A stretch of DNA of 58,462 nucleotides from Rhodobacter aestuarii (GTDB taxonomy: Bacteria > Pseudomonadota > Alphaproteobacteria > Rhodobacterales > Rhodobacteraceae). Numbering within the stretch: position 1 is the stretch's first letter; every line of letters starts with the position of its first letter. The notes below the pieces were generated by a model that was not told the origin of the DNA, made no database searches, and was given only the letters and a program-made list of their open reading frames with translations. Positions 1 through 58,462 of the stretch are shown in pieces. A program made the position numbers and the translations under genes. The DNA lies in assembly GCF_900156655.1 (NCBI RefSeq), contig NZ_FTOG01000015.1, forward strand, positions 1-58,462, read 5' to 3'.

Positions 1-110
1 GGAATTTTTGCCGAGATCTGCCGTGGGCTAAACCAGATTGGTGAAGCTACAGATGCCAGCATCTCCGAGATGAATGCTGCGCTGCGCCATCTCGCTAAGG
101 GGGATCTATG
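1..110 (+). pseudogene. Methyl-accepting chemotaxis protein fragment (HAMP region)
   Basis: Frame 1 is open from the window edge and reads EICRGLNQIGEATDASISEM and then ALRHLAKGDL. The LxxLAxGDL ending is typical of a chemoreceptor HAMP domain. The match ends near base 110, where the sequence of the IS91-type element begins, and the frame stops at about 237. I infer a chemoreceptor gene interrupted by the insertion; its 5' part lies outside the window. The identification rests on one short motif. Confidence 0.4.
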
Positions 111-335
111 GGGAAAGATCGCTGCCGGCGAAGACCTGATGCGTTTGAGACCAGCGACAGGGGCCTGGGTCTCTTCGCCGAACAGGACTTTTCCGACGAG
201 AAGGCTGTGTACGCAACGCCTTGCGCGGGCGTTTTGACCGGGCTGGTCGCGGATCTTGGGGCGCGGCACAATTGGTTTGAGTTCGGAGCCCAGGCAAGCA
301 CCGGCGGCGGATCAGGCAAAGGGATGGGCGTTTCA

Positions 336-1529
336 TCATGCGGCCTGCTCCCGCGGTGGTGCCCGTGAACGCGGCGTCTGTCCGTGCCGGAAGATCTCGA
401 TGATCCGCATCTGCGCGCCACAACAGGGGCATGGTTCGCGCAGGGACAGGGGGGCGGGTTCAGCCGCAGTTTTGGGCGCTGCCGCAGGTTGCGGCACCCC
501 GAGCAGGGCGCGGATCTTCGCGATATTGGCCTTGCGATTGGCGCTTGCCAGCAAGCCGTAATGCCGGATGCGGTGAAAGCCGTCGGGCAGGACATGGATC
601 AAGAACCGGCGGATGAATTCGTCGGTGGCGAGGCGCATCACCTTTTGCCGGTCGCCCTGCTTGATGCGGTAGTCCTTCCAGCGAAACGCCACGGTTCCGG
701 CGTCGGCGCTGAGCAGGCGGCTGTTCGAGATCGCGATGCGGTGGGTGTAACGGCTGAGATAGGCCAGCACCGCCTCGGGGCCGCCGAAGGGGGGCTTGGC
801 GTAGACCACCCATTCGGATTTGCGGAACGGGGCCAGCCAGGCGGCAAAGGCGGCGCTCTCTGCGAGCCCCGCCAGATCGCCGAAGAAGGCGAGATCCCCC
901 GCGCGGTGCAAGGCGATCAGCCCTTCAAGACAGAGGCGCCGGAACAAGCGCGACAGCACCCGCACATGAAGGAAGAATCCGGGCTTGCAGGCAATCCAGC
1001 GGGTGCCGTCGGGCGACAGGCCGCCGCCCGGAACGATCATGTGGATGTGGGGATGGTGGGTCAGCGCCGAACCCCAAGTGTGCAGCACCGCCGTCATGCC
1101 GAGCCGTGCGCCGAGGCGTTTGGGGTCGGCCGCGATGGTCATGACCGTTTCGGCCGAGGCGCGGAACAACAGGTCATAGACCGCCTTCTTGTTCCAATAG
1201 GCAATCTGCGCGATCTCGGCCGGCAGGGTGAAGACGACGTGGAAATATTCGACCGGCAGCAGGTCCTCGGCGCGCGCGGCCATCCAGTCGCGCGCCGCCG
1301 GCCCCTGGCATTTGGGGCAATGCCGGTTCTTGCAGGAGTTATAGGCGATGTGCTGGTGGCCGCAGTTGGCGCAACCGGCCACATGCCCGCCAAGCGCCTC
1401 GGTTCGGCAGGCTTCGATGGCCGACATCACCTTCAGCTGGGTCAGTCTGACATGCCCCGCATTGGCCCGTCGCCACGCCGGGCCATGGGTGCGGAAGATG
1501 TCAGCCAATTCCAGCTTTGGCCGGGGCAC
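336..1529 (-). CDS. IS91-family rolling-circle transposase
   Basis: The 397-residue product has the IS91/IS801 architecture. An N-terminal zinc-binding part shows CANCGHQHIAYNSCKNRHCP (about residues 53-72). The metal-binding HUH motif appears as HHPHIHMIVPGGG near residue 160. The YLSRYTHRIAISNSRL segment near residue 255 carries the tyrosine region, and the tail holds another cysteine cluster (PCPCCGAQ). It nicks one DNA strand and drives single-strand transposition. It lies 12 bp downstream of the recombinase and is probably co-transcribed. Length is usual for the family and no frameshift is seen, so it may be active. Confidence 0.93.
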   Translation of the reverse strand: MPRPKLELADIFRTHGPAWRRANAGHVRLTQLKVMSAIEACRTEALGGHVAGCANCGHQHIAYNSCKNRHCPKCQGPAARDWMAARAEDLLPVEYFHVVFTLPAEIAQIAYWNKKAVYDLLFRASAETVMTIAADPKRLGARLGMTAVLHTWGSALTHHPHIHMIVPGGGLSPDGTRWIACKPGFFLHVRVLSRLFRRLCLEGLIALHRAGDLAFFGDLAGLAESAAFAAWLAPFRKSEWVVYAKPPFGGPEAVLAYLSRYTHRIAISNSRLLSADAGTVAFRWKDYRIKQGDRQKVMRLATDEFIRRFLIHVLPDGFHRIRHYGLLASANRKANIAKIRALLGVPQPAAAPKTAAEPAPLSLREPCPCCGAQMRIIEIFRHGQTPRSRAPPREQAA

Positions 1530-1541
1530 CCCCGGTTGGGG

Positions 1542-2429
1542 CTATTGCGGACTTCGTTGCACGCTTTCATCGTGCAGCTTCGAGAGAGCCTCGAAGGGGC
1601 TGACCGTGCTGCGGATCGTCTTGGTGGCGACATGGGTGTACTGGGCGGTGGTGCTGAGCTTTGCGTGCCCCAGCAGCACCTGGATCACCCGGACATCTGT
1701 GTTTGCCTCCAGAAGATGGGTCGCGAAGCTGTGGCGCAGGGTGTGTAACGTGGCGGCCTTCTTCACCCCGGCCAGGGTCTTCGCCTCATGGAAGGCGCGG
1801 CTCAACTGGCGCGGAGAAATAGGGTTGATCCGGGGTTTGCCCGGGAACAACCATCCTTGGGGCCGCGCTTCGCGCCAGTAAGTGCGTAGAAGCTTCAGCA
1901 GGCTGGGCGACAGCATGACCTTGCGGTCTTTCTTACCCTTGCCCTGTTCGACATGGATCAGCATCCGGTCACTGTCGATGTCCCCGACCTTGAGGTTGCA
2001 GACCTCGGCGGCGCGCAGCCCGGCACCATAGGCGATGCTGAGCGCCGCCCGATACTTAAGCCCCGGCCCGGGGGCCGCCATCAGGATGTCGGAGACCTCC
2101 TCCACGCTGAACACCACCGGCAATCGACGCGGCTCCGGCCGGAACTGCATGAACCGCTTCATCTCCTCGCGCCCGCAGGTCATGCCAAAGAAGAACCGCA
2201 GCGCCACGATGCGGGTGTTGAAGGTCGACGGCGTGACCCCTGCATCGGTCATGTGCAGTTGATACGCGCGCAATTCCTCCGGCGTGGCGGTGTCGGGGGA
2301 GCGGTTCAGGAAGCGGGCGAAATCCTTGATGGCGCGGATGTGCGATTTCTGGGCTTTCTCGCCCATGCCCCGGATGCGCATGTCTTCGACCATCCGTTGG
2401 CGCAGCGGGGTGGTTCTTTCCTCCGTCAT
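1542..2429 (-). CDS. Tyrosine recombinase of the IS91-type element
   Basis: The 295-residue XerC/XerD-like recombinase has an N-terminal SAM-like core-binding domain (about residues 5-90) and a C-terminal catalytic domain. Visible catalytic parts are the first arginine in YGAGLRAAEVCNL, HTLRHSFATHLL (H-x-x-R), LLGHAKLSTT and the nucleophile in TTAQYTHV near residue 265. Proteins of this group accompany the IS91 transposase in several elements; their role in transposition is not well established. The start ATG follows a plausible ribosome site (AGGAGGTTCCC on the coding strand). Confidence 0.9.
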   Translation of the reverse strand: MTEERTTPLRQRMVEDMRIRGMGEKAQKSHIRAIKDFARFLNRSPDTATPEELRAYQLHMTDAGVTPSTFNTRIVALRFFFGMTCGREEMKRFMQFRPEPRRLPVVFSVEEVSDILMAAPGPGLKYRAALSIAYGAGLRAAEVCNLKVGDIDSDRMLIHVEQGKGKKDRKVMLSPSLLKLLRTYWREARPQGWLFPGKPRINPISPRQLSRAFHEAKTLAGVKKAATLHTLRHSFATHLLEANTDVRVIQVLLGHAKLSTTAQYTHVATKTIRSTVSPFEALSKLHDESVQRSPQ

Positions 2430-2609
2430 GGGAACCTCCTGTCTGATGAAGGGGAAGACCCCGATCGTCAGGCAGAAAGGCCCGCAGCCAAATGCACCAC
2501 GTTCATATCATTGCCGAACGAACACCCGCCAAGGGCACCAATGCCGCGGAGCGGCTTCGTCCTTGGGCCGTTGCCGGCCGTCGGGTTCTGGGCATGCGCA
2601 GCGGATAGC

Positions 2610-3016
2610 TGCAGCTCGGGAAACGAGGAGAACGGACCAAGCTGCAGGTCGCACACATCAAGCTGTCGCATAGCCGCGCGTTCCTGGTCAGGGCGTATTT
2701 GCTGCAGACACACGAGATGCTGTTCGATGCGCATTGGCATGCGTTCAGGGTGTTCGAAGGCGTGCCGGGTCGCGGGATCTACGACAACATGCGCACGGCA
2801 GTGGACCGTGTGGGCGCTGGCAAGAAGCGCGACGTGAATGCGCGCTTCGTCATCATGCTCCGCAGTCTGAAGATGCCAGGCATGGCGCAGGCTGTGCATG
2901 ACCTCATGGAACAGGGCGCGCCAGCGTTCGACGCGGCGATCCCCATCCTATCGCAGCTGCTGAAGGCCGAAATGGCAGAACGTGAAGTGCGGTCCATATC
3001 GTATCATATGAAAGCC
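2610..3016 (+). pseudogene. IS21-type istA/istB remnant, internally deleted
   Basis: The frame begins with an IstA piece (KLQVAHIKLSHSRAFLVRAY, then the FRVFEGVPGRGIYDNMRTAV region) and runs without a break at about 2853 into the N terminus of IstB (LRSLKMPGMAQAVHDLMEQ, AEREVRSISYHMK). An in-frame stop precedes it at about 2607. The rest of IstA is missing, so this is a deletion fusion of the IS21 transposase and its helper ATPase. The IstB frame is lost at 3012-3016 and continues on the minus strand from 5191 (see the inversion entry). Confidence 0.75.
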
Positions 3017-3145
3017 ATTGCGATTGATGAAGATAATCCCGCTCAACACCCGCTTGTCATCAACCCGAGGCTTCCCGTGTGACTTGGGAAAGAAGGGAGC
3101 CAGACGCGCCATCTGCGCGTCGGTCAGCCAGAAGAGATCGCTCAT
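3012..3145 (-). pseudogene. IS5-family transposase, N-terminal part
   Basis: The minus-strand frame starts MSDLFWLTDAQMARLAPFFP and reaches GIIFINRNG, the usual beginning of a two-frame IS5-family (IS427-like) transposase. Similarity ends at the inversion breakpoint. The next part (LRWRDAPKEYGPHKTLYSRW) is found on the plus strand at 5187. Non-functional in its present form. Confidence 0.8.
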
Positions 3146-3380
3146 GTCATCGCCCCGTTTTCGGAGGCGTGAAACACGCAGCGCAACTGAAATCAATGCA
3201 TCCTGACCCCAAGCTAGCTTTGCCTATCGCTATGTCGAACCCGCCGTTGCGGTTGGCCCGCGGTTTCTGAACGGCTAAGCTGGATGCGCTGCCAAGCCCT
3301 TGAAGTAAAGGTAAAAAGCAGTGCATCTGGCGCGCCGAAATGCGTGGACAAAGCTAGAACAGCGCGAGTTGGTCCGGGTG

Positions 3381-4000
3381 TTGATTGTCACTGAGAACTG
3401 ACCCGGTATTTTCACCGAGAATTGACCCACCTTCAGTTATGCGTCGTGGTCTATGACGCGGTCAATGTTGCGGTCTCCTTTCGCGTTTTTTTGGTAGCTT
3501 TGGAACTGGCCTTGAAACGGTAGCTGTCGTTGCCCGTTTCCAAGATGTGGCAGCGTTGCGTGAGACGGTCGAGTAGAGCGGTGGTCAAAAGCCGCCACAC
3601 GCTCGTAGGAACCATTATACCCCAAATGCACCAGGTCCGCGTGCATCTGTTTGACGGTTCGACGCTCCTTGCGCGCTTTGCGCGTCTGCGTCAGCAACCA
3701 CGCAGACAACCGATCCGCATAGGGGTCCAGCTTGGTCGGTCGCGGCGGCGTCTTGAACTGCGGCTCAACAGCGCCCTCGCGCAGATACTTCTTCACCGTG
3801 TTCCGAGATAGACCCGTGCGGCGGGCAATCTCTCTGATTGGCATTTTGTCACGCAATGCCCAGCGTCGAATAACACTCAAAAATCCCATGTCGATCACTC
3901 CATATCCCCCGAGCCAAAAATGTCGGGGCAGTGTGTTCACATGGGTCAGTTCTCAGTGACAATTTATGCCCATACCGGGTCAGTTCTCAGTGACAATCAA
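3381..4000 (-). mobile_element. 620-bp non-autonomous IS21 remnant with intact 29-bp inverted ends
   Basis: Bases 3381-3409 (starting TTGATTGTCACTGAGAACTG) and 3972-4000 are perfect reverse complements over 29 bp, and a further internal copy of the GGGTCAGTTCTCAGTGACA motif lies at 3945-3963. Between them, on the minus strand, lie the IstA N terminus (MGFLSVIRRWALRDKMPIRE up to about GYNGSYERVA) and, in another frame, the IstB C terminus (RCHILETGNDSYRFKASSKA). The middle of both genes is deleted. The ends look competent to move if a related IS21 transposase is present elsewhere. No target duplication is obvious. Confidence 0.85.
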
Positions 4001-4006
4001 TAGCTA

Positions 4007-4222
4007 GACGCCTCTCATGAAGAAAAAAGTTATGTCATAGCGGACATCAGGAAAACACACAGGAATGCCTATAGAGCATGGTCCCCACGCGAAGAAGAAA
4101 GACTTATGGCCCTGCTGATTGAAGGTCGATCCATCGGCGAGATCTCCGAAGATCTCGCCCGACAACCAGGAGGCATTATAAGCAGAATCAATAAGATAAG
4201 GAAGGAATGTAATGAAAAGTAG
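4007..4222 (+). pseudogene. Helix-turn-helix C-terminal fragment
   Basis: The 71-codon frame contains AYRAWSPREEERLMALLIEG and RSIGEISEDLARQPGGIISR, a compact Myb/SANT-like helix-turn-helix often found at the C terminus of helicases and nucleases. It has no start codon of its own and is preceded by an in-frame stop exactly at the right end of the IS21 remnant. I infer that the 5' part of a larger gene was removed or displaced by the insertion. Confidence 0.45.
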
Positions 4223-4243
4223 TGAGCCATACCACTGGTGCCA

Positions 4244-4552
4244 CTACCAAAAACTATTTCGAAGCTCAACGATGTTTCCGTAAATATTGATCATACATTG
4301 TTGAGCCTTCGCGTCATGCTTCCAGTTATGTGCGATCTCTATTAGCCTATCAAATATATAATCATCTTCATCTGCCAAAGATATGGACAGAGCGCGCAGC
4401 CAGTCCGACGCAGATTCTATATTGCCAATTTTATCATCAATTGATTTTTCTCGGTTTTTTCTCGCTTCTTCATAAGAAGCGCTGGACTCCCAATAATCAT
4501 CAAGATCACCTGGGCTATCAGGGTTGTATATCGGAAGGTCTCGATCACCCAT
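4244..4552 (-). CDS. Hypothetical acidic protein, 102 aa
   Basis: Start chosen at MGDRDLPIYNPDSPGDLDDY because AAAGGA lies 7 bases upstream; an earlier ATG six codons upstream (MERNKT) overlaps the end of the preceding gene. The protein is acidic and aromatic, with no signal peptide or membrane segment. I do not recognise the family. It follows the DUF2158-like gene by 4 bases and is probably translated with it. The pair is clearly more AT-rich than the rest of the window, suggesting foreign origin. Confidence 0.55.
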   Translation of the reverse strand: MGDRDLPIYNPDSPGDLDDYWESSASYEEARKNREKSIDDKIGNIESASDWLRALSISLADEDDYIFDRLIEIAHNWKHDAKAQQCMINIYGNIVELRNSFW

Positions 4553-4556
4553 TGTT

Positions 4557-4751
4557 TTATTCCTTTCCATCGTCTTGTTTGAAATATTTCTTGTGGTCAA
4601 TTTGACATGCGTCCAAATATATTTTTTGTCGCTCGTCGAGGGGATTTGTGCAGGTAATTGCATCACCAAAAACTCGGTCTACAAACAAGATCGTACCGGT
4701 CGGGTCGTCTTTTCGAACGACTGGATCATTAGGTTTGAAGTCATGAACCAT
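4557..4751 (-). CDS. Small DUF2158-like protein, 64 aa
   Basis: The sequence starts MVHDFKPNDPVVRKDDPTGT and continues with alternating hydrophobic strands, resembling the small SH3-like proteins annotated as DUF2158 (YodC-like), whose function is unknown. A good ribosome site (GGAGATGAGGTG) precedes the start. It begins 8 bases after the stop of the coiled-coil gene fragment upstream, so the three minus-strand frames were once an operon. Confidence 0.6.
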   Translation of the reverse strand: MVHDFKPNDPVVRKDDPTGTILFVDRVFGDAITCTNPLDERQKIYLDACQIDHKKYFKQDDGKE

Positions 4752-4759
4752 TTTTCACC

Positions 4760-4931
4760 TCATCTCCAAAAGGATGCCCACAACCCACGTCGCCTCGGCA
4801 TCTTCTCTGTATTTCGTTGATCGGTCAAAAGCGCATTCAGGCGCACCCGCTCGGCCTCGGCTCCGTCTAGGCGAGTGCGCAAGTCTTCGATCTGATCAAC
4901 GAGCTGATCACGCTCCCGGTCTCGTTCGGCT
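4760..4931 (-). pseudogene. C-terminal fragment of a coiled-coil DNA-binding protein
   Basis: The minus-strand frame reads AERDRERDQLVDQIEDLRTR, a charged coiled coil, and ends with RRRGLWASFWR and a stop. This coiled-coil-plus-RRRGLW tail is common at the end of plasmid and integrative-element helix-turn-helix proteins in Rhodobacterales. The frame is joined to the IstB fragment at about 4932, so its N terminus was lost to the IS21 insertion. Confidence 0.5.
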
Positions 4932-4934
4932 TAC

Positions 4935-5191
4935 CTTTTCCTGCTCCAGCGCATTCACCAGCTCGACCGTGGAGAAGAAGCGCACACGTTTGCGGTGATG
5001 CTCGATCGCCTGGACACCGAGGGCGGTCGCGACATGGCTTTTCCCGGTGCCGGGCCCGCCAATCAGGACCACGTTCTCGGAGCCATCGAGGAACTCGCAT
5101 CGATGAAGCTGGCGGACGAGGGCCTCGTTGATCTCGCTGGCCGCGAAGTCGAAGCCCGACAGGTCCTTGTGGGCCGGGAAGCGCGCGGCTT
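4935..5191 (-). pseudogene. istB middle part (Walker A region)
   Basis: The frame runs AARFPAHKDLSGFDFAASEI through VVLIGGPGTGKSHVATALGV to VELVNALEQEK. GGPGTGKS is the Walker A loop of the IS21 helper ATPase. Both ends are broken: the N-terminal part is on the other strand at 2855-3016 because of the inversion, and the C-terminal part is replaced by the coiled-coil gene fragment. Confidence 0.8.
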
Positions 5192-5306
5192 GCGTTGGCG
5201 TGATGCGCCGAAGGAGTATGGCCCTCACAAAACACTTTACAGCCGCTGGATGCGTTGGAGCGAAAAGGGCCTCTTCGCGAGGATGATGGCCAGGTTCAGA
5301 AAATAA
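5187..5306 (+). pseudogene. IS5-family transposase, middle part
   Basis: The plus frame GLRWRDAPKEYGPHKTLYSR followed by WMRWSEKGLFARMMARF matches the portion of an IS5-family transposase directly after the FINRNG of the fragment ending at 3012. It is truncated near 5294 and stops at 5306. It is the second half of the evidence for the inversion. Confidence 0.75.
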
Positions 5307-5457
5307 TTTTCGACATATCGGATGCTTCGGCTCGTGATTGCCCGCCCGAGGGCCCTCCCCCTTAGGTTCTTTCGCGCGCAAGTGCCCCTTGCTCGGCCCG
5401 AAGCGACAATTGCGATCCGATAAACGTATTAGACATGGCCAGTCTGGTCTGTGAGCC

Positions 5458-5490
5458 CCTTGGGCGGAAATTACGGAATTCCCGCCAAGG
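5458..5490. other. Imperfect hairpin, possible oriT-associated structure
   Basis: CCTTGGGCGGAAATT and AATTCCCGCCAAGG form an imperfect inverted repeat around ACGG. It lies about 250 bp upstream of mobC, where transfer origins of mobilisable elements are usually found. No T-run follows, so it is not a convincing terminator. The oriT role is an inference from position alone. Confidence 0.3.
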
Positions 5491-5697
5491 TCAACTCAGC
5501 CGGCACTTGCTGGGCGATTCACCAGCCACTCGGCTCACCAGGTCAGCGCGGTTATCCACATAATAGCGACGTGAGACGGCCTCGAGCCGCCATTCTGGCG
5601 CGATGTGGCATCCTGCAGCAGTTACAATGTTGGCCAGAAAAACTGCTAAAGGAACAACCACGTTGACTAACAACCAGGCCAACATCTGCGCCCGCAC
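5491..5697 (-). CDS. Possible small membrane protein, 68 aa
   Basis: This open frame, divergent to mobC, begins MRAQMLAWLLVNVVVPLAVF and continues with hydrophobic residues, giving one probable membrane segment (residues 6-30) followed by a basic cytoplasmic tail. No family is recognised. It overlaps no other convincing gene, but coding is not certain because the frame is short. Confidence 0.3.
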   Translation of the reverse strand: MRAQMLAWLLVNVVVPLAVFLANIVTAAGCHIAPEWRLEAVSRRYYVDNRADLVSRVAGESPSKCRLS

Positions 5698-5745
5698 CCG
5701 CTCTACGTGCCCCCAGATTATCGGTCACTCCGACGGTGGGCGGGC

Positions 5746-6024
5746 ATGAGCGCGCGACGGGAAAAGTACGTCAAGGTCCGCTTCTTTGAGGAGGAGCTCT
5801 CGCTGCTGGAAACGCTACGCCAGTCTGCCGGATCAGAGAGCCGCACTGTGTTCATCCGCAGACGGGCTTTGGAACCCGAAATCGGCACACAGGCGATCGC
5901 GGATCTTGTCGGTCAGGTCGGTGTGACGCTGAACACCGAAGATATCGATCCCAAACAGCTCGACCACCTGGCGCTTCTCCTCGACGGGGTCACGCTGGAG
6001 CTCCGCAGGATTAAGAAAAGCTGA
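5746..6024 (+). CDS. mobC: Plasmid mobilisation relaxosome protein MobC
   Basis: The product starts MSARREKYVKVRFFEEELSL, with a predicted ribbon-helix-helix, and ends DHLALLLDGVTLELRRIKKS, a pattern typical of MobC accessory proteins that bind oriT and help the relaxase melt DNA. About 92 residues, the usual size. An upstream GTG at 5707 would add 13 residues but has no ribosome site. It precedes the relaxase by 3 bases. This is a remnant of a mobilisable element left of the prophage. Confidence 0.75.
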   Translation: MSARREKYVKVRFFEEELSLLETLRQSAGSESRTVFIRRRALEPEIGTQAIADLVGQVGVTLNTEDIDPKQLDHLALLLDGVTLELRRIKKS

Positions 6025-6027
6025 TCG

Positions 6028-6608
6028 ATGCGCGCGCATAACACCTACCACAAAACGGCCGGCGTATTGCCCGACTATGACCTCCGTGACGGTGCGGAGT
6101 TCATCGGTGGCACCATCCTCCGCGCAGATCCCGTGTCCATGCGCAACCGCTTGGATCGCCTGGCGGATGGTGCGGGAGTGATCCACATGACACTGTCGCT
6201 GCCAGAGGGTCTGCGAGCCAGTCGCGAAACATGGCATGCGATTGTCATGGCGCAGCTCGATCTGATGGGCCTGCCCGCCCTGCGCACTCCGTGGGTCGCA
6301 GCCCGTCATACCGATGCCAACTGCGACCATGTGCATGTCGCCATCGCACTGCGTGGCTTTGACGGATCCCGCCTGCGCCCCGAGACCGGAGACATTCGGA
6401 CGAGTCGCAATCACCAAATGCTGGCTCGGCGCCTCGGCTTGCCGTTACCAGACTACTTCAACCCCCAGATCCCGCGCTTCGACCCGCCGGTCATCACCCG
6501 TCGGCTGACGACTGCACCCAAGATAAGGCTGAGCGAGGCCCTCAGAAACATCTTCACAACCGAACGGCCAAGAACCCTCGGCGACCTCGATCGTGCCCTG
6601 GCACATCA
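6028..6608 (+). pseudogene. Relaxase, C-terminally truncated
   Basis: The N-terminal relaxase domain is preserved for about 193 codons and includes the metal-binding signature HTDANCDHVHVAIALRGFDG near residue 95. Relaxases nick oriT and pilot the transferred strand. The frame loses similarity at about 6605, after LGDLDRALAHQ, where sequence of a serine recombinase begins in another frame; the original open frame continues as chance sequence to 6807. A deletion has joined the two genes, so transfer function is lost here. Confidence 0.75.
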
Positions 6609-7481
6609 ATCCCCCGCCATCTGCGGATCATCAGCGACGACCAATGGACCCGGGTCAAACAGCGCCAAGGTGCGATCCGCGAAGATATCTTCGAAGCACG
6701 TGCTTCAGAGTCGTTGGCTCATAACGCGTTTGGCGTCGGGCGCCGACCGACGCATCTGTTCTCGGGCTTACTCAAATGCGGGTGCTGTGGCGCTGGCTAC
6801 ACGCTGATGAATAAAGTCAAATATGGATGCTCTGCGGCGCGCAATCGGGGCACCTGCGAGAACCGCCAATTGATCCACCGCGAACAAATCGAAGAGCGGG
6901 TACTGACAGGTTTGCGCGACAAGCTTTTGCATCCCGCTCTTCTGGCGGAATTCATCGCGGAGTTTCAGCGAGAAGTTCAAAAAGAACGCTTGGCCGCCCT
7001 CTCGGCCAGAGGCGACGCAGAGCGCAAACTGACAAAGGTGACGAAAGAGATCGACAACATCGTCACGGCGATCACTGCGGGCATGTTCCACCCGAGCATG
7101 AAGGAGAAGATGGACGGGCTGGAAGCAGAGCGCACGCAACTTGAAGCACAGCTTGCGGCCACCCCTGCCCCGGATCCCATCACCCTGCATCCGGGCCTGG
7201 CGGATGTCTATCGCCAGAAAGTCTCGACCCTTGCTGCGAGCCTGTCCGATGACGCGACGCGTCCGGAGGCGATCGCTCTTCTCCGCGGTCTGATTTCGGA
7301 GATCCGCCTTCATCCTGACGCGGGAGCGCCGGGCGGTCATGTGATTGAACTTTATGGGGAGTTGGGATCGATTTTGTCTTTGGGGGATGCTTCAAAAGCA
7401 AAACCCCGCCTTGGCGTAGGCGGGGTGTCGGATTTTTTGGTTGCGGGGGTAGGATTTGAACCTACGACCTTCAGGTTATGA
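6609..7481 (+). pseudogene. Large serine recombinase, C-terminal part only
   Basis: The frame contains a recombinase domain (PRHLRIISDDQWTRVKQRQG), a zinc ribbon (LFSGLLKCGCCGAGYTLMNK followed by the CSAARNRGTC pair), and a long coiled coil. The N-terminal catalytic resolvase domain with the serine nucleophile is absent. The last residues, VAGVGFEPTTFRL, are encoded by the antisense of the tRNA-fMet 3' half and the TGA lies in attL. Such tRNA-derived tails are common in recombinases of elements that end at a tRNA gene. Its element therefore ended at this same tRNA before the prophage arrived. Confidence 0.8.
7403..7426 (-). terminator. Original terminator of the tRNA-fMet transcript
   Basis: ACCCCGCC (7403-7410) and GGCGGGGT (7419-7426) pair across an 8-base loop; on the minus strand the stem is followed by TTTTGCTTTT. 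It lies just past the tRNA 3' half in attL and looks like the terminator that served the tRNA before prophage integration. It also lies inside the end of the serine recombinase frame. Confidence 0.6.
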
Positions 7482-7484
7482 GCC
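7435..7484 (-). repeat. attL: attL: 50-bp copy of the tRNA-fMet 3' half
   Basis: Bases 7435-7484 are identical to 58366-58415 over 50 bp. The sequence covers the tRNA from the anticodon region to the CCA end plus 3 bases. The flanks differ immediately outside. This is the left attachment site. Confidence 0.95.
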
Positions 7485-7624
7485 AAAATTCCTGCGATTC
7501 CAATAACTTATAAAAACCAACACGTTGCGCCGCAAACGCTTGTTTTGGCGCGATTTTCATCTGCGCACGCAACAATGTTCACACGAATTCACAAGCAAAC
7601 GCAGCGTCATGCGCGCAGTCGCAG

Positions 7625-7645
7625 GTTGATGTGGCGTTGATGTAG
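7625..7645 (+). repeat. Candidate integrase arm site, left
   Basis: GTTGATGTGGCGTTGATGTA plus a final G is repeated perfectly at 58285-58305 in the same orientation. It is itself a tandem of GTTGATGT units separated by GGC. It lies 140 bp inside attL, where phage integrases have arm-type binding sites. The 7485-7710 interval shows no gene. Confidence 0.7.
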
Positions 7646-7710
7646 CCTGCGCGCCTTCCCCCGCTGTTCATCATCGCAGACCGTGTTGTCGGCCTTCATT
7701 GCCGATGATC

Positions 7711-7887
7711 CTAGAGCCCGAGTTCGCCCCACATCCAGCCAAAATCGTACTCGGCGATGGGTCCCTCGCCATGCCCGGCGCTGCGTTTCTCTAGCATCTT
7801 CAGCCAGTCGATCACCTTTTCACGCCCCGCAGCCACCTTCCCGGCGGATGAAGGCCAGAAGGCTGGAAATATCGTTGCGCTCGGCCA
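7711..7887 (-). pseudogene. Small frame, apparently frameshifted
   Basis: One minus frame starts MAERNDISSLLAFIRREGGC and stops early at about 7819. The other continues as REKVIDWLKMLEKRSAGHGE to EYDFGWMWGELGL and a stop. Together they read like one 58-residue protein split by a frameshift near 7830. An ATG at 7932 would give an unbroken but less convincing frame. Function unknown. Confidence 0.3.
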
Positions 7888-7969
7888 TTGCCCTTCACTC
7901 ACCTGATCGCCTGGAGCGAAGCCGCGGGACACTGCCTAAGTCGGGAATCCCGCAGCTTTGCGTCCATTT

Positions 7970-9571
7970 CTAGGGATTACGCCGCTGGAGCGCCACACGG
8001 TAACTGTAGGGTGCCACTTCCTCGACCGTCACCATATCCCCGGCGCGAACCCCATGCCGCTCGAAGAACTCCCGGATCCAGCTACGCTTGCGGAAGAACC
8101 GCTTGGCGCCGTCGAGGTCGGTCATGACCACAGTACCACCGCCCCAGTCGACGGCAATTTCGCGCTGGGCGGCCGAAGCACGGTTTGATCCACCGATTGC
8201 GTCCGCCGGAAACTTCTCGAAGAAACTCCTGAGGTAGATGTGGTTGTTGTCGATGTTGCCCTGCGTGATCTCGGTCGTGCCGATGTGGCGCGCAGCATGC
8301 TGACGCGGAACGGCGTTTGACGGCATTGATGCGGCCGCGGTTTCGCGGACGCGCATCACGGTTTCGTTTCCGTCCTCAATCAGGTCGAATTCCTCGTCGT
8401 CTGCAATCGTGATCTGGCCTGTCTGAACTCGAGGCCCCGTGCGAACAGGCTGAACGCCTTCGGCGCGCAGGACCACCTCTGCCGCTGCGCGGGCATCCTC
8501 GCCTGCGTCATGATGCTCGAACACGAGACCAAGGTGCTGCTTGAGGCTTGCGAGGCCATGGCCACCGTTGCCCCGCAACTCGGGCCAAGCGGCGCGGGCA
8601 ACATGGACGCTGTCGCGCCAGTCCCACTGAGGGGTCGGCAGGCCGCAGTTGCCACAGGCGGCAGCAATGGCGCTGCGATCAAAGCCGGAGTGCTGATAGA
8701 CCGTCCCGCCATTCAGCGCCTCCCGCAAGACCGAAAGCACCTCGGCAAAGGTCGGGGCGCCCTGCACCGTACGGGCACTGATCCCATGGAGGTAGGTGAA
8801 CACCCAGCGCTCCACCTGCGGGTCGACGTAAGTTACCCAGGTCTCGATAGAATTGTCGGGGCGCACGCAGGCAACACCGATCTGGCAAATACTGCCACGG
8901 TCGTTATTCGCCGTCTCGACGTCCAAAGCAAAGAAGCGGAACGGGCCCTCAGGAAAGGGCGTGACACGCGTCTGCCGGATGGCCGCGGGCTTCGGCGCAG
9001 GCGTCGCGACGGTACCAACCATCGAGGAAAGAAAACGCAGGCGCTGCCGCTCGATTGCGGCCAATTCCCGCGCCCCCCAGCCAAGGCGGCGCAGCGTCGC
9101 CTCAACCAGATCGACCGGCTCGTCATAGACCTGCATCCTGCGCCGGTTCCAGGCGATGGCGTGGTCGGGCGCGAGAGCGATGACCTCGGCCTCCAGCCGG
9201 GTGATGTCCACCGTGTCGGGCAAGGGAAGCCAGACCGCGCGGCAGTGATCGACGACGAATTCGTTGCGCAACGCCTTGGCAATGTCGCCATCCGCCTTGG
9301 TCAGCGCATCCTTGCGGTCGCGCCACATACGACCGGTGTTGTACATGGCCGAGAAGTAGTGGCTCATTCCTTCTGATCCGGTGCGATGGCGCTGATGAAT
9401 CCGCTCGTAAAAAGTCTGTTCCGTCGAACTGGTCGATCCAATGTAGCGCAGATCACCATGGTGATCGACGAGGCCGTAAAGGCCCCGCGCATCACGCGGC
9501 GCCTGAACTGTCGGGCGGGGCGCTGCTTCGAGCAGGGCAGAAAGCAGGTCATTGGCGGAGAAACACATCAT
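7970..9571 (-). CDS. GIY-YIG-like / DEDDh exonuclease fusion protein
   Basis: The 533-residue product has three regions. The N terminus (about 20-130) resembles a GIY-YIG fold: GLYGLVDHHGDLRYIGSTSS, then a basic helix with ERIHQRH. The middle (about 195-370) is a DnaQ-type 3'-5' exonuclease with FFALDVETANNDRGSICQIG, HSGFDRSAIAAA and the HDAGEDARAAAE motif carrying the last acidic residues. The C terminus (about 455-530) is a separate domain, TDLDGAKRFFRKRSWIREFF and onward, perhaps nucleic-acid binding. ATG overlaps the TGA of the upstream gene, so it is the third gene of a minus operon. Related UvrC/Cho-DnaQ fusions exist, but the ending here is not one I recognise. Confidence 0.75.
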   Translation of the reverse strand: MMCFSANDLLSALLEAAPRPTVQAPRDARGLYGLVDHHGDLRYIGSTSSTEQTFYERIHQRHRTGSEGMSHYFSAMYNTGRMWRDRKDALTKADGDIAKALRNEFVVDHCRAVWLPLPDTVDITRLEAEVIALAPDHAIAWNRRRMQVYDEPVDLVEATLRRLGWGARELAAIERQRLRFLSSMVGTVATPAPKPAAIRQTRVTPFPEGPFRFFALDVETANNDRGSICQIGVACVRPDNSIETWVTYVDPQVERWVFTYLHGISARTVQGAPTFAEVLSVLREALNGGTVYQHSGFDRSAIAAACGNCGLPTPQWDWRDSVHVARAAWPELRGNGGHGLASLKQHLGLVFEHHDAGEDARAAAEVVLRAEGVQPVRTGPRVQTGQITIADDEEFDLIEDGNETVMRVRETAAASMPSNAVPRQHAARHIGTTEITQGNIDNNHIYLRSFFEKFPADAIGGSNRASAAQREIAVDWGGGTVVMTDLDGAKRFFRKRSWIREFFERHGVRAGDMVTVEEVAPYSYRVALQRRNP

Positions 9572-10557
9572 CAAACTCCCGCGCACATAGACATCAACTG
9601 GCGGCGCTCGATGCGCTTCCAGTCCCGCCCGGAGACAATACCCCAGTTACCTGCCTCGTTCGGGCGGCGCCAGCGCGGGGTCGCCATCTTGTGCAAAGCG
9701 ATCAGCGCCTCGTCAAAGGAGGCATACTGTACCTCTTCACCCTTCGCACCGACCATGAACTTGCCGCCGCGCGCGAGGCCGGGATGGAAATGACTTCCAT
9801 CTGCGGCAACCGGCACGAAAACGACATCATCGGCAAAATCTGGGCTCGGCGCTTCGGGCGGCGTTTCATCGGGCTGCGGCCAGATCGAGGCAAAGAACTC
9901 CTTCCGCCCCTTGAGCCACGCCGCTGCGCTGGTGGCGGTTACACGCGAACCGACCTTTTCAAGCCCACCATCGTTACTCGAGAGGATGTTCCGGATCCGG
10001 CCTTCGGTTACACCGCCGAAAAGAGCGAGTGACTGAAGATCCACTTCACCGACACCGGTGTCGATGGCGCGCCGCGACAATGCGAGATTGATGATCCGCG
10101 CGATTACCCCCTGCGGCTCGGGCTGCGCAAACTGCCGGAACTGCTCCAGATGCCTGGCAAGTTCCTCGAGCCACCCGTCACGCTCGTCGAACCGAACCTC
10201 CTTCGGCGTGACGCCGTAGAGACCATAAATTCCGGCATTATCGATAAGCTTGGTACCAGTCCAATGGGGCGTAAGTACGGGGTCATAAGTCTCGAAAGCT
10301 TCGCGCCAAGTCTCACCTTCAACGTCGGGACCGTGCAGCAAGGCAAACAGATGCGGTGCAACTTCGTCTGCGCCGAGGATCAACTCGATCACGCGAAAAC
10401 GCGAGGCGAGCAACTCAAGCAACTCATGTCCATAGTCCCAGTTTGCGGTGTAGTCGCTGTTGGCAGCCAGCGCATAGCCAATCAGTTCGCGCTGAAACCA
10501 CGCCTCACGGCGTTCGTCGGCAGTCATCGTTTCCGGGGTAAGGTTGGGCATATTCAT
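9571..10557 (-). CDS. Hypothetical protein, 328 aa
   Basis: The start is taken as MNMPNLTPETMTADERREAW; a TTG five codons upstream overlaps the previous stop. The protein is soluble, acidic, with tryptophan-rich segments (AWLKGRKEFFASIWPQPDET) and a central part, GVTEGRIRNILSSNDGGLEK, that could be a helix-turn-helix. No family is recognised. It lies between a 70-residue gene and the exonuclease fusion with overlaps at both junctions, so the three act as one unit. Confidence 0.65.
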   Translation of the reverse strand: MNMPNLTPETMTADERREAWFQRELIGYALAANSDYTANWDYGHELLELLASRFRVIELILGADEVAPHLFALLHGPDVEGETWREAFETYDPVLTPHWTGTKLIDNAGIYGLYGVTPKEVRFDERDGWLEELARHLEQFRQFAQPEPQGVIARIINLALSRRAIDTGVGEVDLQSLALFGGVTEGRIRNILSSNDGGLEKVGSRVTATSAAAWLKGRKEFFASIWPQPDETPPEAPSPDFADDVVFVPVAADGSHFHPGLARGGKFMVGAKGEEVQYASFDEALIALHKMATPRWRRPNEAGNWGIVSGRDWKRIERRQLMSMCAGV

Positions 10558-10568
10558 GATCGTTTCTT

Positions 10569-10781
10569 TCAAGCGTTCAGGCGGCGGATCGCCGCGCGGA
10601 GATTGTGTCGCGCGCGATGATCGGAGGGCGTGGAAGCCGCGATGAGGAACCCTCTTTCAAAGTGGAGGGCGTAGTGACAGCCGCGCGGCTCGATATTGAG
10701 AAGCTCGACACCTTCAGCACGGCATAGCTGCTGATACTCTCTGACGACTTTCCGCATTGAGGTAAATTCCGTGATTTTCAC
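10569..10781 (-). CDS. Small HicA-like protein, 70 aa
   Basis: The start is GTG (10779-10781), preceded by GAGG. The product, ending RGFLIAASTPSDHRARHNLR and AAIRRLNA, resembles small double-stranded-RNA-binding-like or HicA-like proteins seen in Rhodobacterales phages, but without a clear catalytic histidine context. It is the first gene of the minus operon with the exonuclease fusion. Its role is unknown. Confidence 0.5.
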   Translation of the reverse strand: MKITEFTSMRKVVREYQQLCRAEGVELLNIEPRGCHYALHFERGFLIAASTPSDHRARHNLRAAIRRLNA

Positions 10782-10817
10782 TTTACCTCAACACCCATAT
10801 CGCCTCAATGAGGCGAT
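10757..10817. promoter_or_regulatory. Palindromes at the start of the minus operon
   Basis: TTGAGGTAAA (10757-10766) and TTTACCTCAA (10782-10791) are inverted around the GTG start codon. Just upstream of the gene, ATCGCCTCAATGAGGCGAT (10799-10817) is a perfect palindrome around a central A. The TACCTCA core recurs. These look like operator sites or an mRNA structure controlling the first gene; which protein would bind is unknown. Confidence 0.5.
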
Positions 10818-11223
10818 GTAAATAGTGTGATTTCACCTTTCACCCATTTTACCTTCGTCAATAACGTCATGCAGCAGTGCGGCCCAAGCGTTTGTTTTTA
10901 TAACAATTATTAAGGGAAGGGGCATACCGGGGAGCAAGGATACATCGTGATCATGAAGCTTGTCCCCGCGCCACGCGTTATCCACAGCTTCCTTTGCGCC
11001 CCCCTCTTGCGCCGAATCGGAAGTCCATGCAGCTTGTCCGTCCGAGGTGAGCAGCCCTCAGCCAAAAGCAAAAAAACCATCGATACGGCATTCATGACAC
11101 ACCACCCAGCAGGGGCGCGATCGGCTTAATTCCGCCGTATTGGTGACCCTCCCGCCCAGAACAAAGGTTGCCAGACGGTTTGGAGCTGATCCCCTCCCTT
11201 GATCTGATCGAGGATGGTGCATT
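10818..11223. other. Intergenic region between divergent units
   Basis: No convincing gene lies in these 406 bases, although a 60-codon plus frame (10947-11129) is open. A sequence matching the DnaA-box consensus TTATCCACA occurs once near 10978. The region separates the minus operon at 10781 from the plus gene at 11224 and should hold both promoters. Confidence 0.4.
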
Positions 11224-11823
11224 ATGGCCTTGCCGCCGCGTGTCTATTTTACCCTGCATGAAGTCTCAGCTCGCTGGGGCTGTAACATCGCGGACATTGC
11301 AGGCTGGGCAGATTCAGGCCGGTTCCGGATTCTCACGGGCATCTTCCCGGTGCGCTGCGGTCAGGAGGTCATCGCAGGCAAAGTCGTGCTATCACCCATG
11401 GACCTTCTCCCCTTGTTCCGCCGCTGCGGAACCGGGCCGACAGAGGGTATTGTTCGGCGTATTCTGCCCCTCGACCGGGTGGATTGGCTGCTGATCACCG
11501 ATCCCGCCGGTGGCATCCCGGTCGCGATCGCCGACATGATGATCCTCGCGGAGGAGGTGCACGCCTTCGAGGAAGAAAACGACATGGTGCGGCGCGTCAC
11601 AACAACTGCGGGCGCCTCGACCAATTACGACTGGGAGGGCATGACCGTCGCCCTGATCCTGCGCATCCATGATCGCGGCCTGCCTGCCACGCAAGCCGAG
11701 TTGGTCGCCGAGATGCAGGACTGGTTCGCGGATCGGTCGGACGGCAAGAAGATGCCCGATGAGCGCAGCATCCGCCGCAAGGTCACGCCGATCTGGCGCG
11801 CTTTGCGGCGGGACGGTGGGTGA
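11224..11823 (+). CDS. Putative DNA-binding regulator, 199 aa
   Basis: The N terminus, FTLHEVSARWGCNIADIAGW, looks like a MerR/excisionase-type winged helix-turn-helix. The C terminus, DERSIRRKVTPIWRALRRDG, is a second helical DNA-binding-like segment found in uncharacterised Rhodobacterales proteins. There is no transmembrane segment. It is a single plus gene between two minus units in the lysogeny region, so it may be the regulator of the prophage, but I cannot show that it is the repressor. Confidence 0.55.
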   Translation: MALPPRVYFTLHEVSARWGCNIADIAGWADSGRFRILTGIFPVRCGQEVIAGKVVLSPMDLLPLFRRCGTGPTEGIVRRILPLDRVDWLLITDPAGGIPVAIADMMILAEEVHAFEEENDMVRRVTTTAGASTNYDWEGMTVALILRIHDRGLPATQAELVAEMQDWFADRSDGKKMPDERSIRRKVTPIWRALRRDGG

Positions 11824-11998
11824 GGGATTCATCACCGCCGGACGGAACCCTATTGATGCAAACGCATCAGTCCCGGTGTTTCATCCCAAATTTCCCGAAT
11901 GGGTCAAAATCTGTTCGCGACGACAACAAGCGCAGTTCTTGAAGCCAAGGGGGGGATACATGCGGGGAAAGATGAAACCCCAAACTCTTTTATGCCGG

Positions 11999-12370
11999 TC
12001 AAACGATTTCCACCGGGCCTTGGTCAGATGGTGCCACCGGGGCCTTCGTCCCTACTCCACCGCCACCAATTCCAAAGTCGAATGTGCCCGAGTTGAAGTT
12101 GATCCCACCTTCAAGCCCAAGGTAGGTGTCGTTGCCCAGATAGGCCCCGCCTGCGGTGCCCCGGAACGATTGGGTGCCAAACATGTAATCCAGGCCCACC
12201 GAGCCGACAAAACTGTCCTGCTTGTCGTTTGAAAAAACGCGCAGCCCGATCCCGGTGTCGACCTTGCCCGCGCCAAAGGCGAAGGAAAGGCCAAGCCCCA
12301 AACTCGGATCGGCCAAGGCGGGGGTGGCGAGGGAAAGGGCGGTGGTAAGGGCAAGAAGGGGTTTGGTCAT
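11999..12370 (-). CDS. Small secreted beta-barrel-like protein, copy 1
   Basis: The 123-residue product has a signal peptide (MTKPLLALTTALSLATPALA, cut before DPSLG) and short glycine-rich amphipathic strands such as GLGLSFAFGAGKVDTGIGLR and GSVGLDYMFGTQSFRG. This suggests a small outer-membrane or periplasmic beta structure. It is a paralogue of the products at 12409-12789 and 25875-26264. It starts 38 bases after copy 2 on the same strand and is probably co-transcribed with it. It lacks the C-terminal cysteine pair of the other copies. Function unknown. Confidence 0.65.
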   Translation of the reverse strand: MTKPLLALTTALSLATPALADPSLGLGLSFAFGAGKVDTGIGLRVFSNDKQDSFVGSVGLDYMFGTQSFRGTAGGAYLGNDTYLGLEGGINFNSGTFDFGIGGGGVGTKAPVAPSDQGPVEIV

Positions 12371-12408
12371 GGGATTACTCGTGTTCGGTTCGAAAAAACG
12401 TGAGTATT

Positions 12409-12789
12409 TCAGGCGCAGCCTGCGGGATTAGTGCAGGCGCTAATTGCAGCCTGCGGGGTTGTATCCACCCCACCTGCACCCAGTCCGAAGGTGATGCCAC
12501 CGCCGTTCAGGCCAAAGCCCACGTCCGCGCCGATGTAGCTGTTGTTGCCCAGCCAGGCCGCGCCGACAGTCGGGCGCCATGTGCGGGAACCGAACATATA
12601 ATCCACCCCCGCGCTGCCGACGAATTTGTCTTCCGCGTCATCGGAAAAAACACGGACCCCGATCCCGGTGTCGACCTTGCCCGCGCCAAAGGCGAAGGAA
12701 AGGCCAAGCCCCAAGGTCGGATCGGCCGAGGCCGGGGCGGCGAGGGAAAGGGCGGCTGCGAGGGCAAAGAGGGATTTGGCAAGAGACAT
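12409..12789 (-). CDS. Small secreted beta-barrel-like protein, copy 2
   Basis: The 126-residue paralogue of copies 1 and 3 has signal peptide MSLAKSLFALAAALSLAAPA, then GLGLSFAFGAGKVDTGIGVR, GSAGVDYMFGSRTWRP and a tail with two cysteines (SACTNPAGCA). The leader before the ATG (AAAGGTATCCCGC) is shared with copy 3, as is a poly-G tract between the presumed -35 and -10 boxes. It probably acts at the cell surface or periplasm of the lysogen. Function unknown. Confidence 0.7.
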   Translation of the reverse strand: MSLAKSLFALAAALSLAAPASADPTLGLGLSFAFGAGKVDTGIGVRVFSDDAEDKFVGSAGVDYMFGSRTWRPTVGAAWLGNNSYIGADVGFGLNGGGITFGLGAGGVDTTPQAAISACTNPAGCA

Positions 12790-12822
12790 GAGCGGGATAC
12801 CTTTGGAAACAAATGCCCAGAA

Positions 12823-12853
12823 ACGCTACCCCCCCCCCCCGAGCTTTCGTCAA
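12823..12853 (-). promoter_or_regulatory. Promoter with 12-base poly-G tract (copy 2)
   Basis: On the minus strand TTGACG (12848-12853) is followed by 7 bases, twelve G residues (12829-12840 on the plus strand as C), and TAGCGT (12823-12828). The 19-base spacer exceeds the optimum by 2. The promoter of copy 3 has the same layout. Such homopolymer spacers are known phase-variation switches in other bacteria; here that is inference. Confidence 0.5.
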
Positions 12854-12918
12854 TCAAGCCGCAAACGGCTCCCTCGCACCGTGCAAGACCTGTGCCCGCC
12901 GCGCAACGCTGGTGCGGA

Positions 12919-14184
12919 TCATGCGGTCTTTCGGTCGCCCCGATCATTCCTGTCGTGAACCAACTGGGGCTTCGGCCGGAAGGCGTTGGCCACGGCATCG
13001 ACCCCGGCGCGCAGGGGTGAGTCCATCAGATGGGCATAGCGCAAGGTGGTCTGCATTTGGCTGTGCCCCAAGAGCTTGCCGATCATTTCCAGCGAGGCAC
13101 CGCCGCTGACCAGGAGCGAGGCAAAGGTGTGGCGCAGGTCATGGATGCGGACATCTTCTAGCCCGCATTGCTTCTGCACCCGCGCCCAGAACCGGCGCAG
13201 CTCCTGCACCGGCTGGCCGGGCGTGTCGCCGGGGAAGAGCCACGGCGAGCCCTTCGGCACCAGCAGCAGCCGCTGGCGCACGATCGCGGCGGTTTCGTCC
13301 GAGATTGGCACGCGGTGGGCGCGGCGCTGTTTCGTCATGGTCGGCGGCTTTGACCAACTCAGGTGTTCGAGGTTGAACTGTTCAAACCGGGCCTGCCGCA
13401 CCTCGCCGAGCCGCGCTCCGGTCAGCATGCACATCCGGATGATATCGGCCGCGCGCCGATCCTCGGCGGCGTCCAGCGCCGCGGCGAGGCTGGCGATTTC
13501 GTCTTTGGAGAGGAAGCGTTCGCGCGGGGTTTCGGTGCGGCGGTAGAAGCGCTGGGCGGGATTGTCCTCGCGCCAGCCCCACTGGACGGCCAGCGTGAAC
13601 ATCTTGCGCAGCATCTCCCCGACCCGGTTGGCGCGCACCGGCGTGGGCTTCGGCCCCTGCAATTTGCGCGCGCGGTTGTTGGGCTTTTCCTTGTGCGGGC
13701 GCGCCCGGCCTTCGGCAATTTGCGCCAGCAGCTTGTCAACGTCGCTCGGCGTGATTTCAGTCACCAGTTTGCGCGCCCAGAACGGGGCCACCAACTTCAT
13801 CAGTGACGAGCGCTGGTCCGCCGCATTATGGGCCGAGAGTTTCGGCAGATGTTCGGCGCAGTAGCGCTCGATCAGATCGGCAATGCGCGGAGCTTGACGT
13901 TTGGCCTCGCGCTGCCCCAAGGGATCGCCCCCGGCATCGATTTCGCGCCGCAGCTCCTTGGCCCGCTCGCGCGCGGCGGCCACCGACCATTCCGGCCAGC
14001 GCGCGAAGGTCATGCGCCGTTGCCGCCCGGCATGGCGGTAGTCGATGGTGAAGGCGCGCCCACCGCCACGGTAGATGCAGACGGCAAAACCGCGCAGATC
14101 GGTATCGAAGATCTGGTAATCGCGGCCGGGCGCAGGCTCGGCCTCGCGGAGCACTTTCTCGGTCAGCTTGATGCGTTCGGGCAT
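12919..14184 (-). CDS. int: Prophage tyrosine integrase
   Basis: Start chosen at MPERIKLTEKVLREAEPAPG, with AAGGA upstream; the open frame extends further but without support. The 421-residue protein is a P4-type integrase: an N-terminal DUF4102 arm-binding domain (1-90), SAM-like core-binding domain (about 110-210), and catalytic domain with TGARLGEVRQARF, HDLRHTFASLL, LLGHSQMQTT and nucleophile in TLRYAHLMD. It would recombine attP with the tRNA-fMet site. It lies 5.4 kb from attL, unusually far for a tRNA-site integrase, with accessory genes between. Confidence 0.93.
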   Translation of the reverse strand: MPERIKLTEKVLREAEPAPGRDYQIFDTDLRGFAVCIYRGGGRAFTIDYRHAGRQRRMTFARWPEWSVAAARERAKELRREIDAGGDPLGQREAKRQAPRIADLIERYCAEHLPKLSAHNAADQRSSLMKLVAPFWARKLVTEITPSDVDKLLAQIAEGRARPHKEKPNNRARKLQGPKPTPVRANRVGEMLRKMFTLAVQWGWREDNPAQRFYRRTETPRERFLSKDEIASLAAALDAAEDRRAADIIRMCMLTGARLGEVRQARFEQFNLEHLSWSKPPTMTKQRRAHRVPISDETAAIVRQRLLLVPKGSPWLFPGDTPGQPVQELRRFWARVQKQCGLEDVRIHDLRHTFASLLVSGGASLEMIGKLLGHSQMQTTLRYAHLMDSPLRAGVDAVANAFRPKPQLVHDRNDRGDRKTA

Positions 14185-14253
14185 GGTTCTGGTCCTTCTG
14201 GCATCCGACATGAGGCGTGGTTTCGCTTGAATTGCAAGCCAAGCACGCGGGCC

Positions 14254-14695
14254 GGGGCGGCGCACAGGCGCTGACCGGCAAAAAGATTGCCAGAGGCGTG
14301 CCACCCCTTGTTTTATTGGTGTTTTCGCATCGCCTCGCCGCCCAGCGCAGAGCCCCTTCAGCGTTTGAGGCCCGAATCTCCACGGAAGGAACCAGAGCGG
14401 CGTGGAATAACGCCGGTTTTCACCGCCGCAATTCTGTAAATCACCAAGGAAATCAGAGGGTGGCAAGGTGCGCGCGCCGGATGCCACCCCCCCTTTGCCC
14501 GCCAATGCCGGTAAATCATCTGTAAATCCGACTGTTCGCAGCCGGATGCAGTTTCGGGGCCGCGTGCGCCCGGCCGCCCCTCTTCACCGGCTTCCGCCGC
14601 GCCTTCGGTAAAATCGCGTTTTTGCCAATAAAACAAGGGGTGGCATGCCTCCGGCGCTCTCTGCGCCGGTCAGCGCCTATGCGCCACCCTTCCGG
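14254..14695. promoter_or_regulatory. int/xis control region with inverted and repeated sites
   Basis: TGCCACCCCTTGTTTTATTG (14299-14318) recurs inverted at 14626-14645, and similarity extends outward through GGCGCTGACCGGC on both sides, giving imperfect 65-base arms about 300 bp apart. In between, GGGTGGCA (about 14456) and TGCCACCC (about 14481) form a further inverted pair. The TGCCACCC core thus occurs at least four times between divergent int and the excisionase-like gene. No gene is supported in 14185-14756. Confidence 0.6.
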
Positions 14696-14756
14696 CTCTG
14701 CCCTGATGGTTCTCGCAACCGGCTCCCACCCCGGGAGCCAGAAATGGGAGAGCCCG

Positions 14757-15014
14757 ATGCCGAACCTCGGATCAATGCCAGAGCCGCAGGAAAAACCCCG
14801 AACACTCCTGGTCGGCTGGATCAGCCGCCTCGACCTTGCACTGGAACTCGGCCTTTCGGTCGACACTCTGCGCCGCTGGGAAGCGATGCGGACGGGTCCA
14901 CCCTGCGTGCGCGCCGGGCGCAAGGTCTATTATCGCCGCGCCGCAGTCGAGGAATGGCTGGAGGAGCAGGAACAGGCCACCCCGCGCCGCCGTCGTATCG
15001 GGGGGCGCCGGTGA
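14757..15014 (+). CDS. Excisionase-like helix-turn-helix protein
   Basis: The start ATG follows GGGAG. The 85-residue product has a MerR/AlpA-type winged helix (RLDLALELGLSVDTLRRWEA, then KVYYRRAAVEEWLEEQE) and an arginine-rich tail. Such proteins bind DNA near att sites or act as small regulators. It is divergent from int and is the first gene of the early operon; its stop overlaps the next start (ATGA). Confidence 0.7.
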   Translation: MPNLGSMPEPQEKPRTLLVGWISRLDLALELGLSVDTLRRWEAMRTGPPCVRAGRKVYYRRAAVEEWLEEQEQATPRRRRIGGRR

Positions 15015-15253
15015 TGACCGCCCTGCCCCGCAATTCCGCCTGGCCCGCCGATCGCATAGCGGAGGCCCGTGCCGTGATCGCCGATGCCGCGCATCATAGC
15101 GACCATCTGCTTCGCCTCGCCTGCACTGTCCTCGCCACACATGGCGAGAGCGCAGCCGAACGGGCCGATGCCCAGCGCCTGCTGCTGGTGCTCGATGCGC
15201 GCCGCGCCATCGCCCGCGCCCAGCGCGAAGATCAGGGGAGGGCCGCGCAATGA
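15014..15253 (+). CDS. Hypothetical protein, 79 aa
   Basis: The start overlaps the preceding stop and the end overlaps the next start, so this frame is part of a tight operon. It is helical and alanine-rich (RIAEARAVIADAAHHSDHLL, RLLLVLDARRAIARAQRED) with no membrane segment. No family is recognised. Confidence 0.6.
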   Translation: MTALPRNSAWPADRIAEARAVIADAAHHSDHLLRLACTVLATHGESAAERADAQRLLLVLDARRAIARAQREDQGRAAQ

Positions 15254-15645
15254 ATCGCCGCGGCACCCCCGAGGCCGATCTGCAGCGCGCCGTGGTGCAA
15301 GCCCTACGCGTCGCCCTGCCCCGTTCGGCCATCATTCACCACTGCGCCAACGAGGTGACCGAGGCCGGGCCCCGCGGGGCGAAGCGCCAGGCGATCCTCG
15401 TCGGTATGGGCGTTCATGCCGGGTTCGCCGATCTGATGATCCTGTGCGAAGGCCGCATCCTGTTTCTCGAGCTGAAGGCGCCCAAGGGGCGACTGCGGCC
15501 AGAGCAGGAGGCGTTTCGCGATGCGGTGCGGGCGCAGAGCTTCGGTTGGGCGTTGGTGCGCAGCCTCGAGGATGCGCTGCGCGCGGCGGCCGAGTTTGGG
15601 TTCACCACACGCGTCGTCCCTCCGCAGCGGAGGCCCGCGCCATGA
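15250..15645 (+). CDS. VRR-NUC domain nuclease
   Basis: The 131-residue product is a stand-alone VRR-NUC (PD-(D/E)XK) domain. The pattern GFADLMILCEGRILFLELKA supplies the D and ExK catalytic residues, and the basic N terminus with EADLQRAVVQALR is usual. Phage VRR-NUC proteins are thought to resolve branched DNA during replication or recombination. It overlaps neighbours by 4 bases on each side in the early operon. Confidence 0.88.
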   Translation: MNRRGTPEADLQRAVVQALRVALPRSAIIHHCANEVTEAGPRGAKRQAILVGMGVHAGFADLMILCEGRILFLELKAPKGRLRPEQEAFRDAVRAQSFGWALVRSLEDALRAAAEFGFTTRVVPPQRRPAP

Positions 15646-16649
15646 GCCACGAGGCCACCAACTGGGCGATCAAGCAGCGCGGGTTGAAGCCGACGACGAA
15701 GATCGTGCTCTGGCACCTCTGCGATCGGTTCAACCCTGATTACGGCTGCTTCCCCTCGCAAGACCGGCTGGCGCATGACTGCGAGATCAGCCGATCGACC
15801 CTGAACGATCACCTTGGCCAGCTCGAAACCCTGGGCCTGCTGCGGCGCGTGCCGCGGCTCGATCCAGTGACCAAGCGCCAGCTGCCCACCCGCTACATTC
15901 TGGGGTTTGAGCCGGGCTTCACACCTGTGGATGTGGTGCCGTGTCCGGAAATCGGACACGGAGAAACCCCGCGCGCAGAAAGCCCCGACAGCACAGACGC
16001 TTCGGCCATGGAAGGCCAGACCGACACCCTGCCGTGTCCGGATTTCGGACACGGGGATTGTGCCGGAGCCGTGTCCGATTTTTCGGGGACCCCGTGTCCG
16101 GAAAATGCCGAAAGCCGTGTCCGGATTTCGGACACTAACCCTGTAAGGGAACCTTTAAGAGAACCAGTAAAGGAGGAGGAGGGCGCGCAGGCGCGCGAGG
16201 CGATTTCCGATGAGGTGTTCGGGGCGCTGCTCGACGCGCTGGGCCTCGATCCCGCCGCCCTGCCCGGCTGGTGGCAAGGCTGGCCGCCCCGGCTACACGT
16301 TCAACGCTGGCGCGACGAGTTGGGGCTGACAGAGTCCGAGATCATCGCCGCCGCGGAGGCATCCCGCCAGGAACACCCCGAACCGCCCGATGGGCCGAAG
16401 GCGCTCGACCGTGCGATGCAGCGCGCAGCAGGGCGCAAGTCCGAGCATACCGGTGGGAAGCGCGGCAAGCCCAAGGCGCCCCCTGCCCCGCCCGCGCCCC
16501 CGATTTCCGATCCTGCCGCCTTCTACGCCGATCTGATCAACTCCGACCGCTACCTGCCGGTCAGCGCGATCAGCAACACCATGCGCGACGCCATGCTGGC
16601 CCGGGGGCTGGTCACGGCCGAACGCCTGCGCGAACGGGGCGTGCGATGA
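15642..16649 (+). CDS. Winged-helix replication protein with internal iterons
   Basis: The 335-residue product has an N-terminal helix-turn-helix (KTTKIVLWHLCDRFNPDYGC through SRSTLNDHLGQLETLGLLRR) as in phage replication initiators. A low-complexity linker (about residues 95-165) is encoded by repeated CCGTGTCCG sites. A C-terminal part, FGALLDALGLDPAALPGWWQ through DLINSDRYLPVSAISNTMRD, could be the partner-binding domain. This layout, DNA-binding N terminus, origin repeats inside the gene and interaction C terminus, is that of lambda O. The start overlaps the previous stop. Function is inferred from architecture. Confidence 0.7.
   Translation: MSHEATNWAIKQRGLKPTTKIVLWHLCDRFNPDYGCFPSQDRLAHDCEISRSTLNDHLGQLETLGLLRRVPRLDPVTKRQLPTRYILGFEPGFTPVDVVPCPEIGHGETPRAESPDSTDASAMEGQTDTLPCPDFGHGDCAGAVSDFSGTPCPENAESRVRISDTNPVREPLREPVKEEEGAQAREAISDEVFGALLDALGLDPAALPGWWQGWPPRLHVQRWRDELGLTESEIIAAAEASRQEHPEPPDGPKALDRAMQRAAGRKSEHTGGKRGKPKAPPAPPAPPISDPAAFYADLINSDRYLPVSAISNTMRDAMLARGLVTAERLRERGVR
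15939..16135. repeat. Origin-like iterons inside the replication gene
   Basis: CCGTGTCCG occurs five times on the plus strand: 15939, 16032, 16069, 16092 and 16115. In three cases it is followed after five bases by its complement (15939-15961 and 16032-16054 in full; 16115-16135 lacking the last two bases). The other two are half sites. The repeats account for the PCPEIGHG-like repeats in the protein. I infer a replication origin or a repressor cluster. Confidence 0.75.
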
Positions 16650-17320
16650 GTCTGCATCGACCGGTCAGCCACACAGGCGGCAAACGCGCGAAACGCGCGC
16701 TGGGCGTGCAGGCGGCGTTGGAATGGGCGTTCAGGATCGAGAAAGCCCAATTGGAGCTTCCCCTGCCCAAGGACGTCACCGAGGAGGGCTTTGGCTTCGG
16801 CCTCGAATACGTCCTCCTCCAACGCGCCGCTCTGGGCTGCAAGATCGACGGTGGCCAGCACAAGATCGGCGGCTACACCCACGAGGACGCAGAGGTCATC
16901 GCCGCCACCGTCGCCGGGATCCCCGACACGCTCGGCGGCAAGCGCATGGCGATCCGCGTCGCCGAACTGGCCCGCGCGGGGTTGACGCCCGACTGGATGC
17001 CCGGCGCCGTGCCCCGTTGCGTGCCGGTCGAAATGAAGCGCAATCAACATGGAGAGCGCGCGACGACAATCGTCGTGGGCATTGAGCGTATCCTGACCCG
17101 CGACGGCAAATGGCGCACCGTCGAGGTTCTGGCCTGCCCCGTTACTTTCTCGCCCCACCCGCAGCGGATCGCCTCAGCGCGGCGGGCCTATGAGGACTGG
17201 TGGCAGGCGCTGGGCTGGGTTCGCGAGGGGCTGATCGCGGGCGGGATGCTGCGGGAGGTCGAGGTGACGGCGGTGATGCCGAAGGTGCGGCCTTGGAAAA
17301 AGCGATGTGATCAACGTTGA
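16646..17320 (+). CDS. Conserved-looking phage protein, 224 aa
   Basis: The start (ATGA) overlaps the stop of the replication gene. The protein is soluble, with a mixed alpha/beta pattern and motifs such as GLEYVLLQRAALGCKIDGGQ, KRMAIRVAELARAGLTPDWM and PVTFSPHPQRIASARRAYED. I know no function for it; position as the last early gene suggests replication or control of gene expression. Confidence 0.6.
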   Translation: MSLHRPVSHTGGKRAKRALGVQAALEWAFRIEKAQLELPLPKDVTEEGFGFGLEYVLLQRAALGCKIDGGQHKIGGYTHEDAEVIAATVAGIPDTLGGKRMAIRVAELARAGLTPDWMPGAVPRCVPVEMKRNQHGERATTIVVGIERILTRDGKWRTVEVLACPVTFSPHPQRIASARRAYEDWWQALGWVREGLIAGGMLREVEVTAVMPKVRPWKKRCDQR

Positions 17321-17682
17321 GTGCCGATGGAGCTGCTGTCCGATGTATCGTGTGCTAAGGGCTGGGATGCACCGCCTAACAAGCTTGCGCCTGCGCCGCA
17401 AAGACCCCCTTATAGGGAGCTCAAGCCCTGTTCACGATCACAAGAGAAAAGCCACCGACCCAGACGCCTATGTGTAAGCCTTGTGCCCACGAGATATTGC
17501 CCTATCCTGCTACCTTGTGGCATGCTGGCGGCCGATGATCTCCTTCAATCAGCGCACCACTCATGCGAGCAGTCTACAAGAGGTAAGGCGTTTTCAGTCT
17601 GAGCAAGCTAATAAAAATAGCCACCGTTTTGCTTGCGTTCTGACGTGGCTGCGAGATTAAGAGAGAGAAGGAAGCTGAGCCC
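17321..17682 (+). other. Intergenic region before the restriction operon
   Basis: I see no convincing gene or RNA in these 362 bases. Base composition turns more AT-rich here, marking the left edge of the restriction cassette. The promoter of the operon should lie in the last 150 bases; AAGGAAG 8 bases before 17683 is the ribosome site. Confidence 0.4.
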
Positions 17683-18726
17683 ATGTCATTCCGGTATATT
17701 GGCTCCAAGGCGCGCATCGTTGAAGCCATCATCGATCACATCGGCGCGCCTGACGGCGGTGTGTTCGTAGATGCCTTCTCGGGGACAGGAGCAGTTGCCG
17801 AAGCAGCGTCCCGCGCTGGCTGGCCCGTTCACGTTAACGATCATTTGGCTTCCTCGGCCATCATGTCCTACGCGCGCGTGACGTCCAAAGCCGATATCCC
17901 TTTTAAGGGGCTTTCGGGCTACAAAAACGCGATTGCCGCTCTTAATGAAGCAGTGCCCGTGCGCGGCTTCATTTGGCGCGAGTACAGCCCAGCATCATCA
18001 GGTCATTGCGACGTCTCCCGGATGTATTTCACCGAAGAGAACGCCCAAAAAATTGATGGCATGCGGCAGAATATTCGCGCCTGGCGGCAAGGCGATATAA
18101 TTACGCCAGATGAAGAGCGCGTTCTCATTGCCGATTTGATGCGCGCTTCAAACCGTGTCGCAAATACTGCCGGAACCTATGGCTGCTTCCTATCCAAATG
18201 GCAGAGGCAATCGCTAGATGCCTTGGTGATCGAGCCTGGTGAATATCTCGAGGTCTCTCCGCATGCGACCATGAGCACGCGAGACGTTCATCAGGTGCCG
18301 TGCAGGCCGGAGGATACGGTCTATCTAGACCCTCCCTACACCAAACGCCAATACGCAGCCTATTATCACATTCTTGAAACCATCGCCCTTGGTGATGAGC
18401 CTCAAGTTGAAGGGGTCTGCGGCATTCGTCCATGGCGAGAAAAAGCATCTGACTTTTGCTATAAAGTCAGAGCCGCGAAGGCTATTGAGCGTCTTATTTC
18501 TGAACTCCCGGCTCGCCGTATTTTTCTTTCCTATAGCACCGAAGGTCACGTCCCGATCAAATCGCTTTCCGATTCTCTAGCTGGCATCGGAGAACTCAGC
18601 GTTCACTCGCTCCAGAATATCGGTCGCTATCGCCCCAACAAAACCGCCAGCAAAGCCGCCTCCGACGTCGTAGAGCTGCTTTTCTGCATCGAAAAGACCA
18701 AGGAAGCAAAGCGCGCCGCCGCATGA
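17683..18726 (+). CDS. D12-class DNA adenine methyltransferase
   Basis: The 347-residue product is an N6-adenine methyltransferase of the D12 (Dam-like) class. The SAM-binding motif is FVDAFSGTGAVAEAASRAGW (residues 28-47), the catalytic motif is YLDPPYTKRQYAAYYHILE near residue 215, and the N terminus, FRYIGSKARIVEAI, holds motif X. It is the first gene of a five-gene run with 4-base overlaps and probably protects DNA from the downstream McrBC-like nuclease. It is longer than Dam (about 280). Confidence 0.9.
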   Translation: MSFRYIGSKARIVEAIIDHIGAPDGGVFVDAFSGTGAVAEAASRAGWPVHVNDHLASSAIMSYARVTSKADIPFKGLSGYKNAIAALNEAVPVRGFIWREYSPASSGHCDVSRMYFTEENAQKIDGMRQNIRAWRQGDIITPDEERVLIADLMRASNRVANTAGTYGCFLSKWQRQSLDALVIEPGEYLEVSPHATMSTRDVHQVPCRPEDTVYLDPPYTKRQYAAYYHILETIALGDEPQVEGVCGIRPWREKASDFCYKVRAAKAIERLISELPARRIFLSYSTEGHVPIKSLSDSLAGIGELSVHSLQNIGRYRPNKTASKAASDVVELLFCIEKTKEAKRAAA

Positions 18727-20954
18727 AACCATCGAGTACAGCTGAAGGTAAGCGCCTCGCAAAGGCCGATGCCTACATTTCTCAATGCCTGAAACGTTAT
18801 CGCGGGAATAGCGATGAGTTGCGCTTCCAACTCTTGGAAGCGGCATCCTCCCGCCTTGGTGGCTTTGATTTTCACGCATTTTGCTCAAAGTTCGCGATCA
18901 AACCTTTGATGGCTCCCGAGCGCCTGCTTAACGATGCGAAAACGCTTGTTCAGCTGTTGGATGATACCGGAATCCACCCCTCACTTTGCTTGAGCGCACT
19001 GGCTCGGGAAGCCCTTGATCACAGTGAGCAGCGAAATAGCGGTGCGTATCACACGGACTTTCGGCTAGCCCTGCATCTCGCTCACAGCGTTGAGGCGCAT
19101 TTCACGAAAGGGGCAAAGGTTCTCGATCCGGCCTGCGGTGCCGGGATATTGCTGACAGCCGTTTCCATCGTAGCCTGTGGACCGGATCGTCTACTAGCCA
19201 GCGAATGGCTTCGCGAGTCCGTTTATGCCGCCGATCTTTCAGCGTTCGCTCTACGTGGCACTCGGCTTTCACTTGCATCGCTCACTGATGACCTGGATGC
19301 CATTGCAGCGATGTACGCCCACTGGCGAGCACAGGACAGCCTGCTTGCCCCAGACGCCCGTTGGCTTGAGTTAAGCGAGGACGGTTTTGACGTTGTGATC
19401 GCGAACCCTCCTTGGGAAAAGGTCAAGCTTACAAGGCATGAATACGCCAAAGCGAACGGCGAAACCCGCGACTACGGAACGAGCTACCGCCTGCAATCGC
19501 TTGCTGGGTACGAAGAAGCCAAAACCGAGCGCGCCGCAATGGCGGGATCACTTATTGATCGCTACCCTGTCCTGGCAAAGGGCGAGCCTGATCTCTACGT
19601 CGCCTTTGTCGAGCTTCTTTACAAGCTGACGCGGGTAGGCGGACACGGTGCTCTCTTGGTTCCGGCGGGTCTGATCCGCTCGCTCAGCACTGAAACTCTG
19701 CGGCGGGCACTCGTAGAGGGTACGGATGATCTTGCCTTCACCATAATGGAAAATCGTGCACGGCATTTCGCCATCGACACGCGGTTTAAGTTTCTAGTCG
19801 TGAATTACCGCCGCAAGGCGAGTTCCAGCAAGGCGCTCGCGGCAGTGAAGATTGGCCATGCAACCGCCGATAGCGAGCGCGTGAAACCCGCCCCGCAGGT
19901 ACGTCTTGCGCTCAAGGATATCGAGCATTTGCGCTCCGACCTTACTCTTCCCGAGGTGCGCTCGGCAGAGGAATGGTATCTGTTCAAGAAAATGCAGAAT
20001 GGCGGGTTGGTGATCTCATCAGAGGATTCGTCTTGGTATCCCGAGTTTTGCCGTGAGATCGATATGACGCATGGCCGCCGTTACTTTGTTAAACGGCCAG
20101 AAAAAGGATGCCTTCCGGTCATTGAGGGCAGAATGGTCCAACCGCACCGTCTAGGGTGCAAATCTTACGTCTCTGGTGAAGGACGAAGCGCCGTTTGGCA
20201 AAATATTCAACCAGGACAAAGCCGGGTCGCTCCACAGTTCTGGCTGCCGTTAAGCGCAGCATCCGCAGAAGCCACGCGGCGCTCTCGGCGCATGCGCGTG
20301 GGCTTTTGTGATATCACAGGGCAAACTAATGAACGGTCTATGATGGCTGCGTTGATCCCGCCAGGAGTTATCTGCGGAAACAAGGTCCCGACGATTTCTT
20401 TTCCCAATGACCCATCGGATGATCGACTTTTCCTTTGGCTGGCCATTGTCAACTCTCTTCCCTTTGATTGGCTTCTTCGGCGCATCGTCACGACGACGGT
20501 AAATTACTTTGTCCTGCTCTCCCTTCGACTCCCCAACCTTGATATCAATTCACTACCTGCGCAGCGCCTGATTAGCGTCGCCCGAAAATTGCATGAGCTT
20601 GATCAGTCAAAAAATTCGAGCTTCGAGAATGTCTGGCGCATTGCCGAACTGCGCTGCGAAGCGGACGTTCTGGTCGCACGCGCATATGGTTGTTCCGAGG
20701 ATGACCTAAGGCTCATTTTGCAGGACTTTCCTCTGTTGGATCGCGGCCAACCCGCAATACATGGCGAGACATCGTCCACCATCACAGAAGACGTCCTGCT
20801 TTCGGCCTGGCTCCGGAACGCAGAAGCGGGAAATGAACAAAATGAACAAATCGCCCAGCGGGTAGAGCCCGCGCGCAAACTCGGCGCAATACCCTATGTC
20901 AGCTCCGAGTTCGTCAGCAATATTCGAGAAAAATTCAACGAGGTTGTGCGGTGA
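18723..20954 (+). CDS. Eco57I-type N6-adenine DNA methyltransferase
   Basis: The 743-residue protein has the Gamma-class layout: GAYHTDFRLALHL, SAM motif VLDPACGAGILLTAVSIVA (near residue 135) and catalytic VVIANPPWEKVKL (near residue 228). The C-terminal half, including DDRLFLWLAIVNSLPFDWLL and VNYFVLLSLRLPNLDINSLP, is the TaqI/Eco57I-type target recognition region. I see no PD-(D/E)XK nuclease motif, so it is probably a methylase only, not a type IIG enzyme. It overlaps both neighbours by 4 bases. Confidence 0.88.
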   Translation: MKPSSTAEGKRLAKADAYISQCLKRYRGNSDELRFQLLEAASSRLGGFDFHAFCSKFAIKPLMAPERLLNDAKTLVQLLDDTGIHPSLCLSALAREALDHSEQRNSGAYHTDFRLALHLAHSVEAHFTKGAKVLDPACGAGILLTAVSIVACGPDRLLASEWLRESVYAADLSAFALRGTRLSLASLTDDLDAIAAMYAHWRAQDSLLAPDARWLELSEDGFDVVIANPPWEKVKLTRHEYAKANGETRDYGTSYRLQSLAGYEEAKTERAAMAGSLIDRYPVLAKGEPDLYVAFVELLYKLTRVGGHGALLVPAGLIRSLSTETLRRALVEGTDDLAFTIMENRARHFAIDTRFKFLVVNYRRKASSSKALAAVKIGHATADSERVKPAPQVRLALKDIEHLRSDLTLPEVRSAEEWYLFKKMQNGGLVISSEDSSWYPEFCREIDMTHGRRYFVKRPEKGCLPVIEGRMVQPHRLGCKSYVSGEGRSAVWQNIQPGQSRVAPQFWLPLSAASAEATRRSRRMRVGFCDITGQTNERSMMAALIPPGVICGNKVPTISFPNDPSDDRLFLWLAIVNSLPFDWLLRRIVTTTVNYFVLLSLRLPNLDINSLPAQRLISVARKLHELDQSKNSSFENVWRIAELRCEADVLVARAYGCSEDDLRLILQDFPLLDRGQPAIHGETSSTITEDVLLSAWLRNAEAGNEQNEQIAQRVEPARKLGAIPYVSSEFVSNIREKFNEVVR

Positions 20955-21517
20955 GCAGTAGTTCGCAGACCATTGAGCGGGTTCTCCTTCAAAATATCGA
21001 AGACGGAGATCGCCGGAAGTTTATCGCCAAGTCAAATGACGCGGACAGCGGGGGCGGCGCTCGCGATCTGCGTTTTCGACCGGAAACCGAGTTCTTGCCT
21101 TTTTTTCGGCGCATGTTCCCGAACAAGACAACCAAGACCCGCAAGGCAAAAGGGGTCACTTCTCAAATTGAGGTTCTGAGTGGCACGGTCACTTGGCATG
21201 AACCGACTGGCGATAAGAGCGCCACGATGGAGATATGGCCTGCCACATACGCGCGCCCGAATGAATGCCGAATAGCACGCATCTCCGAGTTTGCTCTTGA
21301 TGGCTTGATCCAAAACGATCCCAATGGCGGTCGTTCGGTGTTCATGATGTTCCAGCAAGCCAATCGAGATATTTGGCTGTATTTCACGACCGAGACGAGC
21401 CTTCTTACCCAAAACTGGGACCCGAAGATCAAGAAGTTTGCGCAGGATTGGTTCGACGACGGGTGCAAGTCAGCCTTTCTAGACTTGGTAACAAAAGAGC
21501 AATACCCACATGGCTGA
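20951..21517 (+). CDS. Unknown protein of the McrBC-like operon, 188 aa
   Basis: The start is GTG overlapping the stop of the methylase, and the end overlaps the McrB-like start by 8 bases. The sequence is beta-rich with conserved-looking blocks ARDLRFRPETEFLPFFRRMF, IEVLSGTVTWHEPTGDKSAT and DIWLYFTTETSLLTQNWDPK. It resembles in size the separate DNA-binding or effector domains that McrB normally carries at its N terminus, which is missing from the next gene. I infer it supplies target recognition; I do not recognise the family. Confidence 0.65.
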   Translation: MSSSSQTIERVLLQNIEDGDRRKFIAKSNDADSGGGARDLRFRPETEFLPFFRRMFPNKTTKTRKAKGVTSQIEVLSGTVTWHEPTGDKSATMEIWPATYARPNECRIARISEFALDGLIQNDPNGGRSVFMMFQQANRDIWLYFTTETSLLTQNWDPKIKKFAQDWFDDGCKSAFLDLVTKEQYPHG

Positions 21518-22628
21518 CGCCAACGATATTCTGGACCTGCTTGAGAACCGCCGCAACGTCCTGATTGCGGGGCCGCCGGGCACGGGCAAGTCCATGCTGC
21601 TGAGCGAGGTTGCGAGCCTCTTTGAAGCCAAGGGGTACTCCAGCACGCCGACGCATCAACCAGGTGCACCAGTCCCCATCCCGCCAACGCCCACGACAAC
21701 GCTGCCGGGTGCAATCGGGACGTCCGCCAACCGGAAAGTTTTTCGCTGCGTTCTTCATCAGTCCAGCAAGTACCGGGATTTCCTGACAGGCGTGATGCCT
21801 GACGTCCGCGTCGGCACGCCGCCGGGCACGTTCAGAATTACCGAAGGCATTCTCTACCGTGCCAGTGAGTATGCAAAGCAGCCGGATAGCGCGGCGCTCC
21901 TCATTATCGATGAGATTAACCGCGGCCCGACCGTACAAGTATTCGGCGGAGCTATCGTGGCTATCGAATCCGACAAGCGCCTTGCGCCGGACGGCAAGCG
22001 GACGGCTGCAACACAGTTCTTCGATCTGATCAATCCGGTGGACGGTGATCTGATCGAGTATGCTTTTCCATCGCGGCTCTACATTCTTGCAGCAATGAAC
22101 CAGGCGGATGTCTCGGTCGAGCCGCTGGATGTAGCCTTCCTTCGTCGTTGGGCTCCGTTCAATCTGGAACCCAAATCTTCGGTCTTGCGAGCGCATTTCG
22201 GTGTTGCCGCGACACCGATGGCAAGTTTGCCACTGAGCCCAAGCTCGGCACACGATGTGAGCGAGGCTGCTATCCAAGCGTTCGATGCGATAAACCAAAG
22301 AATTGCGCTTGGACGAGGACCGGAATTTAGGATTGGTCATGGCGTGCTGATGGCCAACAATGCCAAACCCTCAAACGTGGCTGACGCTCTTGCTCATTTT
22401 GCGACAGCATGGCGGACGGTTAAAAATCACATCGATGAAGCGTTTTTCGGTGACGTACGCGGAACCGCGATCGTCTTGAACGCAGATCGCGGCATTGCCG
22501 GAAACCCCTACAGCTTGGAAGAGACGTCCTTCGGGGATGCGCCCCGTGCCATGATCAATGGTCCGGTGAGCATTGATGCTTCGCAGGTTTATGATCTGTT
22601 GGTCGCCTTGTCCCAAAAGGCGGTTTAG
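21510..22628 (+). CDS. McrB-like AAA+ ATPase/GTPase
   Basis: The 372-residue product has Walker A AGPPGTGKSMLLSEVAS (residues 20-36), Walker B LLIIDEINRGPTVQVFGG, and a sensor/arginine-finger block ILAAMNQADVSVEPLDVAFL followed by RRWAPF, as in McrB and MoxR-like motors. It is all motor domain, without the N-terminal DNA-recognition domain of classical McrB. With the McrC-like partner 5 bases downstream it should form a translocating nuclease. Confidence 0.85.
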   Translation: MADANDILDLLENRRNVLIAGPPGTGKSMLLSEVASLFEAKGYSSTPTHQPGAPVPIPPTPTTTLPGAIGTSANRKVFRCVLHQSSKYRDFLTGVMPDVRVGTPPGTFRITEGILYRASEYAKQPDSAALLIIDEINRGPTVQVFGGAIVAIESDKRLAPDGKRTAATQFFDLINPVDGDLIEYAFPSRLYILAAMNQADVSVEPLDVAFLRRWAPFNLEPKSSVLRAHFGVAATPMASLPLSPSSAHDVSEAAIQAFDAINQRIALGRGPEFRIGHGVLMANNAKPSNVADALAHFATAWRTVKNHIDEAFFGDVRGTAIVLNADRGIAGNPYSLEETSFGDAPRAMINGPVSIDASQVYDLLVALSQKAV

Positions 22629-22633
22629 TCGTC

Positions 22634-23923
22634 ATGCGCCAATGGCAGCGCTTTACAGCTATTGAGTATGCGAAGCCTTCGGCTCTCCACGAGGAAATTG
22701 CCAAGCGTGGCGATGTTTCCGCGTCGGCCGCGCGCGAGCTTTTGCTCCGTGCAGGAGACCGTGTACGCGGGATCCTCGGACTTGAGAGTGTTCCGCTATC
22801 CATTAATGCCGACCGCTTTCAGTTTCAGAATGTGGCAGGTTTGCTTGTCCTTGCGTCAGGTCTTGAGCTCGAGATTGCGCCGAAATTTCTCGGCAGTGCA
22901 CCCGGTTGGCGTGAGGACTTCTTCTTTCTAGCCACGCTTTCACACCATGGGCGGCTACTCGACAACGAGGGATTGAAATCATCGGCATCCGCGACTTCAG
23001 ATCTTGCGACACTGATCGGTCGCTCTCTCATCGAAATGTACTGGAAAAACCAGCGTAGACCACTGCGAACCTATCGCCGTTTGCCCCACAGCGAGTTTGC
23101 CATTGAAGGGGATTTTGATCCCGAGGATCTGTCTGTTCCAACGGAGGAAGGCTTTTCGCAATCGGTGACCTCCTTCACCCGCGAAAACCCCTACAATGCT
23201 GTAATCAGGGCGGCTGCGGCAGGTCTTGCGCCCATTGTACCCGACGTCGAAACCCGCGTACGTCTTGAGCGTCTTGCGCAACATCTTCCGCATCAGCAAA
23301 GGCCATCACGTCTTCAGGATAGGCGAATGCCGAGCCGTTCGCGCGCTTGGCAACCAACATTTGATCTTTCTCTCGACATCCTGCGGGGGCTTGGCGGGGC
23401 ATATGATCCGAAGAACGCTCTTGCGCCAGGCTACGTCATGCAGACATGGCAAGTTTGGGAGCAGCTCGTTTCGCTATCGCTCCGCAATGCGCTTATGCCC
23501 AAGAATGTGCTACTCCAGTCACCAAATAGGCTTGGGACGCGCACGCAGGATGGCGCAGTCAGAGTGCTTAACGTCGTTCCTGACGCTATCGCTACCGTTG
23601 CTGATTGTTCTGGGCAACGTCGGATCATCGTAGACGCAAAGTATAAGGGGCACGTAGATCGCTCCGCCACATCGATTTCCAATGCGGACATTTATGAATC
23701 TCTGGCCTTCTCTCGCGCGACTGGAATTTCTGAGGTGGTGCTTGTTTATCCAAGGCCGGTCAAGGAGGCGGTTCACTTTAGGGATGAGGTCGGCCACGCT
23801 GCCGAATTTTCGAGAGTTGAAGCAGATAGTATTTTGATTAGAGCGGTGGAAGTTGGCGTGCGTGGCATTTCGGGCCGAAGTGGCCTAAAAAATTTTACCG
23901 AAGCTCTCCGCCGCGTTTTATGA
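22634..23923 (+). CDS. McrC-like nuclease subunit
   Basis: The 429-residue McrC family protein has an N-terminal beta-rich region that contacts the McrB ring (FQFQNVAGLLVLASGLELEI, PKFL) and a C-terminal PD-(D/E)XK nuclease with NVVPDAIATVADCSGQRRII followed by VDAKYKG near residue 335. It cuts DNA when the motor is activated. It is the last gene of the run; the 3' flank soon becomes GC-rich again. Confidence 0.85.
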   Translation: MRQWQRFTAIEYAKPSALHEEIAKRGDVSASAARELLLRAGDRVRGILGLESVPLSINADRFQFQNVAGLLVLASGLELEIAPKFLGSAPGWREDFFFLATLSHHGRLLDNEGLKSSASATSDLATLIGRSLIEMYWKNQRRPLRTYRRLPHSEFAIEGDFDPEDLSVPTEEGFSQSVTSFTRENPYNAVIRAAAAGLAPIVPDVETRVRLERLAQHLPHQQRPSRLQDRRMPSRSRAWQPTFDLSLDILRGLGGAYDPKNALAPGYVMQTWQVWEQLVSLSLRNALMPKNVLLQSPNRLGTRTQDGAVRVLNVVPDAIATVADCSGQRRIIVDAKYKGHVDRSATSISNADIYESLAFSRATGISEVVLVYPRPVKEAVHFRDEVGHAAEFSRVEADSILIRAVEVGVRGISGRSGLKNFTEALRRVL

Positions 23924-24127
23924 TGCGCGTCTAGTGTTTCAACTGGCGTGTGGCGCGAGTTGTGATCAGAGCAGGCACCTATACGGAGCACCGCGTCACT
24001 GCTACTGATTTCCTTGTTATTTTATGCTCTGGGTCTACTGCGCCTGTCAAGAACTACAGGCTCGCCCCCCTCCTCTGGTTCCTCCCCGGCCCTGAACGTA
24101 TGCGGGGGGGCGCAGCGCGGCGGTTCG

Positions 24128-24310
24128 CTAGCGTGAGGCATTTTCACCGGGGAAGCCAGGCGGAAGCCACCTTGCGTGCTGATGCCGGAATTCTTGAGTC
24201 AGATCAGCGGCTTGCGGAATCACGATCTGGCCGGGGTGGATTCCCGGCGGGAAGCCAGGGAAGCCACCTCCGGGGAAGCCAGGTTGCCAGAAGCCACCGC
24301 CGAAAGCCAA
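24128..24310 (-). repeat. Low-complexity GGAAGCCA repeats (Gly/Phe/Pro frame)
   Basis: GGAAGCCA-like units recur at least seven times in about 180 bases. On the minus strand they spell GFPGGGFPGFPPG-type repeats in a frame without a good start codon. This could be the end of a glycine-rich gene or a recombinogenic repeat. The surrounding 23924-24456 interval has no other convincing gene. Confidence 0.45.
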
Positions 24311-24395
24311 TTTCTGAGAAGCCGTTGAATCCGCTTCACTTTTCGGATTGACAGATCTGCCCTCCTTGACCTACCCTTGGATCATCGAAGAATTG

Positions 24396-24425
24396 CGCCC
24401 GGAGGATCCCCTCGCGGGCGTTTTT
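24396..24425 (+). terminator. Rho-independent terminator
   Basis: CGCCCG (24396-24401) pairs with CGGGCG (24415-24420) and is followed by TTTTTATTTT. It is 470 bases after the McrC-like gene and 30 bases before the next gene. It may end the restriction operon or an attenuated leader. Confidence 0.6.
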
Positions 24426-24456
24426 ATTTTCTGTCCCCACATCCGAGCCCCCTCCC

Positions 24457-25719
24457 ATGCACCTCGTCTTCGCGCCGAGCCAGGTTGAGTCCTGGCCGAT
24501 TGCCCGGCTGCGCCCCTATGCCCGCAATGCCAAGATGCACGGCGACGAACAGGTGGCGAAGATCGCCGCCAGCATGGCCAAGTTCGGCTGGACCGTTCCC
24601 TGCATGGTGACCGACGACGGCGAGCTAATCGCGGGCCATGGCCGCGTTCTGGCCGCGACAATGCTTGGGCTGACCGAGGTGCCGGTGATCCGGCTCAGCC
24701 ATCTCGACGAGGCCGAGCGCCGAGCCTACCGGATCGCCGACAACAAGCTGACGGAACTGGGCGAATGGGACGAGGCGATGCTGCGCGACGAGATCGCGGG
24801 GCTCTTGGCCGAGGATTTCGACCTGACGCTACTTGGCATCAGCGACGAGGATCTGGACGCCCTGTTGCGGGATCCCGAGGCGCTGGGCGGGGATGGTCCG
24901 GTCGAGGGCGAGGACGATGTTCCCGAGGTGCCAGTCACGCCGGTGTCGGTGCCGGGCGATCTCTGGCAGCTAGGTGCGCACCGGCTGATCTGCGGCGACA
25001 GCACTGCGGCCTATGTCGTGGGGCGGCTGCTGGGTGATGTGCGCCCCCTGCTGATGGTCACCGACCCGCCCTACGGCGTGGAGTACGATCCCTCCTGGCG
25101 CAACCAGGCGGGGGCCGCGAAGACGAAACGCACCGGCAAGGTGCTGAACGACGACCGCGCCGACTGGCGCGAGGCATGGGCTCTGTTCCCCGGTGACGTC
25201 GCCTATGTCTGGCATGGGGCGCTGCACGCGGCGACCGTGGCGGAAAGCTTGGCGGCCGCGGGTTTCGCTATCCGGTCGCAGATCATCTGGGCGAAGGACC
25301 GGCTGGTCCTCAGCCGCGGCGATTACCACTGGCAGCACGAACCCTGCTGGTATGCGGTGCGCGCGAAGGGCAAGGGCCATTGGGCCGGGGACCGAAAGCA
25401 GACCACGCTGTGGCAGATCGCCAACAGGGATCAGGACGCTGACACCGTGCATGGCACGCAGAAGCCGGTGGAATGCATGCGCCGTCCGATCCTGAACAAC
25501 TCGAGCCCCGGCCAGGTGGTCTACGAGCCCTTCATGGGATCCGGCACCACGCTGATCGCGGCCGAAACGACGGGGCGGGTCTGCTTCGGGGTCGAGTTGA
25601 ACCCGGCATATGTGGATGTGGCCATCGAACGTTGGCAGTCCTTCAGCGGCCAAGAGGCGATGCTGGCGGAAACCGGCGAGACCTTCGCCGCCCTCAAGGC
25701 CAAGCGGCTCGCTGCATGA
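24457..25719 (+). CDS. ParB-like nuclease domain / DNA methyltransferase fusion
   Basis: The 420-residue protein has an N-terminal ParB/Srx-like domain (ARLRPYARNAKMHGDEQVAK, ELIAGHGRVLAATMLGL, residues 14-100) and a C-terminal beta-class N4/N6 methyltransferase with TDPPYGVEYDPSW (near 202) and the SAM motif EPFMGSGTTLIAAETTGRVC (near 360). Fused ParB-methylases are common in Alphaproteobacteria phages and may protect phage DNA or mimic host methylation. Its GC content matches the structural genes, not the restriction operon. Confidence 0.9.
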   Translation: MHLVFAPSQVESWPIARLRPYARNAKMHGDEQVAKIAASMAKFGWTVPCMVTDDGELIAGHGRVLAATMLGLTEVPVIRLSHLDEAERRAYRIADNKLTELGEWDEAMLRDEIAGLLAEDFDLTLLGISDEDLDALLRDPEALGGDGPVEGEDDVPEVPVTPVSVPGDLWQLGAHRLICGDSTAAYVVGRLLGDVRPLLMVTDPPYGVEYDPSWRNQAGAAKTKRTGKVLNDDRADWREAWALFPGDVAYVWHGALHAATVAESLAAAGFAIRSQIIWAKDRLVLSRGDYHWQHEPCWYAVRAKGKGHWAGDRKQTTLWQIANRDQDADTVHGTQKPVECMRRPILNNSSPGQVVYEPFMGSGTTLIAAETTGRVCFGVELNPAYVDVAIERWQSFSGQEAMLAETGETFAALKAKRLAA

Positions 25720-25832
25720 ATGCGCCCCGTTCCGTGGCCGAAGCGCAGTCGGCCGTGTTCCCTGTGCACCTTGAGGCATTCGGCGATCCCGGCGATCTGG
25801 AGTTCGCCCCCCGCCAGCTCGGGCTCTTCTAA
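25716..25832 (+). pseudogene. Short frame, possible methylase remnant
   Basis: Thirty-eight codons start at an ATGA overlap with the previous gene. The part AVFPVHLEAFGDPGDLEFAP resembles AVFPVALVEAVLEAFTDSGD of the methylase fragment at 26412-26795. I infer a second methylase gene broken by insertion of the secreted-protein cassette at 25875-26330; the frame could instead be a tiny gene. Confidence 0.35.
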
Positions 25833-25874
25833 GGGAACTAGAACGCCAAAGAACGGGGCGCTCTTTTCACGCTA

Positions 25875-26264
25875 TCAGTCCAAGCAGCCAGCACCTCCAG
25901 ACAGGGTGCAGCCACTACCCGCCGCCCCAGCCTTCGTCCCCACCCCACCCGCGCCAAAGCCGAAGCCAAACCCGCCGCCGTTGAAGTCAAACCCCATGTC
26001 CAACCCAAGGTAGGTATCGTTGCCCAGATAGGCCCCGCCCACCGTGCCCCGGAAGGATTGCGTGCCGAACATGTAATCAACGCCCACTGAGCCGACAAAA
26101 CTGTCGCGCTCGTCATCCGAAAACACCCGCAAGCCAATGCCCGTCTGCGGCTTGCCGCCCCCAAAAGAGAAAGACAGGCCCAGACCCAAGGTAGGGTCGG
26201 CCAGTGCAGGAGTGGCAAGGGCAAAGGTGGTGGCGAAAACGGTGGTAATCTTGGTCAAGGACAT
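25875..26264 (-). CDS. Small secreted beta-barrel-like protein, copy 3
   Basis: The start is MSLTKITTVFATTFALATPA; the frame is open further upstream but this ATG has the same leader as copy 2 (AAAGGTATCCCGC). After the signal peptide the 129-residue product shows GLGLSFSFGGGKPQTGIGLR, GSVGVDYMFGTQSFRGTVGG and a tail with two cysteines (GCTLSGGAGCLD). It lies antisense between two methylase fragments, 13 kb from its paralogues, consistent with a mobile or copied cassette. Confidence 0.7.
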   Translation of the reverse strand: MSLTKITTVFATTFALATPALADPTLGLGLSFSFGGGKPQTGIGLRVFSDDERDSFVGSVGVDYMFGTQSFRGTVGGAYLGNDTYLGLDMGFDFNGGGFGFGFGAGGVGTKAGAAGSGCTLSGGAGCLD

Positions 26265-26299
26265 GGGCGGGATACCTTTGCAACAAAATTCGTTGAAAA

Positions 26300-26330
26300 T
26301 GGCTATCCCCCCCCCCCAATCTTTGGTCAA
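26300..26330 (-). promoter_or_regulatory. Promoter with 11-base poly-G tract (copy 3)
   Basis: On the minus strand TTGACC (26325-26330), seven bases, eleven G (plus-strand C 26307-26317), one base, and TAGCCA (26300-26305). The 19-base spacer equals that of copy 2 although the tract is one shorter. Tract length changes would alter promoter spacing. Confidence 0.5.
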
Positions 26331-26411
26331 CGACAAGGGCGGCAATCCTTGCCATGACAGATCCCATGTTGCATCCGAGCAACGGCACGCGCAACCTGAT
26401 CTTCCCTGTCC

Positions 26412-26795
26412 AAACACGCGGGCGAGACCCTCGGCGGCGGCGGCCTGCGCGGGGCCGACGGCACGGTTCACCGCAAGACCGATTCCGGCAACGCGATCCA
26501 GAGCCACCGCATCCCAGACAGCGTCTTCCGCATCATGCGCCACAAAGGCGGGCTGGGCGCGGCCGGATCGCACCCGGCCGTGTTCCCGGTGGCGCTGGTC
26601 GAGGCGGTGCTGGAGGCCTTCACCGATTCCGGCGACCTGGTGTTCGAGCCCTTCTGCGGCTCCGGCACCCAGCTGATCGCAGCCGAACGCACCGGGCGGC
26701 GCTGCTTAGCTGTGGAACTGGACCCGGTCTATTGCGACGTCGCGGTGCGGCGGTGGGAGATGTCGACGGGACTCAAGGCCAGCGTAAGCCGATAG
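26412..26795 (+). pseudogene. DNA methyltransferase C-terminal fragment
   Basis: The frame reads SHRIPDSVFRIMRHKGGLGA, AVFPVALVEAVLEAFTDSGD and FEPFCGSGTQLIAAERTGRR, the SAM-binding end of a beta-class N4/N6 methylase. No catalytic DPPY-type motif and no start are present, and the 5' part runs into the secreted-protein cassette. An ATG at 26354 lies in another frame. Confidence 0.65.
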
Positions 26796-27882
26796 CCTGG
26801 CATAGTCTGGAGTATTCGCTTGAGGGCCAGGACGCCGTGATCTCTTTGTCCCTCCGGGCCTGCTTTCGCCCCAGGCTTCCGAGTTTGGCAAACAGGTCCG
26901 GCTTTCTGATCGAAGCCTCTTTCATCTCGAGGCGCACCTCTTCGAGCTGGCCGCCAGTGATTCCGGAAGCATAGCAGAGTCTGTCGACCCGGTTCCGATC
27001 CTGAAAGGGGGGTGCTGTAAGGGTTTTGAGGCCGAGCGCACCAAGCATATCTAATGCGGCTTGTGGCTCTGTTCCCGCCAGAGAGCGGACGAGCATGTTC
27101 CGAGCGATGTCACCCGTCACAACCGATGGCGCATTCAAGTCATCGACCAGACTCTTCAGAAAGTTTGATGCCCCCTCTAACCGATAGACACAGAGCCTGT
27201 AGAAATTCTTCTTTTCCGAGCCAAGTTCGAAATTGCGAATTTCGCCACTCCACCGATCTTGTGGATCGCGGAACAGCGTTTCTAGATCTACCCGGAGCTT
27301 GGCGATCTTCGACCCACCGCTCCCAAAGCTACGTATCGCTACTTCGAACCAATCGGGGTTGATCTCGATCACCCCCTCCAAATCCTGATCTGAATAGGGT
27401 GCCGAAAACACCGAAAGATCGATTTTGCGGACCTGTCCAATAGAACCTTCAACTCTGGCCACGGTCGCGTCAAAATCTTCATCATGCAGAGAAATTCCGT
27501 TCAGGTTGTGCCAAAGCAAAACGCTGTCCTGCGCTTTCAGCACAGACAGGACGGCGTTGGAGAACGCCCTTTGCGCCTCCTTTAGCCAGTCAGGAATCCT
27601 CCGGGCTTCCACGAAGGACAATACCACCTGTGTGAGTGCATCTTTTGCCTCCTGCGAGAGCACATCCGCATGTTCGCCGAATTCGACGTCATCTCGACCC
27701 AACACGTGTACTTTCAAGGGCGCGTCCGTTTTGATCTTCAAGTCCGGAAAGCGCGACGTGAAAGCTGCGAGGTCGGCTGCGGTGAGAATAACATCGGAGT
27801 AGTGAACGAACACGAAAGTGATCCTTTTTCTGGCGCTTCGATTGGCACCTGTCAGACTTTGGCCTCGGATCGCAAGCCGCAT
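26773..27882 (-). CDS. Unknown protein, 369 aa, foreign-looking
   Basis: A long minus frame with continuous globular sequence, such as KDALTQVVLSFVEARRIPDW, SVLLWHNLNGISLHDEDFDA and LDMLGALGLKTLTAPPFQDR. The start is uncertain: the first ATG gives MRLAIRGQSLTGANRS, but homology may begin near FVFVHYSDVILTAADL. No signal peptide, no membrane segment, no recognised motif. It is antisense to the neighbouring phage genes and more AT-rich, so it is a moron candidate. It overlaps the end of the methylase fragment by 23 bases. Confidence 0.6.
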   Translation of the reverse strand: MRLAIRGQSLTGANRSARKRITFVFVHYSDVILTAADLAAFTSRFPDLKIKTDAPLKVHVLGRDDVEFGEHADVLSQEAKDALTQVVLSFVEARRIPDWLKEAQRAFSNAVLSVLKAQDSVLLWHNLNGISLHDEDFDATVARVEGSIGQVRKIDLSVFSAPYSDQDLEGVIEINPDWFEVAIRSFGSGGSKIAKLRVDLETLFRDPQDRWSGEIRNFELGSEKKNFYRLCVYRLEGASNFLKSLVDDLNAPSVVTGDIARNMLVRSLAGTEPQAALDMLGALGLKTLTAPPFQDRNRVDRLCYASGITGGQLEEVRLEMKEASIRKPDLFAKLGSLGRKQARRDKEITASWPSSEYSRLCQAIGLRWP

Positions 27883-27915
27883 CGATGCCGATGTTCAGGA
27901 ATAAGGTCCTCTTTG

Positions 27916-28479
27916 TCACCGCACGCTCTTATAGACCGTCCCCCTACCCTCGGCCTTTTCGGCGGTGATGGACAGGCCCAGCTTCTTCTTCAGAGCACCC
28001 GAGATCGAACCGCGGACGGTATGGGCCAGCCATCCGGTGGCCTCGACCATCTCGGCGATGGACGCGCCCTCGGGACGCTGGAGCATGGCGATGATCTGGG
28101 CCTGCTTGGTGCCAGCGCGGATGGCGACGGGTTTCACTGTGCCGGTGTCGCTGGGCGCCTGAAGCGGTTCCGGCTTCGGCTTCGCCTTCCGCGCGCTGGC
28201 GACGGCGCTGGCCACCAGCGGCTCGATCCCGATGGCCTCGAGCCCGGCCTCGGTGGCAATCAGCGTGGTGCCGTGGCCTTCACCGGTCTCGCGCCACATC
28301 GGTTCGCCGCGCCGCAGGTTGACCTCGACCTCGTCGAGCCAGCCGCGGGCGATCATCTTGCCGACGACCATCTTGGCGGCGGCGCCGACCAAACCCTCGG
28401 GCAGCGGCAGGGCGAGGTTCCCCGGCCGGGTCGCGGCACGGGACAGGATCCGGGATTGGGTGTCGGACGGGGTGGTCAT
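27916..28479 (-). CDS. DUF3489 domain protein
   Basis: The 187-residue protein ends with TKQAQIIAMLQRPEGASIAE and HTVRGSISGALKKKLGLSIT, the helix-turn-helix typical of DUF3489. It is common in alphaproteobacterial phages and mobile elements; the domain is winged-helix-like and presumed to bind DNA. It shares strand with two small genes upstream, forming a minus cluster before the terminase. Confidence 0.8.
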   Translation of the reverse strand: MTTPSDTQSRILSRAATRPGNLALPLPEGLVGAAAKMVVGKMIARGWLDEVEVNLRRGEPMWRETGEGHGTTLIATEAGLEAIGIEPLVASAVASARKAKPKPEPLQAPSDTGTVKPVAIRAGTKQAQIIAMLQRPEGASIAEMVEATGWLAHTVRGSISGALKKKLGLSITAEKAEGRGTVYKSVR

Positions 28480-28614
28480 CGGGGCCTCCGTGGCTCTGGG
28501 CGCGCGCTGTGCGCGCCTTCTACGGACGTTCGCCCGGCTTACGCGGCCCCACTGGGGCCACGGTCCGGGCTCACCCCCGCATCGGACGGGGCGGCCGTCG
28601 CGCCGCGTGGCGCG

Positions 28615-28836
28615 TCAGGCGGCGTGTTCGCCTTCCTTGAAGGCGCTGTCGGTGATCTGGCGCAGCAGGCCCGCGTAGTGCTTGAGCGTGCCCACATGCC
28701 CCCAATGGATCTCGTCGGGGTGTGTCTCGAAGTGATCGGCGCTCAGAGCGTTCAGGCGCTCCAGGATGGTGTCGATCTCGGCCTTGGCGGCGATGAAGGC
28801 GTCGAGGGCCTTGTCGTTATTGCGGCGGCAGGTCAT
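28615..28836 (-). CDS. Small conserved protein, 73 aa
   Basis: A helical protein, KALDAFIAAKAEIDTILERL and HWGHVGTLKHYAGLLRQITD, of a type often found beside DUF3489 and DUF6900 genes in Rhodobacterales. No function known. The start ATG follows the upstream small gene by 14 bases; the 135 bases downstream to the DUF3489 gene are GC-rich and hold no gene. Confidence 0.6.
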   Translation of the reverse strand: MTCRRNNDKALDAFIAAKAEIDTILERLNALSADHFETHPDEIHWGHVGTLKHYAGLLRQITDSAFKEGEHAA

Positions 28837-28850
28837 CGCGCAGCCCCCCC

Positions 28851-29039
28851 TCAGCGGCGGGCTGCGGCGAGGCCCGCAGCATAGGCTTCTTCAAGGGCGG
28901 CGCGCATCGCCCAGACGGCGACCTCGTGGAAATCGAGCCCGTCGCTGTTCTGGGGCTCGAGCGTCTCAATGAAGAAATGGCGCTGCGCGATCTCGAGGAG
29001 CAGCGTTTCGGGGGCGTTGTGGGAGGTGGTCTTGGTCAT
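28851..29039 (-). CDS. DUF6900-like small protein, 62 aa
   Basis: The start is MTKTTSHNAPETLLLEIAQR, chosen over the long open frame upstream, which has no support. ETLEPQNSDGLDFHEVAVWA is the hallmark block of proteins annotated DUF6900. It is the first gene of the three-gene minus cluster. Function unknown. Confidence 0.65.
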   Translation of the reverse strand: MTKTTSHNAPETLLLEIAQRHFFIETLEPQNSDGLDFHEVAVWAMRAALEEAYAAGLAAARR

Positions 29040-29096
29040 GATCCGGTCTCCGATCCGGGGGTGAGTTCCTGATCTCAGAGTCGCTCTTGCGGAAAG

Positions 29097-29141
29097 TATA
29101 ATCAACGAAAACATCGCCCCTTTCCCGTTTATATTCAACGA
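29097..29141 (+). promoter_or_regulatory. Candidate late promoter region with direct repeat
   Basis: TATAATCAACGA (29097-29108) and TATATTCAACGA (29130-29141) are direct repeats 33 bases apart, just upstream of the terminase gene and between divergent units. TATAAT is a perfect -10 box but no good -35 box is at the right distance, as expected for an activated late promoter. Confidence 0.35.
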
Positions 29142-29162
29142 CTTGATCCGAGCAACAGCACC

Positions 29163-29699
29163 ATGAAAGGCATGAGCGAACGCGAGTATGCGGCCCATTC
29201 CGGCCTCTCGCGCGGCGGGGTGCAGAAGGCGCGCAAGAACGGGCGGCTGGTGGTCTTTGACGATGGGTCGATCAATGCCGCGGCCTCGGATGTGCGGCGG
29301 GCGGAGATGACGGACCCCGACCAGCAGCGCCGGTCGCTTGGTGGCGAAGGGCTGGCCAGCGGCCCCGGCGACACGACTTCGTATATCAAGGCGCGCACGG
29401 CGCTCACGGTCTATGCGGCGCAGGAACGTCAGCTGGCCGTCCAGAAGAAGAAGGGCGCGCTGGTCGATCGGGCGCGGGCGGAAACGCTGGTGTTTCGCCT
29501 CGCGCGGCAGGAACGCGATGCCTGGGTGACCTGGCCCGGACGGGTGGCGGCGCTGATGGCGGCGCAGATCATGGCGGAGGTGGAACGGCAATCCGGGGCA
29601 TCGGTGACGATCGAGACCGCGATCCTGCAGAGGGTGCTGGAAGCCCATGTCAGAGAGCAGCTCGACGCCCTCGCCGATCTTCGGGTCTCGCTCGGATGA
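29163..29699 (+). CDS. Terminase small subunit (Nu1-like)
   Basis: The 178-residue protein begins with a helix-turn-helix (SEREYAAHSGLSRGGVQKAR), as in Nu1-type terminase subunits that recognise packaging sites, followed by a helical coiled region (RARAETLVFRLARQERDAWV). It overlaps the large subunit by 53 bases. It is the first gene of the packaging and head operon. Confidence 0.8.
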   Translation: MKGMSEREYAAHSGLSRGGVQKARKNGRLVVFDDGSINAAASDVRRAEMTDPDQQRRSLGGEGLASGPGDTTSYIKARTALTVYAAQERQLAVQKKKGALVDRARAETLVFRLARQERDAWVTWPGRVAALMAAQIMAEVERQSGASVTIETAILQRVLEAHVREQLDALADLRVSLG

Positions 29700-31689
29700 T
29701 GACAACGATCTGACAGAGGGTCTCGACCTCGGCTTCGACGGCGCCGAGGATCTGCTCCGGGTCTGGCGGCAGGGGTTGCGCCCTGATCCGAACCTGACGG
29801 TGTCGGAATGGGCGGATGCGCATCGCTGGCTTGGCTCGCGCGCCTCGGCCGAGCCGGGGCGGTATCGCACCGCGCGCACGCCCTATCTGCGCGCCATCAT
29901 GGATGCGCTCTCGCCCGGCCATCCGGCGCAGCGCATCAGCTTCATGAAGGCGGCGCAGGTGGGCGCCACGGAAGCGGGCAACAACTGGATCGGCTTCGTC
30001 ATCCACCATGCACCGGGGCCGATGCTGGCGGTGTTGCCCACGGTCGAGATGGCAAAGCGGTCCTCGCGCGGCCGGATCGACCCGCTGATCGCGGAAAGCC
30101 CGGCGCTGCGGGAACGCGTGAGCCCGGCCCGGTCGCGGGACGCCGGGAACTCGATGCTCTCAAAAGAGTTCCCCGGCGGCATTCTGGTGCTGACCGGCGC
30201 GAATTCAGCGACCGGGCTGCGCTCGATGCCCGCGCGCTATGTCTTCCTCGACGAGGTCGACGCCTATCCCGCCTCGGCCGACGAGGAAGGCGACCCAGTC
30301 ACGCTGGCCGAGGCGCGGACGACCACCTTTTCGCACCGGCGCAAGGTGTTCATGGTCTCGACGCCGACGATCCGGGGGCTGAGCCGGATCGAACGGGAAT
30401 TCGCGGCATCGGACCAGCGGCGTTACTTCGTGCCCTGCCCGCACTGCGGGGCAATGCAATGGCTGCAGTTCGACCGGCTGCGCTGGGCAAAAGGGAAGCC
30501 AGAAACCGCGGCTTATTACTGCGAGGGCTGCGAACGCCCCATCGCCGAGCACCACAAGACCGAGATGCTGGCCAAGGGCGAATGGCGGGCCACCGCCGTG
30601 TCCGCGGACCCGAAGGCCATCGGCTTCCACCTCTCGGCGCTCTATTCGCCGCTTGGCTGGAAGACCTGGGCCGATGTCGCGCGGGAATGGCTGGCGGCGC
30701 AGGGCTCGGAGGAAATGCTGCGCGCGGCGCGCAACACGCTTCTGGGCGAGACATGGGTCGAGTCGGGCGATGCGCCGGAATGGCAGCGTCTGGCAGATCG
30801 GCGCGAGGCCTGGAAGGTGGGCACGGTGCCGATGGCGGGGCTGTTCCTGACCGCCGGGGCCGACGTGCAGAAGGACCGCATCGAGGTCGACATCTGGGCC
30901 TGGGGGCGAGGCTTGGAAAGCTGGCTCATCGATCACATCGTGATTCCGGGCGGGCCCGACGATCCCGCCGCATGGGACAAGCTGACGTCCCTGCTCGGCC
31001 GGTCGTGGCAGCATGCGAACGGCGCTTTCATGACCGTGGCGCAGTTCGCCATCGACACAGGCTATGAGGCCGCGGCTGTCTATGCCTGGTCGCGCAAGGT
31101 GGGCTTCGAACAGGTCGCACCGCTGAAGGGCCTCGAAGGGTTCAACCGCGCCGCACCGGTCTCCGGCCCGACCTTCGTCGATGCGACCATCGGCGGCAAA
31201 CGCCTGCGCCGGGGCGCGCGGCTATGGTCGGTCGCCACGGCGACCTTCAAGGCGGAGACCTACCGCTTCCTGCGGATCGAGCGACCGTCAGATGATGCGC
31301 GCGGCTCGGGCGTCCTCGATGCCCCCGGCACCATCCACCTTCCCGGCTGGGCCGACACCGAATGGCTGAAGCAGCTTGTGGCCGAACAGCTGGTGACCAT
31401 CCGCAACAAGCGCGGTTATGCCCATCAGGAATGGCAGAAGATGCGCGAGCGGAACGAGGCGCTCGACTGCCGGGTCTATGCCCGCGCCGCGGCGTGGATC
31501 CTCGGCGCCGACCGATGGGACGAGGCGACCTGGCGGCGGCTGGAAGCGCAGGCGGGCGTGGAAACGCGCCTGCCGGTGGCCGTGCCCACGGCGACGGAAA
31601 CGGCGGCATCGGCCGCACCCAAGGCCGGAAACCTGAGCACGCCGCGCCGGAAACGGCGGGCTTACACCCCGAACTTCATGAGGGACTGA
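29647..31689 (+). CDS. Terminase large subunit (GpA family)
   Basis: The 680-residue protein matches the lambda GpA family. The Walker A-like segment is MKAAQVGATEAGNNWIGF (about residue 100), Walker B is YVFLDEVDAYPAS (about 198), and a zinc-like CPHCGAMQ...CEGC pair lies near 263-296. The C-terminal nuclease has GADVQKDRIEVDIWAWGRG near 408 and the later FAIDTGYEAAAVY segment. It cuts concatemers and drives DNA packaging. The GpA type predicts cos packaging. Confidence 0.93.
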   Translation: MSESSSTPSPIFGSRSDDDNDLTEGLDLGFDGAEDLLRVWRQGLRPDPNLTVSEWADAHRWLGSRASAEPGRYRTARTPYLRAIMDALSPGHPAQRISFMKAAQVGATEAGNNWIGFVIHHAPGPMLAVLPTVEMAKRSSRGRIDPLIAESPALRERVSPARSRDAGNSMLSKEFPGGILVLTGANSATGLRSMPARYVFLDEVDAYPASADEEGDPVTLAEARTTTFSHRRKVFMVSTPTIRGLSRIEREFAASDQRRYFVPCPHCGAMQWLQFDRLRWAKGKPETAAYYCEGCERPIAEHHKTEMLAKGEWRATAVSADPKAIGFHLSALYSPLGWKTWADVAREWLAAQGSEEMLRAARNTLLGETWVESGDAPEWQRLADRREAWKVGTVPMAGLFLTAGADVQKDRIEVDIWAWGRGLESWLIDHIVIPGGPDDPAAWDKLTSLLGRSWQHANGAFMTVAQFAIDTGYEAAAVYAWSRKVGFEQVAPLKGLEGFNRAAPVSGPTFVDATIGGKRLRRGARLWSVATATFKAETYRFLRIERPSDDARGSGVLDAPGTIHLPGWADTEWLKQLVAEQLVTIRNKRGYAHQEWQKMRERNEALDCRVYARAAAWILGADRWDEATWRRLEAQAGVETRLPVAVPTATETAASAAPKAGNLSTPRRKRRAYTPNFMRD

Positions 31690-31904
31690 TGGACCTGGAA
31701 CGTATGCAGGCCCTGCTGACGGCGCTGCAGGAAGCCCGCTTCGCCGGGCTGCGCAGCGTCAGCTACGACGGCAAGACCGTGACCTATGCCTCGGATGCCG
31801 AACTTGCCGCCGCGATCCGGGATCTGGAGGGGCGAATTGCCTCGGCCAGCGGCACGTCTGCCCGCCGTCGTCGCTGGGGCACCATTGCCACGAAGGGGCT
31901 TTGA
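31689..31904 (+). CDS. gpW-like head-tail connector protein
   Basis: Seventy-one residues beginning MDLERMQALLTALQEARFAG with the SVSYDGKTVTYASDAEL strand pattern of gpW. In lambda gpW closes the filled head and links to FII. It overlaps the terminase stop and the portal start by 1-4 bases, in the lambda gene order. Confidence 0.8.
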   Translation: MDLERMQALLTALQEARFAGLRSVSYDGKTVTYASDAELAAAIRDLEGRIASASGTSARRRRWGTIATKGL

Positions 31905-33417
31905 CCATGGTGCTCGACGCCTTCCGCGCCCGCCTTGGCTCGATCATCGGTGGGTTTGATGCTGCGCAATCCCACCGCCGCATGCGCGGCTTCCGCGCCA
32001 CCCGCGCACATGTGAACACCCTGATCGCCGCCTCGGGCGAAACCATCACCGCCAGAGCGCGCTGGCTGGTCCGCAACAACGGCTATGCCGCGAACGCGGT
32101 CGATGCCTTCGCGAACCATGTCGTCGGCGACGGCATCAAGCCCTCGTCGAAGGTCGCGGATGCGGCAAAGAAGGAGGAGCAGCAAAAGCTCTGGCTCGCC
32201 TGGACGGACGAGGCCGATGCCGAGGGGCTGACCGACTTCTTCGGCCTGCAGCGCCGGGCCGCGCGGGAGGTATTCCTCGCGGGTGAGGTCTTCCTGCGCA
32301 TTCGTACGCGGCGCGCGGAAGACGGACTGACCGTGCCGCTGCAGCTGCAGATGTTGCCCTCGGAGATGCTGCCGCAGGACATGACCCGCGTGCTGCCTGG
32401 GGCGGGATCGATCCGGCAGGGCATCGAATTCGACGGCATCGGCCGCCGCGTGGCCTATCACTTCCTGCGCCGCCATCCGGGCGACAGTACCGATCCCGGG
32501 CTGGCCGGAGAAACGGTGCGCGTGCCTGCGTCCGAGGTGATCCACATCCTCGACCCGGTCGAGGCGGGCCAGCTGCGCGGGGTGTCGCGCTTCGCCGCGG
32601 CCGTGGTGAAGCTCTTCACCCTCGATCTCTACGACGACGCGGAACTCGAGCGGAAGAAGACCGCGGCGATGTTCGCGATGTTCATCACCTCCCCCGCGCC
32701 AGAAACCGCCCTCGATCCGGCCGAGGACGATCTGGAGGTCGAACCCGGTCAGGTGGTGCGGCTGGATCCCGGAGAAGACGTCACCACGCCTTCGACGCCA
32801 GATTCCGGCAGCACCTATGAACCCTTCCAGTATCGCACGCTCCTCCAGATCGGCGCGGCGCTGGGCGTGCCCTATGGCTATCTCACCGGCGACACCGCGA
32901 AGGGCAACTTCTCGAACACCCGCATCGCCTTGGTCGACTTCCGCCGCCGCATCTCGGCCTTCCAGCATTCGGTGATCGTCTATCAGCTCTGCCGCGCCGT
33001 CTGGACGCGCTGGATGGACATGGCGGTGCTGGCGGGGGCTATCGACCTGCCGGGCTATGCCACCGACCGGCGTGCATACCTTGCCTGCGACTGGCTCCCC
33101 ACGAAGTGGGACTGGATCGATCCGGCCAAAGATGCCGCGGCCGAGATCCTGCAGATCGAGGGGGGCTCAAGTCCCGCACGCAGGCCATCGCCGAGCGCGG
33201 CTACGACGCCGAACAGGTCGACCGGGAAATCGCGGCGGAGCGGAAGCGCGAGGCGAAACTGGGCCTCGACTTCCGGCGGCCGGGATCGCCCGCGCAGGCG
33301 GCGGGTGGCAGCTCTGCGCCGAGTGATGCCGAAGGTCAGCGGCAGGATCAGCAGGACGACGGAAATCAGGAAGAGGATGGCGAGGACCGGGAACCCCGGC
33401 CCGCGGAGGACGCATGA
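31901..33417 (+). CDS. Portal protein (lambda GpB family), with -1 frame change
   Basis: The first frame encodes a lambda-type portal: MVLDAFRARLGSIIGGFDAA, ARWLVRNNGYAANAVDAFAN, YDDAELERKKTAAMFAMFIT, FQYRTLLQIGAALGVPYGYL, about 420 residues. At 33160-33166 the expected continuation LKSRTQAIAERGYDAEQVDR lies in the -1 frame and ends at 33417; the zero frame instead runs on to 33847 as nonsense. Joined, the product is about 505 residues, a normal size. The change sits on GGGGGGC, which fits both a one-base deletion and a -1 slip. The end overlaps the S49 protease start. Confidence 0.88.
33160..33166 (+). other. G-GGG-GGC heptamer at the portal frame change
   Basis: In the portal frame the codons are GAG GGG GGC, so the run fits the X-XXY-YYZ pattern of -1 slippery sites. 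A -1 slip here gives exactly the frame of the conserved C-terminal part. Insertion of one base (GGCC for GGC) would also restore it. Confidence 0.6.
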
Positions 33418-34739
33418 TGCACCACACTCAGATCGCGCAGCGCGTCTTCAATACACCGCTGATGGTCGATCCCGCCAAGGCGCTGGCTTTCCTGACCGGG
33501 CTGGGGCCCCGGATCACCGGGCGAGACATCCGCATCGAAGGGCTGGAAATCGCCGCCGAAGATCGGGATGCCGCCACCCTGCCCGCCCGGGCCTCGCTCT
33601 TTGGCGACGACCTGACCAACCGCCAGGCAAGGAATGGCGGCCAGCCCTTCGCAGTCGTGGATGGGATTGCTGTGATCGAGATCGCAGGCACGCTGGTGCA
33701 TCGCGGGGCATGGATCGGGCAGTCCTCCGGGCTCACCTCCTACGAGGGCATCGCCGCGCAGCTGCAGGCGGCGCTGGCCGATCCGGCGATCCGCGGCATC
33801 GCCCTCGATATCGACAGCTTCGGCGGCGAGGTCGCGGGGGCCTTTGATCTAGCGGATCGGATCCGGGCAGCACGGGCGCAGAAGCCGGTCCACGCCTTCG
33901 TCGCCGATCATGCGCTCTCGGCCGCCTATGCGCTGGCCTCCCAGGCCCACCGGATCGTCCTGCCCCGAACCGGCGCTGTCGGCAGCATCGGCGTCGTGGC
34001 CATGCACAGCGACATGAGCGGGGCGCTCGACCAGAAGGGGATCGCCGTCACGCTGATCCACGCAGGCGCGCGCAAGGTCGATGCGAACCCCTACCAGCCT
34101 CTGCCCGAGGCCGTCCGCGCCCGGATCGCGGGCGAGCTTGAGGACCTGCGTCAGCTCTTCGCCGAAACCGTCGCCGAAGGGCGCGGCAGTCGCCTGGACA
34201 CCCTACGGGCGCTGGGCACCGAGGCCGCGGTCTTTCGAGGCGAGGCGGCGGTCTTTGCCGGTCTCGCCGATGAGGTGGCCGATCCCGTCACCGCCTTCCG
34301 CGCTTTCGCCGCCGCACCCCGCGGCACAGCCACCCTCAAATCCAACCCCAAGGGAAAGGGCCCGATGATGACCACCACCCCTGAAGACGATGCGCAGCCT
34401 GCGACTGCGCCTGCTGCCACCACCCCGCCGGAACCGGCCTCGCCCGCGGCGATCACACCGCCACAAACCACGGCGGCCGTCATGTCGCCCGAAACCATCC
34501 GTGCCGAGGCGGCCGAGGTCGCACAGGTCTGTGCGCAAGCCGCGCGCCTCGGCATCCAGATTGATGCCGCAGATGCCGTGGCCAAGGGCGTGAAACCCGA
34601 AGCCCTGCGCGCCAAATTGCTGGCCGATCTCGCCGCGCGCAGCGATGCCGCGGGCATCATCGCCACCGCCCCGGCCGCGGGCGCCAAGGACAGCCCCATC
34701 GTCGCGGCCGCGAAGAAATCGGCCGCTGCCTCGCGCTGA
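33414..34739 (+). CDS. S49 capsid maturation protease (GpC-like)
   Basis: The 441-residue protein has a SppA/S49 domain at about residues 80-300: GIALDIDSFGGEVAGAFDLA, the serine nucleophile region ADHALSAAYALASQAHRIVL, and TGAVGSIGVVAMHSD. The last 125 residues are proline/alanine-rich and form the scaffold region. As lambda GpC it should process the prohead. An internal ATG at 34365 has its own ribosome site (see the scaffold entry). Confidence 0.9.
   Translation: MMHHTQIAQRVFNTPLMVDPAKALAFLTGLGPRITGRDIRIEGLEIAAEDRDAATLPARASLFGDDLTNRQARNGGQPFAVVDGIAVIEIAGTLVHRGAWIGQSSGLTSYEGIAAQLQAALADPAIRGIALDIDSFGGEVAGAFDLADRIRAARAQKPVHAFVADHALSAAYALASQAHRIVLPRTGAVGSIGVVAMHSDMSGALDQKGIAVTLIHAGARKVDANPYQPLPEAVRARIAGELEDLRQLFAETVAEGRGSRLDTLRALGTEAAVFRGEAAVFAGLADEVADPVTAFRAFAAAPRGTATLKSNPKGKGPMMTTTPEDDAQPATAPAATTPPEPASPAAITPPQTTAAVMSPETIRAEAAEVAQVCAQAARLGIQIDAADAVAKGVKPEALRAKLLADLAARSDAAGIIATAPAAGAKDSPIVAAAKKSAAASR
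34365..34739 (+). CDS. Nested scaffolding protein (Nu3-like)
   Basis: An in-frame ATGATG at 34365 inside the protease gene is preceded by AAGGGAAAGGG. It would give a separate 124-residue product, beginning MMTTTPEDDAQPATAPAATT and ending in a helical segment (AAEVAQVCAQAARLGIQIDA). Lambda makes Nu3 scaffold from an internal start in gene C in just this way. The product is inferred. Confidence 0.6.
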   Translation: MMTTTPEDDAQPATAPAATTPPEPASPAAITPPQTTAAVMSPETIRAEAAEVAQVCAQAARLGIQIDAADAVAKGVKPEALRAKLLADLAARSDAAGIIATAPAAGAKDSPIVAAAKKSAAASR

Positions 34740-34812
34740 TACCGAAGCCGATCTCTTCCGCGCCCGCCCAACCGCGCAGCGCCCCATCCCCCGAAACCGT
34801 GGAGACTGAACC

Positions 34813-35193
34813 ATGCCCGTCCTGACGGAACCGCCCAGCATGGGCGACGTCCTCAAATACGAGGTCAACCCGAACTACACCCGCGAAGTGGTGACGCTGC
34901 TCGCGGGCATGCCTTATCCCGTCGGCTCGGTGCTGGGCAAAATCACCGCCAGCGGCAAATACAAGCTGGCGACCAGCGGCGGCACCGATGGCGCGCAAAC
35001 CGCGACGGCCGTCCTTCTCTACGCCGTCGATGCAACTCTCGCCGATGCCACCGGCATTGTCGTTGCCCGCGGCCCCGCCATCGTCTCGCGCGCGGGGCTC
35101 GCCTATGACGCCACCGTCGATGATGCCGCAAAGATCACCACCAAGATTGGCCAGCTGGCCGCCGTCGGCATCATCGCCCGCGACGGCGTCTGA
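34813..35193 (+). CDS. Head decoration protein (gpD-like)
   Basis: The 126-residue protein with PNYTREVVTLLAGMPYPVGS, VLGKITASGKYKLA and ATAVLLYAVDATLADATGIV matches the gpD family of trimeric capsid-stabilising proteins. It lies directly before the major capsid gene, as in lambda. Confidence 0.88.
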   Translation: MPVLTEPPSMGDVLKYEVNPNYTREVVTLLAGMPYPVGSVLGKITASGKYKLATSGGTDGAQTATAVLLYAVDATLADATGIVVARGPAIVSRAGLAYDATVDDAAKITTKIGQLAAVGIIARDGV

Positions 35194-35218
35194 CCCCCTT
35201 CACCCTCGGAGCCCCATC

Positions 35219-36241
35219 ATGACCCTCGTCCGCAATCCCTTCGACGCTGGCGGCTATTCGCTGGCCGAGATGACGCAGGCCATCAACATCCTGCCCAACC
35301 TCTACACCCGCCTCGCCCAGATCGGCCTCTTCCGCTTTGAAGGCGTCAGCCAGCGGTCCGTGATCATCGAGCAATACGAGGGCGTCCTCAGCCTTCTGCC
35401 CTCCGTCCCCCTCGGCGGCCCCGCCACGGTCGGCACCCGGGAAGGCCGGTCCATGCGCAGCTTTGCCATGCCCTGGATCCCGCATGATGACGTGATCCTG
35501 CCCGCCGACATCCAGGGGCAACCTGCGCTCGGCGCCTTCGACGCGGCCGATCCGCTGGTCGAGGTGATGAACCGCAAGCTCTTGCTGATGCGGCGCAAGC
35601 ATGCCCAGACGCGGGAATACATGGAGATGAACGCGCTGCGCGGCATCGTGAAGGACGGCGCGGGCACCACCCTCTACAACTACTTCACCGAATTCGGCCT
35701 GGCGCAGATCTCGGTCGACTTCGTGCTGGGAACGGCAGGCACGAACGTGCAGGGCAAGGTGCGCGAGGTGCTGCGCGCCATTGAGGACAATCTGCTGGGC
35801 GAGGCCATGACCTCGGTCCATGCCCTCGTCAGCCGCGAGTTCTTCGACAAGCTGATCGCGCATCCGAAGACGGAAGAGGCCTACAAGTTCTACGCCGCCA
35901 CCGGCGCCCAGCCGCTACGCGAGGATGTGCGGCGCAACTTCCCTTTCGGCGGGATCCTCTTCGAGGAATATTCCGGCACCGTCACTCTCTCGACCAAAGC
36001 CACCGAGCGGCTGGTCCCGGCGAACGAGGGAATCGCCTTCCCCTTGGGCACGATGGACACCTTCACCACTTATGGCGGCCCGGCGAACCTCCTGGAAACC
36101 GCCAACACCATCGGCCTGCCGCTTTACGCCCGCCAGCATCTCGACGAGAAGGGCCGCTGGATCGACGTGATGACCGAGGCCTCGATCCTGCCGGTGAACA
36201 AGCGGCCCCGCCTCGCCGTCCGGATCCACAGTTCGAACTGA
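35219..36241 (+). CDS. Major capsid protein (gpE family)
   Basis: The 340-residue protein starts MTLVRNPFDAGGYSLAEMTQ, then AINILPNLYTRLAQIGLFRF and ends VMTEASILPVNKRPRLAVRI. The whole length fits the lambda E family (HK97 fold). The ATG follows a spacer of 25 bases after gpD. Confidence 0.93.
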   Translation: MTLVRNPFDAGGYSLAEMTQAINILPNLYTRLAQIGLFRFEGVSQRSVIIEQYEGVLSLLPSVPLGGPATVGTREGRSMRSFAMPWIPHDDVILPADIQGQPALGAFDAADPLVEVMNRKLLLMRRKHAQTREYMEMNALRGIVKDGAGTTLYNYFTEFGLAQISVDFVLGTAGTNVQGKVREVLRAIEDNLLGEAMTSVHALVSREFFDKLIAHPKTEEAYKFYAATGAQPLREDVRRNFPFGGILFEEYSGTVTLSTKATERLVPANEGIAFPLGTMDTFTTYGGPANLLETANTIGLPLYARQHLDEKGRWIDVMTEASILPVNKRPRLAVRIHSSN

Positions 36242-36247
36242 GTTGTC

Positions 36248-36568
36248 ATGTCCGTCTTTGCCGCCGCCATGGACCGCATCTTCACCCAGGCTGACATGGC
36301 GGCCCCGGCCCTCTGGATCTCGGCCACCACCTCCGAGGAACGCAGGGTCCGCATCATCCGTCGCGCGCCCGACCGCATCACCGACTTCGGCGCGGGGCGC
36401 TTTGTCAGCGACACGACTGTGGTGGACGTGCGGGTTGCCGACCTTCCCGCACCGCGCCCAGGCGATCTGATCGTCATCGGCGCCGAGCGGTTCGGGATCC
36501 AGGGCGAGCCGCTGCGCGACCGCGAGCGGCTGATCTGGACGCTGGACCTGCGGCCGGAGGGGGCCTGA
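36248..36568 (+). CDS. Head-tail joining protein
   Basis: The 106-residue beta-rich protein (RVRIIRRAPDRITDFGAGRF, PAPRPGDLIVIGAERFGIQG) resembles lambda FII-type joining proteins by size, sequence pattern and place between capsid and minor tail genes. Assignment rests on context plus weak pattern. Confidence 0.65.
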   Translation: MSVFAAAMDRIFTQADMAAPALWISATTSEERRVRIIRRAPDRITDFGAGRFVSDTTVVDVRVADLPAPRPGDLIVIGAERFGIQGEPLRDRERLIWTLDLRPEGA

Positions 36569-37185
36569 TGAAGCTGAAACTCGAGATCAGCACCGATCTG
36601 GCGGCCCTGATGCAGGAGGAAATCCGCGCGGGCGAAAAGGCCGTCACCACCGCGCTGCACGCGGCAGGCGCGGGCCTGAAATCCGCCTGGCGCGGGCAGA
36701 TCGTGCAATCGGGGCTCGGCACAAGGCTTGGCAATTCGATCCGGCTTGCGACCTATCCCAAGGGCGGCGAGAGCCTGAACGCGGCGGCGCTCGTCTGGTC
36801 GAACGCCCCGGTAATCGTCGGCGCGCATGACACGGGGCCCCTCATCCGTTCGAAAGACGGCTTCTGGCTCGCCATCCCCACCCCGGCCGCAGGCAAATCC
36901 ACCCGTGGCGGGCGGATCACCCCCGGCGAATGGGAACGCCGCACCGGGTTGAGGCTCCGCTTCATCTACCGGCGCAGGGGTCCGAGCCTGCTGGTGGCCG
37001 AGGGGCGGTTGAACTCAAAGGGGCGGGCTGTGGCGTCCCGCGCGAAGACCGGCCGGGGGCTGACGACGATGCCGGTGTTCCTGCTGGTGCCGCAGGTCAA
37101 GCTACGCAAGCGACTCGATCTGGCGAGGGATGCCGAACGGGTGATGGATGGGGTGGAAGGGCGGATCGTCGCGGGGTGGGAATAG
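36568..37185 (+). CDS. DUF6441 tail completion protein
   Basis: The 205-residue protein with TALHAAGAGLKSAWRGQIVQ, SNAPVIVGAHDTGPLIRSKD, GFWLAIPT and ITPGEWERRTGLRLRFIYRR is a clear DUF6441 member, found in GTA-like and alphaproteobacterial siphophages in the position of the lambda Z or HK97 gp10 tail completion protein. The start overlaps the previous stop. Confidence 0.85.
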   Translation: MKLKLEISTDLAALMQEEIRAGEKAVTTALHAAGAGLKSAWRGQIVQSGLGTRLGNSIRLATYPKGGESLNAAALVWSNAPVIVGAHDTGPLIRSKDGFWLAIPTPAAGKSTRGGRITPGEWERRTGLRLRFIYRRRGPSLLVAEGRLNSKGRAVASRAKTGRGLTTMPVFLLVPQVKLRKRLDLARDAERVMDGVEGRIVAGWE

Positions 37186-37388
37186 ACCAAGCGGATATAG
37201 CATCCTCAAATGATCAGCGAACCGGCAGTATAGAGCGGAGAATCAAACAAACGAGACACAGTGCCCGATCCCCGCATAGCATCGGAGCCGATTCCTCAGC
37301 GATGGCAACAGAAAGCGGAGATTTACTCAACGCCGCCGAGCCTGTTAGATTAAGTTCCTGGCTGATTTGTAAGAAAGATATCAAGGTG

Positions 37389-38495
37389 ATGCGCAATTTC
37401 TTCTTCGCTGCCCCTCTGCTGGCCCTCATCACCCCTCCAGCAGCTGCAGAGCCATCTCAAGGGGATGTTGATGCGGCTCGCTCTGCTTGCCGCGACGCGT
37501 TTCTTGCCCGAGATGCCGACGCCTATACTTCCGCCGCCGCATCAATGATTGCTTGGGGGCCTTTGCAGAACCCTGATTGGTCCAAAGAAGTCGAATTGTG
37601 CTTGGCTTTCGCGGGAGCGATTGAGGGGGCCGACCTGAGCGTTGCTCGCACCCGGGCGGCGTCGATGGTCGGCGGCGGAAGCCTGTCGCCGATATCGGGC
37701 GAAGAGAAAGCAGATACAGCGACACCCACCGCCGAAACGGACACGCAACTGACGAAATACCTTGCCCGCGTTGGCGAGGAGAACGCGGACATGGACAAGA
37801 TCGTGAGCGATATTGTCTCGGATAGTGCATTCACTCCAGCTTCGGGGCCTGACCGCGATGCGCTCGAAACAGCGATCAGCAACTATGCCCGACCGATCCC
37901 CGCGTCACAGGCGGAACGCAACCTTCGCGCATATGAAGCTCTTGCAAGAATAAATCCTGAAAATCCGACCTACAAGGAAAGGGCCGCCCGTTACGAGCAA
38001 GCGATCGCCGCGGAACGTGAACAACTGGCGAAAACGGCTCGCCAACTCAAGAGCCGTCTCGTGCGTACGACCGCTGAATTTGATGGGTCGTCATGGGCCC
38101 GCCACCCATCTTCGCCGCGCTACCAAGACATTCGAAACTACGTGACACTCTATCTGCTTGAAACCGCGTCGGGACAGCAAACGATGGAGTTGTTCTTCAA
38201 CTACACATCTCGCAACGGGTGGCTTTTCGTTGAGAGCGCATCGATCAACATTGATGGCGAGACGAGCCAGATACCCGCGGGACAGTGGCTCCGAGACAAC
38301 GACACTGAGATCTGGGAATTCGCGGGCATCAGAGGCCCGATTGCCGAGACCTTGGCGCGCAAGATTGCGGAGTCGAAGCGTGCTGTCGTTCGTTTTAATG
38401 GGCAGCAGTTTTATGACGACTATGTCGTGTCTGACGCCGACAAACGGATCATGCGGGAAATGCTCGCAATGTGGGACGTGATTTCCAAGGAATAA
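37389..38495 (+). CDS. Secreted accessory protein (moron), 368 aa
   Basis: Start chosen at MRNFFFAAPLLALITPPAAA, a clear signal peptide with AAGG upstream; the open frame before it overlaps the previous gene and is chance. The mature part has a helical section (AERNLRAYEALARINPENPT, TPR-like) and a beta-rich C terminus with MELFFNYTSRNGWLFVESAS. The protein is probably periplasmic. It interrupts the tail operon between DUF6441 and the tail terminator gene and is more AT-rich than they are, so it is an inserted cargo gene. Function unknown. Confidence 0.7.
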   Translation: MRNFFFAAPLLALITPPAAAEPSQGDVDAARSACRDAFLARDADAYTSAAASMIAWGPLQNPDWSKEVELCLAFAGAIEGADLSVARTRAASMVGGGSLSPISGEEKADTATPTAETDTQLTKYLARVGEENADMDKIVSDIVSDSAFTPASGPDRDALETAISNYARPIPASQAERNLRAYEALARINPENPTYKERAARYEQAIAAEREQLAKTARQLKSRLVRTTAEFDGSSWARHPSSPRYQDIRNYVTLYLLETASGQQTMELFFNYTSRNGWLFVESASINIDGETSQIPAGQWLRDNDTEIWEFAGIRGPIAETLARKIAESKRAVVRFNGQQFYDDYVVSDADKRIMREMLAMWDVISKE

Positions 38496-38516
38496 GCGTC
38501 CACCTCACCAGAAAAC

Positions 38517-38939
38517 ATGCCCACCACCCGCGAAACCGTCCTCGCCGCGCTGCACGCGCGGCTGCAGCCGCTTGCCGCCCTCACCCTGCGCGACGAGGTG
38601 CTGCCCGAGCGGATCCCTGCGGCCGGGCTTATCATCCTGCGCGACGGCCAGCCGGGCGAGCCGGAAGTGACGCTGTCGCCTCTGCGCTATCACTACCAGC
38701 ACCGGGCCGAGCTGGAGGTCGTCGTGCAGGCGGGCCCCGGCCGGGCCAGCGCCTTTGACGATCTGATCACCGCCATCGGCGCGGCGCTCGCCGCAGACCG
38801 GACGCTCGGCGGCCTGTGCGACTGGGTCGAACCGGAGGCCCCAAGCCCGGTCGATCTGACCATCGAGGGGGCCGCGGCGCTGAAGGCGGCGGTGATCGCT
38901 GTCGTTCTGCAGTACACCACGGCCGATCCGCTCGGCTAA
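38517..38939 (+). CDS. Minor tail protein (gpU-like tail terminator)
   Basis: The 140-residue protein (ETVLAALHARLQPLAALTLR, LSPLRYHYQHRAELEVVVQA, DLITAIGAALAADRTLGGLC) has the size, fold pattern and place of a tail terminator just before the tail tube gene. Confidence 0.65.
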   Translation: MPTTRETVLAALHARLQPLAALTLRDEVLPERIPAAGLIILRDGQPGEPEVTLSPLRYHYQHRAELEVVVQAGPGRASAFDDLITAIGAALAADRTLGGLCDWVEPEAPSPVDLTIEGAAALKAAVIAVVLQYTTADPLG

Positions 38940-38960
38940 ACCCCTGACCTCAAGGAGAGA

Positions 38961-39902
38961 ATGATGGCAAGAGCCCAAGGGGCGCGGGCGCAGATGGCGC
39001 TTGCGTTCGAATCCGTCTACGGCACCGCCCCGGCCTCGGGATTTCGCACGCTGCCCTTCGCCAGCACTTCGCTCGGCTCCGAGCAGCCGCTCATTGCCTC
39101 GGAGTTGCTGGGCCAGGGGCGTGACCCGACGGCGCCGATCAAAGATGCGCTGACCGCCGATGGCGATGTCGTGGTGCCGATCGACGTCGAGAACTTCGGT
39201 CTTTGGCTGAAAGGCACCTTCGGCGCGCCGACCACCACCGGCACCACGCCCAAGACCCACACGTTTCAGTCGGGGAACTGGACCCTGCCCTCGATGGCGA
39301 TCGAAGTGGCGATGCCGGAGGTGCCGCGCTATGCGATGTACACCGGCTGCATGGTCGATCAGCTGAGCTGGCAGATGAGCCGATCGGGGCTGCTCACGGC
39401 AACCGCGCGGCTGATCGCGCAGGGCGAGGCCATCGATACGGTCACCGCCGCGGGCACGCCGACCACGCTCGCGCTGCAACGGTTTGGCCATTTCAACGGC
39501 GCGGTCAAACGCAACGGGGCGGCGCTTGGCAATGTCGTCTCGGCCGAGGTCACCTATGCCAACGGCCTCGACCGGATCGAGACGATCCGCAACGACGGCA
39601 AGATCGAGGGCGCCGATCCCGGCATGGCGGCGCTGACAGGCAAGATCGAGGTGCGTTTTGCCGACAGCACGCTGGTGACCCAAGCCATCGACGGCACCCC
39701 TTGCGAGCTCGAATTCGCCTGGAGCCTTGGCGCCAACGCAAGCTTCACCTTTACCGCCCATGCCGTTTATCTGCCGCGGCCCCGCATCGAGATCCCCGGC
39801 CCGCAGGGCATTCAGGCGAGCTTCGACTGGCAGGCGGCGAAGGCCACCAGCCCCGCGCGCATGTGCACCGCCACCCTTGTGAACACCGTTACGAGCTATT
39901 GA
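38961..39902 (+). CDS. Phage tail tube protein
   Basis: The 313-residue protein (ARAQGARAQMALAFESVYGT, HTFQSGNWTLPSMAIEVAMP, SRSGLLTATARLIAQGEAID) matches the tail tube family of alphaproteobacterial siphophages. AAGGAGAG precedes the start. A second ATG three bases on is also possible. Confidence 0.85.
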   Translation: MMARAQGARAQMALAFESVYGTAPASGFRTLPFASTSLGSEQPLIASELLGQGRDPTAPIKDALTADGDVVVPIDVENFGLWLKGTFGAPTTTGTTPKTHTFQSGNWTLPSMAIEVAMPEVPRYAMYTGCMVDQLSWQMSRSGLLTATARLIAQGEAIDTVTAAGTPTTLALQRFGHFNGAVKRNGAALGNVVSAEVTYANGLDRIETIRNDGKIEGADPGMAALTGKIEVRFADSTLVTQAIDGTPCELEFAWSLGANASFTFTAHAVYLPRPRIEIPGPQGIQASFDWQAAKATSPARMCTATLVNTVTSY

Positions 39903-39977
39903 AGCGCATCAAGCGGTGGAGGCGGACAGAATTTGGCGATATTCCTCCAGTTGAGTCCCGATCCAGAGGAGCTGCCG

Positions 39978-40877
39978 ATGACACCCGCCGAAATCATGGC
40001 CACATTCGAGCGCCAGGGGCCCTTGCCGCGCGCAGCGATCGAGGCGGCGCGAGACGAGCGCGAGGCCATGGTGCCGGTGTTTCTCGACTATATCGACCGG
40101 CTACAGCAGGCGCGCACGCGCGACCTCGACGGCATGGACGCGTTTCTCTTCGCTTTTTTCCTGCTCGCGGAATGGCGCGAAACCCGCGCCTATCGGCCTT
40201 TGGCGCGGCTCTTGCGGCGCGAGCCGGATTTTCTGGAGGCGCTTTTGGGGGATTCGATCACCGAAGCCTCGGCCCGTGTCATGGCCGGGGTCTTCGATGG
40301 CGATTTGCAACCGATCTTCGAGATCCTGCTCGACGATGCGAGCGATATTTACGTCCGCGGCGAGATGTTCGACACGCTGGTGATCCTGGCGCTTGAGACC
40401 CCGGGCCTGCGGCCGCAGATCGAAGTGTTTCTGACGGAGTTCTTCGATCTGACCGCGACGGTGACGGGCGAGGAGATCTGGTGGCCCTGGGCGGAATGCA
40501 TCGCGGCACTTGGGCTGACCAAGATGGACACTGCGGTGCGCGCGGTCTTCGACAGCGGGCTGATCACGCCCGATTATGCCCGCTACGAGGATTTCACCGA
40601 GTTTCTCGGCAAGACGATTGCAACCGGGCATCCCGACTGGTTCACCCAGATGCCCAGCAACCAGCTGATCACCGATACCATCGCCGAACTGTCCTCGTGG
40701 TATTGCTTCTCGCCCGAGTTTATGGCGCGGCAGGCCGATCAGGGGCTGAAGGTGGTGTCGTCGCTGATGCCGCGGAGCGAGGATCCGTTCGAGGACATCG
40801 TCACCGGCAAGACCGGCCGCAATGATCCCTGCCCCTGCGGCAGCGGCAAGAAGTTCAAGAAATGCTGCCTGCAATGA
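39978..40877 (+). CDS. DUF1186-like protein with SEC-C zinc motif (moron)
   Basis: Start at MTPAEIMATFERQGPLPRAA, with GAGGAG upstream. The 299-residue protein is all-helical for 280 residues, as in DUF1186 proteins, and ends with TGRNDPCPCGSGKKFKKCCL, a SEC-C zinc-binding motif known from SecA and chaperone-associated proteins. Neither is a phage structural feature. It sits between tail tube and tail chaperone with its own terminator, so it is cargo. Possible role in protein quality control or abortive response is speculation. Confidence 0.8.
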   Translation: MTPAEIMATFERQGPLPRAAIEAARDEREAMVPVFLDYIDRLQQARTRDLDGMDAFLFAFFLLAEWRETRAYRPLARLLRREPDFLEALLGDSITEASARVMAGVFDGDLQPIFEILLDDASDIYVRGEMFDTLVILALETPGLRPQIEVFLTEFFDLTATVTGEEIWWPWAECIAALGLTKMDTAVRAVFDSGLITPDYARYEDFTEFLGKTIATGHPDWFTQMPSNQLITDTIAELSSWYCFSPEFMARQADQGLKVVSSLMPRSEDPFEDIVTGKTGRNDPCPCGSGKKFKKCCLQ

Positions 40878-40913
40878 ACTGACCCGCGGCAGAATTCCTA
40901 CCCTGCCCTTTGA

Positions 40914-40944
40914 GCGACGTGCCCCGGCACGTCGCTTTTGTTTT
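40914..40944 (+). terminator. Strong rho-independent terminator in the tail operon
   Basis: GCGACGTG and CACGTCGC pair around CCCCGG and are followed by TTTTGTTTT. It lies directly after the SEC-C gene and 17 bases before the tail chaperone start. Late transcription must read through it, by antitermination, or the tail genes must have another promoter. Confidence 0.75.
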
Positions 40945-40960
40945 GGAGAAAGGCCGTCCC

Positions 40961-41398
40961 ATGATCCGTCTGAACCTCTCGAACCAGCCCGAATGGCTGG
41001 ACCTTGCCCCGGGCCTGCGGCTGAAGCTTGCGCCGCTCACGACCGCTCTGATGGTGGCGGCGCGCGCCGATCCCGACCTTGCCGCTCTGCCCGAGGGCGC
41101 GACGCAGGAGGAACTGGCGCTGGCCATGGCGAAAGCCGTGGCGCGTCTGGCCATTCTCGACTGGGAGGGGGTGGGCGACGAAGCTGGCGCCCCGACGGCG
41201 GTGACGCCCGAGGGCATCGAGGCGCTTCTCGACATCTGGCCGGTGTTCGAGGCGTTTCAGACCCGCTACGTCGCGCGCGGCCTGATGCTGGATGCCGAAA
41301 AAAACGCTTCCGCGCCCTCGCCGACTGGTCCTTCGGCGGGGGCGAAGGCTATTGCGCGGCCTGCCAAGGCCCCTGCCCCGATTGTCCCGCAAGACTGA
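40961..41398 (+). CDS. Tail assembly chaperone, short form (G-like)
   Basis: The 145-residue zero-frame product (MIRLNLSNQPEWLDLAPGLR, ATQEELALAMAKAVARLAIL, FEAFQTRYVARGLMLDAEKN) has GGAGAAAGG upstream. It lies between tail tube and tape measure, the fixed place of the lambda G/GT chaperones. Most ribosomes would finish this form; a fraction would slip at 41299-41305. Confidence 0.8.
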   Translation: MIRLNLSNQPEWLDLAPGLRLKLAPLTTALMVAARADPDLAALPEGATQEELALAMAKAVARLAILDWEGVGDEAGAPTAVTPEGIEALLDIWPVFEAFQTRYVARGLMLDAEKNASAPSPTGPSAGAKAIARPAKAPAPIVPQD

Positions 41399-41628
41399 AC
41401 CAGCCGCAGACGGTCGAGGGCTCACAGATCTGGGATCTGGTGCAACGCCTTGGAGGGCAGCTGCGGCTCGTCCCCGGCGCGGTGATCGGCTGGGACATGG
41501 GCGCGGCACTCGCACTCGCCGAGGCGCTGGGCGTGAACAGCCTCATCGCCGCCGAAACCCTGCCCGAGATCGAGGCGGTGATGGTGCGCAGGCTCAACGA
41601 ACAGATCGCCGCGCAGGCGGCCCCCTGA
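40961..41628 (+). CDS. Tail assembly chaperone, frameshifted long form (GT-like)
   Basis: The -1 frame after AAAAAAC continues KRFRALADWSFGGGEGYCAA, with cysteines, to WDLVQRLGGQLRLVPGAVIG and a stop at 41628, giving a fusion of about 221 residues. The second part has no start of its own and coding quality as high as the first. Lambda makes GT the same way with G-GGA-AAG. Confidence 0.8.
41299..41305 (+). other. A-AAA-AAC slippery heptamer
   Basis: Seven A (41298-41304) and a C; in the chaperone frame GAA AAA AAC. A -1 slip gives AAA CGC and enters the long form. A-AAA-AAC is among the most efficient known -1 sites. Confidence 0.85.
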
Positions 41629-41649
41629 ATGCCGCGCCTCGCGCAGGGC

Positions 41650-41940
41650 TCAGCGCGCCAGCGTCCGCTGAACGATGTCTGGATCTTTGTCGATCAGCGC
41701 AAGCAGCACCCGCGCCGGACCTTCCGGGCTGCGGCGGCGCTGCTCCCAGTTCAGGAGTGTGCCCTTCTTTACCCCGATGCTGCGCGCAAAATCGGTTTGC
41801 GATAGCCCCGTGCGCGACCGGATCGCTTGCACATCGGGCTCAGGCAAGTCGATCTCATGCACCCGTCCTCGCCCTTCGCCATGGGCATGGGCCAGCGCCT
41901 CCTTCAACCCCTGTTCGATGCTCGCAAATGCCTCGGTCAT
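41650..41940 (-). CDS. HigA-like antitoxin (XRE family)
   Basis: The 96-residue protein has a C-terminal helix-turn-helix: DVQAIRSRTGLSQTDFARSI, GVKKGTLLNWEQRRRSPEGP. This is the pattern of antitoxins paired with RelE/HigB toxins. It overlaps the toxin stop by 4 bases, toxin gene first, as in higBA. It neutralises the toxin and should repress the shared promoter. Confidence 0.85.
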   Translation of the reverse strand: MTEAFASIEQGLKEALAHAHGEGRGRVHEIDLPEPDVQAIRSRTGLSQTDFARSIGVKKGTLLNWEQRRRSPEGPARVLLALIDKDPDIVQRTLAR

Positions 41941-42278
41941 CTTGTCCTCCTGTAACTGGCCGCCAGCGCGGCCCCGAGTTCGCGCACCATCGCCGTTTCC
42001 GAAGCCGTCAGGTTTGCCTTCTCGTTCTTGGCAAAGACGGTGATCAGGAAAATCGGCGTCCCGTCATCGGGGCTGTAGAAATGGATCACGCGATAGCCGC
42101 CGCTCTTGCCACCGCCGGGGCGGGCGAAGCGGAATTTCCGCACCCCGCCGCCAATCGCAACGCCGGTCATCGGATTGCGGGCAACAAAGTCGATCACTTC
42201 GAGCCGCTCCGCCTCCGACATGAGGCTGCGGGCACGACGCTCGAATTCCGGGGTTTCGACGACTGTAACGATGGCCAT
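41937..42278 (-). CDS. HigB/RelE-type toxin
   Basis: Start at MAIVTVVETPEFERRARSLM; an upstream ATG lies within the operator. The 113-residue protein shows the RelE-superfamily pattern with GGVRKFRFARPGGGKSGGYR and VIHFYSPDDGTPIFLITVFA, KNEKANLT, as in HigB-like mRNA interferases. It is antisense inside the tail operon between chaperone and tape measure genes, so late transcription should oppose it. Confidence 0.85.
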   Translation of the reverse strand: MAIVTVVETPEFERRARSLMSEAERLEVIDFVARNPMTGVAIGGGVRKFRFARPGGGKSGGYRVIHFYSPDDGTPIFLITVFAKNEKANLTASETAMVRELGAALAASYRRTR

Positions 42279-42289
42279 GGCGCAATATG

Positions 42290-42304
42290 TGCGCCAATGG
42301 CGCA
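42290..42304. promoter_or_regulatory. Palindromic operator of the toxin-antitoxin pair
   Basis: TGCGCCAATGGCGCA is a perfect palindrome around AAT, 11 bases upstream of the toxin start. It is the expected place for autoregulation by the XRE antitoxin. It also lies 36 bases before the tape measure gene. Confidence 0.65.
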
Positions 42305-42339
42305 TAAGTCAATGACGCATCATCTTAGGGAGCCTCACG

Positions 42340-44781
42340 ATGGCAGAGAAACGAGTGTCTGTCCGCCTTGTGGCGGAGGGCGGGCGGCAGGTGCGCGCCG
42401 AGCTGGAAGGCATCGGCGCGGCCGGGGCGCGTGGCTTCGGGCGTCTCTCGTCGGAAATGGAGCTTGCCAACACGCGCATGGCTGGGTTCGCGCGCAAGGC
42501 CGGGGTTGCGCTCGCGGCGGTGACCGTGGCCGCCGCGGCGGCGGGCGTGGCGATGGTGCGCGCGGGGCTTGCCAATGTCGATGCGCAGGCCAAACTCGCG
42601 CAGTCGATGCAGACCACGACCGAGAGCGTGCAGGTGCTGACATGGGCGGGCGAGCTTGCCGGGGTCTCGATGGGCGAGATCGAGCAGGCGACGAAGAAGC
42701 TCACGACCCGGCTTTCCGAGGCCGCGAGCGGCTCGGGCACGGCGGTCGGCGCGCTCGAGAAGCTGCACCTGACAGCCGCCGGTTTGCAGGCGCTGCCGCT
42801 CGATCAGCGCATCATCGCCATTCAGGACGCGCTCAACCGTTTCGTGCCCGAGGCCGAGCGCGCGGCCGTGGCTTCGGACCTCTTTGGCGATCGCGCCGCG
42901 CTCGCCTTCCTGCGCATCGACACCGCCACGCTGCGCGATGCGGCCAAAGATGTGCAAGATTTCGGGGTGGCGGTGAGCGCTGCGGACTCGGCGCAGATCG
43001 AGCGCACCGGTGACGCAATCGCGCGGCTGAGCCTGATCTGGACCGGGCTTACCAACCGCCTCACCGTGGCGGTCGCCCCCGCGCTCGAGGCGGCGGCCAA
43101 TGCATTGGCCGATGTGGCGCGCGCGAGCGGCCCACTCGGACGCGCGATCAGCCTCGTCTTCGAGAACCTCGGGCGGCTCGCCGCCACTGCCGCGACCTTC
43201 GCCGCCTTCCTGGGGGCACGCTGGGTAGCAGGCCTTGCTGCGGCGGCGCTTTCCGTGCGCGGCCTTGCCACCGCGCTCGTCGTCTTGCGCGGCGCGCTCA
43301 TTCGCACCGGGATCGGGGCGCTGATCGTCGTCGTGGGCGAGCTCGTCTATCAGGTCTCCGAATTCGCGGCCCGGGTTGGGGGCGTGGGCGAGGCGTTCCG
43401 GTTGCTTTCAGATCTCGCGCGCGAGGTCTGGTCGCGCATTGGCCTCGCGCTCGATGCGGCGCTGGCGCGGATGGCGGCGGGCTGGCAGGGGGTGAAGGCC
43501 GATGCCCTTTCGGCACTTGAAGGAACCATCGCAGGGGTCGTGAGCTTTGGCGACCGCACGGCGGCGGTGTTTCAAGGCGCCTATGACGCGGCGGTGGCGA
43601 TCTGGGGCAAGCTGCCGGGGGCGATCGGTGATTTTGCGTTTCAGGCGGCGAACGGGCTGATCTCGGGGGTCGAGGCGATGCTGAACGGCGTCGTCACCCG
43701 CATCAACCGCTTCATCACCGCGCTCAACGCCGCCCTGGACCTTCTGCCCGACTGGGCCGTGGGCGAAGGCGGGGTGAAGATCGGCACGCTCGATCCGGTG
43801 GAATTGGGGCGCATCGGTAATCCGTTCGATGGCGCGGCATCGGCCGCGGGCACGGCGGCCGCCGATGCCTTCTCGGCAGCACTCGGGCGCAAATATATCG
43901 AAGCGCCCGATCTGGGCCTCGGCACCATGGCCGATGAGGCCCGCTCCCGGGCCGCAGCCTATCGCGAGGCCTCGGGCATGCTTTCTGACGCGGCCGGGCG
44001 CCCGCTCGCCTCCTGGCAGGCGCTGAAGGATGCGGTGACGCGCACCGGCACCGATGCGGAAACGGCTCTGACCGGCGCGACCGGTGCCGCTGACGGGCTA
44101 GGTGCGGAACTCGACGAGACCGCCGAGGCAGCGCGGGGCGCCGGTGGCGCCGCGCGTGCGGCAGGCACTGCAGCCGCCGAAGGGGCGGAGCGCGCGGTGC
44201 CGCTCTGGCGTGCCGCGAGCGATGCGCTGGCCGATTATGCCGCCAAGGCGCGCGACATCGGCGGCGATATCGGCAACGCCCTCGTCGGCGCCTTTTCCTC
44301 GGCCGAGGAGGCCGTGGGCAGCTTCGTGAAGACCGGCAAGCTCGACTTCCGCGATCTGGTCACCTCGATGATCGCCGATCTCGCCAAACTCGCGGCGCGG
44401 CGCTTTGTTCTGGGCCCCCTCGCCAATGTGCTTGCCGGTGCGCTGGGCGGCGCCGGAGGGATCTTCGCGAGCATCCTGCACGCGGGCGGCACCGTCGGCG
44501 CCGCGGGTCCGGGTCGGATGGTCCCTGCCTTAGCCTTTGCCAATGCCCCTCGGATGCATTCCGGCGGCTGGGCCGGTCTGCGTCCCGACGAAGTGCCCGC
44601 GATCTTGCAGCGCGGCGAGCGGGTGCTCTCGAAGCGCGAGGAGGCGACGACCGGCGGCGCAACGCCACCAACCGTCAACGTCACGATCATGGCGCGCGAC
44701 GCGGAGAGCTTCCGGCAATCCCGCACCCAAGTCGCCGCCGATATCGCCCGGGCGGTCTCGCTCGGCCGAAGAGGGATGTGA
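42340..44781 (+). CDS. Tape measure protein
   Basis: The 813-residue protein is the longest in the tail-core region: a coiled N terminus (VSVRLVAEGGRQVRAELEGI), several hydrophobic segments (AGLAAAALSVRGLATALVVL, GALIVVVGELVYQVSEFAAR), then alanine-rich helices, and a C-terminal tail with LHAGGTVGAAGPGRMVPALA. This fits a siphovirus tape measure protein that sets tail length; the tail would be about 120 nm if the usual 0.15 nm per residue applies. Confidence 0.92.
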   Translation: MAEKRVSVRLVAEGGRQVRAELEGIGAAGARGFGRLSSEMELANTRMAGFARKAGVALAAVTVAAAAAGVAMVRAGLANVDAQAKLAQSMQTTTESVQVLTWAGELAGVSMGEIEQATKKLTTRLSEAASGSGTAVGALEKLHLTAAGLQALPLDQRIIAIQDALNRFVPEAERAAVASDLFGDRAALAFLRIDTATLRDAAKDVQDFGVAVSAADSAQIERTGDAIARLSLIWTGLTNRLTVAVAPALEAAANALADVARASGPLGRAISLVFENLGRLAATAATFAAFLGARWVAGLAAAALSVRGLATALVVLRGALIRTGIGALIVVVGELVYQVSEFAARVGGVGEAFRLLSDLAREVWSRIGLALDAALARMAAGWQGVKADALSALEGTIAGVVSFGDRTAAVFQGAYDAAVAIWGKLPGAIGDFAFQAANGLISGVEAMLNGVVTRINRFITALNAALDLLPDWAVGEGGVKIGTLDPVELGRIGNPFDGAASAAGTAAADAFSAALGRKYIEAPDLGLGTMADEARSRAAAYREASGMLSDAAGRPLASWQALKDAVTRTGTDAETALTGATGAADGLGAELDETAEAARGAGGAARAAGTAAAEGAERAVPLWRAASDALADYAAKARDIGGDIGNALVGAFSSAEEAVGSFVKTGKLDFRDLVTSMIADLAKLAARRFVLGPLANVLAGALGGAGGIFASILHAGGTVGAAGPGRMVPALAFANAPRMHSGGWAGLRPDEVPAILQRGERVLSKREEATTGGATPPTVNVTIMARDAESFRQSRTQVAADIARAVSLGRRGM

Positions 44782-45407
44782 TGGCCTTTCACGAGATCCG
44801 TTTCCCCGATGCGATCAGCCGCGGGGCGCGCGGCGGCCCGGAGCGGCGCACCCAGATCGTCGAACTGGCCTCGGGCGCCGAGGAGCGCAATGCCAGCTGG
44901 GCCAATTCGCGCCGCCGCTATGACGTCGCTTATGGCATCCGCCGCGCCGACGATCTGGCGGCGGTCGTCGCCTTCTTCGAAGCGCGCAACGGCCGTCTTT
45001 ACGGCTTTCGCTTCAAGGACTGGGCCGATTTCAAATCCTGCCTGCCCTCACAAATTCCGGGCCCGACCGATCAGGCCATCGGCACCGGCGATGGCACCAC
45101 GACGCAGTTTCAGCTGACGAAGCGCTACAGCTCCGGAGCGCAAAGCTGGACGCGCGCGATCACAAAGCCTGTCGCCGGGACCGTTACCATCGCCCTGAAT
45201 GGCGCCCCGCAGCCCTCCGGCTGGTCGGTCTCAAACACGACCGGCCTCATCACCTTCGCCACCGCGCCCGCCGCAGGCATCGCCCTCACCGCAGGCTTCG
45301 ACTTCGACGTCCCCGTCCGTTTCGACACCGACACGCTCGACATCACCCTCGATCTCGAACGGCTCGGCTCGATCCCCTCCATCCCCCTCACGGAGATCCG
45401 GCCATGA
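44778..45407 (+). CDS. DUF2460 distal tail protein (GTA gp12-like)
   Basis: The 209-residue protein starts MAFHEIRFPDAISRGARGGP and contains RRYDVAYGIRRADDLAAVVA, FRFKDWADFKSCLP, IPLTEIRP, typical of DUF2460, the distal tail protein of GTA-like tails. The start overlaps the tape measure stop. Confidence 0.92.
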   Translation: MMAFHEIRFPDAISRGARGGPERRTQIVELASGAEERNASWANSRRRYDVAYGIRRADDLAAVVAFFEARNGRLYGFRFKDWADFKSCLPSQIPGPTDQAIGTGDGTTTQFQLTKRYSSGAQSWTRAITKPVAGTVTIALNGAPQPSGWSVSNTTGLITFATAPAAGIALTAGFDFDVPVRFDTDTLDITLDLERLGSIPSIPLTEIRP

Positions 45408-45754
45408 ATGACGACACAAGTTTTGTCGGCGCAGTGCTGCGCGATCTGCTCACCTCGACAGCGGTGATCCTCGCCGCCTGGGGCGCGCTCGGCGGCGCCA
45501 CCAATGCGCTGACCACAAAGATGCGGCTACGCGACGCGCTGCGCCATGTGCTTCTCGGCGGGCTGATCGCCGCGGGGATGGGGAGCCTCTCGATGGCGCT
45601 CGTCGCGCGCTGGCTCAACCTGCCGCCCGAGGCGATCGCGGCCGGGGGCGCGGCGGGCTCGGCCGCTTATCTCGTCGGTGTCTTTGGCCCGGCCTTCATC
45701 GAGGTCGCCCTCGCCCGGCTGCACGCGAAGAAAGGAGGCAACCCCGATGCATGA
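45404..45754 (+). CDS. Holin-like membrane protein
   Basis: The 116-residue protein has about three hydrophobic segments (TSTAVILAAWGALGGATNAL, VLLGGLIAAGMGSLSMALVA, IAAGGAAGSAAYLVGVFGPA) and a charged C terminus, fitting a class I holin. It is two genes before the lysozyme, within the tail-tip operon. Confidence 0.7.
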   Translation: MNDDTSFVGAVLRDLLTSTAVILAAWGALGGATNALTTKMRLRDALRHVLLGGLIAAGMGSLSMALVARWLNLPPEAIAAGGAAGSAAYLVGVFGPAFIEVALARLHAKKGGNPDA

Positions 45755-45878
45755 GCTCATCCGCCTCGCGCGCACGATCCGCTGCGATTCTGCCAATCCA
45801 GTCAAAGCGTTCCGCCATCGCCTGCGCATCGGCGTGATCGTCGCGGCGCTGATTTTTCTCGTCTCCACATTCGGGTGA
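45747..45878 (+). CDS. Small membrane protein, 43 aa
   Basis: A strong ribosome site (AAAGGAGG) precedes the ATG, which overlaps the holin-like gene by 8 bases. MHELIRLARTIRCDSANPVK is followed by one membrane segment (IGVIVAALIFLVSTFG). Place and topology suggest a lysis accessory (antiholin or spanin-like); identity unproven. Confidence 0.6.
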   Translation: MHELIRLARTIRCDSANPVKAFRHRLRIGVIVAALIFLVSTFG

Positions 45879-45882
45879 TCCC

Positions 45883-46452
45883 ATGCACATGACCAACCGG
45901 GGCCTTCTGGCCCTCGCCCGGCACGAAGGCATCGTGCCCGGGCCCTATCTCGATCTGCGCAAGATCTGGACCTTCGGTATCGGCCACACCGCGGCGGCGG
46001 GGCCGCCTGATCCCGCGAAGATGCCGCGCGGCCTGCCCACGGATGTCTCCGCCGCGATCCGCGAGGCGTTTCGGCTCTTTCGCGCTGACATCGCAAGCTA
46101 CGAGGCAGCCGTGCTGCGCGCCGTGAAGGTGCCGCTTGCCCCGCACGAGTTCGATGCGCTGGTCAGCTTTCACTACAACACCGGGGGCATCGCCAAGGCG
46201 GCCCTCACCCGCCACCTGAACGCGGGCAATCGCCGCGCCGCGGCCGAAGCCTTCATGGGCTGGCTGCGCCCCGCAGCGATCCGGCCCCGGCGCGAGGCCG
46301 AGCGCGATCTCTTCCGCGACGGCCACTATCCCACCGGCCCGCTCACCGTCTGGTCGGTCGATCGCAACGGAAGGGTGGGGTTCGCCCGCCCGCTGCGGCG
46401 GCTGAGCGAGGCGGACGCCCTCGCGCTGCTCTCTCCGCCCAACACACTGTGA
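45883..46452 (+). CDS. Endolysin, GH24 lysozyme family
   Basis: The 189-residue protein has the T4-type layout: catalytic glutamate in ALARHEGIVPGPYLDLRKIW, then TFGIGHTAAAG, and FDALVSFHYNTGGIAKAALT. It hydrolyses peptidoglycan at lysis. No signal peptide, so release needs the holin. A second ATG two codons in is also possible. Confidence 0.9.
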   Translation: MHMTNRGLLALARHEGIVPGPYLDLRKIWTFGIGHTAAAGPPDPAKMPRGLPTDVSAAIREAFRLFRADIASYEAAVLRAVKVPLAPHEFDALVSFHYNTGGIAKAALTRHLNAGNRRAAAEAFMGWLRPAAIRPRREAERDLFRDGHYPTGPLTVWSVDRNGRVGFARPLRRLSEADALALLSPPNTL

Positions 46453-46484
46453 ACCCTTCCCCTTCTGACCCAAGGAGACATTCG

Positions 46485-46718
46485 ATGCGTTACCTTCGCC
46501 CCAAATCCCTGACCTGGTGGGCCGGGTGCCTTGCCCTCACCACCGGCACCGGCGCGCTCTTCCTGCCCGATCAGGGCCAACTCGCCGCGCTGGCCCACCT
46601 TGTCGCGCTGCTCTCGGGCTCGGGCGACGCCGCACCGATGACGCTGATCAGCCTCGGGCTCGGCCTCATCGGCCTGCGCGACCGCATCGAGCGCGGCTTT
46701 GCCGGGCAGGACAAATGA
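46485..46718 (+). CDS. Small two-helix membrane protein, 77 aa
   Basis: CAAGGAG precedes the ATG. Two hydrophobic stretches (LTWWAGCLALTTGTGALFLP, MTLISLGLGLIGL) suggest a holin or antiholin partner following the lysozyme. The stop overlaps the next start. Confidence 0.6.
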   Translation: MRYLRPKSLTWWAGCLALTTGTGALFLPDQGQLAALAHLVALLSGSGDAAPMTLISLGLGLIGLRDRIERGFAGQDK

Positions 46719-47599
46719 AGTCCCTCCCGCCAGACCTTCAGGCCCACCTCGACGAGGGCACGACAACGCTCGCCTGGTGCTGGCGCATCACCCGCGCTGA
46801 CGGCGTGAGTTTCGGCTTCACCGATCACGACAGGACATTGTCGTTCGATGGGACCGACTTCGAGCCGGAGAGCGGGCTGACCGCCTCCGAGGTGCGGTCG
46901 GGCTCCGATCTCTCGGTAGATGCGCAGGACGCCGAGGGCGTGTTGACCTCCGACCGGATCACCGAGACCGACATTCTCGATGGCCGCTGGGACAATGGCA
47001 CGGTCGAGGTCTGGCGGGTGAACTGGTCGGCCCCGGCGCAGCGCGCACTGTTGCGGCGCGGCGCCATCGGGCAGATCCGGCGCGGGCGGCTCGCCTTCGT
47101 GGCCGAGGTGCGCAGCCTCGCCCATGTTTTGGGCCAGACTGTCGGACGCACGTTTCAGGCAACCTGCGACGCGGCGCTGGGCGATGCGCGCTGCGGCATC
47201 AATGCCGAGGCGCCGATCTACACCGGCACCGGCACGGTGGTCGCGCTGCAGCGTGATCGCGCCTTCACGACCGAAGGGCTGCAAGCCTATGCTGCGGGCT
47301 GGTTTTCCTATGGACGGATCCAATGGACGAGCGGCGCCAATGCCGGGCGGCAGGCCGAAGTGCTCTCGCATGTCCTTCTCGATGGCGTGGCGGTCCTGAC
47401 CCTGCTCGAAGCGCCGGTGCGGGCCATCAGCGAGGGTGATGCCTTCACGATCCGCGCGGGCTGCGACAAGAGCTTTGCGACCTGCCGGGCGAAGTTCGCC
47501 AATGTCGCGAACTTTCGGGGTTTTCCGCATATCCCCGGCCAGGACGCCGTTCTGCGTTACGCGACGAAGGACGGCGGCCATGAGGGGACGGTGCTATGA
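46715..47599 (+). CDS. DUF2163 tail-tip protein (GTA gp13-like)
   Basis: The 294-residue protein (CWRITRADGVSFGFTDHDRT, RTFQATCDAALGDARCGINA, DKSFATCRAKFANVANFRGF) is a clear DUF2163/phage_BR0599 member, part of the GTA baseplate. Four conserved cysteines are visible in CDAALGDARC and CDKSFATC. Confidence 0.93.
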   Translation: MKSLPPDLQAHLDEGTTTLAWCWRITRADGVSFGFTDHDRTLSFDGTDFEPESGLTASEVRSGSDLSVDAQDAEGVLTSDRITETDILDGRWDNGTVEVWRVNWSAPAQRALLRRGAIGQIRRGRLAFVAEVRSLAHVLGQTVGRTFQATCDAALGDARCGINAEAPIYTGTGTVVALQRDRAFTTEGLQAYAAGWFSYGRIQWTSGANAGRQAEVLSHVLLDGVAVLTLLEAPVRAISEGDAFTIRAGCDKSFATCRAKFANVANFRGFPHIPGQDAVLRYATKDGGHEGTVL

Positions 47600-48042
47600 C
47601 CGCGACAGCACCAACCGCCGATCCCTCCCGCGTCATCGCCGTGGCGCGCTCTTGGCTCGGCACGCCCTACCACGACCAGGCGAGCCTCAAGGGCGTGGGC
47701 TGCGATTGCCTCGGCCTTGCGCGCGGCGTCTGGCGCGAGGTCGTCGGGCCGGAACCGTTCCCGATCCCGCCCTACAGCCGGGATTGGGGCGAGATGGGCC
47801 CGCGCGAGGTGCTGGCCGAGGGCGCTCGCCGCATGATGCCCGAGATTGCCCCGGACGATGCCCTGCCCGGCGCGCTTATCCTCTTCCGCATGAGGCCCCG
47901 CGCCATCGCCAAGCATGTCGGCATCCTCACCGGCCCGGACCCCTTCCTCCACGCCTATGAACGGTTGGGCGTGATCGAGGAACCGCTGACACCGACATGG
48001 CGGCGGCGCATCGCTTTCGCTTTCCTGTTCCCGGCACGCTGA
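47596..48042 (+). CDS. NlpC/P60 peptidase (GTA gp14-like)
   Basis: The 148-residue peptidase has the catalytic cysteine in LKGVGCDCLGLARGVWREVV and histidines in IAKHVGILTGPD and LHAYERLG. It trims peptidoglycan peptides at DNA entry as part of the tail tip. It overlaps DUF2163 by 4 bases. Confidence 0.93.
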   Translation: MTATAPTADPSRVIAVARSWLGTPYHDQASLKGVGCDCLGLARGVWREVVGPEPFPIPPYSRDWGEMGPREVLAEGARRMMPEIAPDDALPGALILFRMRPRAIAKHVGILTGPDPFLHAYERLGVIEEPLTPTWRRRIAFAFLFPAR

Positions 48043-48051
48043 GAATCCCAA

Positions 48052-51000
48052 ATGGCAACGCTTGTCCTCGGCGCCGTCGGCTCCGCCATCGGCGGGGCTT
48101 TCGGCGGCACGATCCTTGGCCTTTCCGGCGCCGTCATTGGCGGCTTTGTCGGTTCGACCGTGGGCTCGGTCGTCGACAGCTGGATCGTGTCGTCGCTCGC
48201 GCCTGCGCAACGGATCGAGGGTCAGCGGCTCGACACGCTGCGCATCACCTCCTCGACCGAAGGCGCGGTGATCCCGCGCCTTTACGGGCGCATGCGCATC
48301 GGCGGCAACATCCTCTGGGCCACAGATTTCCGCGAAGAGACGAAGACCACGACGCAAGGCGGCGGCAAGGGCGGGGGCGGCGGCAAGGTCAAGACCACCG
48401 AATATCTCTACTATGCGTCCTTTGCCGTCGCTCTTTGCGAGGGGCCGATCACCGGCATCGGCCGCATCTGGGCCGACGGCAAACCGCTCGACATGACCGG
48501 CATCCCCTGGCGCTGGTATCCGGGCAGCGAGACGCAGACCGCCGATCCCTTCATTGCGACCAAGATGGGGGCCGCCAACACCCCCGCCTACCGCGGCACG
48601 GCTTACGTCGTCTTCGAGGAACTGCCGCTTGCCAGCTTCGGCAACCGCCTGCCACAGCTCAGCTTCGAGGTGTTCCGGCCATTGGCCGACCCGGACACCG
48701 CCGAGGGGCTGATCAAGGCGGTGACGATGATCCCGGCCTCGGGCGAGTTCACCTATGCGACCGAGGCGATCCGCAAGGGCGAGACCGGGGCGCAAGTGGC
48801 CGAGAACCTGAACGCGGTTTCCGACACCGCCGACATGGTGGTGGCGCTCGACCGGCTGCAGGCTCTGGCGCCTGCGGTCGAAAGCGTCAGCCTCGTCGTC
48901 GCCTGGTTCGGCAATGACCTGCGCGCGGGCGATTGCGCGATCAAGCCGGGCGTCGAGGTGGCGACCAAGACGACCAGCCCCAAGGTCTGGACGGTCAATG
49001 GGGTCTCCCGCGCGGCGGCCCATCTGGTCAGCCGCGACGCCGAGGATCGGCCCGTCTATGGCGGCACGCCTGCGGATTTCGCGGTGGTTGAGGCGATCCG
49101 GGAGATGAAGGCGCGCGGGCTGCGGGTGACGTTCTACCCATTCCTGCTGATGGATGTGCCGCCTGGCAACACGCTGCCCGATCCCTATTCCGACAATGCC
49201 GCGACGCTCGGCCAGCCGAGCTTCCCGTGGCGCGGACGGATCACCTGCTCCCCGGCCGCAGGTTCCGCGGGCACCGTGGACAAGACCGCCGCCGCGGCCA
49301 CGCAGGTCTCAAGCTTCTTTGGCACAGCCACCCCGGCGCAGTTTTCGCCGTCTGGCGACACCGTCACCTTCACCGGCGCGCCGAGCGATTGGGGCCTCCG
49401 CCGCATGGTGCTGCATTACGCCCATCTCTGCGCCGTCGCAGGCGGGGTCGATGCCTTCCTGATCGGCTCCGAGATGCGCGGCCTCACGACGATCCGCTCG
49501 GGCGCCAACGCTTATCCGGCGGTAACCGCGTTCAAGGCGCTCGCGGCCGATGTGCGCTCCGTCCTCGGGGCGGGCACCAAGATCGGCTACGCGGCCGACT
49601 GGTCGGAGTATTTCGGCCACCAGCCCTCTGACGGCACGGGGGACGTGTATTTCCACCTCGACCCGCTCTGGTCAGATGCGAACATCGATTTCATCGGCAT
49701 CGACAATTACATGCCGCTTTCCGACTGGCGCGATGGGTTTGACCATGCCGATGCCCTCCAAGGCTGGCCAGCGATCTATGACCGCGGTTATCTGCAAGCG
49801 AACATCGCCGGTGGCGAGGGTTTTGAGTGGTTCTATGCCTCGGCCGCCGACCGGTCGGCGCAAGTTCGGACCCCGATCACCGATGGAGCCGCGGGCAAGC
49901 CGTGGGTCTTCCGCTTCAAGGATCTCCGCGCCTGGTGGTCGAACTCGCATGTCAACCGCCCGGGCGGGGTCGAGAGCGGCCCGCCCACCGCATGGGTGCC
50001 GCAATCGAAGCCGATCTGGTTCACCGAACTCGGCTGTCCCTCCATCGATCGGGGCACGAACCAGCCCAATGTCTTCTTCGATCCGAAGTCATCCGAGAGC
50101 GCCACGCCGCATTTTTCGCGGGGCTGGCGCGACGATGCGATCCAGCGCGCTTCTCTCGAAGCCAGCTACCTTTGGTGGGGAACTCCGGCCAATAACCCGA
50201 CCTCGTCCGTCTATGGCGGCCGCATGGTGCATGTGCCGGAATGCGCCGCCTGGACCTGGGACGCGCGGCCCTATCCGTTCTTCCCCGAACTGACTGGCGT
50301 CTGGACCGATGGCGCGAACTGGCGGCTCGGTCACTGGCTCACCGGACGGCTCGGCGCGGTCTCGCTCGCCGCCCTCGTGCGCCACCTGTGCCTGCGCGCT
50401 GGGCTCGCGGAAAGCCTGATCGACGTCTCGGGTCTCTGGGGCGCGGTCGAGGGCTATGTGATCGGGGCCATTGAGTCCCCCCGCACGTCGATTTCCACGC
50501 TGGCCCGACATTTCGGCTTCGACGCCATCGAGACCGAGGGCGTGATCCGTTTCATCATGCGCGGCCGCGCCTCGGTCGCGACGCTGGCCATTGATGATCT
50601 GGTCTCAAGTCGCGAGGGCGAGGCCTTCGAACTGACGCGCGGCCAAGAAACCGAACTGCCGCAGGCCCTGAAGTGGCAGGTCGCGCGCGCCGACGAAGAT
50701 TACGACGCGGCGCAGGTCGAGGCCCGGCGCATCACCGTCGATACGACGCGCATCGCCTCGGAGAGCTTCCCCATCGCGATCCCGCCCGAGGAGGCGGAAC
50801 GGCGCTGCCGCCGCGCGCTGATGGAGGCCTGGATCGGCCGGGAAAGCGCCACCGTCCGCCTGCCGCCCTCTATGCTGGCCCTCGATCCGGCCGACGTGAT
50901 CCGGCTGGCGCATGACGGCCGCGAGGTCGAGTTCCGCCTCGTTTCCATTGCCGATGCTGAAGCGCGCGGGATCGAGGCGGTGCGCCAGGACCGCGCCGCT

Positions 51001-52017
51001 TACGACCTGCCGCCCGGCGATCCCCGGCCCGCGAATGTTGCGAGCCCCGTCGTTTTCGGCACGCCCGAGGTGGTGATGCTGGATCTGCCGCAGATCAGCG
51101 AGGAGGTTGCCGCGCATCGCCCCTGGATCGCGGCCCATGCCAGCCCCTGGCCGGGCGAGATCGCAGTGTTCCGCAGCGCATCCACCGACGGGTTCAACCT
51201 CCTGACGACCTTCGGCAGTCGGGCACGGATTGGCACCTTGGCCTTCGATTTCTTTCCAGGGCCGACCTCGCGCTTCGATCTGGGCAACGCGCTGGTGGTC
51301 GATCTTCTGTCCGGGACGCTGGAGAGCGTGACGGATGTCTCCCTCTTCGGCGGGGCCAATGCACTTGCCGTAGAGACAGCGGCCGGGGTCTGGGAGATCG
51401 TCCAGGCAGGCGGAGCTGAACTTGTCGCCCCGGGCCGCTATCGCCTGACCCGCCTTCTGCGCGGCCAGCGCGGGACGGAACACGCGATGGGCAATCCCAC
51501 CCTTGCCGGGGCGCGGGTCGTGGTACTGGACACCACGCTGGCCTCGCTGCCCATTGCCGAGACTGACCTTGGTCTGCCTTGGAACTGGCGTGTGGGGCCA
51601 GCCGCGCGCGCCGTCAACGACGACAGCTTCGCCGCGCTGGGCTTCACGCCGACCGGGCGCGGCCTCGTGCCCTTCGCGCCGGTGCATGTCGAAGAGCCCT
51701 GGCGAACGGGGCGTAACCCGGGCGATCTGACGATCCGCTGGACGCGGCGATCCCGCGCGCTGGTCGCCGATGCCTGGGAACAGGTCGAGGTGCCGCTGAC
51801 CGAAGACCTGGAGAGCTACGATGTGCAGATCCTCGACGGGACGACCGTCAAGCGCACGCTGACCAGCAGCACGACCTCCGTCCTTTACACCGCCGCCCAG
51901 CAGCTCACCGACTGGGGCGCGCTGCTCGGCCCTGATCAGACGCTGGCGCTCCGCATCTACCAGCTTTCGAACCGCCTCGGCCGCGGCACGCCTGCCGAGG
52001 TCACGCTGCACTTCTGA
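48052..52017 (+). CDS. GTA TIM-barrel tail hub / host specificity protein (gp15-like)
   Basis: The 1321-residue protein has an N-terminal glycine-rich region, then a hub domain (GPITGIGRIWADGKPLDMTG), a GTA TIM-barrel (VDAFLIGSEMRGLTTIRSGA, IDFIGIDNYMPLSDWRDGFD, SKPIWFTELGCPSIDRGTNQ with candidate catalytic glutamates) and C-terminal tail domains with an RLLRGQRGTEHAMG segment. It is the megatron of GTA tails, used for adsorption and cell-wall penetration. Confidence 0.95.
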   Translation: MATLVLGAVGSAIGGAFGGTILGLSGAVIGGFVGSTVGSVVDSWIVSSLAPAQRIEGQRLDTLRITSSTEGAVIPRLYGRMRIGGNILWATDFREETKTTTQGGGKGGGGGKVKTTEYLYYASFAVALCEGPITGIGRIWADGKPLDMTGIPWRWYPGSETQTADPFIATKMGAANTPAYRGTAYVVFEELPLASFGNRLPQLSFEVFRPLADPDTAEGLIKAVTMIPASGEFTYATEAIRKGETGAQVAENLNAVSDTADMVVALDRLQALAPAVESVSLVVAWFGNDLRAGDCAIKPGVEVATKTTSPKVWTVNGVSRAAAHLVSRDAEDRPVYGGTPADFAVVEAIREMKARGLRVTFYPFLLMDVPPGNTLPDPYSDNAATLGQPSFPWRGRITCSPAAGSAGTVDKTAAAATQVSSFFGTATPAQFSPSGDTVTFTGAPSDWGLRRMVLHYAHLCAVAGGVDAFLIGSEMRGLTTIRSGANAYPAVTAFKALAADVRSVLGAGTKIGYAADWSEYFGHQPSDGTGDVYFHLDPLWSDANIDFIGIDNYMPLSDWRDGFDHADALQGWPAIYDRGYLQANIAGGEGFEWFYASAADRSAQVRTPITDGAAGKPWVFRFKDLRAWWSNSHVNRPGGVESGPPTAWVPQSKPIWFTELGCPSIDRGTNQPNVFFDPKSSESATPHFSRGWRDDAIQRASLEASYLWWGTPANNPTSSVYGGRMVHVPECAAWTWDARPYPFFPELTGVWTDGANWRLGHWLTGRLGAVSLAALVRHLCLRAGLAESLIDVSGLWGAVEGYVIGAIESPRTSISTLARHFGFDAIETEGVIRFIMRGRASVATLAIDDLVSSREGEAFELTRGQETELPQALKWQVARADEDYDAAQVEARRITVDTTRIASESFPIAIPPEEAERRCRRALMEAWIGRESATVRLPPSMLALDPADVIRLAHDGREVEFRLVSIADAEARGIEAVRQDRAAYDLPPGDPRPANVASPVVFGTPEVVMLDLPQISEEVAAHRPWIAAHASPWPGEIAVFRSASTDGFNLLTTFGSRARIGTLAFDFFPGPTSRFDLGNALVVDLLSGTLESVTDVSLFGGANALAVETAAGVWEIVQAGGAELVAPGRYRLTRLLRGQRGTEHAMGNPTLAGARVVVLDTTLASLPIAETDLGLPWNWRVGPAARAVNDDSFAALGFTPTGRGLVPFAPVHVEEPWRTGRNPGDLTIRWTRRSRALVADAWEQVEVPLTEDLESYDVQILDGTTVKRTLTSSTTSVLYTAAQQLTDWGALLGPDQTLALRIYQLSNRLGRGTPAEVTLHF

Positions 52018-52038
52018 CCCCAACCCACCGGAACCTCC

Positions 52039-53964
52039 ATGTCCGACACCACGACCCATCTGGGCCTGCCCTACCTTCTGGCAGCCCAAGCCCAGAAGCA
52101 TGTCACCCACAACGAAGCGCTCCGTCTGCTCGATGCCATGGTGCAGCTTTCGGTCCTCGACCGCACGCACACCACTCCCCCGGCCAGCCCGGCCGACGGC
52201 AACCGCCATCTGGTGGCCTCGGGCGCAACGGGTCTCTGGGCCGGGTGGGACATGAACATCGCCTTCTGGATCGACGGCGCGTGGATCCGCCTCGTGCCGC
52301 GCCCCGGATGGCTCACTTGGGTCGCGGCCGAGGGGCTGTTTCTGGTCTGGACCGGCAGTGCCTGGGAGGTGGTGGGTGAGCCGCGCGACGTCTCGGATGC
52401 CGTCTTCTGCCTGGTGAACGATGCCGATCCGACGAAGAAGGCGACCTTCTCGCTGGCGGGGATCAGCGCGGGCAGCACGCGCAGCTTCACCCTGCCGAAC
52501 ACCTCCTCGGAACTCGCGATCTTGGCGGGCACCCAGACCTTCACCGGCAACAAGACGTTTTCGGGCACGCTGACTGCCTCGGGCACGGTCACTGTCTCAG
52601 CAGCTTCCGCCAGCGTCGGCACGGCGACCACGACCGCCACCTATGGGATGGGCACCGGGGCGACGACAACGGGCGTCACCAAGACCGTGAACCTTGGCAC
52701 CGGCGGCGCGTCGGGGTCGACCACCGTCATCAACATCGGCTCGGCCACGGCAGGTGCTGGCGGCACGACCGTCGTCAACACGCCCACCGTCACCTTCGCC
52801 AATGCCGTCACGCAGGTCGGCATGCCGCAGGCCAACCTGACCGCCCAGCTCTTGGGCCTCGGCGGGGCGGCGGCCGACAGCTACAACCGGCTCTCGGTCA
52901 ACACCCCCGCGGTGCTGCTGAACAACGCGGGCGCGGGCATCGAGGCGACCGTCAACAAGGCCGCACCCGCCAATGACGCCAGCTTCGCCTTCAAGACCAA
53001 TTGGTCGGCGCGGGCCCTGATCGGGCTTCTCGGGAGCGACGATTTCAGCATCAAGGTCAGCCCGGATGGCTCCTCCTTCTACGACGCGATAAAGATCGAC
53101 CGCGCGAGTGGTCGGGTCGAGATGCCCGAACCCCTCGTGCTCCCCGCGCTCGATGCCGTGCCCACGCCGCCGCCTTCCGGCAAGCTTGCGCTTTATGCCC
53201 GCAACCGCGCCGGGGCGGGATGGCTCGATGTCCAGAGACCGTCGGGGCGGTTCTTCCCGCTGCAGCCGCATTTCGGGGTGAACCGCATCGCGACATGGGC
53301 CCCTTCCAGCGGCACGACGATCAACACCAACGGCATGCCGCGCAGCGCCGTTGGCACCGCTGCCACGCCGACGCTCGCCACCACGAACCTCTCCACATCG
53401 ATGCGGCGCTGGCGCATGACGTCGGCCGCCACCGCCGGGGCTGCGGCCGAGGAACGCTCGGCAGGCTGGGTCTGCTGGCGCGGCAATGCGGATGGGCTCG
53501 GCGGCTTCACCTATGTGAACCGGCTCTCGCTCGTCACCCTGCAACCCACCGGCACGGGGTTCTTCGGCCTGATCGGGTCGGTCTCGGCGCTGTCCACGAC
53601 CCTGACGCTTTCGGCCGTCGTCAACGCGCTGGGCATCGGCTTCGAGCGCGGCACCCATGACAACTGGCAGATCGTCCACAACGATGGCGCGGGGGCACCG
53701 ACCTTGATCGATCTCGGCGCGGGTTTTCCGGTGGCAAGCACGACGAACGTCCTGACCCTCACCATCGTCGCGGCGCCAAACGGGACCGAGGTCGGGATCC
53801 GGGTCGTGGAAGAGGTCTCCGGCACGGCGGCCGAGGCCACGATCACCACCGACATGCCCGCGTCGGCCCAACTTCTGAGCCCGCGCAACTACCTCAACAA
53901 CAGCACCACCGCCGCGGCCGTCGCCTACGACTGCTCCGGGGTCTATGTGGAGACGGACTATTGA
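52039..53964 (+). CDS. DUF2793 tail fibre protein
   Basis: The 641-residue protein opens with LGLPYLLAAQAQKHVTHNEA and VASGATGLWAGWDMN, the DUF2793 domain that attaches to the tail hub. A threonine/glycine-rich beta repeat region follows (TATTTATYGMGTGATTTGVT), then a head domain from about residue 430 likely to bind receptors. It is the last late gene. Confidence 0.88.
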   Translation: MSDTTTHLGLPYLLAAQAQKHVTHNEALRLLDAMVQLSVLDRTHTTPPASPADGNRHLVASGATGLWAGWDMNIAFWIDGAWIRLVPRPGWLTWVAAEGLFLVWTGSAWEVVGEPRDVSDAVFCLVNDADPTKKATFSLAGISAGSTRSFTLPNTSSELAILAGTQTFTGNKTFSGTLTASGTVTVSAASASVGTATTTATYGMGTGATTTGVTKTVNLGTGGASGSTTVINIGSATAGAGGTTVVNTPTVTFANAVTQVGMPQANLTAQLLGLGGAAADSYNRLSVNTPAVLLNNAGAGIEATVNKAAPANDASFAFKTNWSARALIGLLGSDDFSIKVSPDGSSFYDAIKIDRASGRVEMPEPLVLPALDAVPTPPPSGKLALYARNRAGAGWLDVQRPSGRFFPLQPHFGVNRIATWAPSSGTTINTNGMPRSAVGTAATPTLATTNLSTSMRRWRMTSAATAGAAAEERSAGWVCWRGNADGLGGFTYVNRLSLVTLQPTGTGFFGLIGSVSALSTTLTLSAVVNALGIGFERGTHDNWQIVHNDGAGAPTLIDLGAGFPVASTTNVLTLTIVAAPNGTEVGIRVVEEVSGTAAEATITTDMPASAQLLSPRNYLNNSTTAAAVAYDCSGVYVETDY

Positions 53965-54553
53965 GGGCCGTCTTGCGAGACGGGCCGGGCAGCGCCGGTC
54001 AGGAAGCGCCAACGCCTCGACCGACCGGCACCCCCGGCCCGCTTCGCTGGTTCACGGTTTCAATGAGCCGCAGGGAATCGCTGCCCGAATACGTTGACAC
54101 AGGACCACCGCCGCTGTCGCACGCCGAAATGGGCACAAATGTGCACCTGCGATCAGGCCCTCGTGCGACGTCGTGGCCTGGATATCCTTGGTCGGTCACC
54201 ACCTGGAACCTTGGCCTTCCCGGTGCAGGTAGTCGATTACACAAGTGCGGAGCAGTCGCGCGCGGCTGACTAGTTCGAAGCGCGGCCGGAAGACGCCGTG
54301 CTTGTCCGGATGCTGAGCGACTACGCTGTTCTGCGCGATCAGGCGCGGGCCCGCCGTTGAAATCCGAACCTAGCGATGCCCCACCCTGACTGAGTCCGAC
54401 TGCCTGATAGCAGCTTAGCCTACCGTCACCTCGGTCAGCATGGACATCATCAACTGCATCTAATTCACCCTTTGGTTGATCGCCGGTGACTCCTCGTCAG
54501 AAAGCCGGTATCGTTCGATGTGAACTGGCTCAGAGATCATTGAGGAGCGGCTT
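53965..54553 (+). other. Intergenic region between tail fibre and defence pair
   Basis: No convincing gene is present in these 589 bases. A short frame ending RMLSDYAVLRDQARARR at about 54360 may be the tail of a lost gene. The promoter of the Gabija-like pair should be in the last 200 bases, which are more AT-rich. Confidence 0.4.
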
Positions 54554-56422
54554 TTGCGAGTATGTCGGATAAGTATCAATCATTTCCGTGGCATCAAAGG
54601 CGCCGTTTTGCACTTGCCCAAGCATGCGGTGCTAATCGGCGACAACAATACTGGCAAAACGACAATTCTTGAGGCGCTGGACCTTGCACTTGGTCCTGAT
54701 CGACTGAACCGGACGCCACCGATTGATGAGCATGATTTTCATCAGGGTCAGTATTTGGCCGAGTTGGCTCCGGATGCGGCTGAAGGCGACGACGGCGATG
54801 CGGTTGCTGCAGCTTTGGGCCCCAATGAACCTGCTCCTGCTGAAGATCATGACGCTAAAGCGCCGCGCATCGAGATTGAAGTCACGATTGCCGACTTGAG
54901 CGAAGAGCAGCTGGCCCGCTTTGGTGACAGCGTAGAGTTTTGGGATTCCAAAGCGGATACCTTCTATGATGCACCAAACCCGGAAGGCATCGACCCGGCC
55001 CATATTGTCGAAGCGCTCCGTGTGACATTCCATGGCTGGTACGACGCGGAAGAAGATGACTTCGAGGGGCGAACTTACTTCACGCGCAGCCTCTTGGACG
55101 GGGGCACGCAAGTCCTTTTCACGAAGAAGGACAAGCAGGCTTGTGGCTTCCTATACCTTCGATCCCTTCGCACTGGCACGCGCGCACTCAGCCTTGAGCG
55201 CGGCAGCCTGCTCGACATTATCCTCCGGCTTAAAGAAGTCCGGCCGCAAATGTGGGAAGACACGCTCGCGACACTGTCGGGCTTCTCCGTGGCTGCAGAT
55301 CCAGACCTTGGCATTACTGGCGTACTCGAAAGCATTAACACCGCCCTGAAGAAGTACGTGCCAAAGGAATGGGGCATTGAGCCACATTTGAAGGTTTCAA
55401 ACCTGACCCGCGATCACCTTCGGAAAGTCATCACGGCCTTCATAGCTACAGGGGAAGGCCAGCATGCGGCCCCGTACTACCGTCAGGGAACAGGCACCAT
55501 CAACATGCTTGTCCTGGCAATGCTGTCGCAGATTGCAGCCGACAAGCAGAACGTGATTTTTGCGATGGAAGAACCGGAAACCGCCATTCCGCCGTATGCG
55601 CAAAAGCGGATCGTTCATGAAATCCGTCAGCTCGCCTCTCAGGCTCTTTTCACGTCGCATTCCCCCTATGTACTTGAAGAGTTTGCCATCGAGGAAACTG
55701 TCGTACTAGGGCGCGACTCTGAAGGTGTGCTTTCTCGCAAGCCAATCAGCTTGCCCGATAACGTGAAGCTCAAGCGGTACCGGCAGCAGTTCCGGGTGCG
55801 GTTCTGCGAAGGGCTTCTCGCCCGCCGGATATTGGTTGCAGAAGGCGCGACAGAGGCATCAGCGTTCCCTGTTGTTTGCCGACGGCTAAGTGAACTGAAA
55901 CCGGATACCTACCGTTCCCTCGAAGCTATGGGCGTCTGCGTCGTTGACGCCGATAGTGAGACAAACATACCTGGTATGGCTAGGCTCTATCGCGACCTTG
56001 GCAAGCGCACATTCGCTTTGTGTGACAAACAGGAAGCTGCACACCAAGCCGCCATCGAGCAAGAAGTCGAGTGCCTGCTTATGCACGGCGAAAAGGGATT
56101 TGAGGCAATGGTCCTCAAAGGCACGACCGAAGATGCGCTCAAGCGTTTCGCCGCGACCATCGACTGGCCGCAGGACCTTACGCAGACCTTCCCCGATCCA
56201 GTCGCTCAGGCGACCGATGCGCTGGCGGCATACTTCAAGAAGAACAAAGGGAACTGGGGCATTTCCGATTTCCTTGCACAGTGCTCCGAAGACGAAATAC
56301 CGGAATGGCTTAGGCAGGCCTGCACGCGACTTAAGGACATCTGCGATCCCCCGCCGCCTGCAGAGGCGGCCGCACAAACCGAAGCTGGCGAACCGGGGGC
56401 GCCTGCGGATGGAACTGACTGA
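54554..56422 (+). CDS. gajA: GajA-like OLD-family ATPase/TOPRIM endonuclease
   Basis: The TTG start has GAGGAG 7 bases upstream. The 622-residue protein has an ABC-type ATPase N terminus with Walker A AVLIGDNNTGKTTILEALDL (residue 26 on), signature-like GQHAAPYYRQGTGTINMLVL, Walker B VIFAMEEPETAIPPYAQKRI, and switch ALFTSHSPYVLEEF. The TOPRIM domain follows (RILVAEGATEASAFPVVCRR, VCVVDADSETNIPGM). This is the GajA layout (GajA is about 580 aa). It overlaps the helicase gene by 14 bases. It should nick phage DNA when nucleotides run low. Confidence 0.88.
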   Translation: MRVCRISINHFRGIKGAVLHLPKHAVLIGDNNTGKTTILEALDLALGPDRLNRTPPIDEHDFHQGQYLAELAPDAAEGDDGDAVAAALGPNEPAPAEDHDAKAPRIEIEVTIADLSEEQLARFGDSVEFWDSKADTFYDAPNPEGIDPAHIVEALRVTFHGWYDAEEDDFEGRTYFTRSLLDGGTQVLFTKKDKQACGFLYLRSLRTGTRALSLERGSLLDIILRLKEVRPQMWEDTLATLSGFSVAADPDLGITGVLESINTALKKYVPKEWGIEPHLKVSNLTRDHLRKVITAFIATGEGQHAAPYYRQGTGTINMLVLAMLSQIAADKQNVIFAMEEPETAIPPYAQKRIVHEIRQLASQALFTSHSPYVLEEFAIEETVVLGRDSEGVLSRKPISLPDNVKLKRYRQQFRVRFCEGLLARRILVAEGATEASAFPVVCRRLSELKPDTYRSLEAMGVCVVDADSETNIPGMARLYRDLGKRTFALCDKQEAAHQAAIEQEVECLLMHGEKGFEAMVLKGTTEDALKRFAATIDWPQDLTQTFPDPVAQATDALAAYFKKNKGNWGISDFLAQCSEDEIPEWLRQACTRLKDICDPPPPAEAAAQTEAGEPGAPADGTD

Positions 56423-58229
56423 AAAACAACAAGACGTTCTTGCTGCAGGCGGCCATCTCCTCGTCACAGGGGGGCCGGGGTCAGGGAAGACAACGATCTC
56501 TATTCACAAAGCGGCCGGAATTGCCGCGAGGGATCTGCGACCAGGTCAGCAGGTCCTGTTTCTCAGTTTTGCTCGCGCCAGCGTTTCGCGTGTTGTCGAA
56601 GCCATCGAATACGAACAGCAGATCCCGCGCCAGTTGAAGAGCCGTATCGAGGTCGAAACCTATCATTCGCTGTTCTGGCGCCTCCTTAAGACCCACGGTT
56701 ACCTTGTCGGTCTGCCCCGGCGGTTGACGATCCTCACGCCGCCAAGCGAAGCGATTGCTCTGTCGGCTATTCGCCTTGGCTTCGGGGCTGACAGCGCCCT
56801 GTCCGATGCCGAAAGGGCAGCTAAACACGCGGCAGAAAATACGGAACGGCGGCGCCTAGCCGAACAGGAAGGCCGCGTCTGCTTCGATCTGTTCGCGACG
56901 TATGTTGGCGACCTTTTCACCGGAAGCGAGCGCCTCCGCCGACTCTTTGCGACCATGTACCCAGTCGTCATTCTGGACGAGTTCCAGGACACAAATGCCG
57001 CCCAATGGCGCATCGTTGAGGCGATCGGCCAATTTTCACGGCTCATCGCGCTTGCCGATCCCGAACAGCGCATCTTCGATTTCATCGGCGCTGACCCGGA
57101 AAGACTCAACCACTTTCGGGAGAAGTTCGCACCCGTCGAGGTCGATTTCGGCACGACCAACCACCGCAGCGCCGGAACCGAAATCGGTTTATTCGGGAAT
57201 GATATCTTGAAAGGTACATTCCAGAAGAGCAGCTATGTCGGCATTGACTGCCAAGTATTCGAGCCATACCCGGACGCGGCAATGTCAAAGCTTGTTACAA
57301 CGACATATGCCGCGCGCGGACGCTTGGTAGCAGGCGGCAAAGCAGACTGGTCCCTCGCAGTCCTTGTGCCGACACGAAAGATGACTCGTCTGGTGTCGGA
57401 CAGCTTCAGATCCCCCCCCGCGGGCATGGCCCCTATCGTGCATACTGCGGTCGTCGAGATGGACGCGGCCATCCTAGGTGCAGAGATCGTTGCGCATCTC
57501 CTCCAAACACCTAGAGATTCCAAGCATTTTGGGCATTTGATCGAGCTGCTGTGCAGCTATTACCGTGGAAAAGGCGGCGAAAAACCGACAAACGGCGCAT
57601 TGAAGCAAGCAGACGATCTCGCCAAGGCCCATGAGAAGTGGAATGCTGCGCTTGCATCCGGCAAGGCACCAAACTCCAAGAGCGTTATCAAGGCCGTGTC
57701 GACCGTCTATGAAGCCGCACGTGCCGCGGTCTTGACCGGTGACCCAGATAAGGATTGGCGTACCATGCGCGCGGTCCTCGAAGGTGGGCCTTGCCCGCGG
57801 TTACGCGAAGTCGGATCGGAAGTGCGCAACATCCGCATCCTGGAACGCGGCTCGCAGCTCAGGCAGAGCCTCACCCAAGATTGGCGTGACAATGGTGCAT
57901 ACCTGAACGCACTTGAAATCGTTCGCCAAGCCTTCGTACAGGACCATTTCGCGACGGGTATCAAACCAGAGACGGGGGTCGTGATCATGAACATGCACAA
58001 AGCGAAGGGAAAGCAATTCGACGAAGTCATTATCTTTGAAGGCTGGCCAGTGATCCGCAATCGAAAGATCATCGCTAACCCACATCGCATTGTGCGTGAC
58101 AACGATAGGAAGCAAATAGCTGAAGATGTTCGCCAAAACTTCCGGGTGAGCGTGACGCGGGGTCGTCAACGGACGACGATACTAACGCCGAAAGCTGATC
58201 CATGCGTGCTGCTGTTGGGGAACTCTTGA
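56409..58229 (+). CDS. gajB: GajB-like UvrD/PcrA-family helicase
   Basis: The start is MELTEKQQDVLAAGGHLLVT, overlapping gajA. Superfamily 1A motifs are visible in the 606-residue product: I (GGPGSGKTTIS), Ia (LSFARASVSRV), II (VVILDEFQDTNAAQW), III (LIALADPEQRIFDF), V (VVIMNMHKAKGKQFDEVIIF) and VI (RVSVTRGRQRTTIL). GajB partners GajA in Gabija; this protein is about 100 residues longer than the described GajB. Confidence 0.88.
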   Translation: MELTEKQQDVLAAGGHLLVTGGPGSGKTTISIHKAAGIAARDLRPGQQVLFLSFARASVSRVVEAIEYEQQIPRQLKSRIEVETYHSLFWRLLKTHGYLVGLPRRLTILTPPSEAIALSAIRLGFGADSALSDAERAAKHAAENTERRRLAEQEGRVCFDLFATYVGDLFTGSERLRRLFATMYPVVILDEFQDTNAAQWRIVEAIGQFSRLIALADPEQRIFDFIGADPERLNHFREKFAPVEVDFGTTNHRSAGTEIGLFGNDILKGTFQKSSYVGIDCQVFEPYPDAAMSKLVTTTYAARGRLVAGGKADWSLAVLVPTRKMTRLVSDSFRSPPAGMAPIVHTAVVEMDAAILGAEIVAHLLQTPRDSKHFGHLIELLCSYYRGKGGEKPTNGALKQADDLAKAHEKWNAALASGKAPNSKSVIKAVSTVYEAARAAVLTGDPDKDWRTMRAVLEGGPCPRLREVGSEVRNIRILERGSQLRQSLTQDWRDNGAYLNALEIVRQAFVQDHFATGIKPETGVVIMNMHKAKGKQFDEVIIFEGWPVIRNRKIIANPHRIVRDNDRKQIAEDVRQNFRVSVTRGRQRTTILTPKADPCVLLLGNS

Positions 58230-58284
58230 TCCGCTGCCTGCGACTGCCCGCTTATGCACGCCGTTGCGGTTTTTCTGTTTTGGT

Positions 58285-58305
58285 GTTGATGTGGCGTTGA
58301 TGTAG
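58285..58305 (+). repeat. Candidate integrase arm site, right
   Basis: Perfect copy of the repeat at 7625-7645, same orientation, 60 bases inside attR. The 58230-58365 interval holds no gene. Confidence 0.7.
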
Positions 58306-58365
58306 ACGGCGAAAGGCCGGCGGTATTGGAATACCATCGCACTAAACGTTTGATAATTTGTATAA

Positions 58366-58445
<80 letters not shown>

Positions 58446-58462
58446 CCGGTGTTTTGTGGCGC

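What the first reader, a model, noticed from the sequence alone, without database searches (positions are those of the whole stretch)
17683..23923. Five-gene restriction operon: two N6-adenine methylases, an unknown protein, and McrB- and McrC-like subunits
Seen: tight overlaps link a D12 methylase, an Eco57I-type methylase, a 188-aa protein of unknown family, an AAA+ motor without DNA-recognition domain, and McrC with a PD-(D/E)XK nuclease. Known: classical McrBC cuts methylated DNA and has no methylase; LlaJI couples two cytosine methylases to McrBC-like subunits. Inferred: an adenine-methylation version in which modification protects and McrBC cuts unmodified DNA, with the 188-aa protein as the specificity factor. 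The AT-richer composition marks it as an inserted cassette.
Basis: partly seen in the sequence, partly recalled or inferred. Interest (0 to 1): 0.8.

Follow-up and report, generated by a model that had tools for sequence, protein, structure and literature searches.

The report
Restriction operon with detached DNA-reading subunit
A prophage carries a compact five-gene DNA-cutting defence system in which two adenine methylases probably mark self DNA, a small separate protein with a known DNA-reading fold probably finds unmarked sites, and a motor with a nuclease cuts there; the same five genes recur in distant bacteria, and the reading subunit has been exchanged on its own.

Summary
The five ORFs are real and at the stated coordinates. 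The 188-aa protein (X), without a match in Pfam, PADLOC, NCBIfam, PHROGs or PDB sequences, is predicted with good confidence to be a stand-alone B3 DNA-binding domain. Its nearest solved folds are LlaJI.R1-NTD, BfiI-C, UbaLAI-B3, EcoRII-N and plant B3 domains; a model of a distant Bacteroidota X gives much the same list. So X is most likely the target-recognition subunit that LlaJI carries fused to its McrB-like motor. Of 43 loci found through X (seven phyla), 40 have the order M1-M2-X-McrB-McrC; the other three are cut by record ends. Motor, nuclease and methylase motif-IV residues are kept.

Best reading: a LlaJI-like restriction-modification system with two m6A methylases and a split B3 specificity subunit. 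Precedents limit novelty: LlaI and BsuMI have AAA-only subunits in three-ORF cassettes; LlaJI and PcaRCI pair McrBC-like nucleases with methylases. I found no name for this five-gene family.

Unexpected: X was exchanged between operons whose methylases, motor and nuclease stayed put (AU p about 0.0005 each way), hard to square with X simply tracking methylase specificity. Function is untested.

The parts
17683..18726 (+). M1: D12-class (alpha) N6-adenine DNA methylase, 347 aa; DPPY at residue 216, FSGTG at residue 32
18723..20954 (+). M2: Eco57I/gamma-class N6-adenine DNA methylase, 743 aa; NPPW at residue 228; nearest curated family Alw26I/Eco31I/Esp3I M (below cut-off)
20951..21517 (+). X: 188-aa stand-alone B3-fold protein (predicted), likely DNA-recognition subunit
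   Evidence: divergent homologue
21026..21067 (+). X residues 26-39, loop AKSNDADSGGGARD between first helix and strand 2; the most conserved stretch, at the place of the B3 'N-arm' (arm name and place recalled)
21239..21265 (+). X residues 97-105, loop PATYARPNE before strand E106-108; second most conserved loop, at the place of the B3 'C-arm' (arm name and place recalled)
21510..22628 (+). B: McrB-like AAA+ NTPase without N-terminal recognition domain, 372 aa; GPPGTGKS at 21, DEINRG at 134, NQAD (NxxD class) at 197
22634..23923 (+). C: McrC-like subunit, 429 aa, PD...DAK nuclease motif from residue 316

Best explanation
A restriction-modification system of the McrBC-like (LlaJI-like) kind. 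M1 and M2, both N6-adenine methylases, most likely mark the two strands of one asymmetric site in the host. X, a free-standing B3 domain, binds that site when it is unmodified, in the role that the fused N-terminal B3 domain has in LlaJI.R1. DNA-bound X loads the McrB-like AAA+ ring, which has no recognition domain of its own and recruits and drives the McrC-like PD-(D/E)XK nuclease to cut incoming DNA. Shown here by computation: gene content, motifs, conserved order, predicted fold of X, independent exchange of X. Inferred: binding of the site by X, docking of X on the ring, methyl-sensitivity, translocation or activation, cleavage, phage defence.
Confidence: 0.77

Rival explanations
1. X is a shared specificity subunit in the manner of Type I HsdS: it directs both the methylases and the nuclease, so swapping X changes the site for modification and restriction together and needs no change in M1 or M2.
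For: X alleles replaced while M1, M2, B and C stay: L004 versus L015 M1 93, M2 89, B 84, C 89%, X 49%; 32 residues shared only by L014 and L015 in X against 0-2 in each other gene.
Against: M1 and M2 are full-length single-chain methylases (347 and 743 aa); D12 and Eco57I-type enzymes normally carry their own target recognition (recalled). The N loop of X is nearly invariant across alleles, which argues for a shared half-site.
Confidence: 0.12
2. Modification-dependent (Type IV) restriction: McrBC with X reading foreign modified bases, M1 and M2 serving another role.
For: B and C are McrBC homologues; classical McrBC cuts modified DNA.
Against: McrB lacks the modified-base domain; X has a B3 fold as in BfiI, EcoRII and LlaJI, which read unmodified sequence; both methylases are present in all 40 complete loci; adenine methylases in one operon with an enzyme cutting their product would be self-lethal (inference).
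Confidence: 0.06
3. Modification-based defence without cleavage at the site (BREX-like exclusion), with X/B/C blocking phage replication.
For: M2 has weak similarity to PglX (E 0.005) and to MAD2 (E 2.3e-14).
Against: None of the five genes matches another BREX or MADS core component strongly; PD-(D/E)XK residues kept in 41 of 41 C proteins.
Confidence: 0.03

Closest known systems
LlaJI (Lactococcus lactis pNP40; H. pylori LlaJI.R1 structure 6c5d)
   Same: Two methylases plus an McrB-like motor and an McrC-like PD-(D/E)XK nuclease in one operon; B3-type recognition; targets unmodified DNA (PMC1459862 and PMC12707154, passages). The top VIA-align row for both X models is LlaJI.R1-NTD.
   Different: LlaJI methylases are m5C; its recognition domain is fused to the motor (R1 585 aa); four genes, not five. 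C of this system is not matched by any NCBIfam model at E<=1, while several plasmid nucleases seen here are annotated 'LlaJI family'.
LlaI (pTR2030) and BsuMI (B. subtilis)
   Same: AAA-only McrB-like subunits of 337 and 343 aa in three-ORF restriction cassettes (PMC1459862 section 5). LlaIM is recalled to be a bifunctional m6A methylase.
   Different: A probable LlaI locus (L072, 337-aa AAA, beside AbiA) has a 252-aa ORF before the motor with no detectable similarity to X (hhalign probability 0.2%). BsuMI methylases are m5C (recalled); its sequence was not obtained. Whether their third ORFs are B3 folds is untested.
PcaRCI (Pectobacterium)
   Same: McrBC-like nuclease pair in a mobile R-M system that restricts unmethylated DNA (PMC8989522, abstract and section 22).
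   Different: Single Dcm-like m5C methylase; recognition domain in the motor chain.
Methylase-associated McrBC branches of Bell et al. 2024
   Same: McrB-like GTPases with DNA methylases noted as a prevalent, probably ancestral association (PMC11090510 passages); B here is of the NxxD class.
   Different: Those branches were left to a forthcoming paper; no passage seen describes this five-gene order or a stand-alone B3 protein.
E. coli plasmid pTE_T100_3 locus (L074)
   Same: LlaJI-family nuclease, AAA motor and two annotated DNA adenine methylases.
   Different: Motor of about 600 aa, so with room for an N-terminal domain; methylases on the opposite strand; no separate X annotated.

Membership tests
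LlaJI-type R-M system | McrB-like AAA+ motor plus McrC-like PD-(D/E)XK nuclease in an operon with two methylases | tested here: met
LlaJI-type R-M system | Methylases of the 5-methylcytosine kind | tested here: not met
   M1 D12 and M2 Eco57I/N6_Mtase families, both N6-adenine
LlaJI-type R-M system | B3-type recognition domain | tested here: met
   fold of X, by predicted structure only
LlaJI-type R-M system | Recognition domain fused to the motor in one R1 chain | tested here: not met
   B is 372 aa with its P-loop at residue 21; X is a separate ORF in 43 of 43 loci
LlaJI-type R-M system | Cleaves unmethylated DNA at an asymmetric site | not testable with these tools
   needs biochemistry
Type IV McrBC | No cognate methylase | tested here: not met
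   two methylases in all 40 complete loci
Type IV McrBC | Modified-base-binding domain at the N terminus of McrB | tested here: not met
   no room before the Walker A at residue 21
B3 DNA-binding superfamily (X) | B3 pseudobarrel fold | tested here: met
B3 DNA-binding superfamily (X) | Detectable sequence similarity to known B3 proteins | tested here: inconclusive
   no hit in Pfam, PDB sequences, PHROGs
B3 DNA-binding superfamily (X) | Sequence-specific DNA binding | not testable with these tools
   needs biochemistry
LlaI/BsuMI three-ORF cassettes | AAA-only motor in a restriction cassette of three ORFs | tested here: met
   gene architecture against PMC1459862 section 5
LlaI/BsuMI three-ORF cassettes | Third ORF homologous | tested here: inconclusive
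   a single LlaI-like ORF shows no similarity to X; BsuMI not obtained
Alw26I/Eco31I/Esp3I R-M family | M2 above TIGR02987 cut-off (a matching TIGR02986 nuclease beside it is recalled as the second criterion) | tested here: not met
   M2 100.5 of 353.5 bits; no NCBIfam match for C, which is McrC-like in Pfam

The most novel reading that the evidence does not exclude
The system has a cassette-swappable B3 reading subunit: the operon keeps its methylases, motor and nuclease and trades only X (with the adjoining 5' end of the motor gene in some cases). Either X serves as a common targeting subunit for modification and restriction, a B3-based equivalent of HsdS, or X keeps the site (nearly invariant N loop) and changes its outer surface to escape phage anti-restriction proteins.
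Probability: 0.25. Interest if true: 0.8.

Novelty: new variant of a known kind. Interest (0 to 1): 0.55.

Why it matters
It gives a likely fold and function to a small protein family that no family library searched here knows, and separates into single genes the parts (reader, motor, nuclease, two methylases) of which reader and motor are fused in LlaJI. That makes it a clean system to ask how a B3 reader loads a McrB ring and why methylation stops it.

Tried and rejected
No family match for X in Pfam, PADLOC, NCBIfam, PHROGs or PDB sequences; the BFVD fold search gave nothing at E 0.001 or below. Phage records: no match for X at 0.01 or for M2 at 1e-10.

Plasmids hold 14 records with M2 matches: six are this system, eight are distant (24-30% identity). 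I fetched four of those eight; in the three with annotation M2 matches the C-terminal part of about 1,310-1,350-aa proteins near helicase genes, and the fourth is unannotated with an ORF of similar kind. Same-genus hit L049 is a 1476-aa open frame, also not this system.

LlaI comparison: no similarity of its 252-aa ORF to X, one sequence only; a viral-contig scan for relatives of it found none.

Co-variation scan of 40-aa windows against X: among 111 close pairs the five best of 175 windows lie in B residues 1-80 (r up to 0.55); among 14 representatives M2 671-710 ranks 1st, B 31-70 2nd, M2 361-400 3rd of 175. Windows were judged after seeing the scan, pairs are not independent, and B 1-80 adjoins X in the DNA, so shared recombination tracts explain it as well as docking does. 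Not used as evidence.

Second possible exchange (gammaproteobacteria-rich clade): X differs far more than the other genes (L021/L025: M1 97, M2 90, B 91, C 96, X 57%), and the four-gene data reject the X grouping L006+L017+L021 (p 1.6e-6), but the X data reject L021+L025 only at p 0.064 and L021+L025+L005 at 0.037. So divergence there may be fast change rather than exchange.

No att-like direct repeat tied to the tRNA-Met: the only shared 14-base word between 9-15.5 kb and 53-58.5 kb lies elsewhere.

Papers not held: PMC6066307 (LlaJI.R1 structure), PMC176565 (LlaI), PMC3973309 (BfiI-C). What I say of B3 arms, BsuMI methylases and LlaIM chemistry is recalled.

Full report
WHAT IS THERE. The window's five ORFs are as described: M1 17683-18726, M2 18723-20954, X 20951-21517, B 21510-22628, C 22634-23923, all on +, with overlaps of 4, 4 and 8 nt and then a 5-nt gap. 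Families: D12 methylase; Eco57I/N6_Mtase methylase; nothing for X; AAA_5; McrBC (PF10117). B has its P-loop (GPPGTGKS) at residue 21, then DEINRG and NQAD, the McrB signature of the NxxD class that Bell et al. describe (PMC11090510 passages). C keeps PD...DAK.

SETTING. The cassette is at 53-58% G+C, against 68-69% just left and 63-67% just right of it; other AT-richer patches exist in the window. It lies between a phage replication-initiation protein (15642-16649) with an unknown phage protein (phrog_9306, ending at 17320) on the left, and a ParB/N6_N4 methylase (24457-25719, phrog_498) on the right; an integrase is at 12919-14505. The replication gene has DNA similarity to Rhodobacter and Labrenzia phages (12 records). 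In phage RcKai the matched gene is followed by another HTH gene and a DNA methylase, with no such cassette. A contig carrying the same five genes at 100% protein identity is listed as viral in IMG/VR (L002). Within the flanks held for the other loci, six phage genes of the window (five neighbours and the terminase) were met together only in that contig (L002/L054); L018 and L026 gave one weak hit each. So the relatives carry the cassette in other settings.

CONSERVATION. X finds 35 loci in one genome each of 84,980 species, 6 plasmid records and 3 viral contigs. I analysed 43 loci (five of the six plasmid records were fetched): 40 hold all five genes in the same order and strand; L008, L011 and L013 are cut by record ends. 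L008's circular plasmid has M1 and M2 across its origin, with an IS66 element between M2 and X. Several loci are near-duplicates (L005/L030/L031; L009/L032/L033/L034; L037/L040; L002 is the window's element); 36 rows, window included, went into the trees. Phyla, from record titles and the tree's labels: Pseudomonadota, Vulcanimicrobiota (Eremiobacterota in the title), Thermodesulfobacteriota, Actinomycetota, Myxococcota, Bacteroidota, and Gemmatimonadota by one cut locus. All of these were found through X. As a check, M2 found 9 viral loci: 5 uncut orthologous ones all carry X, B and C (three are contigs already known through X; L058 and L060 are new), 2 end with M2, and 2 are distant proteins of another kind. 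The four orthologous M2 loci of the order sample also have M1, X and the start of B. The system is rare and patchy: M2 is found in 5 of 390 genomes of the order at E 1e-30 (one of them a different 1476-aa protein), and at E 1e-40 in 1 of 398 of the phylum sample and 1 of 385 of the class sample, the last two being the window's own genome.

THE EXCHANGE OF X. Pairwise identities of M1, B and C track M2 (r 0.97 each); X does less well (0.90; 861 pairs). Two operons show why. L015 is closest to L004 in M1/M2/B/C (93/89/84/89%) but only 49% in X; L014 groups with the window (84/80/87/86%) but has 58% in X; L014 and L015 share an 8-residue deletion and 63% of X. Residues found only in L014 and L015 among eight close loci: X 32, M1 1, M2 2, B 1, C 0; in a similar count over seven loci, other cross-clade pairs have at most 7 in any gene. 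X data reject a clade of the window, L035, L003, L010 and L014 (p 0.0005) and the L004+L015 clade (p 0.0006); the four-gene data reject L014+L015 (p 0.0004). These groups were named after seeing identities and trees, which the AU test does not allow for. DNA identity dips over X: in L004/L015 from the end of M2 to about 200 nt into B, in W/L014 from late in M2 to a point inside X. The N loop is kept in both X types; the second loop differs (PATYARPNE against PPYPSRPFE). So either both types read one site, or half of it changed while the methylases did not.

MECHANISM. Best reading (0.77): a LlaJI-like R-M system with m6A protection and a detached B3 reader, as set out in Best explanation. For it: both methylases in all 40 complete loci, and L015, where an IS66 element (transposase PF03050 E 1.8e-97) splits McrC while both methylases are full length. 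LlaJI supplies the model: R1 is the sole specificity subunit, R2 the nuclease, unmethylated DNA the target.

NOVELTY. The kind is known. LlaJI and PcaRCI unite methylases with McrBC-like nucleases; AAA-only motors in three-ORF cassettes were noted for LlaI and BsuMI in 2006; an E. coli plasmid pairs a LlaJI-family nuclease with two adenine methylases; Bell et al. announce methylase-associated McrBC branches as a forthcoming paper. Nine paper searches listed no paper whose title or shown abstract names this five-gene set or a stand-alone B3 subunit for a McrB-like motor; most subscription papers are not held, and REBASE was not searchable. Hence 'new variant of a known kind'. Papers seen: PMC8989522 (abstract, section 22), PMC1459862 (section 5, passages), PMC11090510, PMC12707154, PMC4267653 and PMC4081073 (passages); all others as listings only.

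Noticed in passing
window 54554-58226: A Gabija pair, GajA (PADLOC E 8.7e-268) and GajB (3.1e-226), at the far end of the same prophage region next to tRNA-Met 58369-58445: a second defence system beside the first.
   Followed up: partly
window 336-2429: An IS91-type transposase (Zn_Tnp_IS91 E 3.9e-33, 336-1529, -) and a phage-integrase-family recombinase (E 5.8e-42, 1542-2429, -) at the left edge of the window.
   Followed up: partly
window 7970-10572: Two minus-strand ORFs, one with a DEDDh exonuclease domain (PADLOC DEDDh E 2.2e-20, PDC-S48 2.1e-17), the other (9571-10572) without a PADLOC match.
   Followed up: no
L007:8930-9691: In Pimelobacter the cassette is followed at once by an Endonuclease VII domain protein (Pfam E 4e-11), a possible sixth gene.
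   Followed up: no
L015:8656-11334: An IS66 element (529-aa transposase frame at 8958-10544, -) splits the McrC gene while both methylases are full length.
   Followed up: partly
L078 (pDE3 66500-73561) and L008: In plasmid pDE3 an IS66 element lies between M2 and X, and X there starts later than in its near-identical relatives; M1, M2, B and C are all present.
   Followed up: partly
L009:7714-8817: C is 367 aa here but 427 aa in operons otherwise identical in M1, M2, X and B (L032-L034), so it ends early in this copy.
   Followed up: no
L072:2128-10661: A Lactococcus plasmid carries a probable LlaI restriction cassette beside AbiA, with its adenine methylase in pieces.
   Followed up: partly
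L069:1-7129: A Lactiplantibacillus plasmid pairs a LlaJI-family nuclease and AAA motor with a cytosine methylase plus an Eco57I-type methylase on the opposite strand: a mixed methylase set.
   Followed up: no
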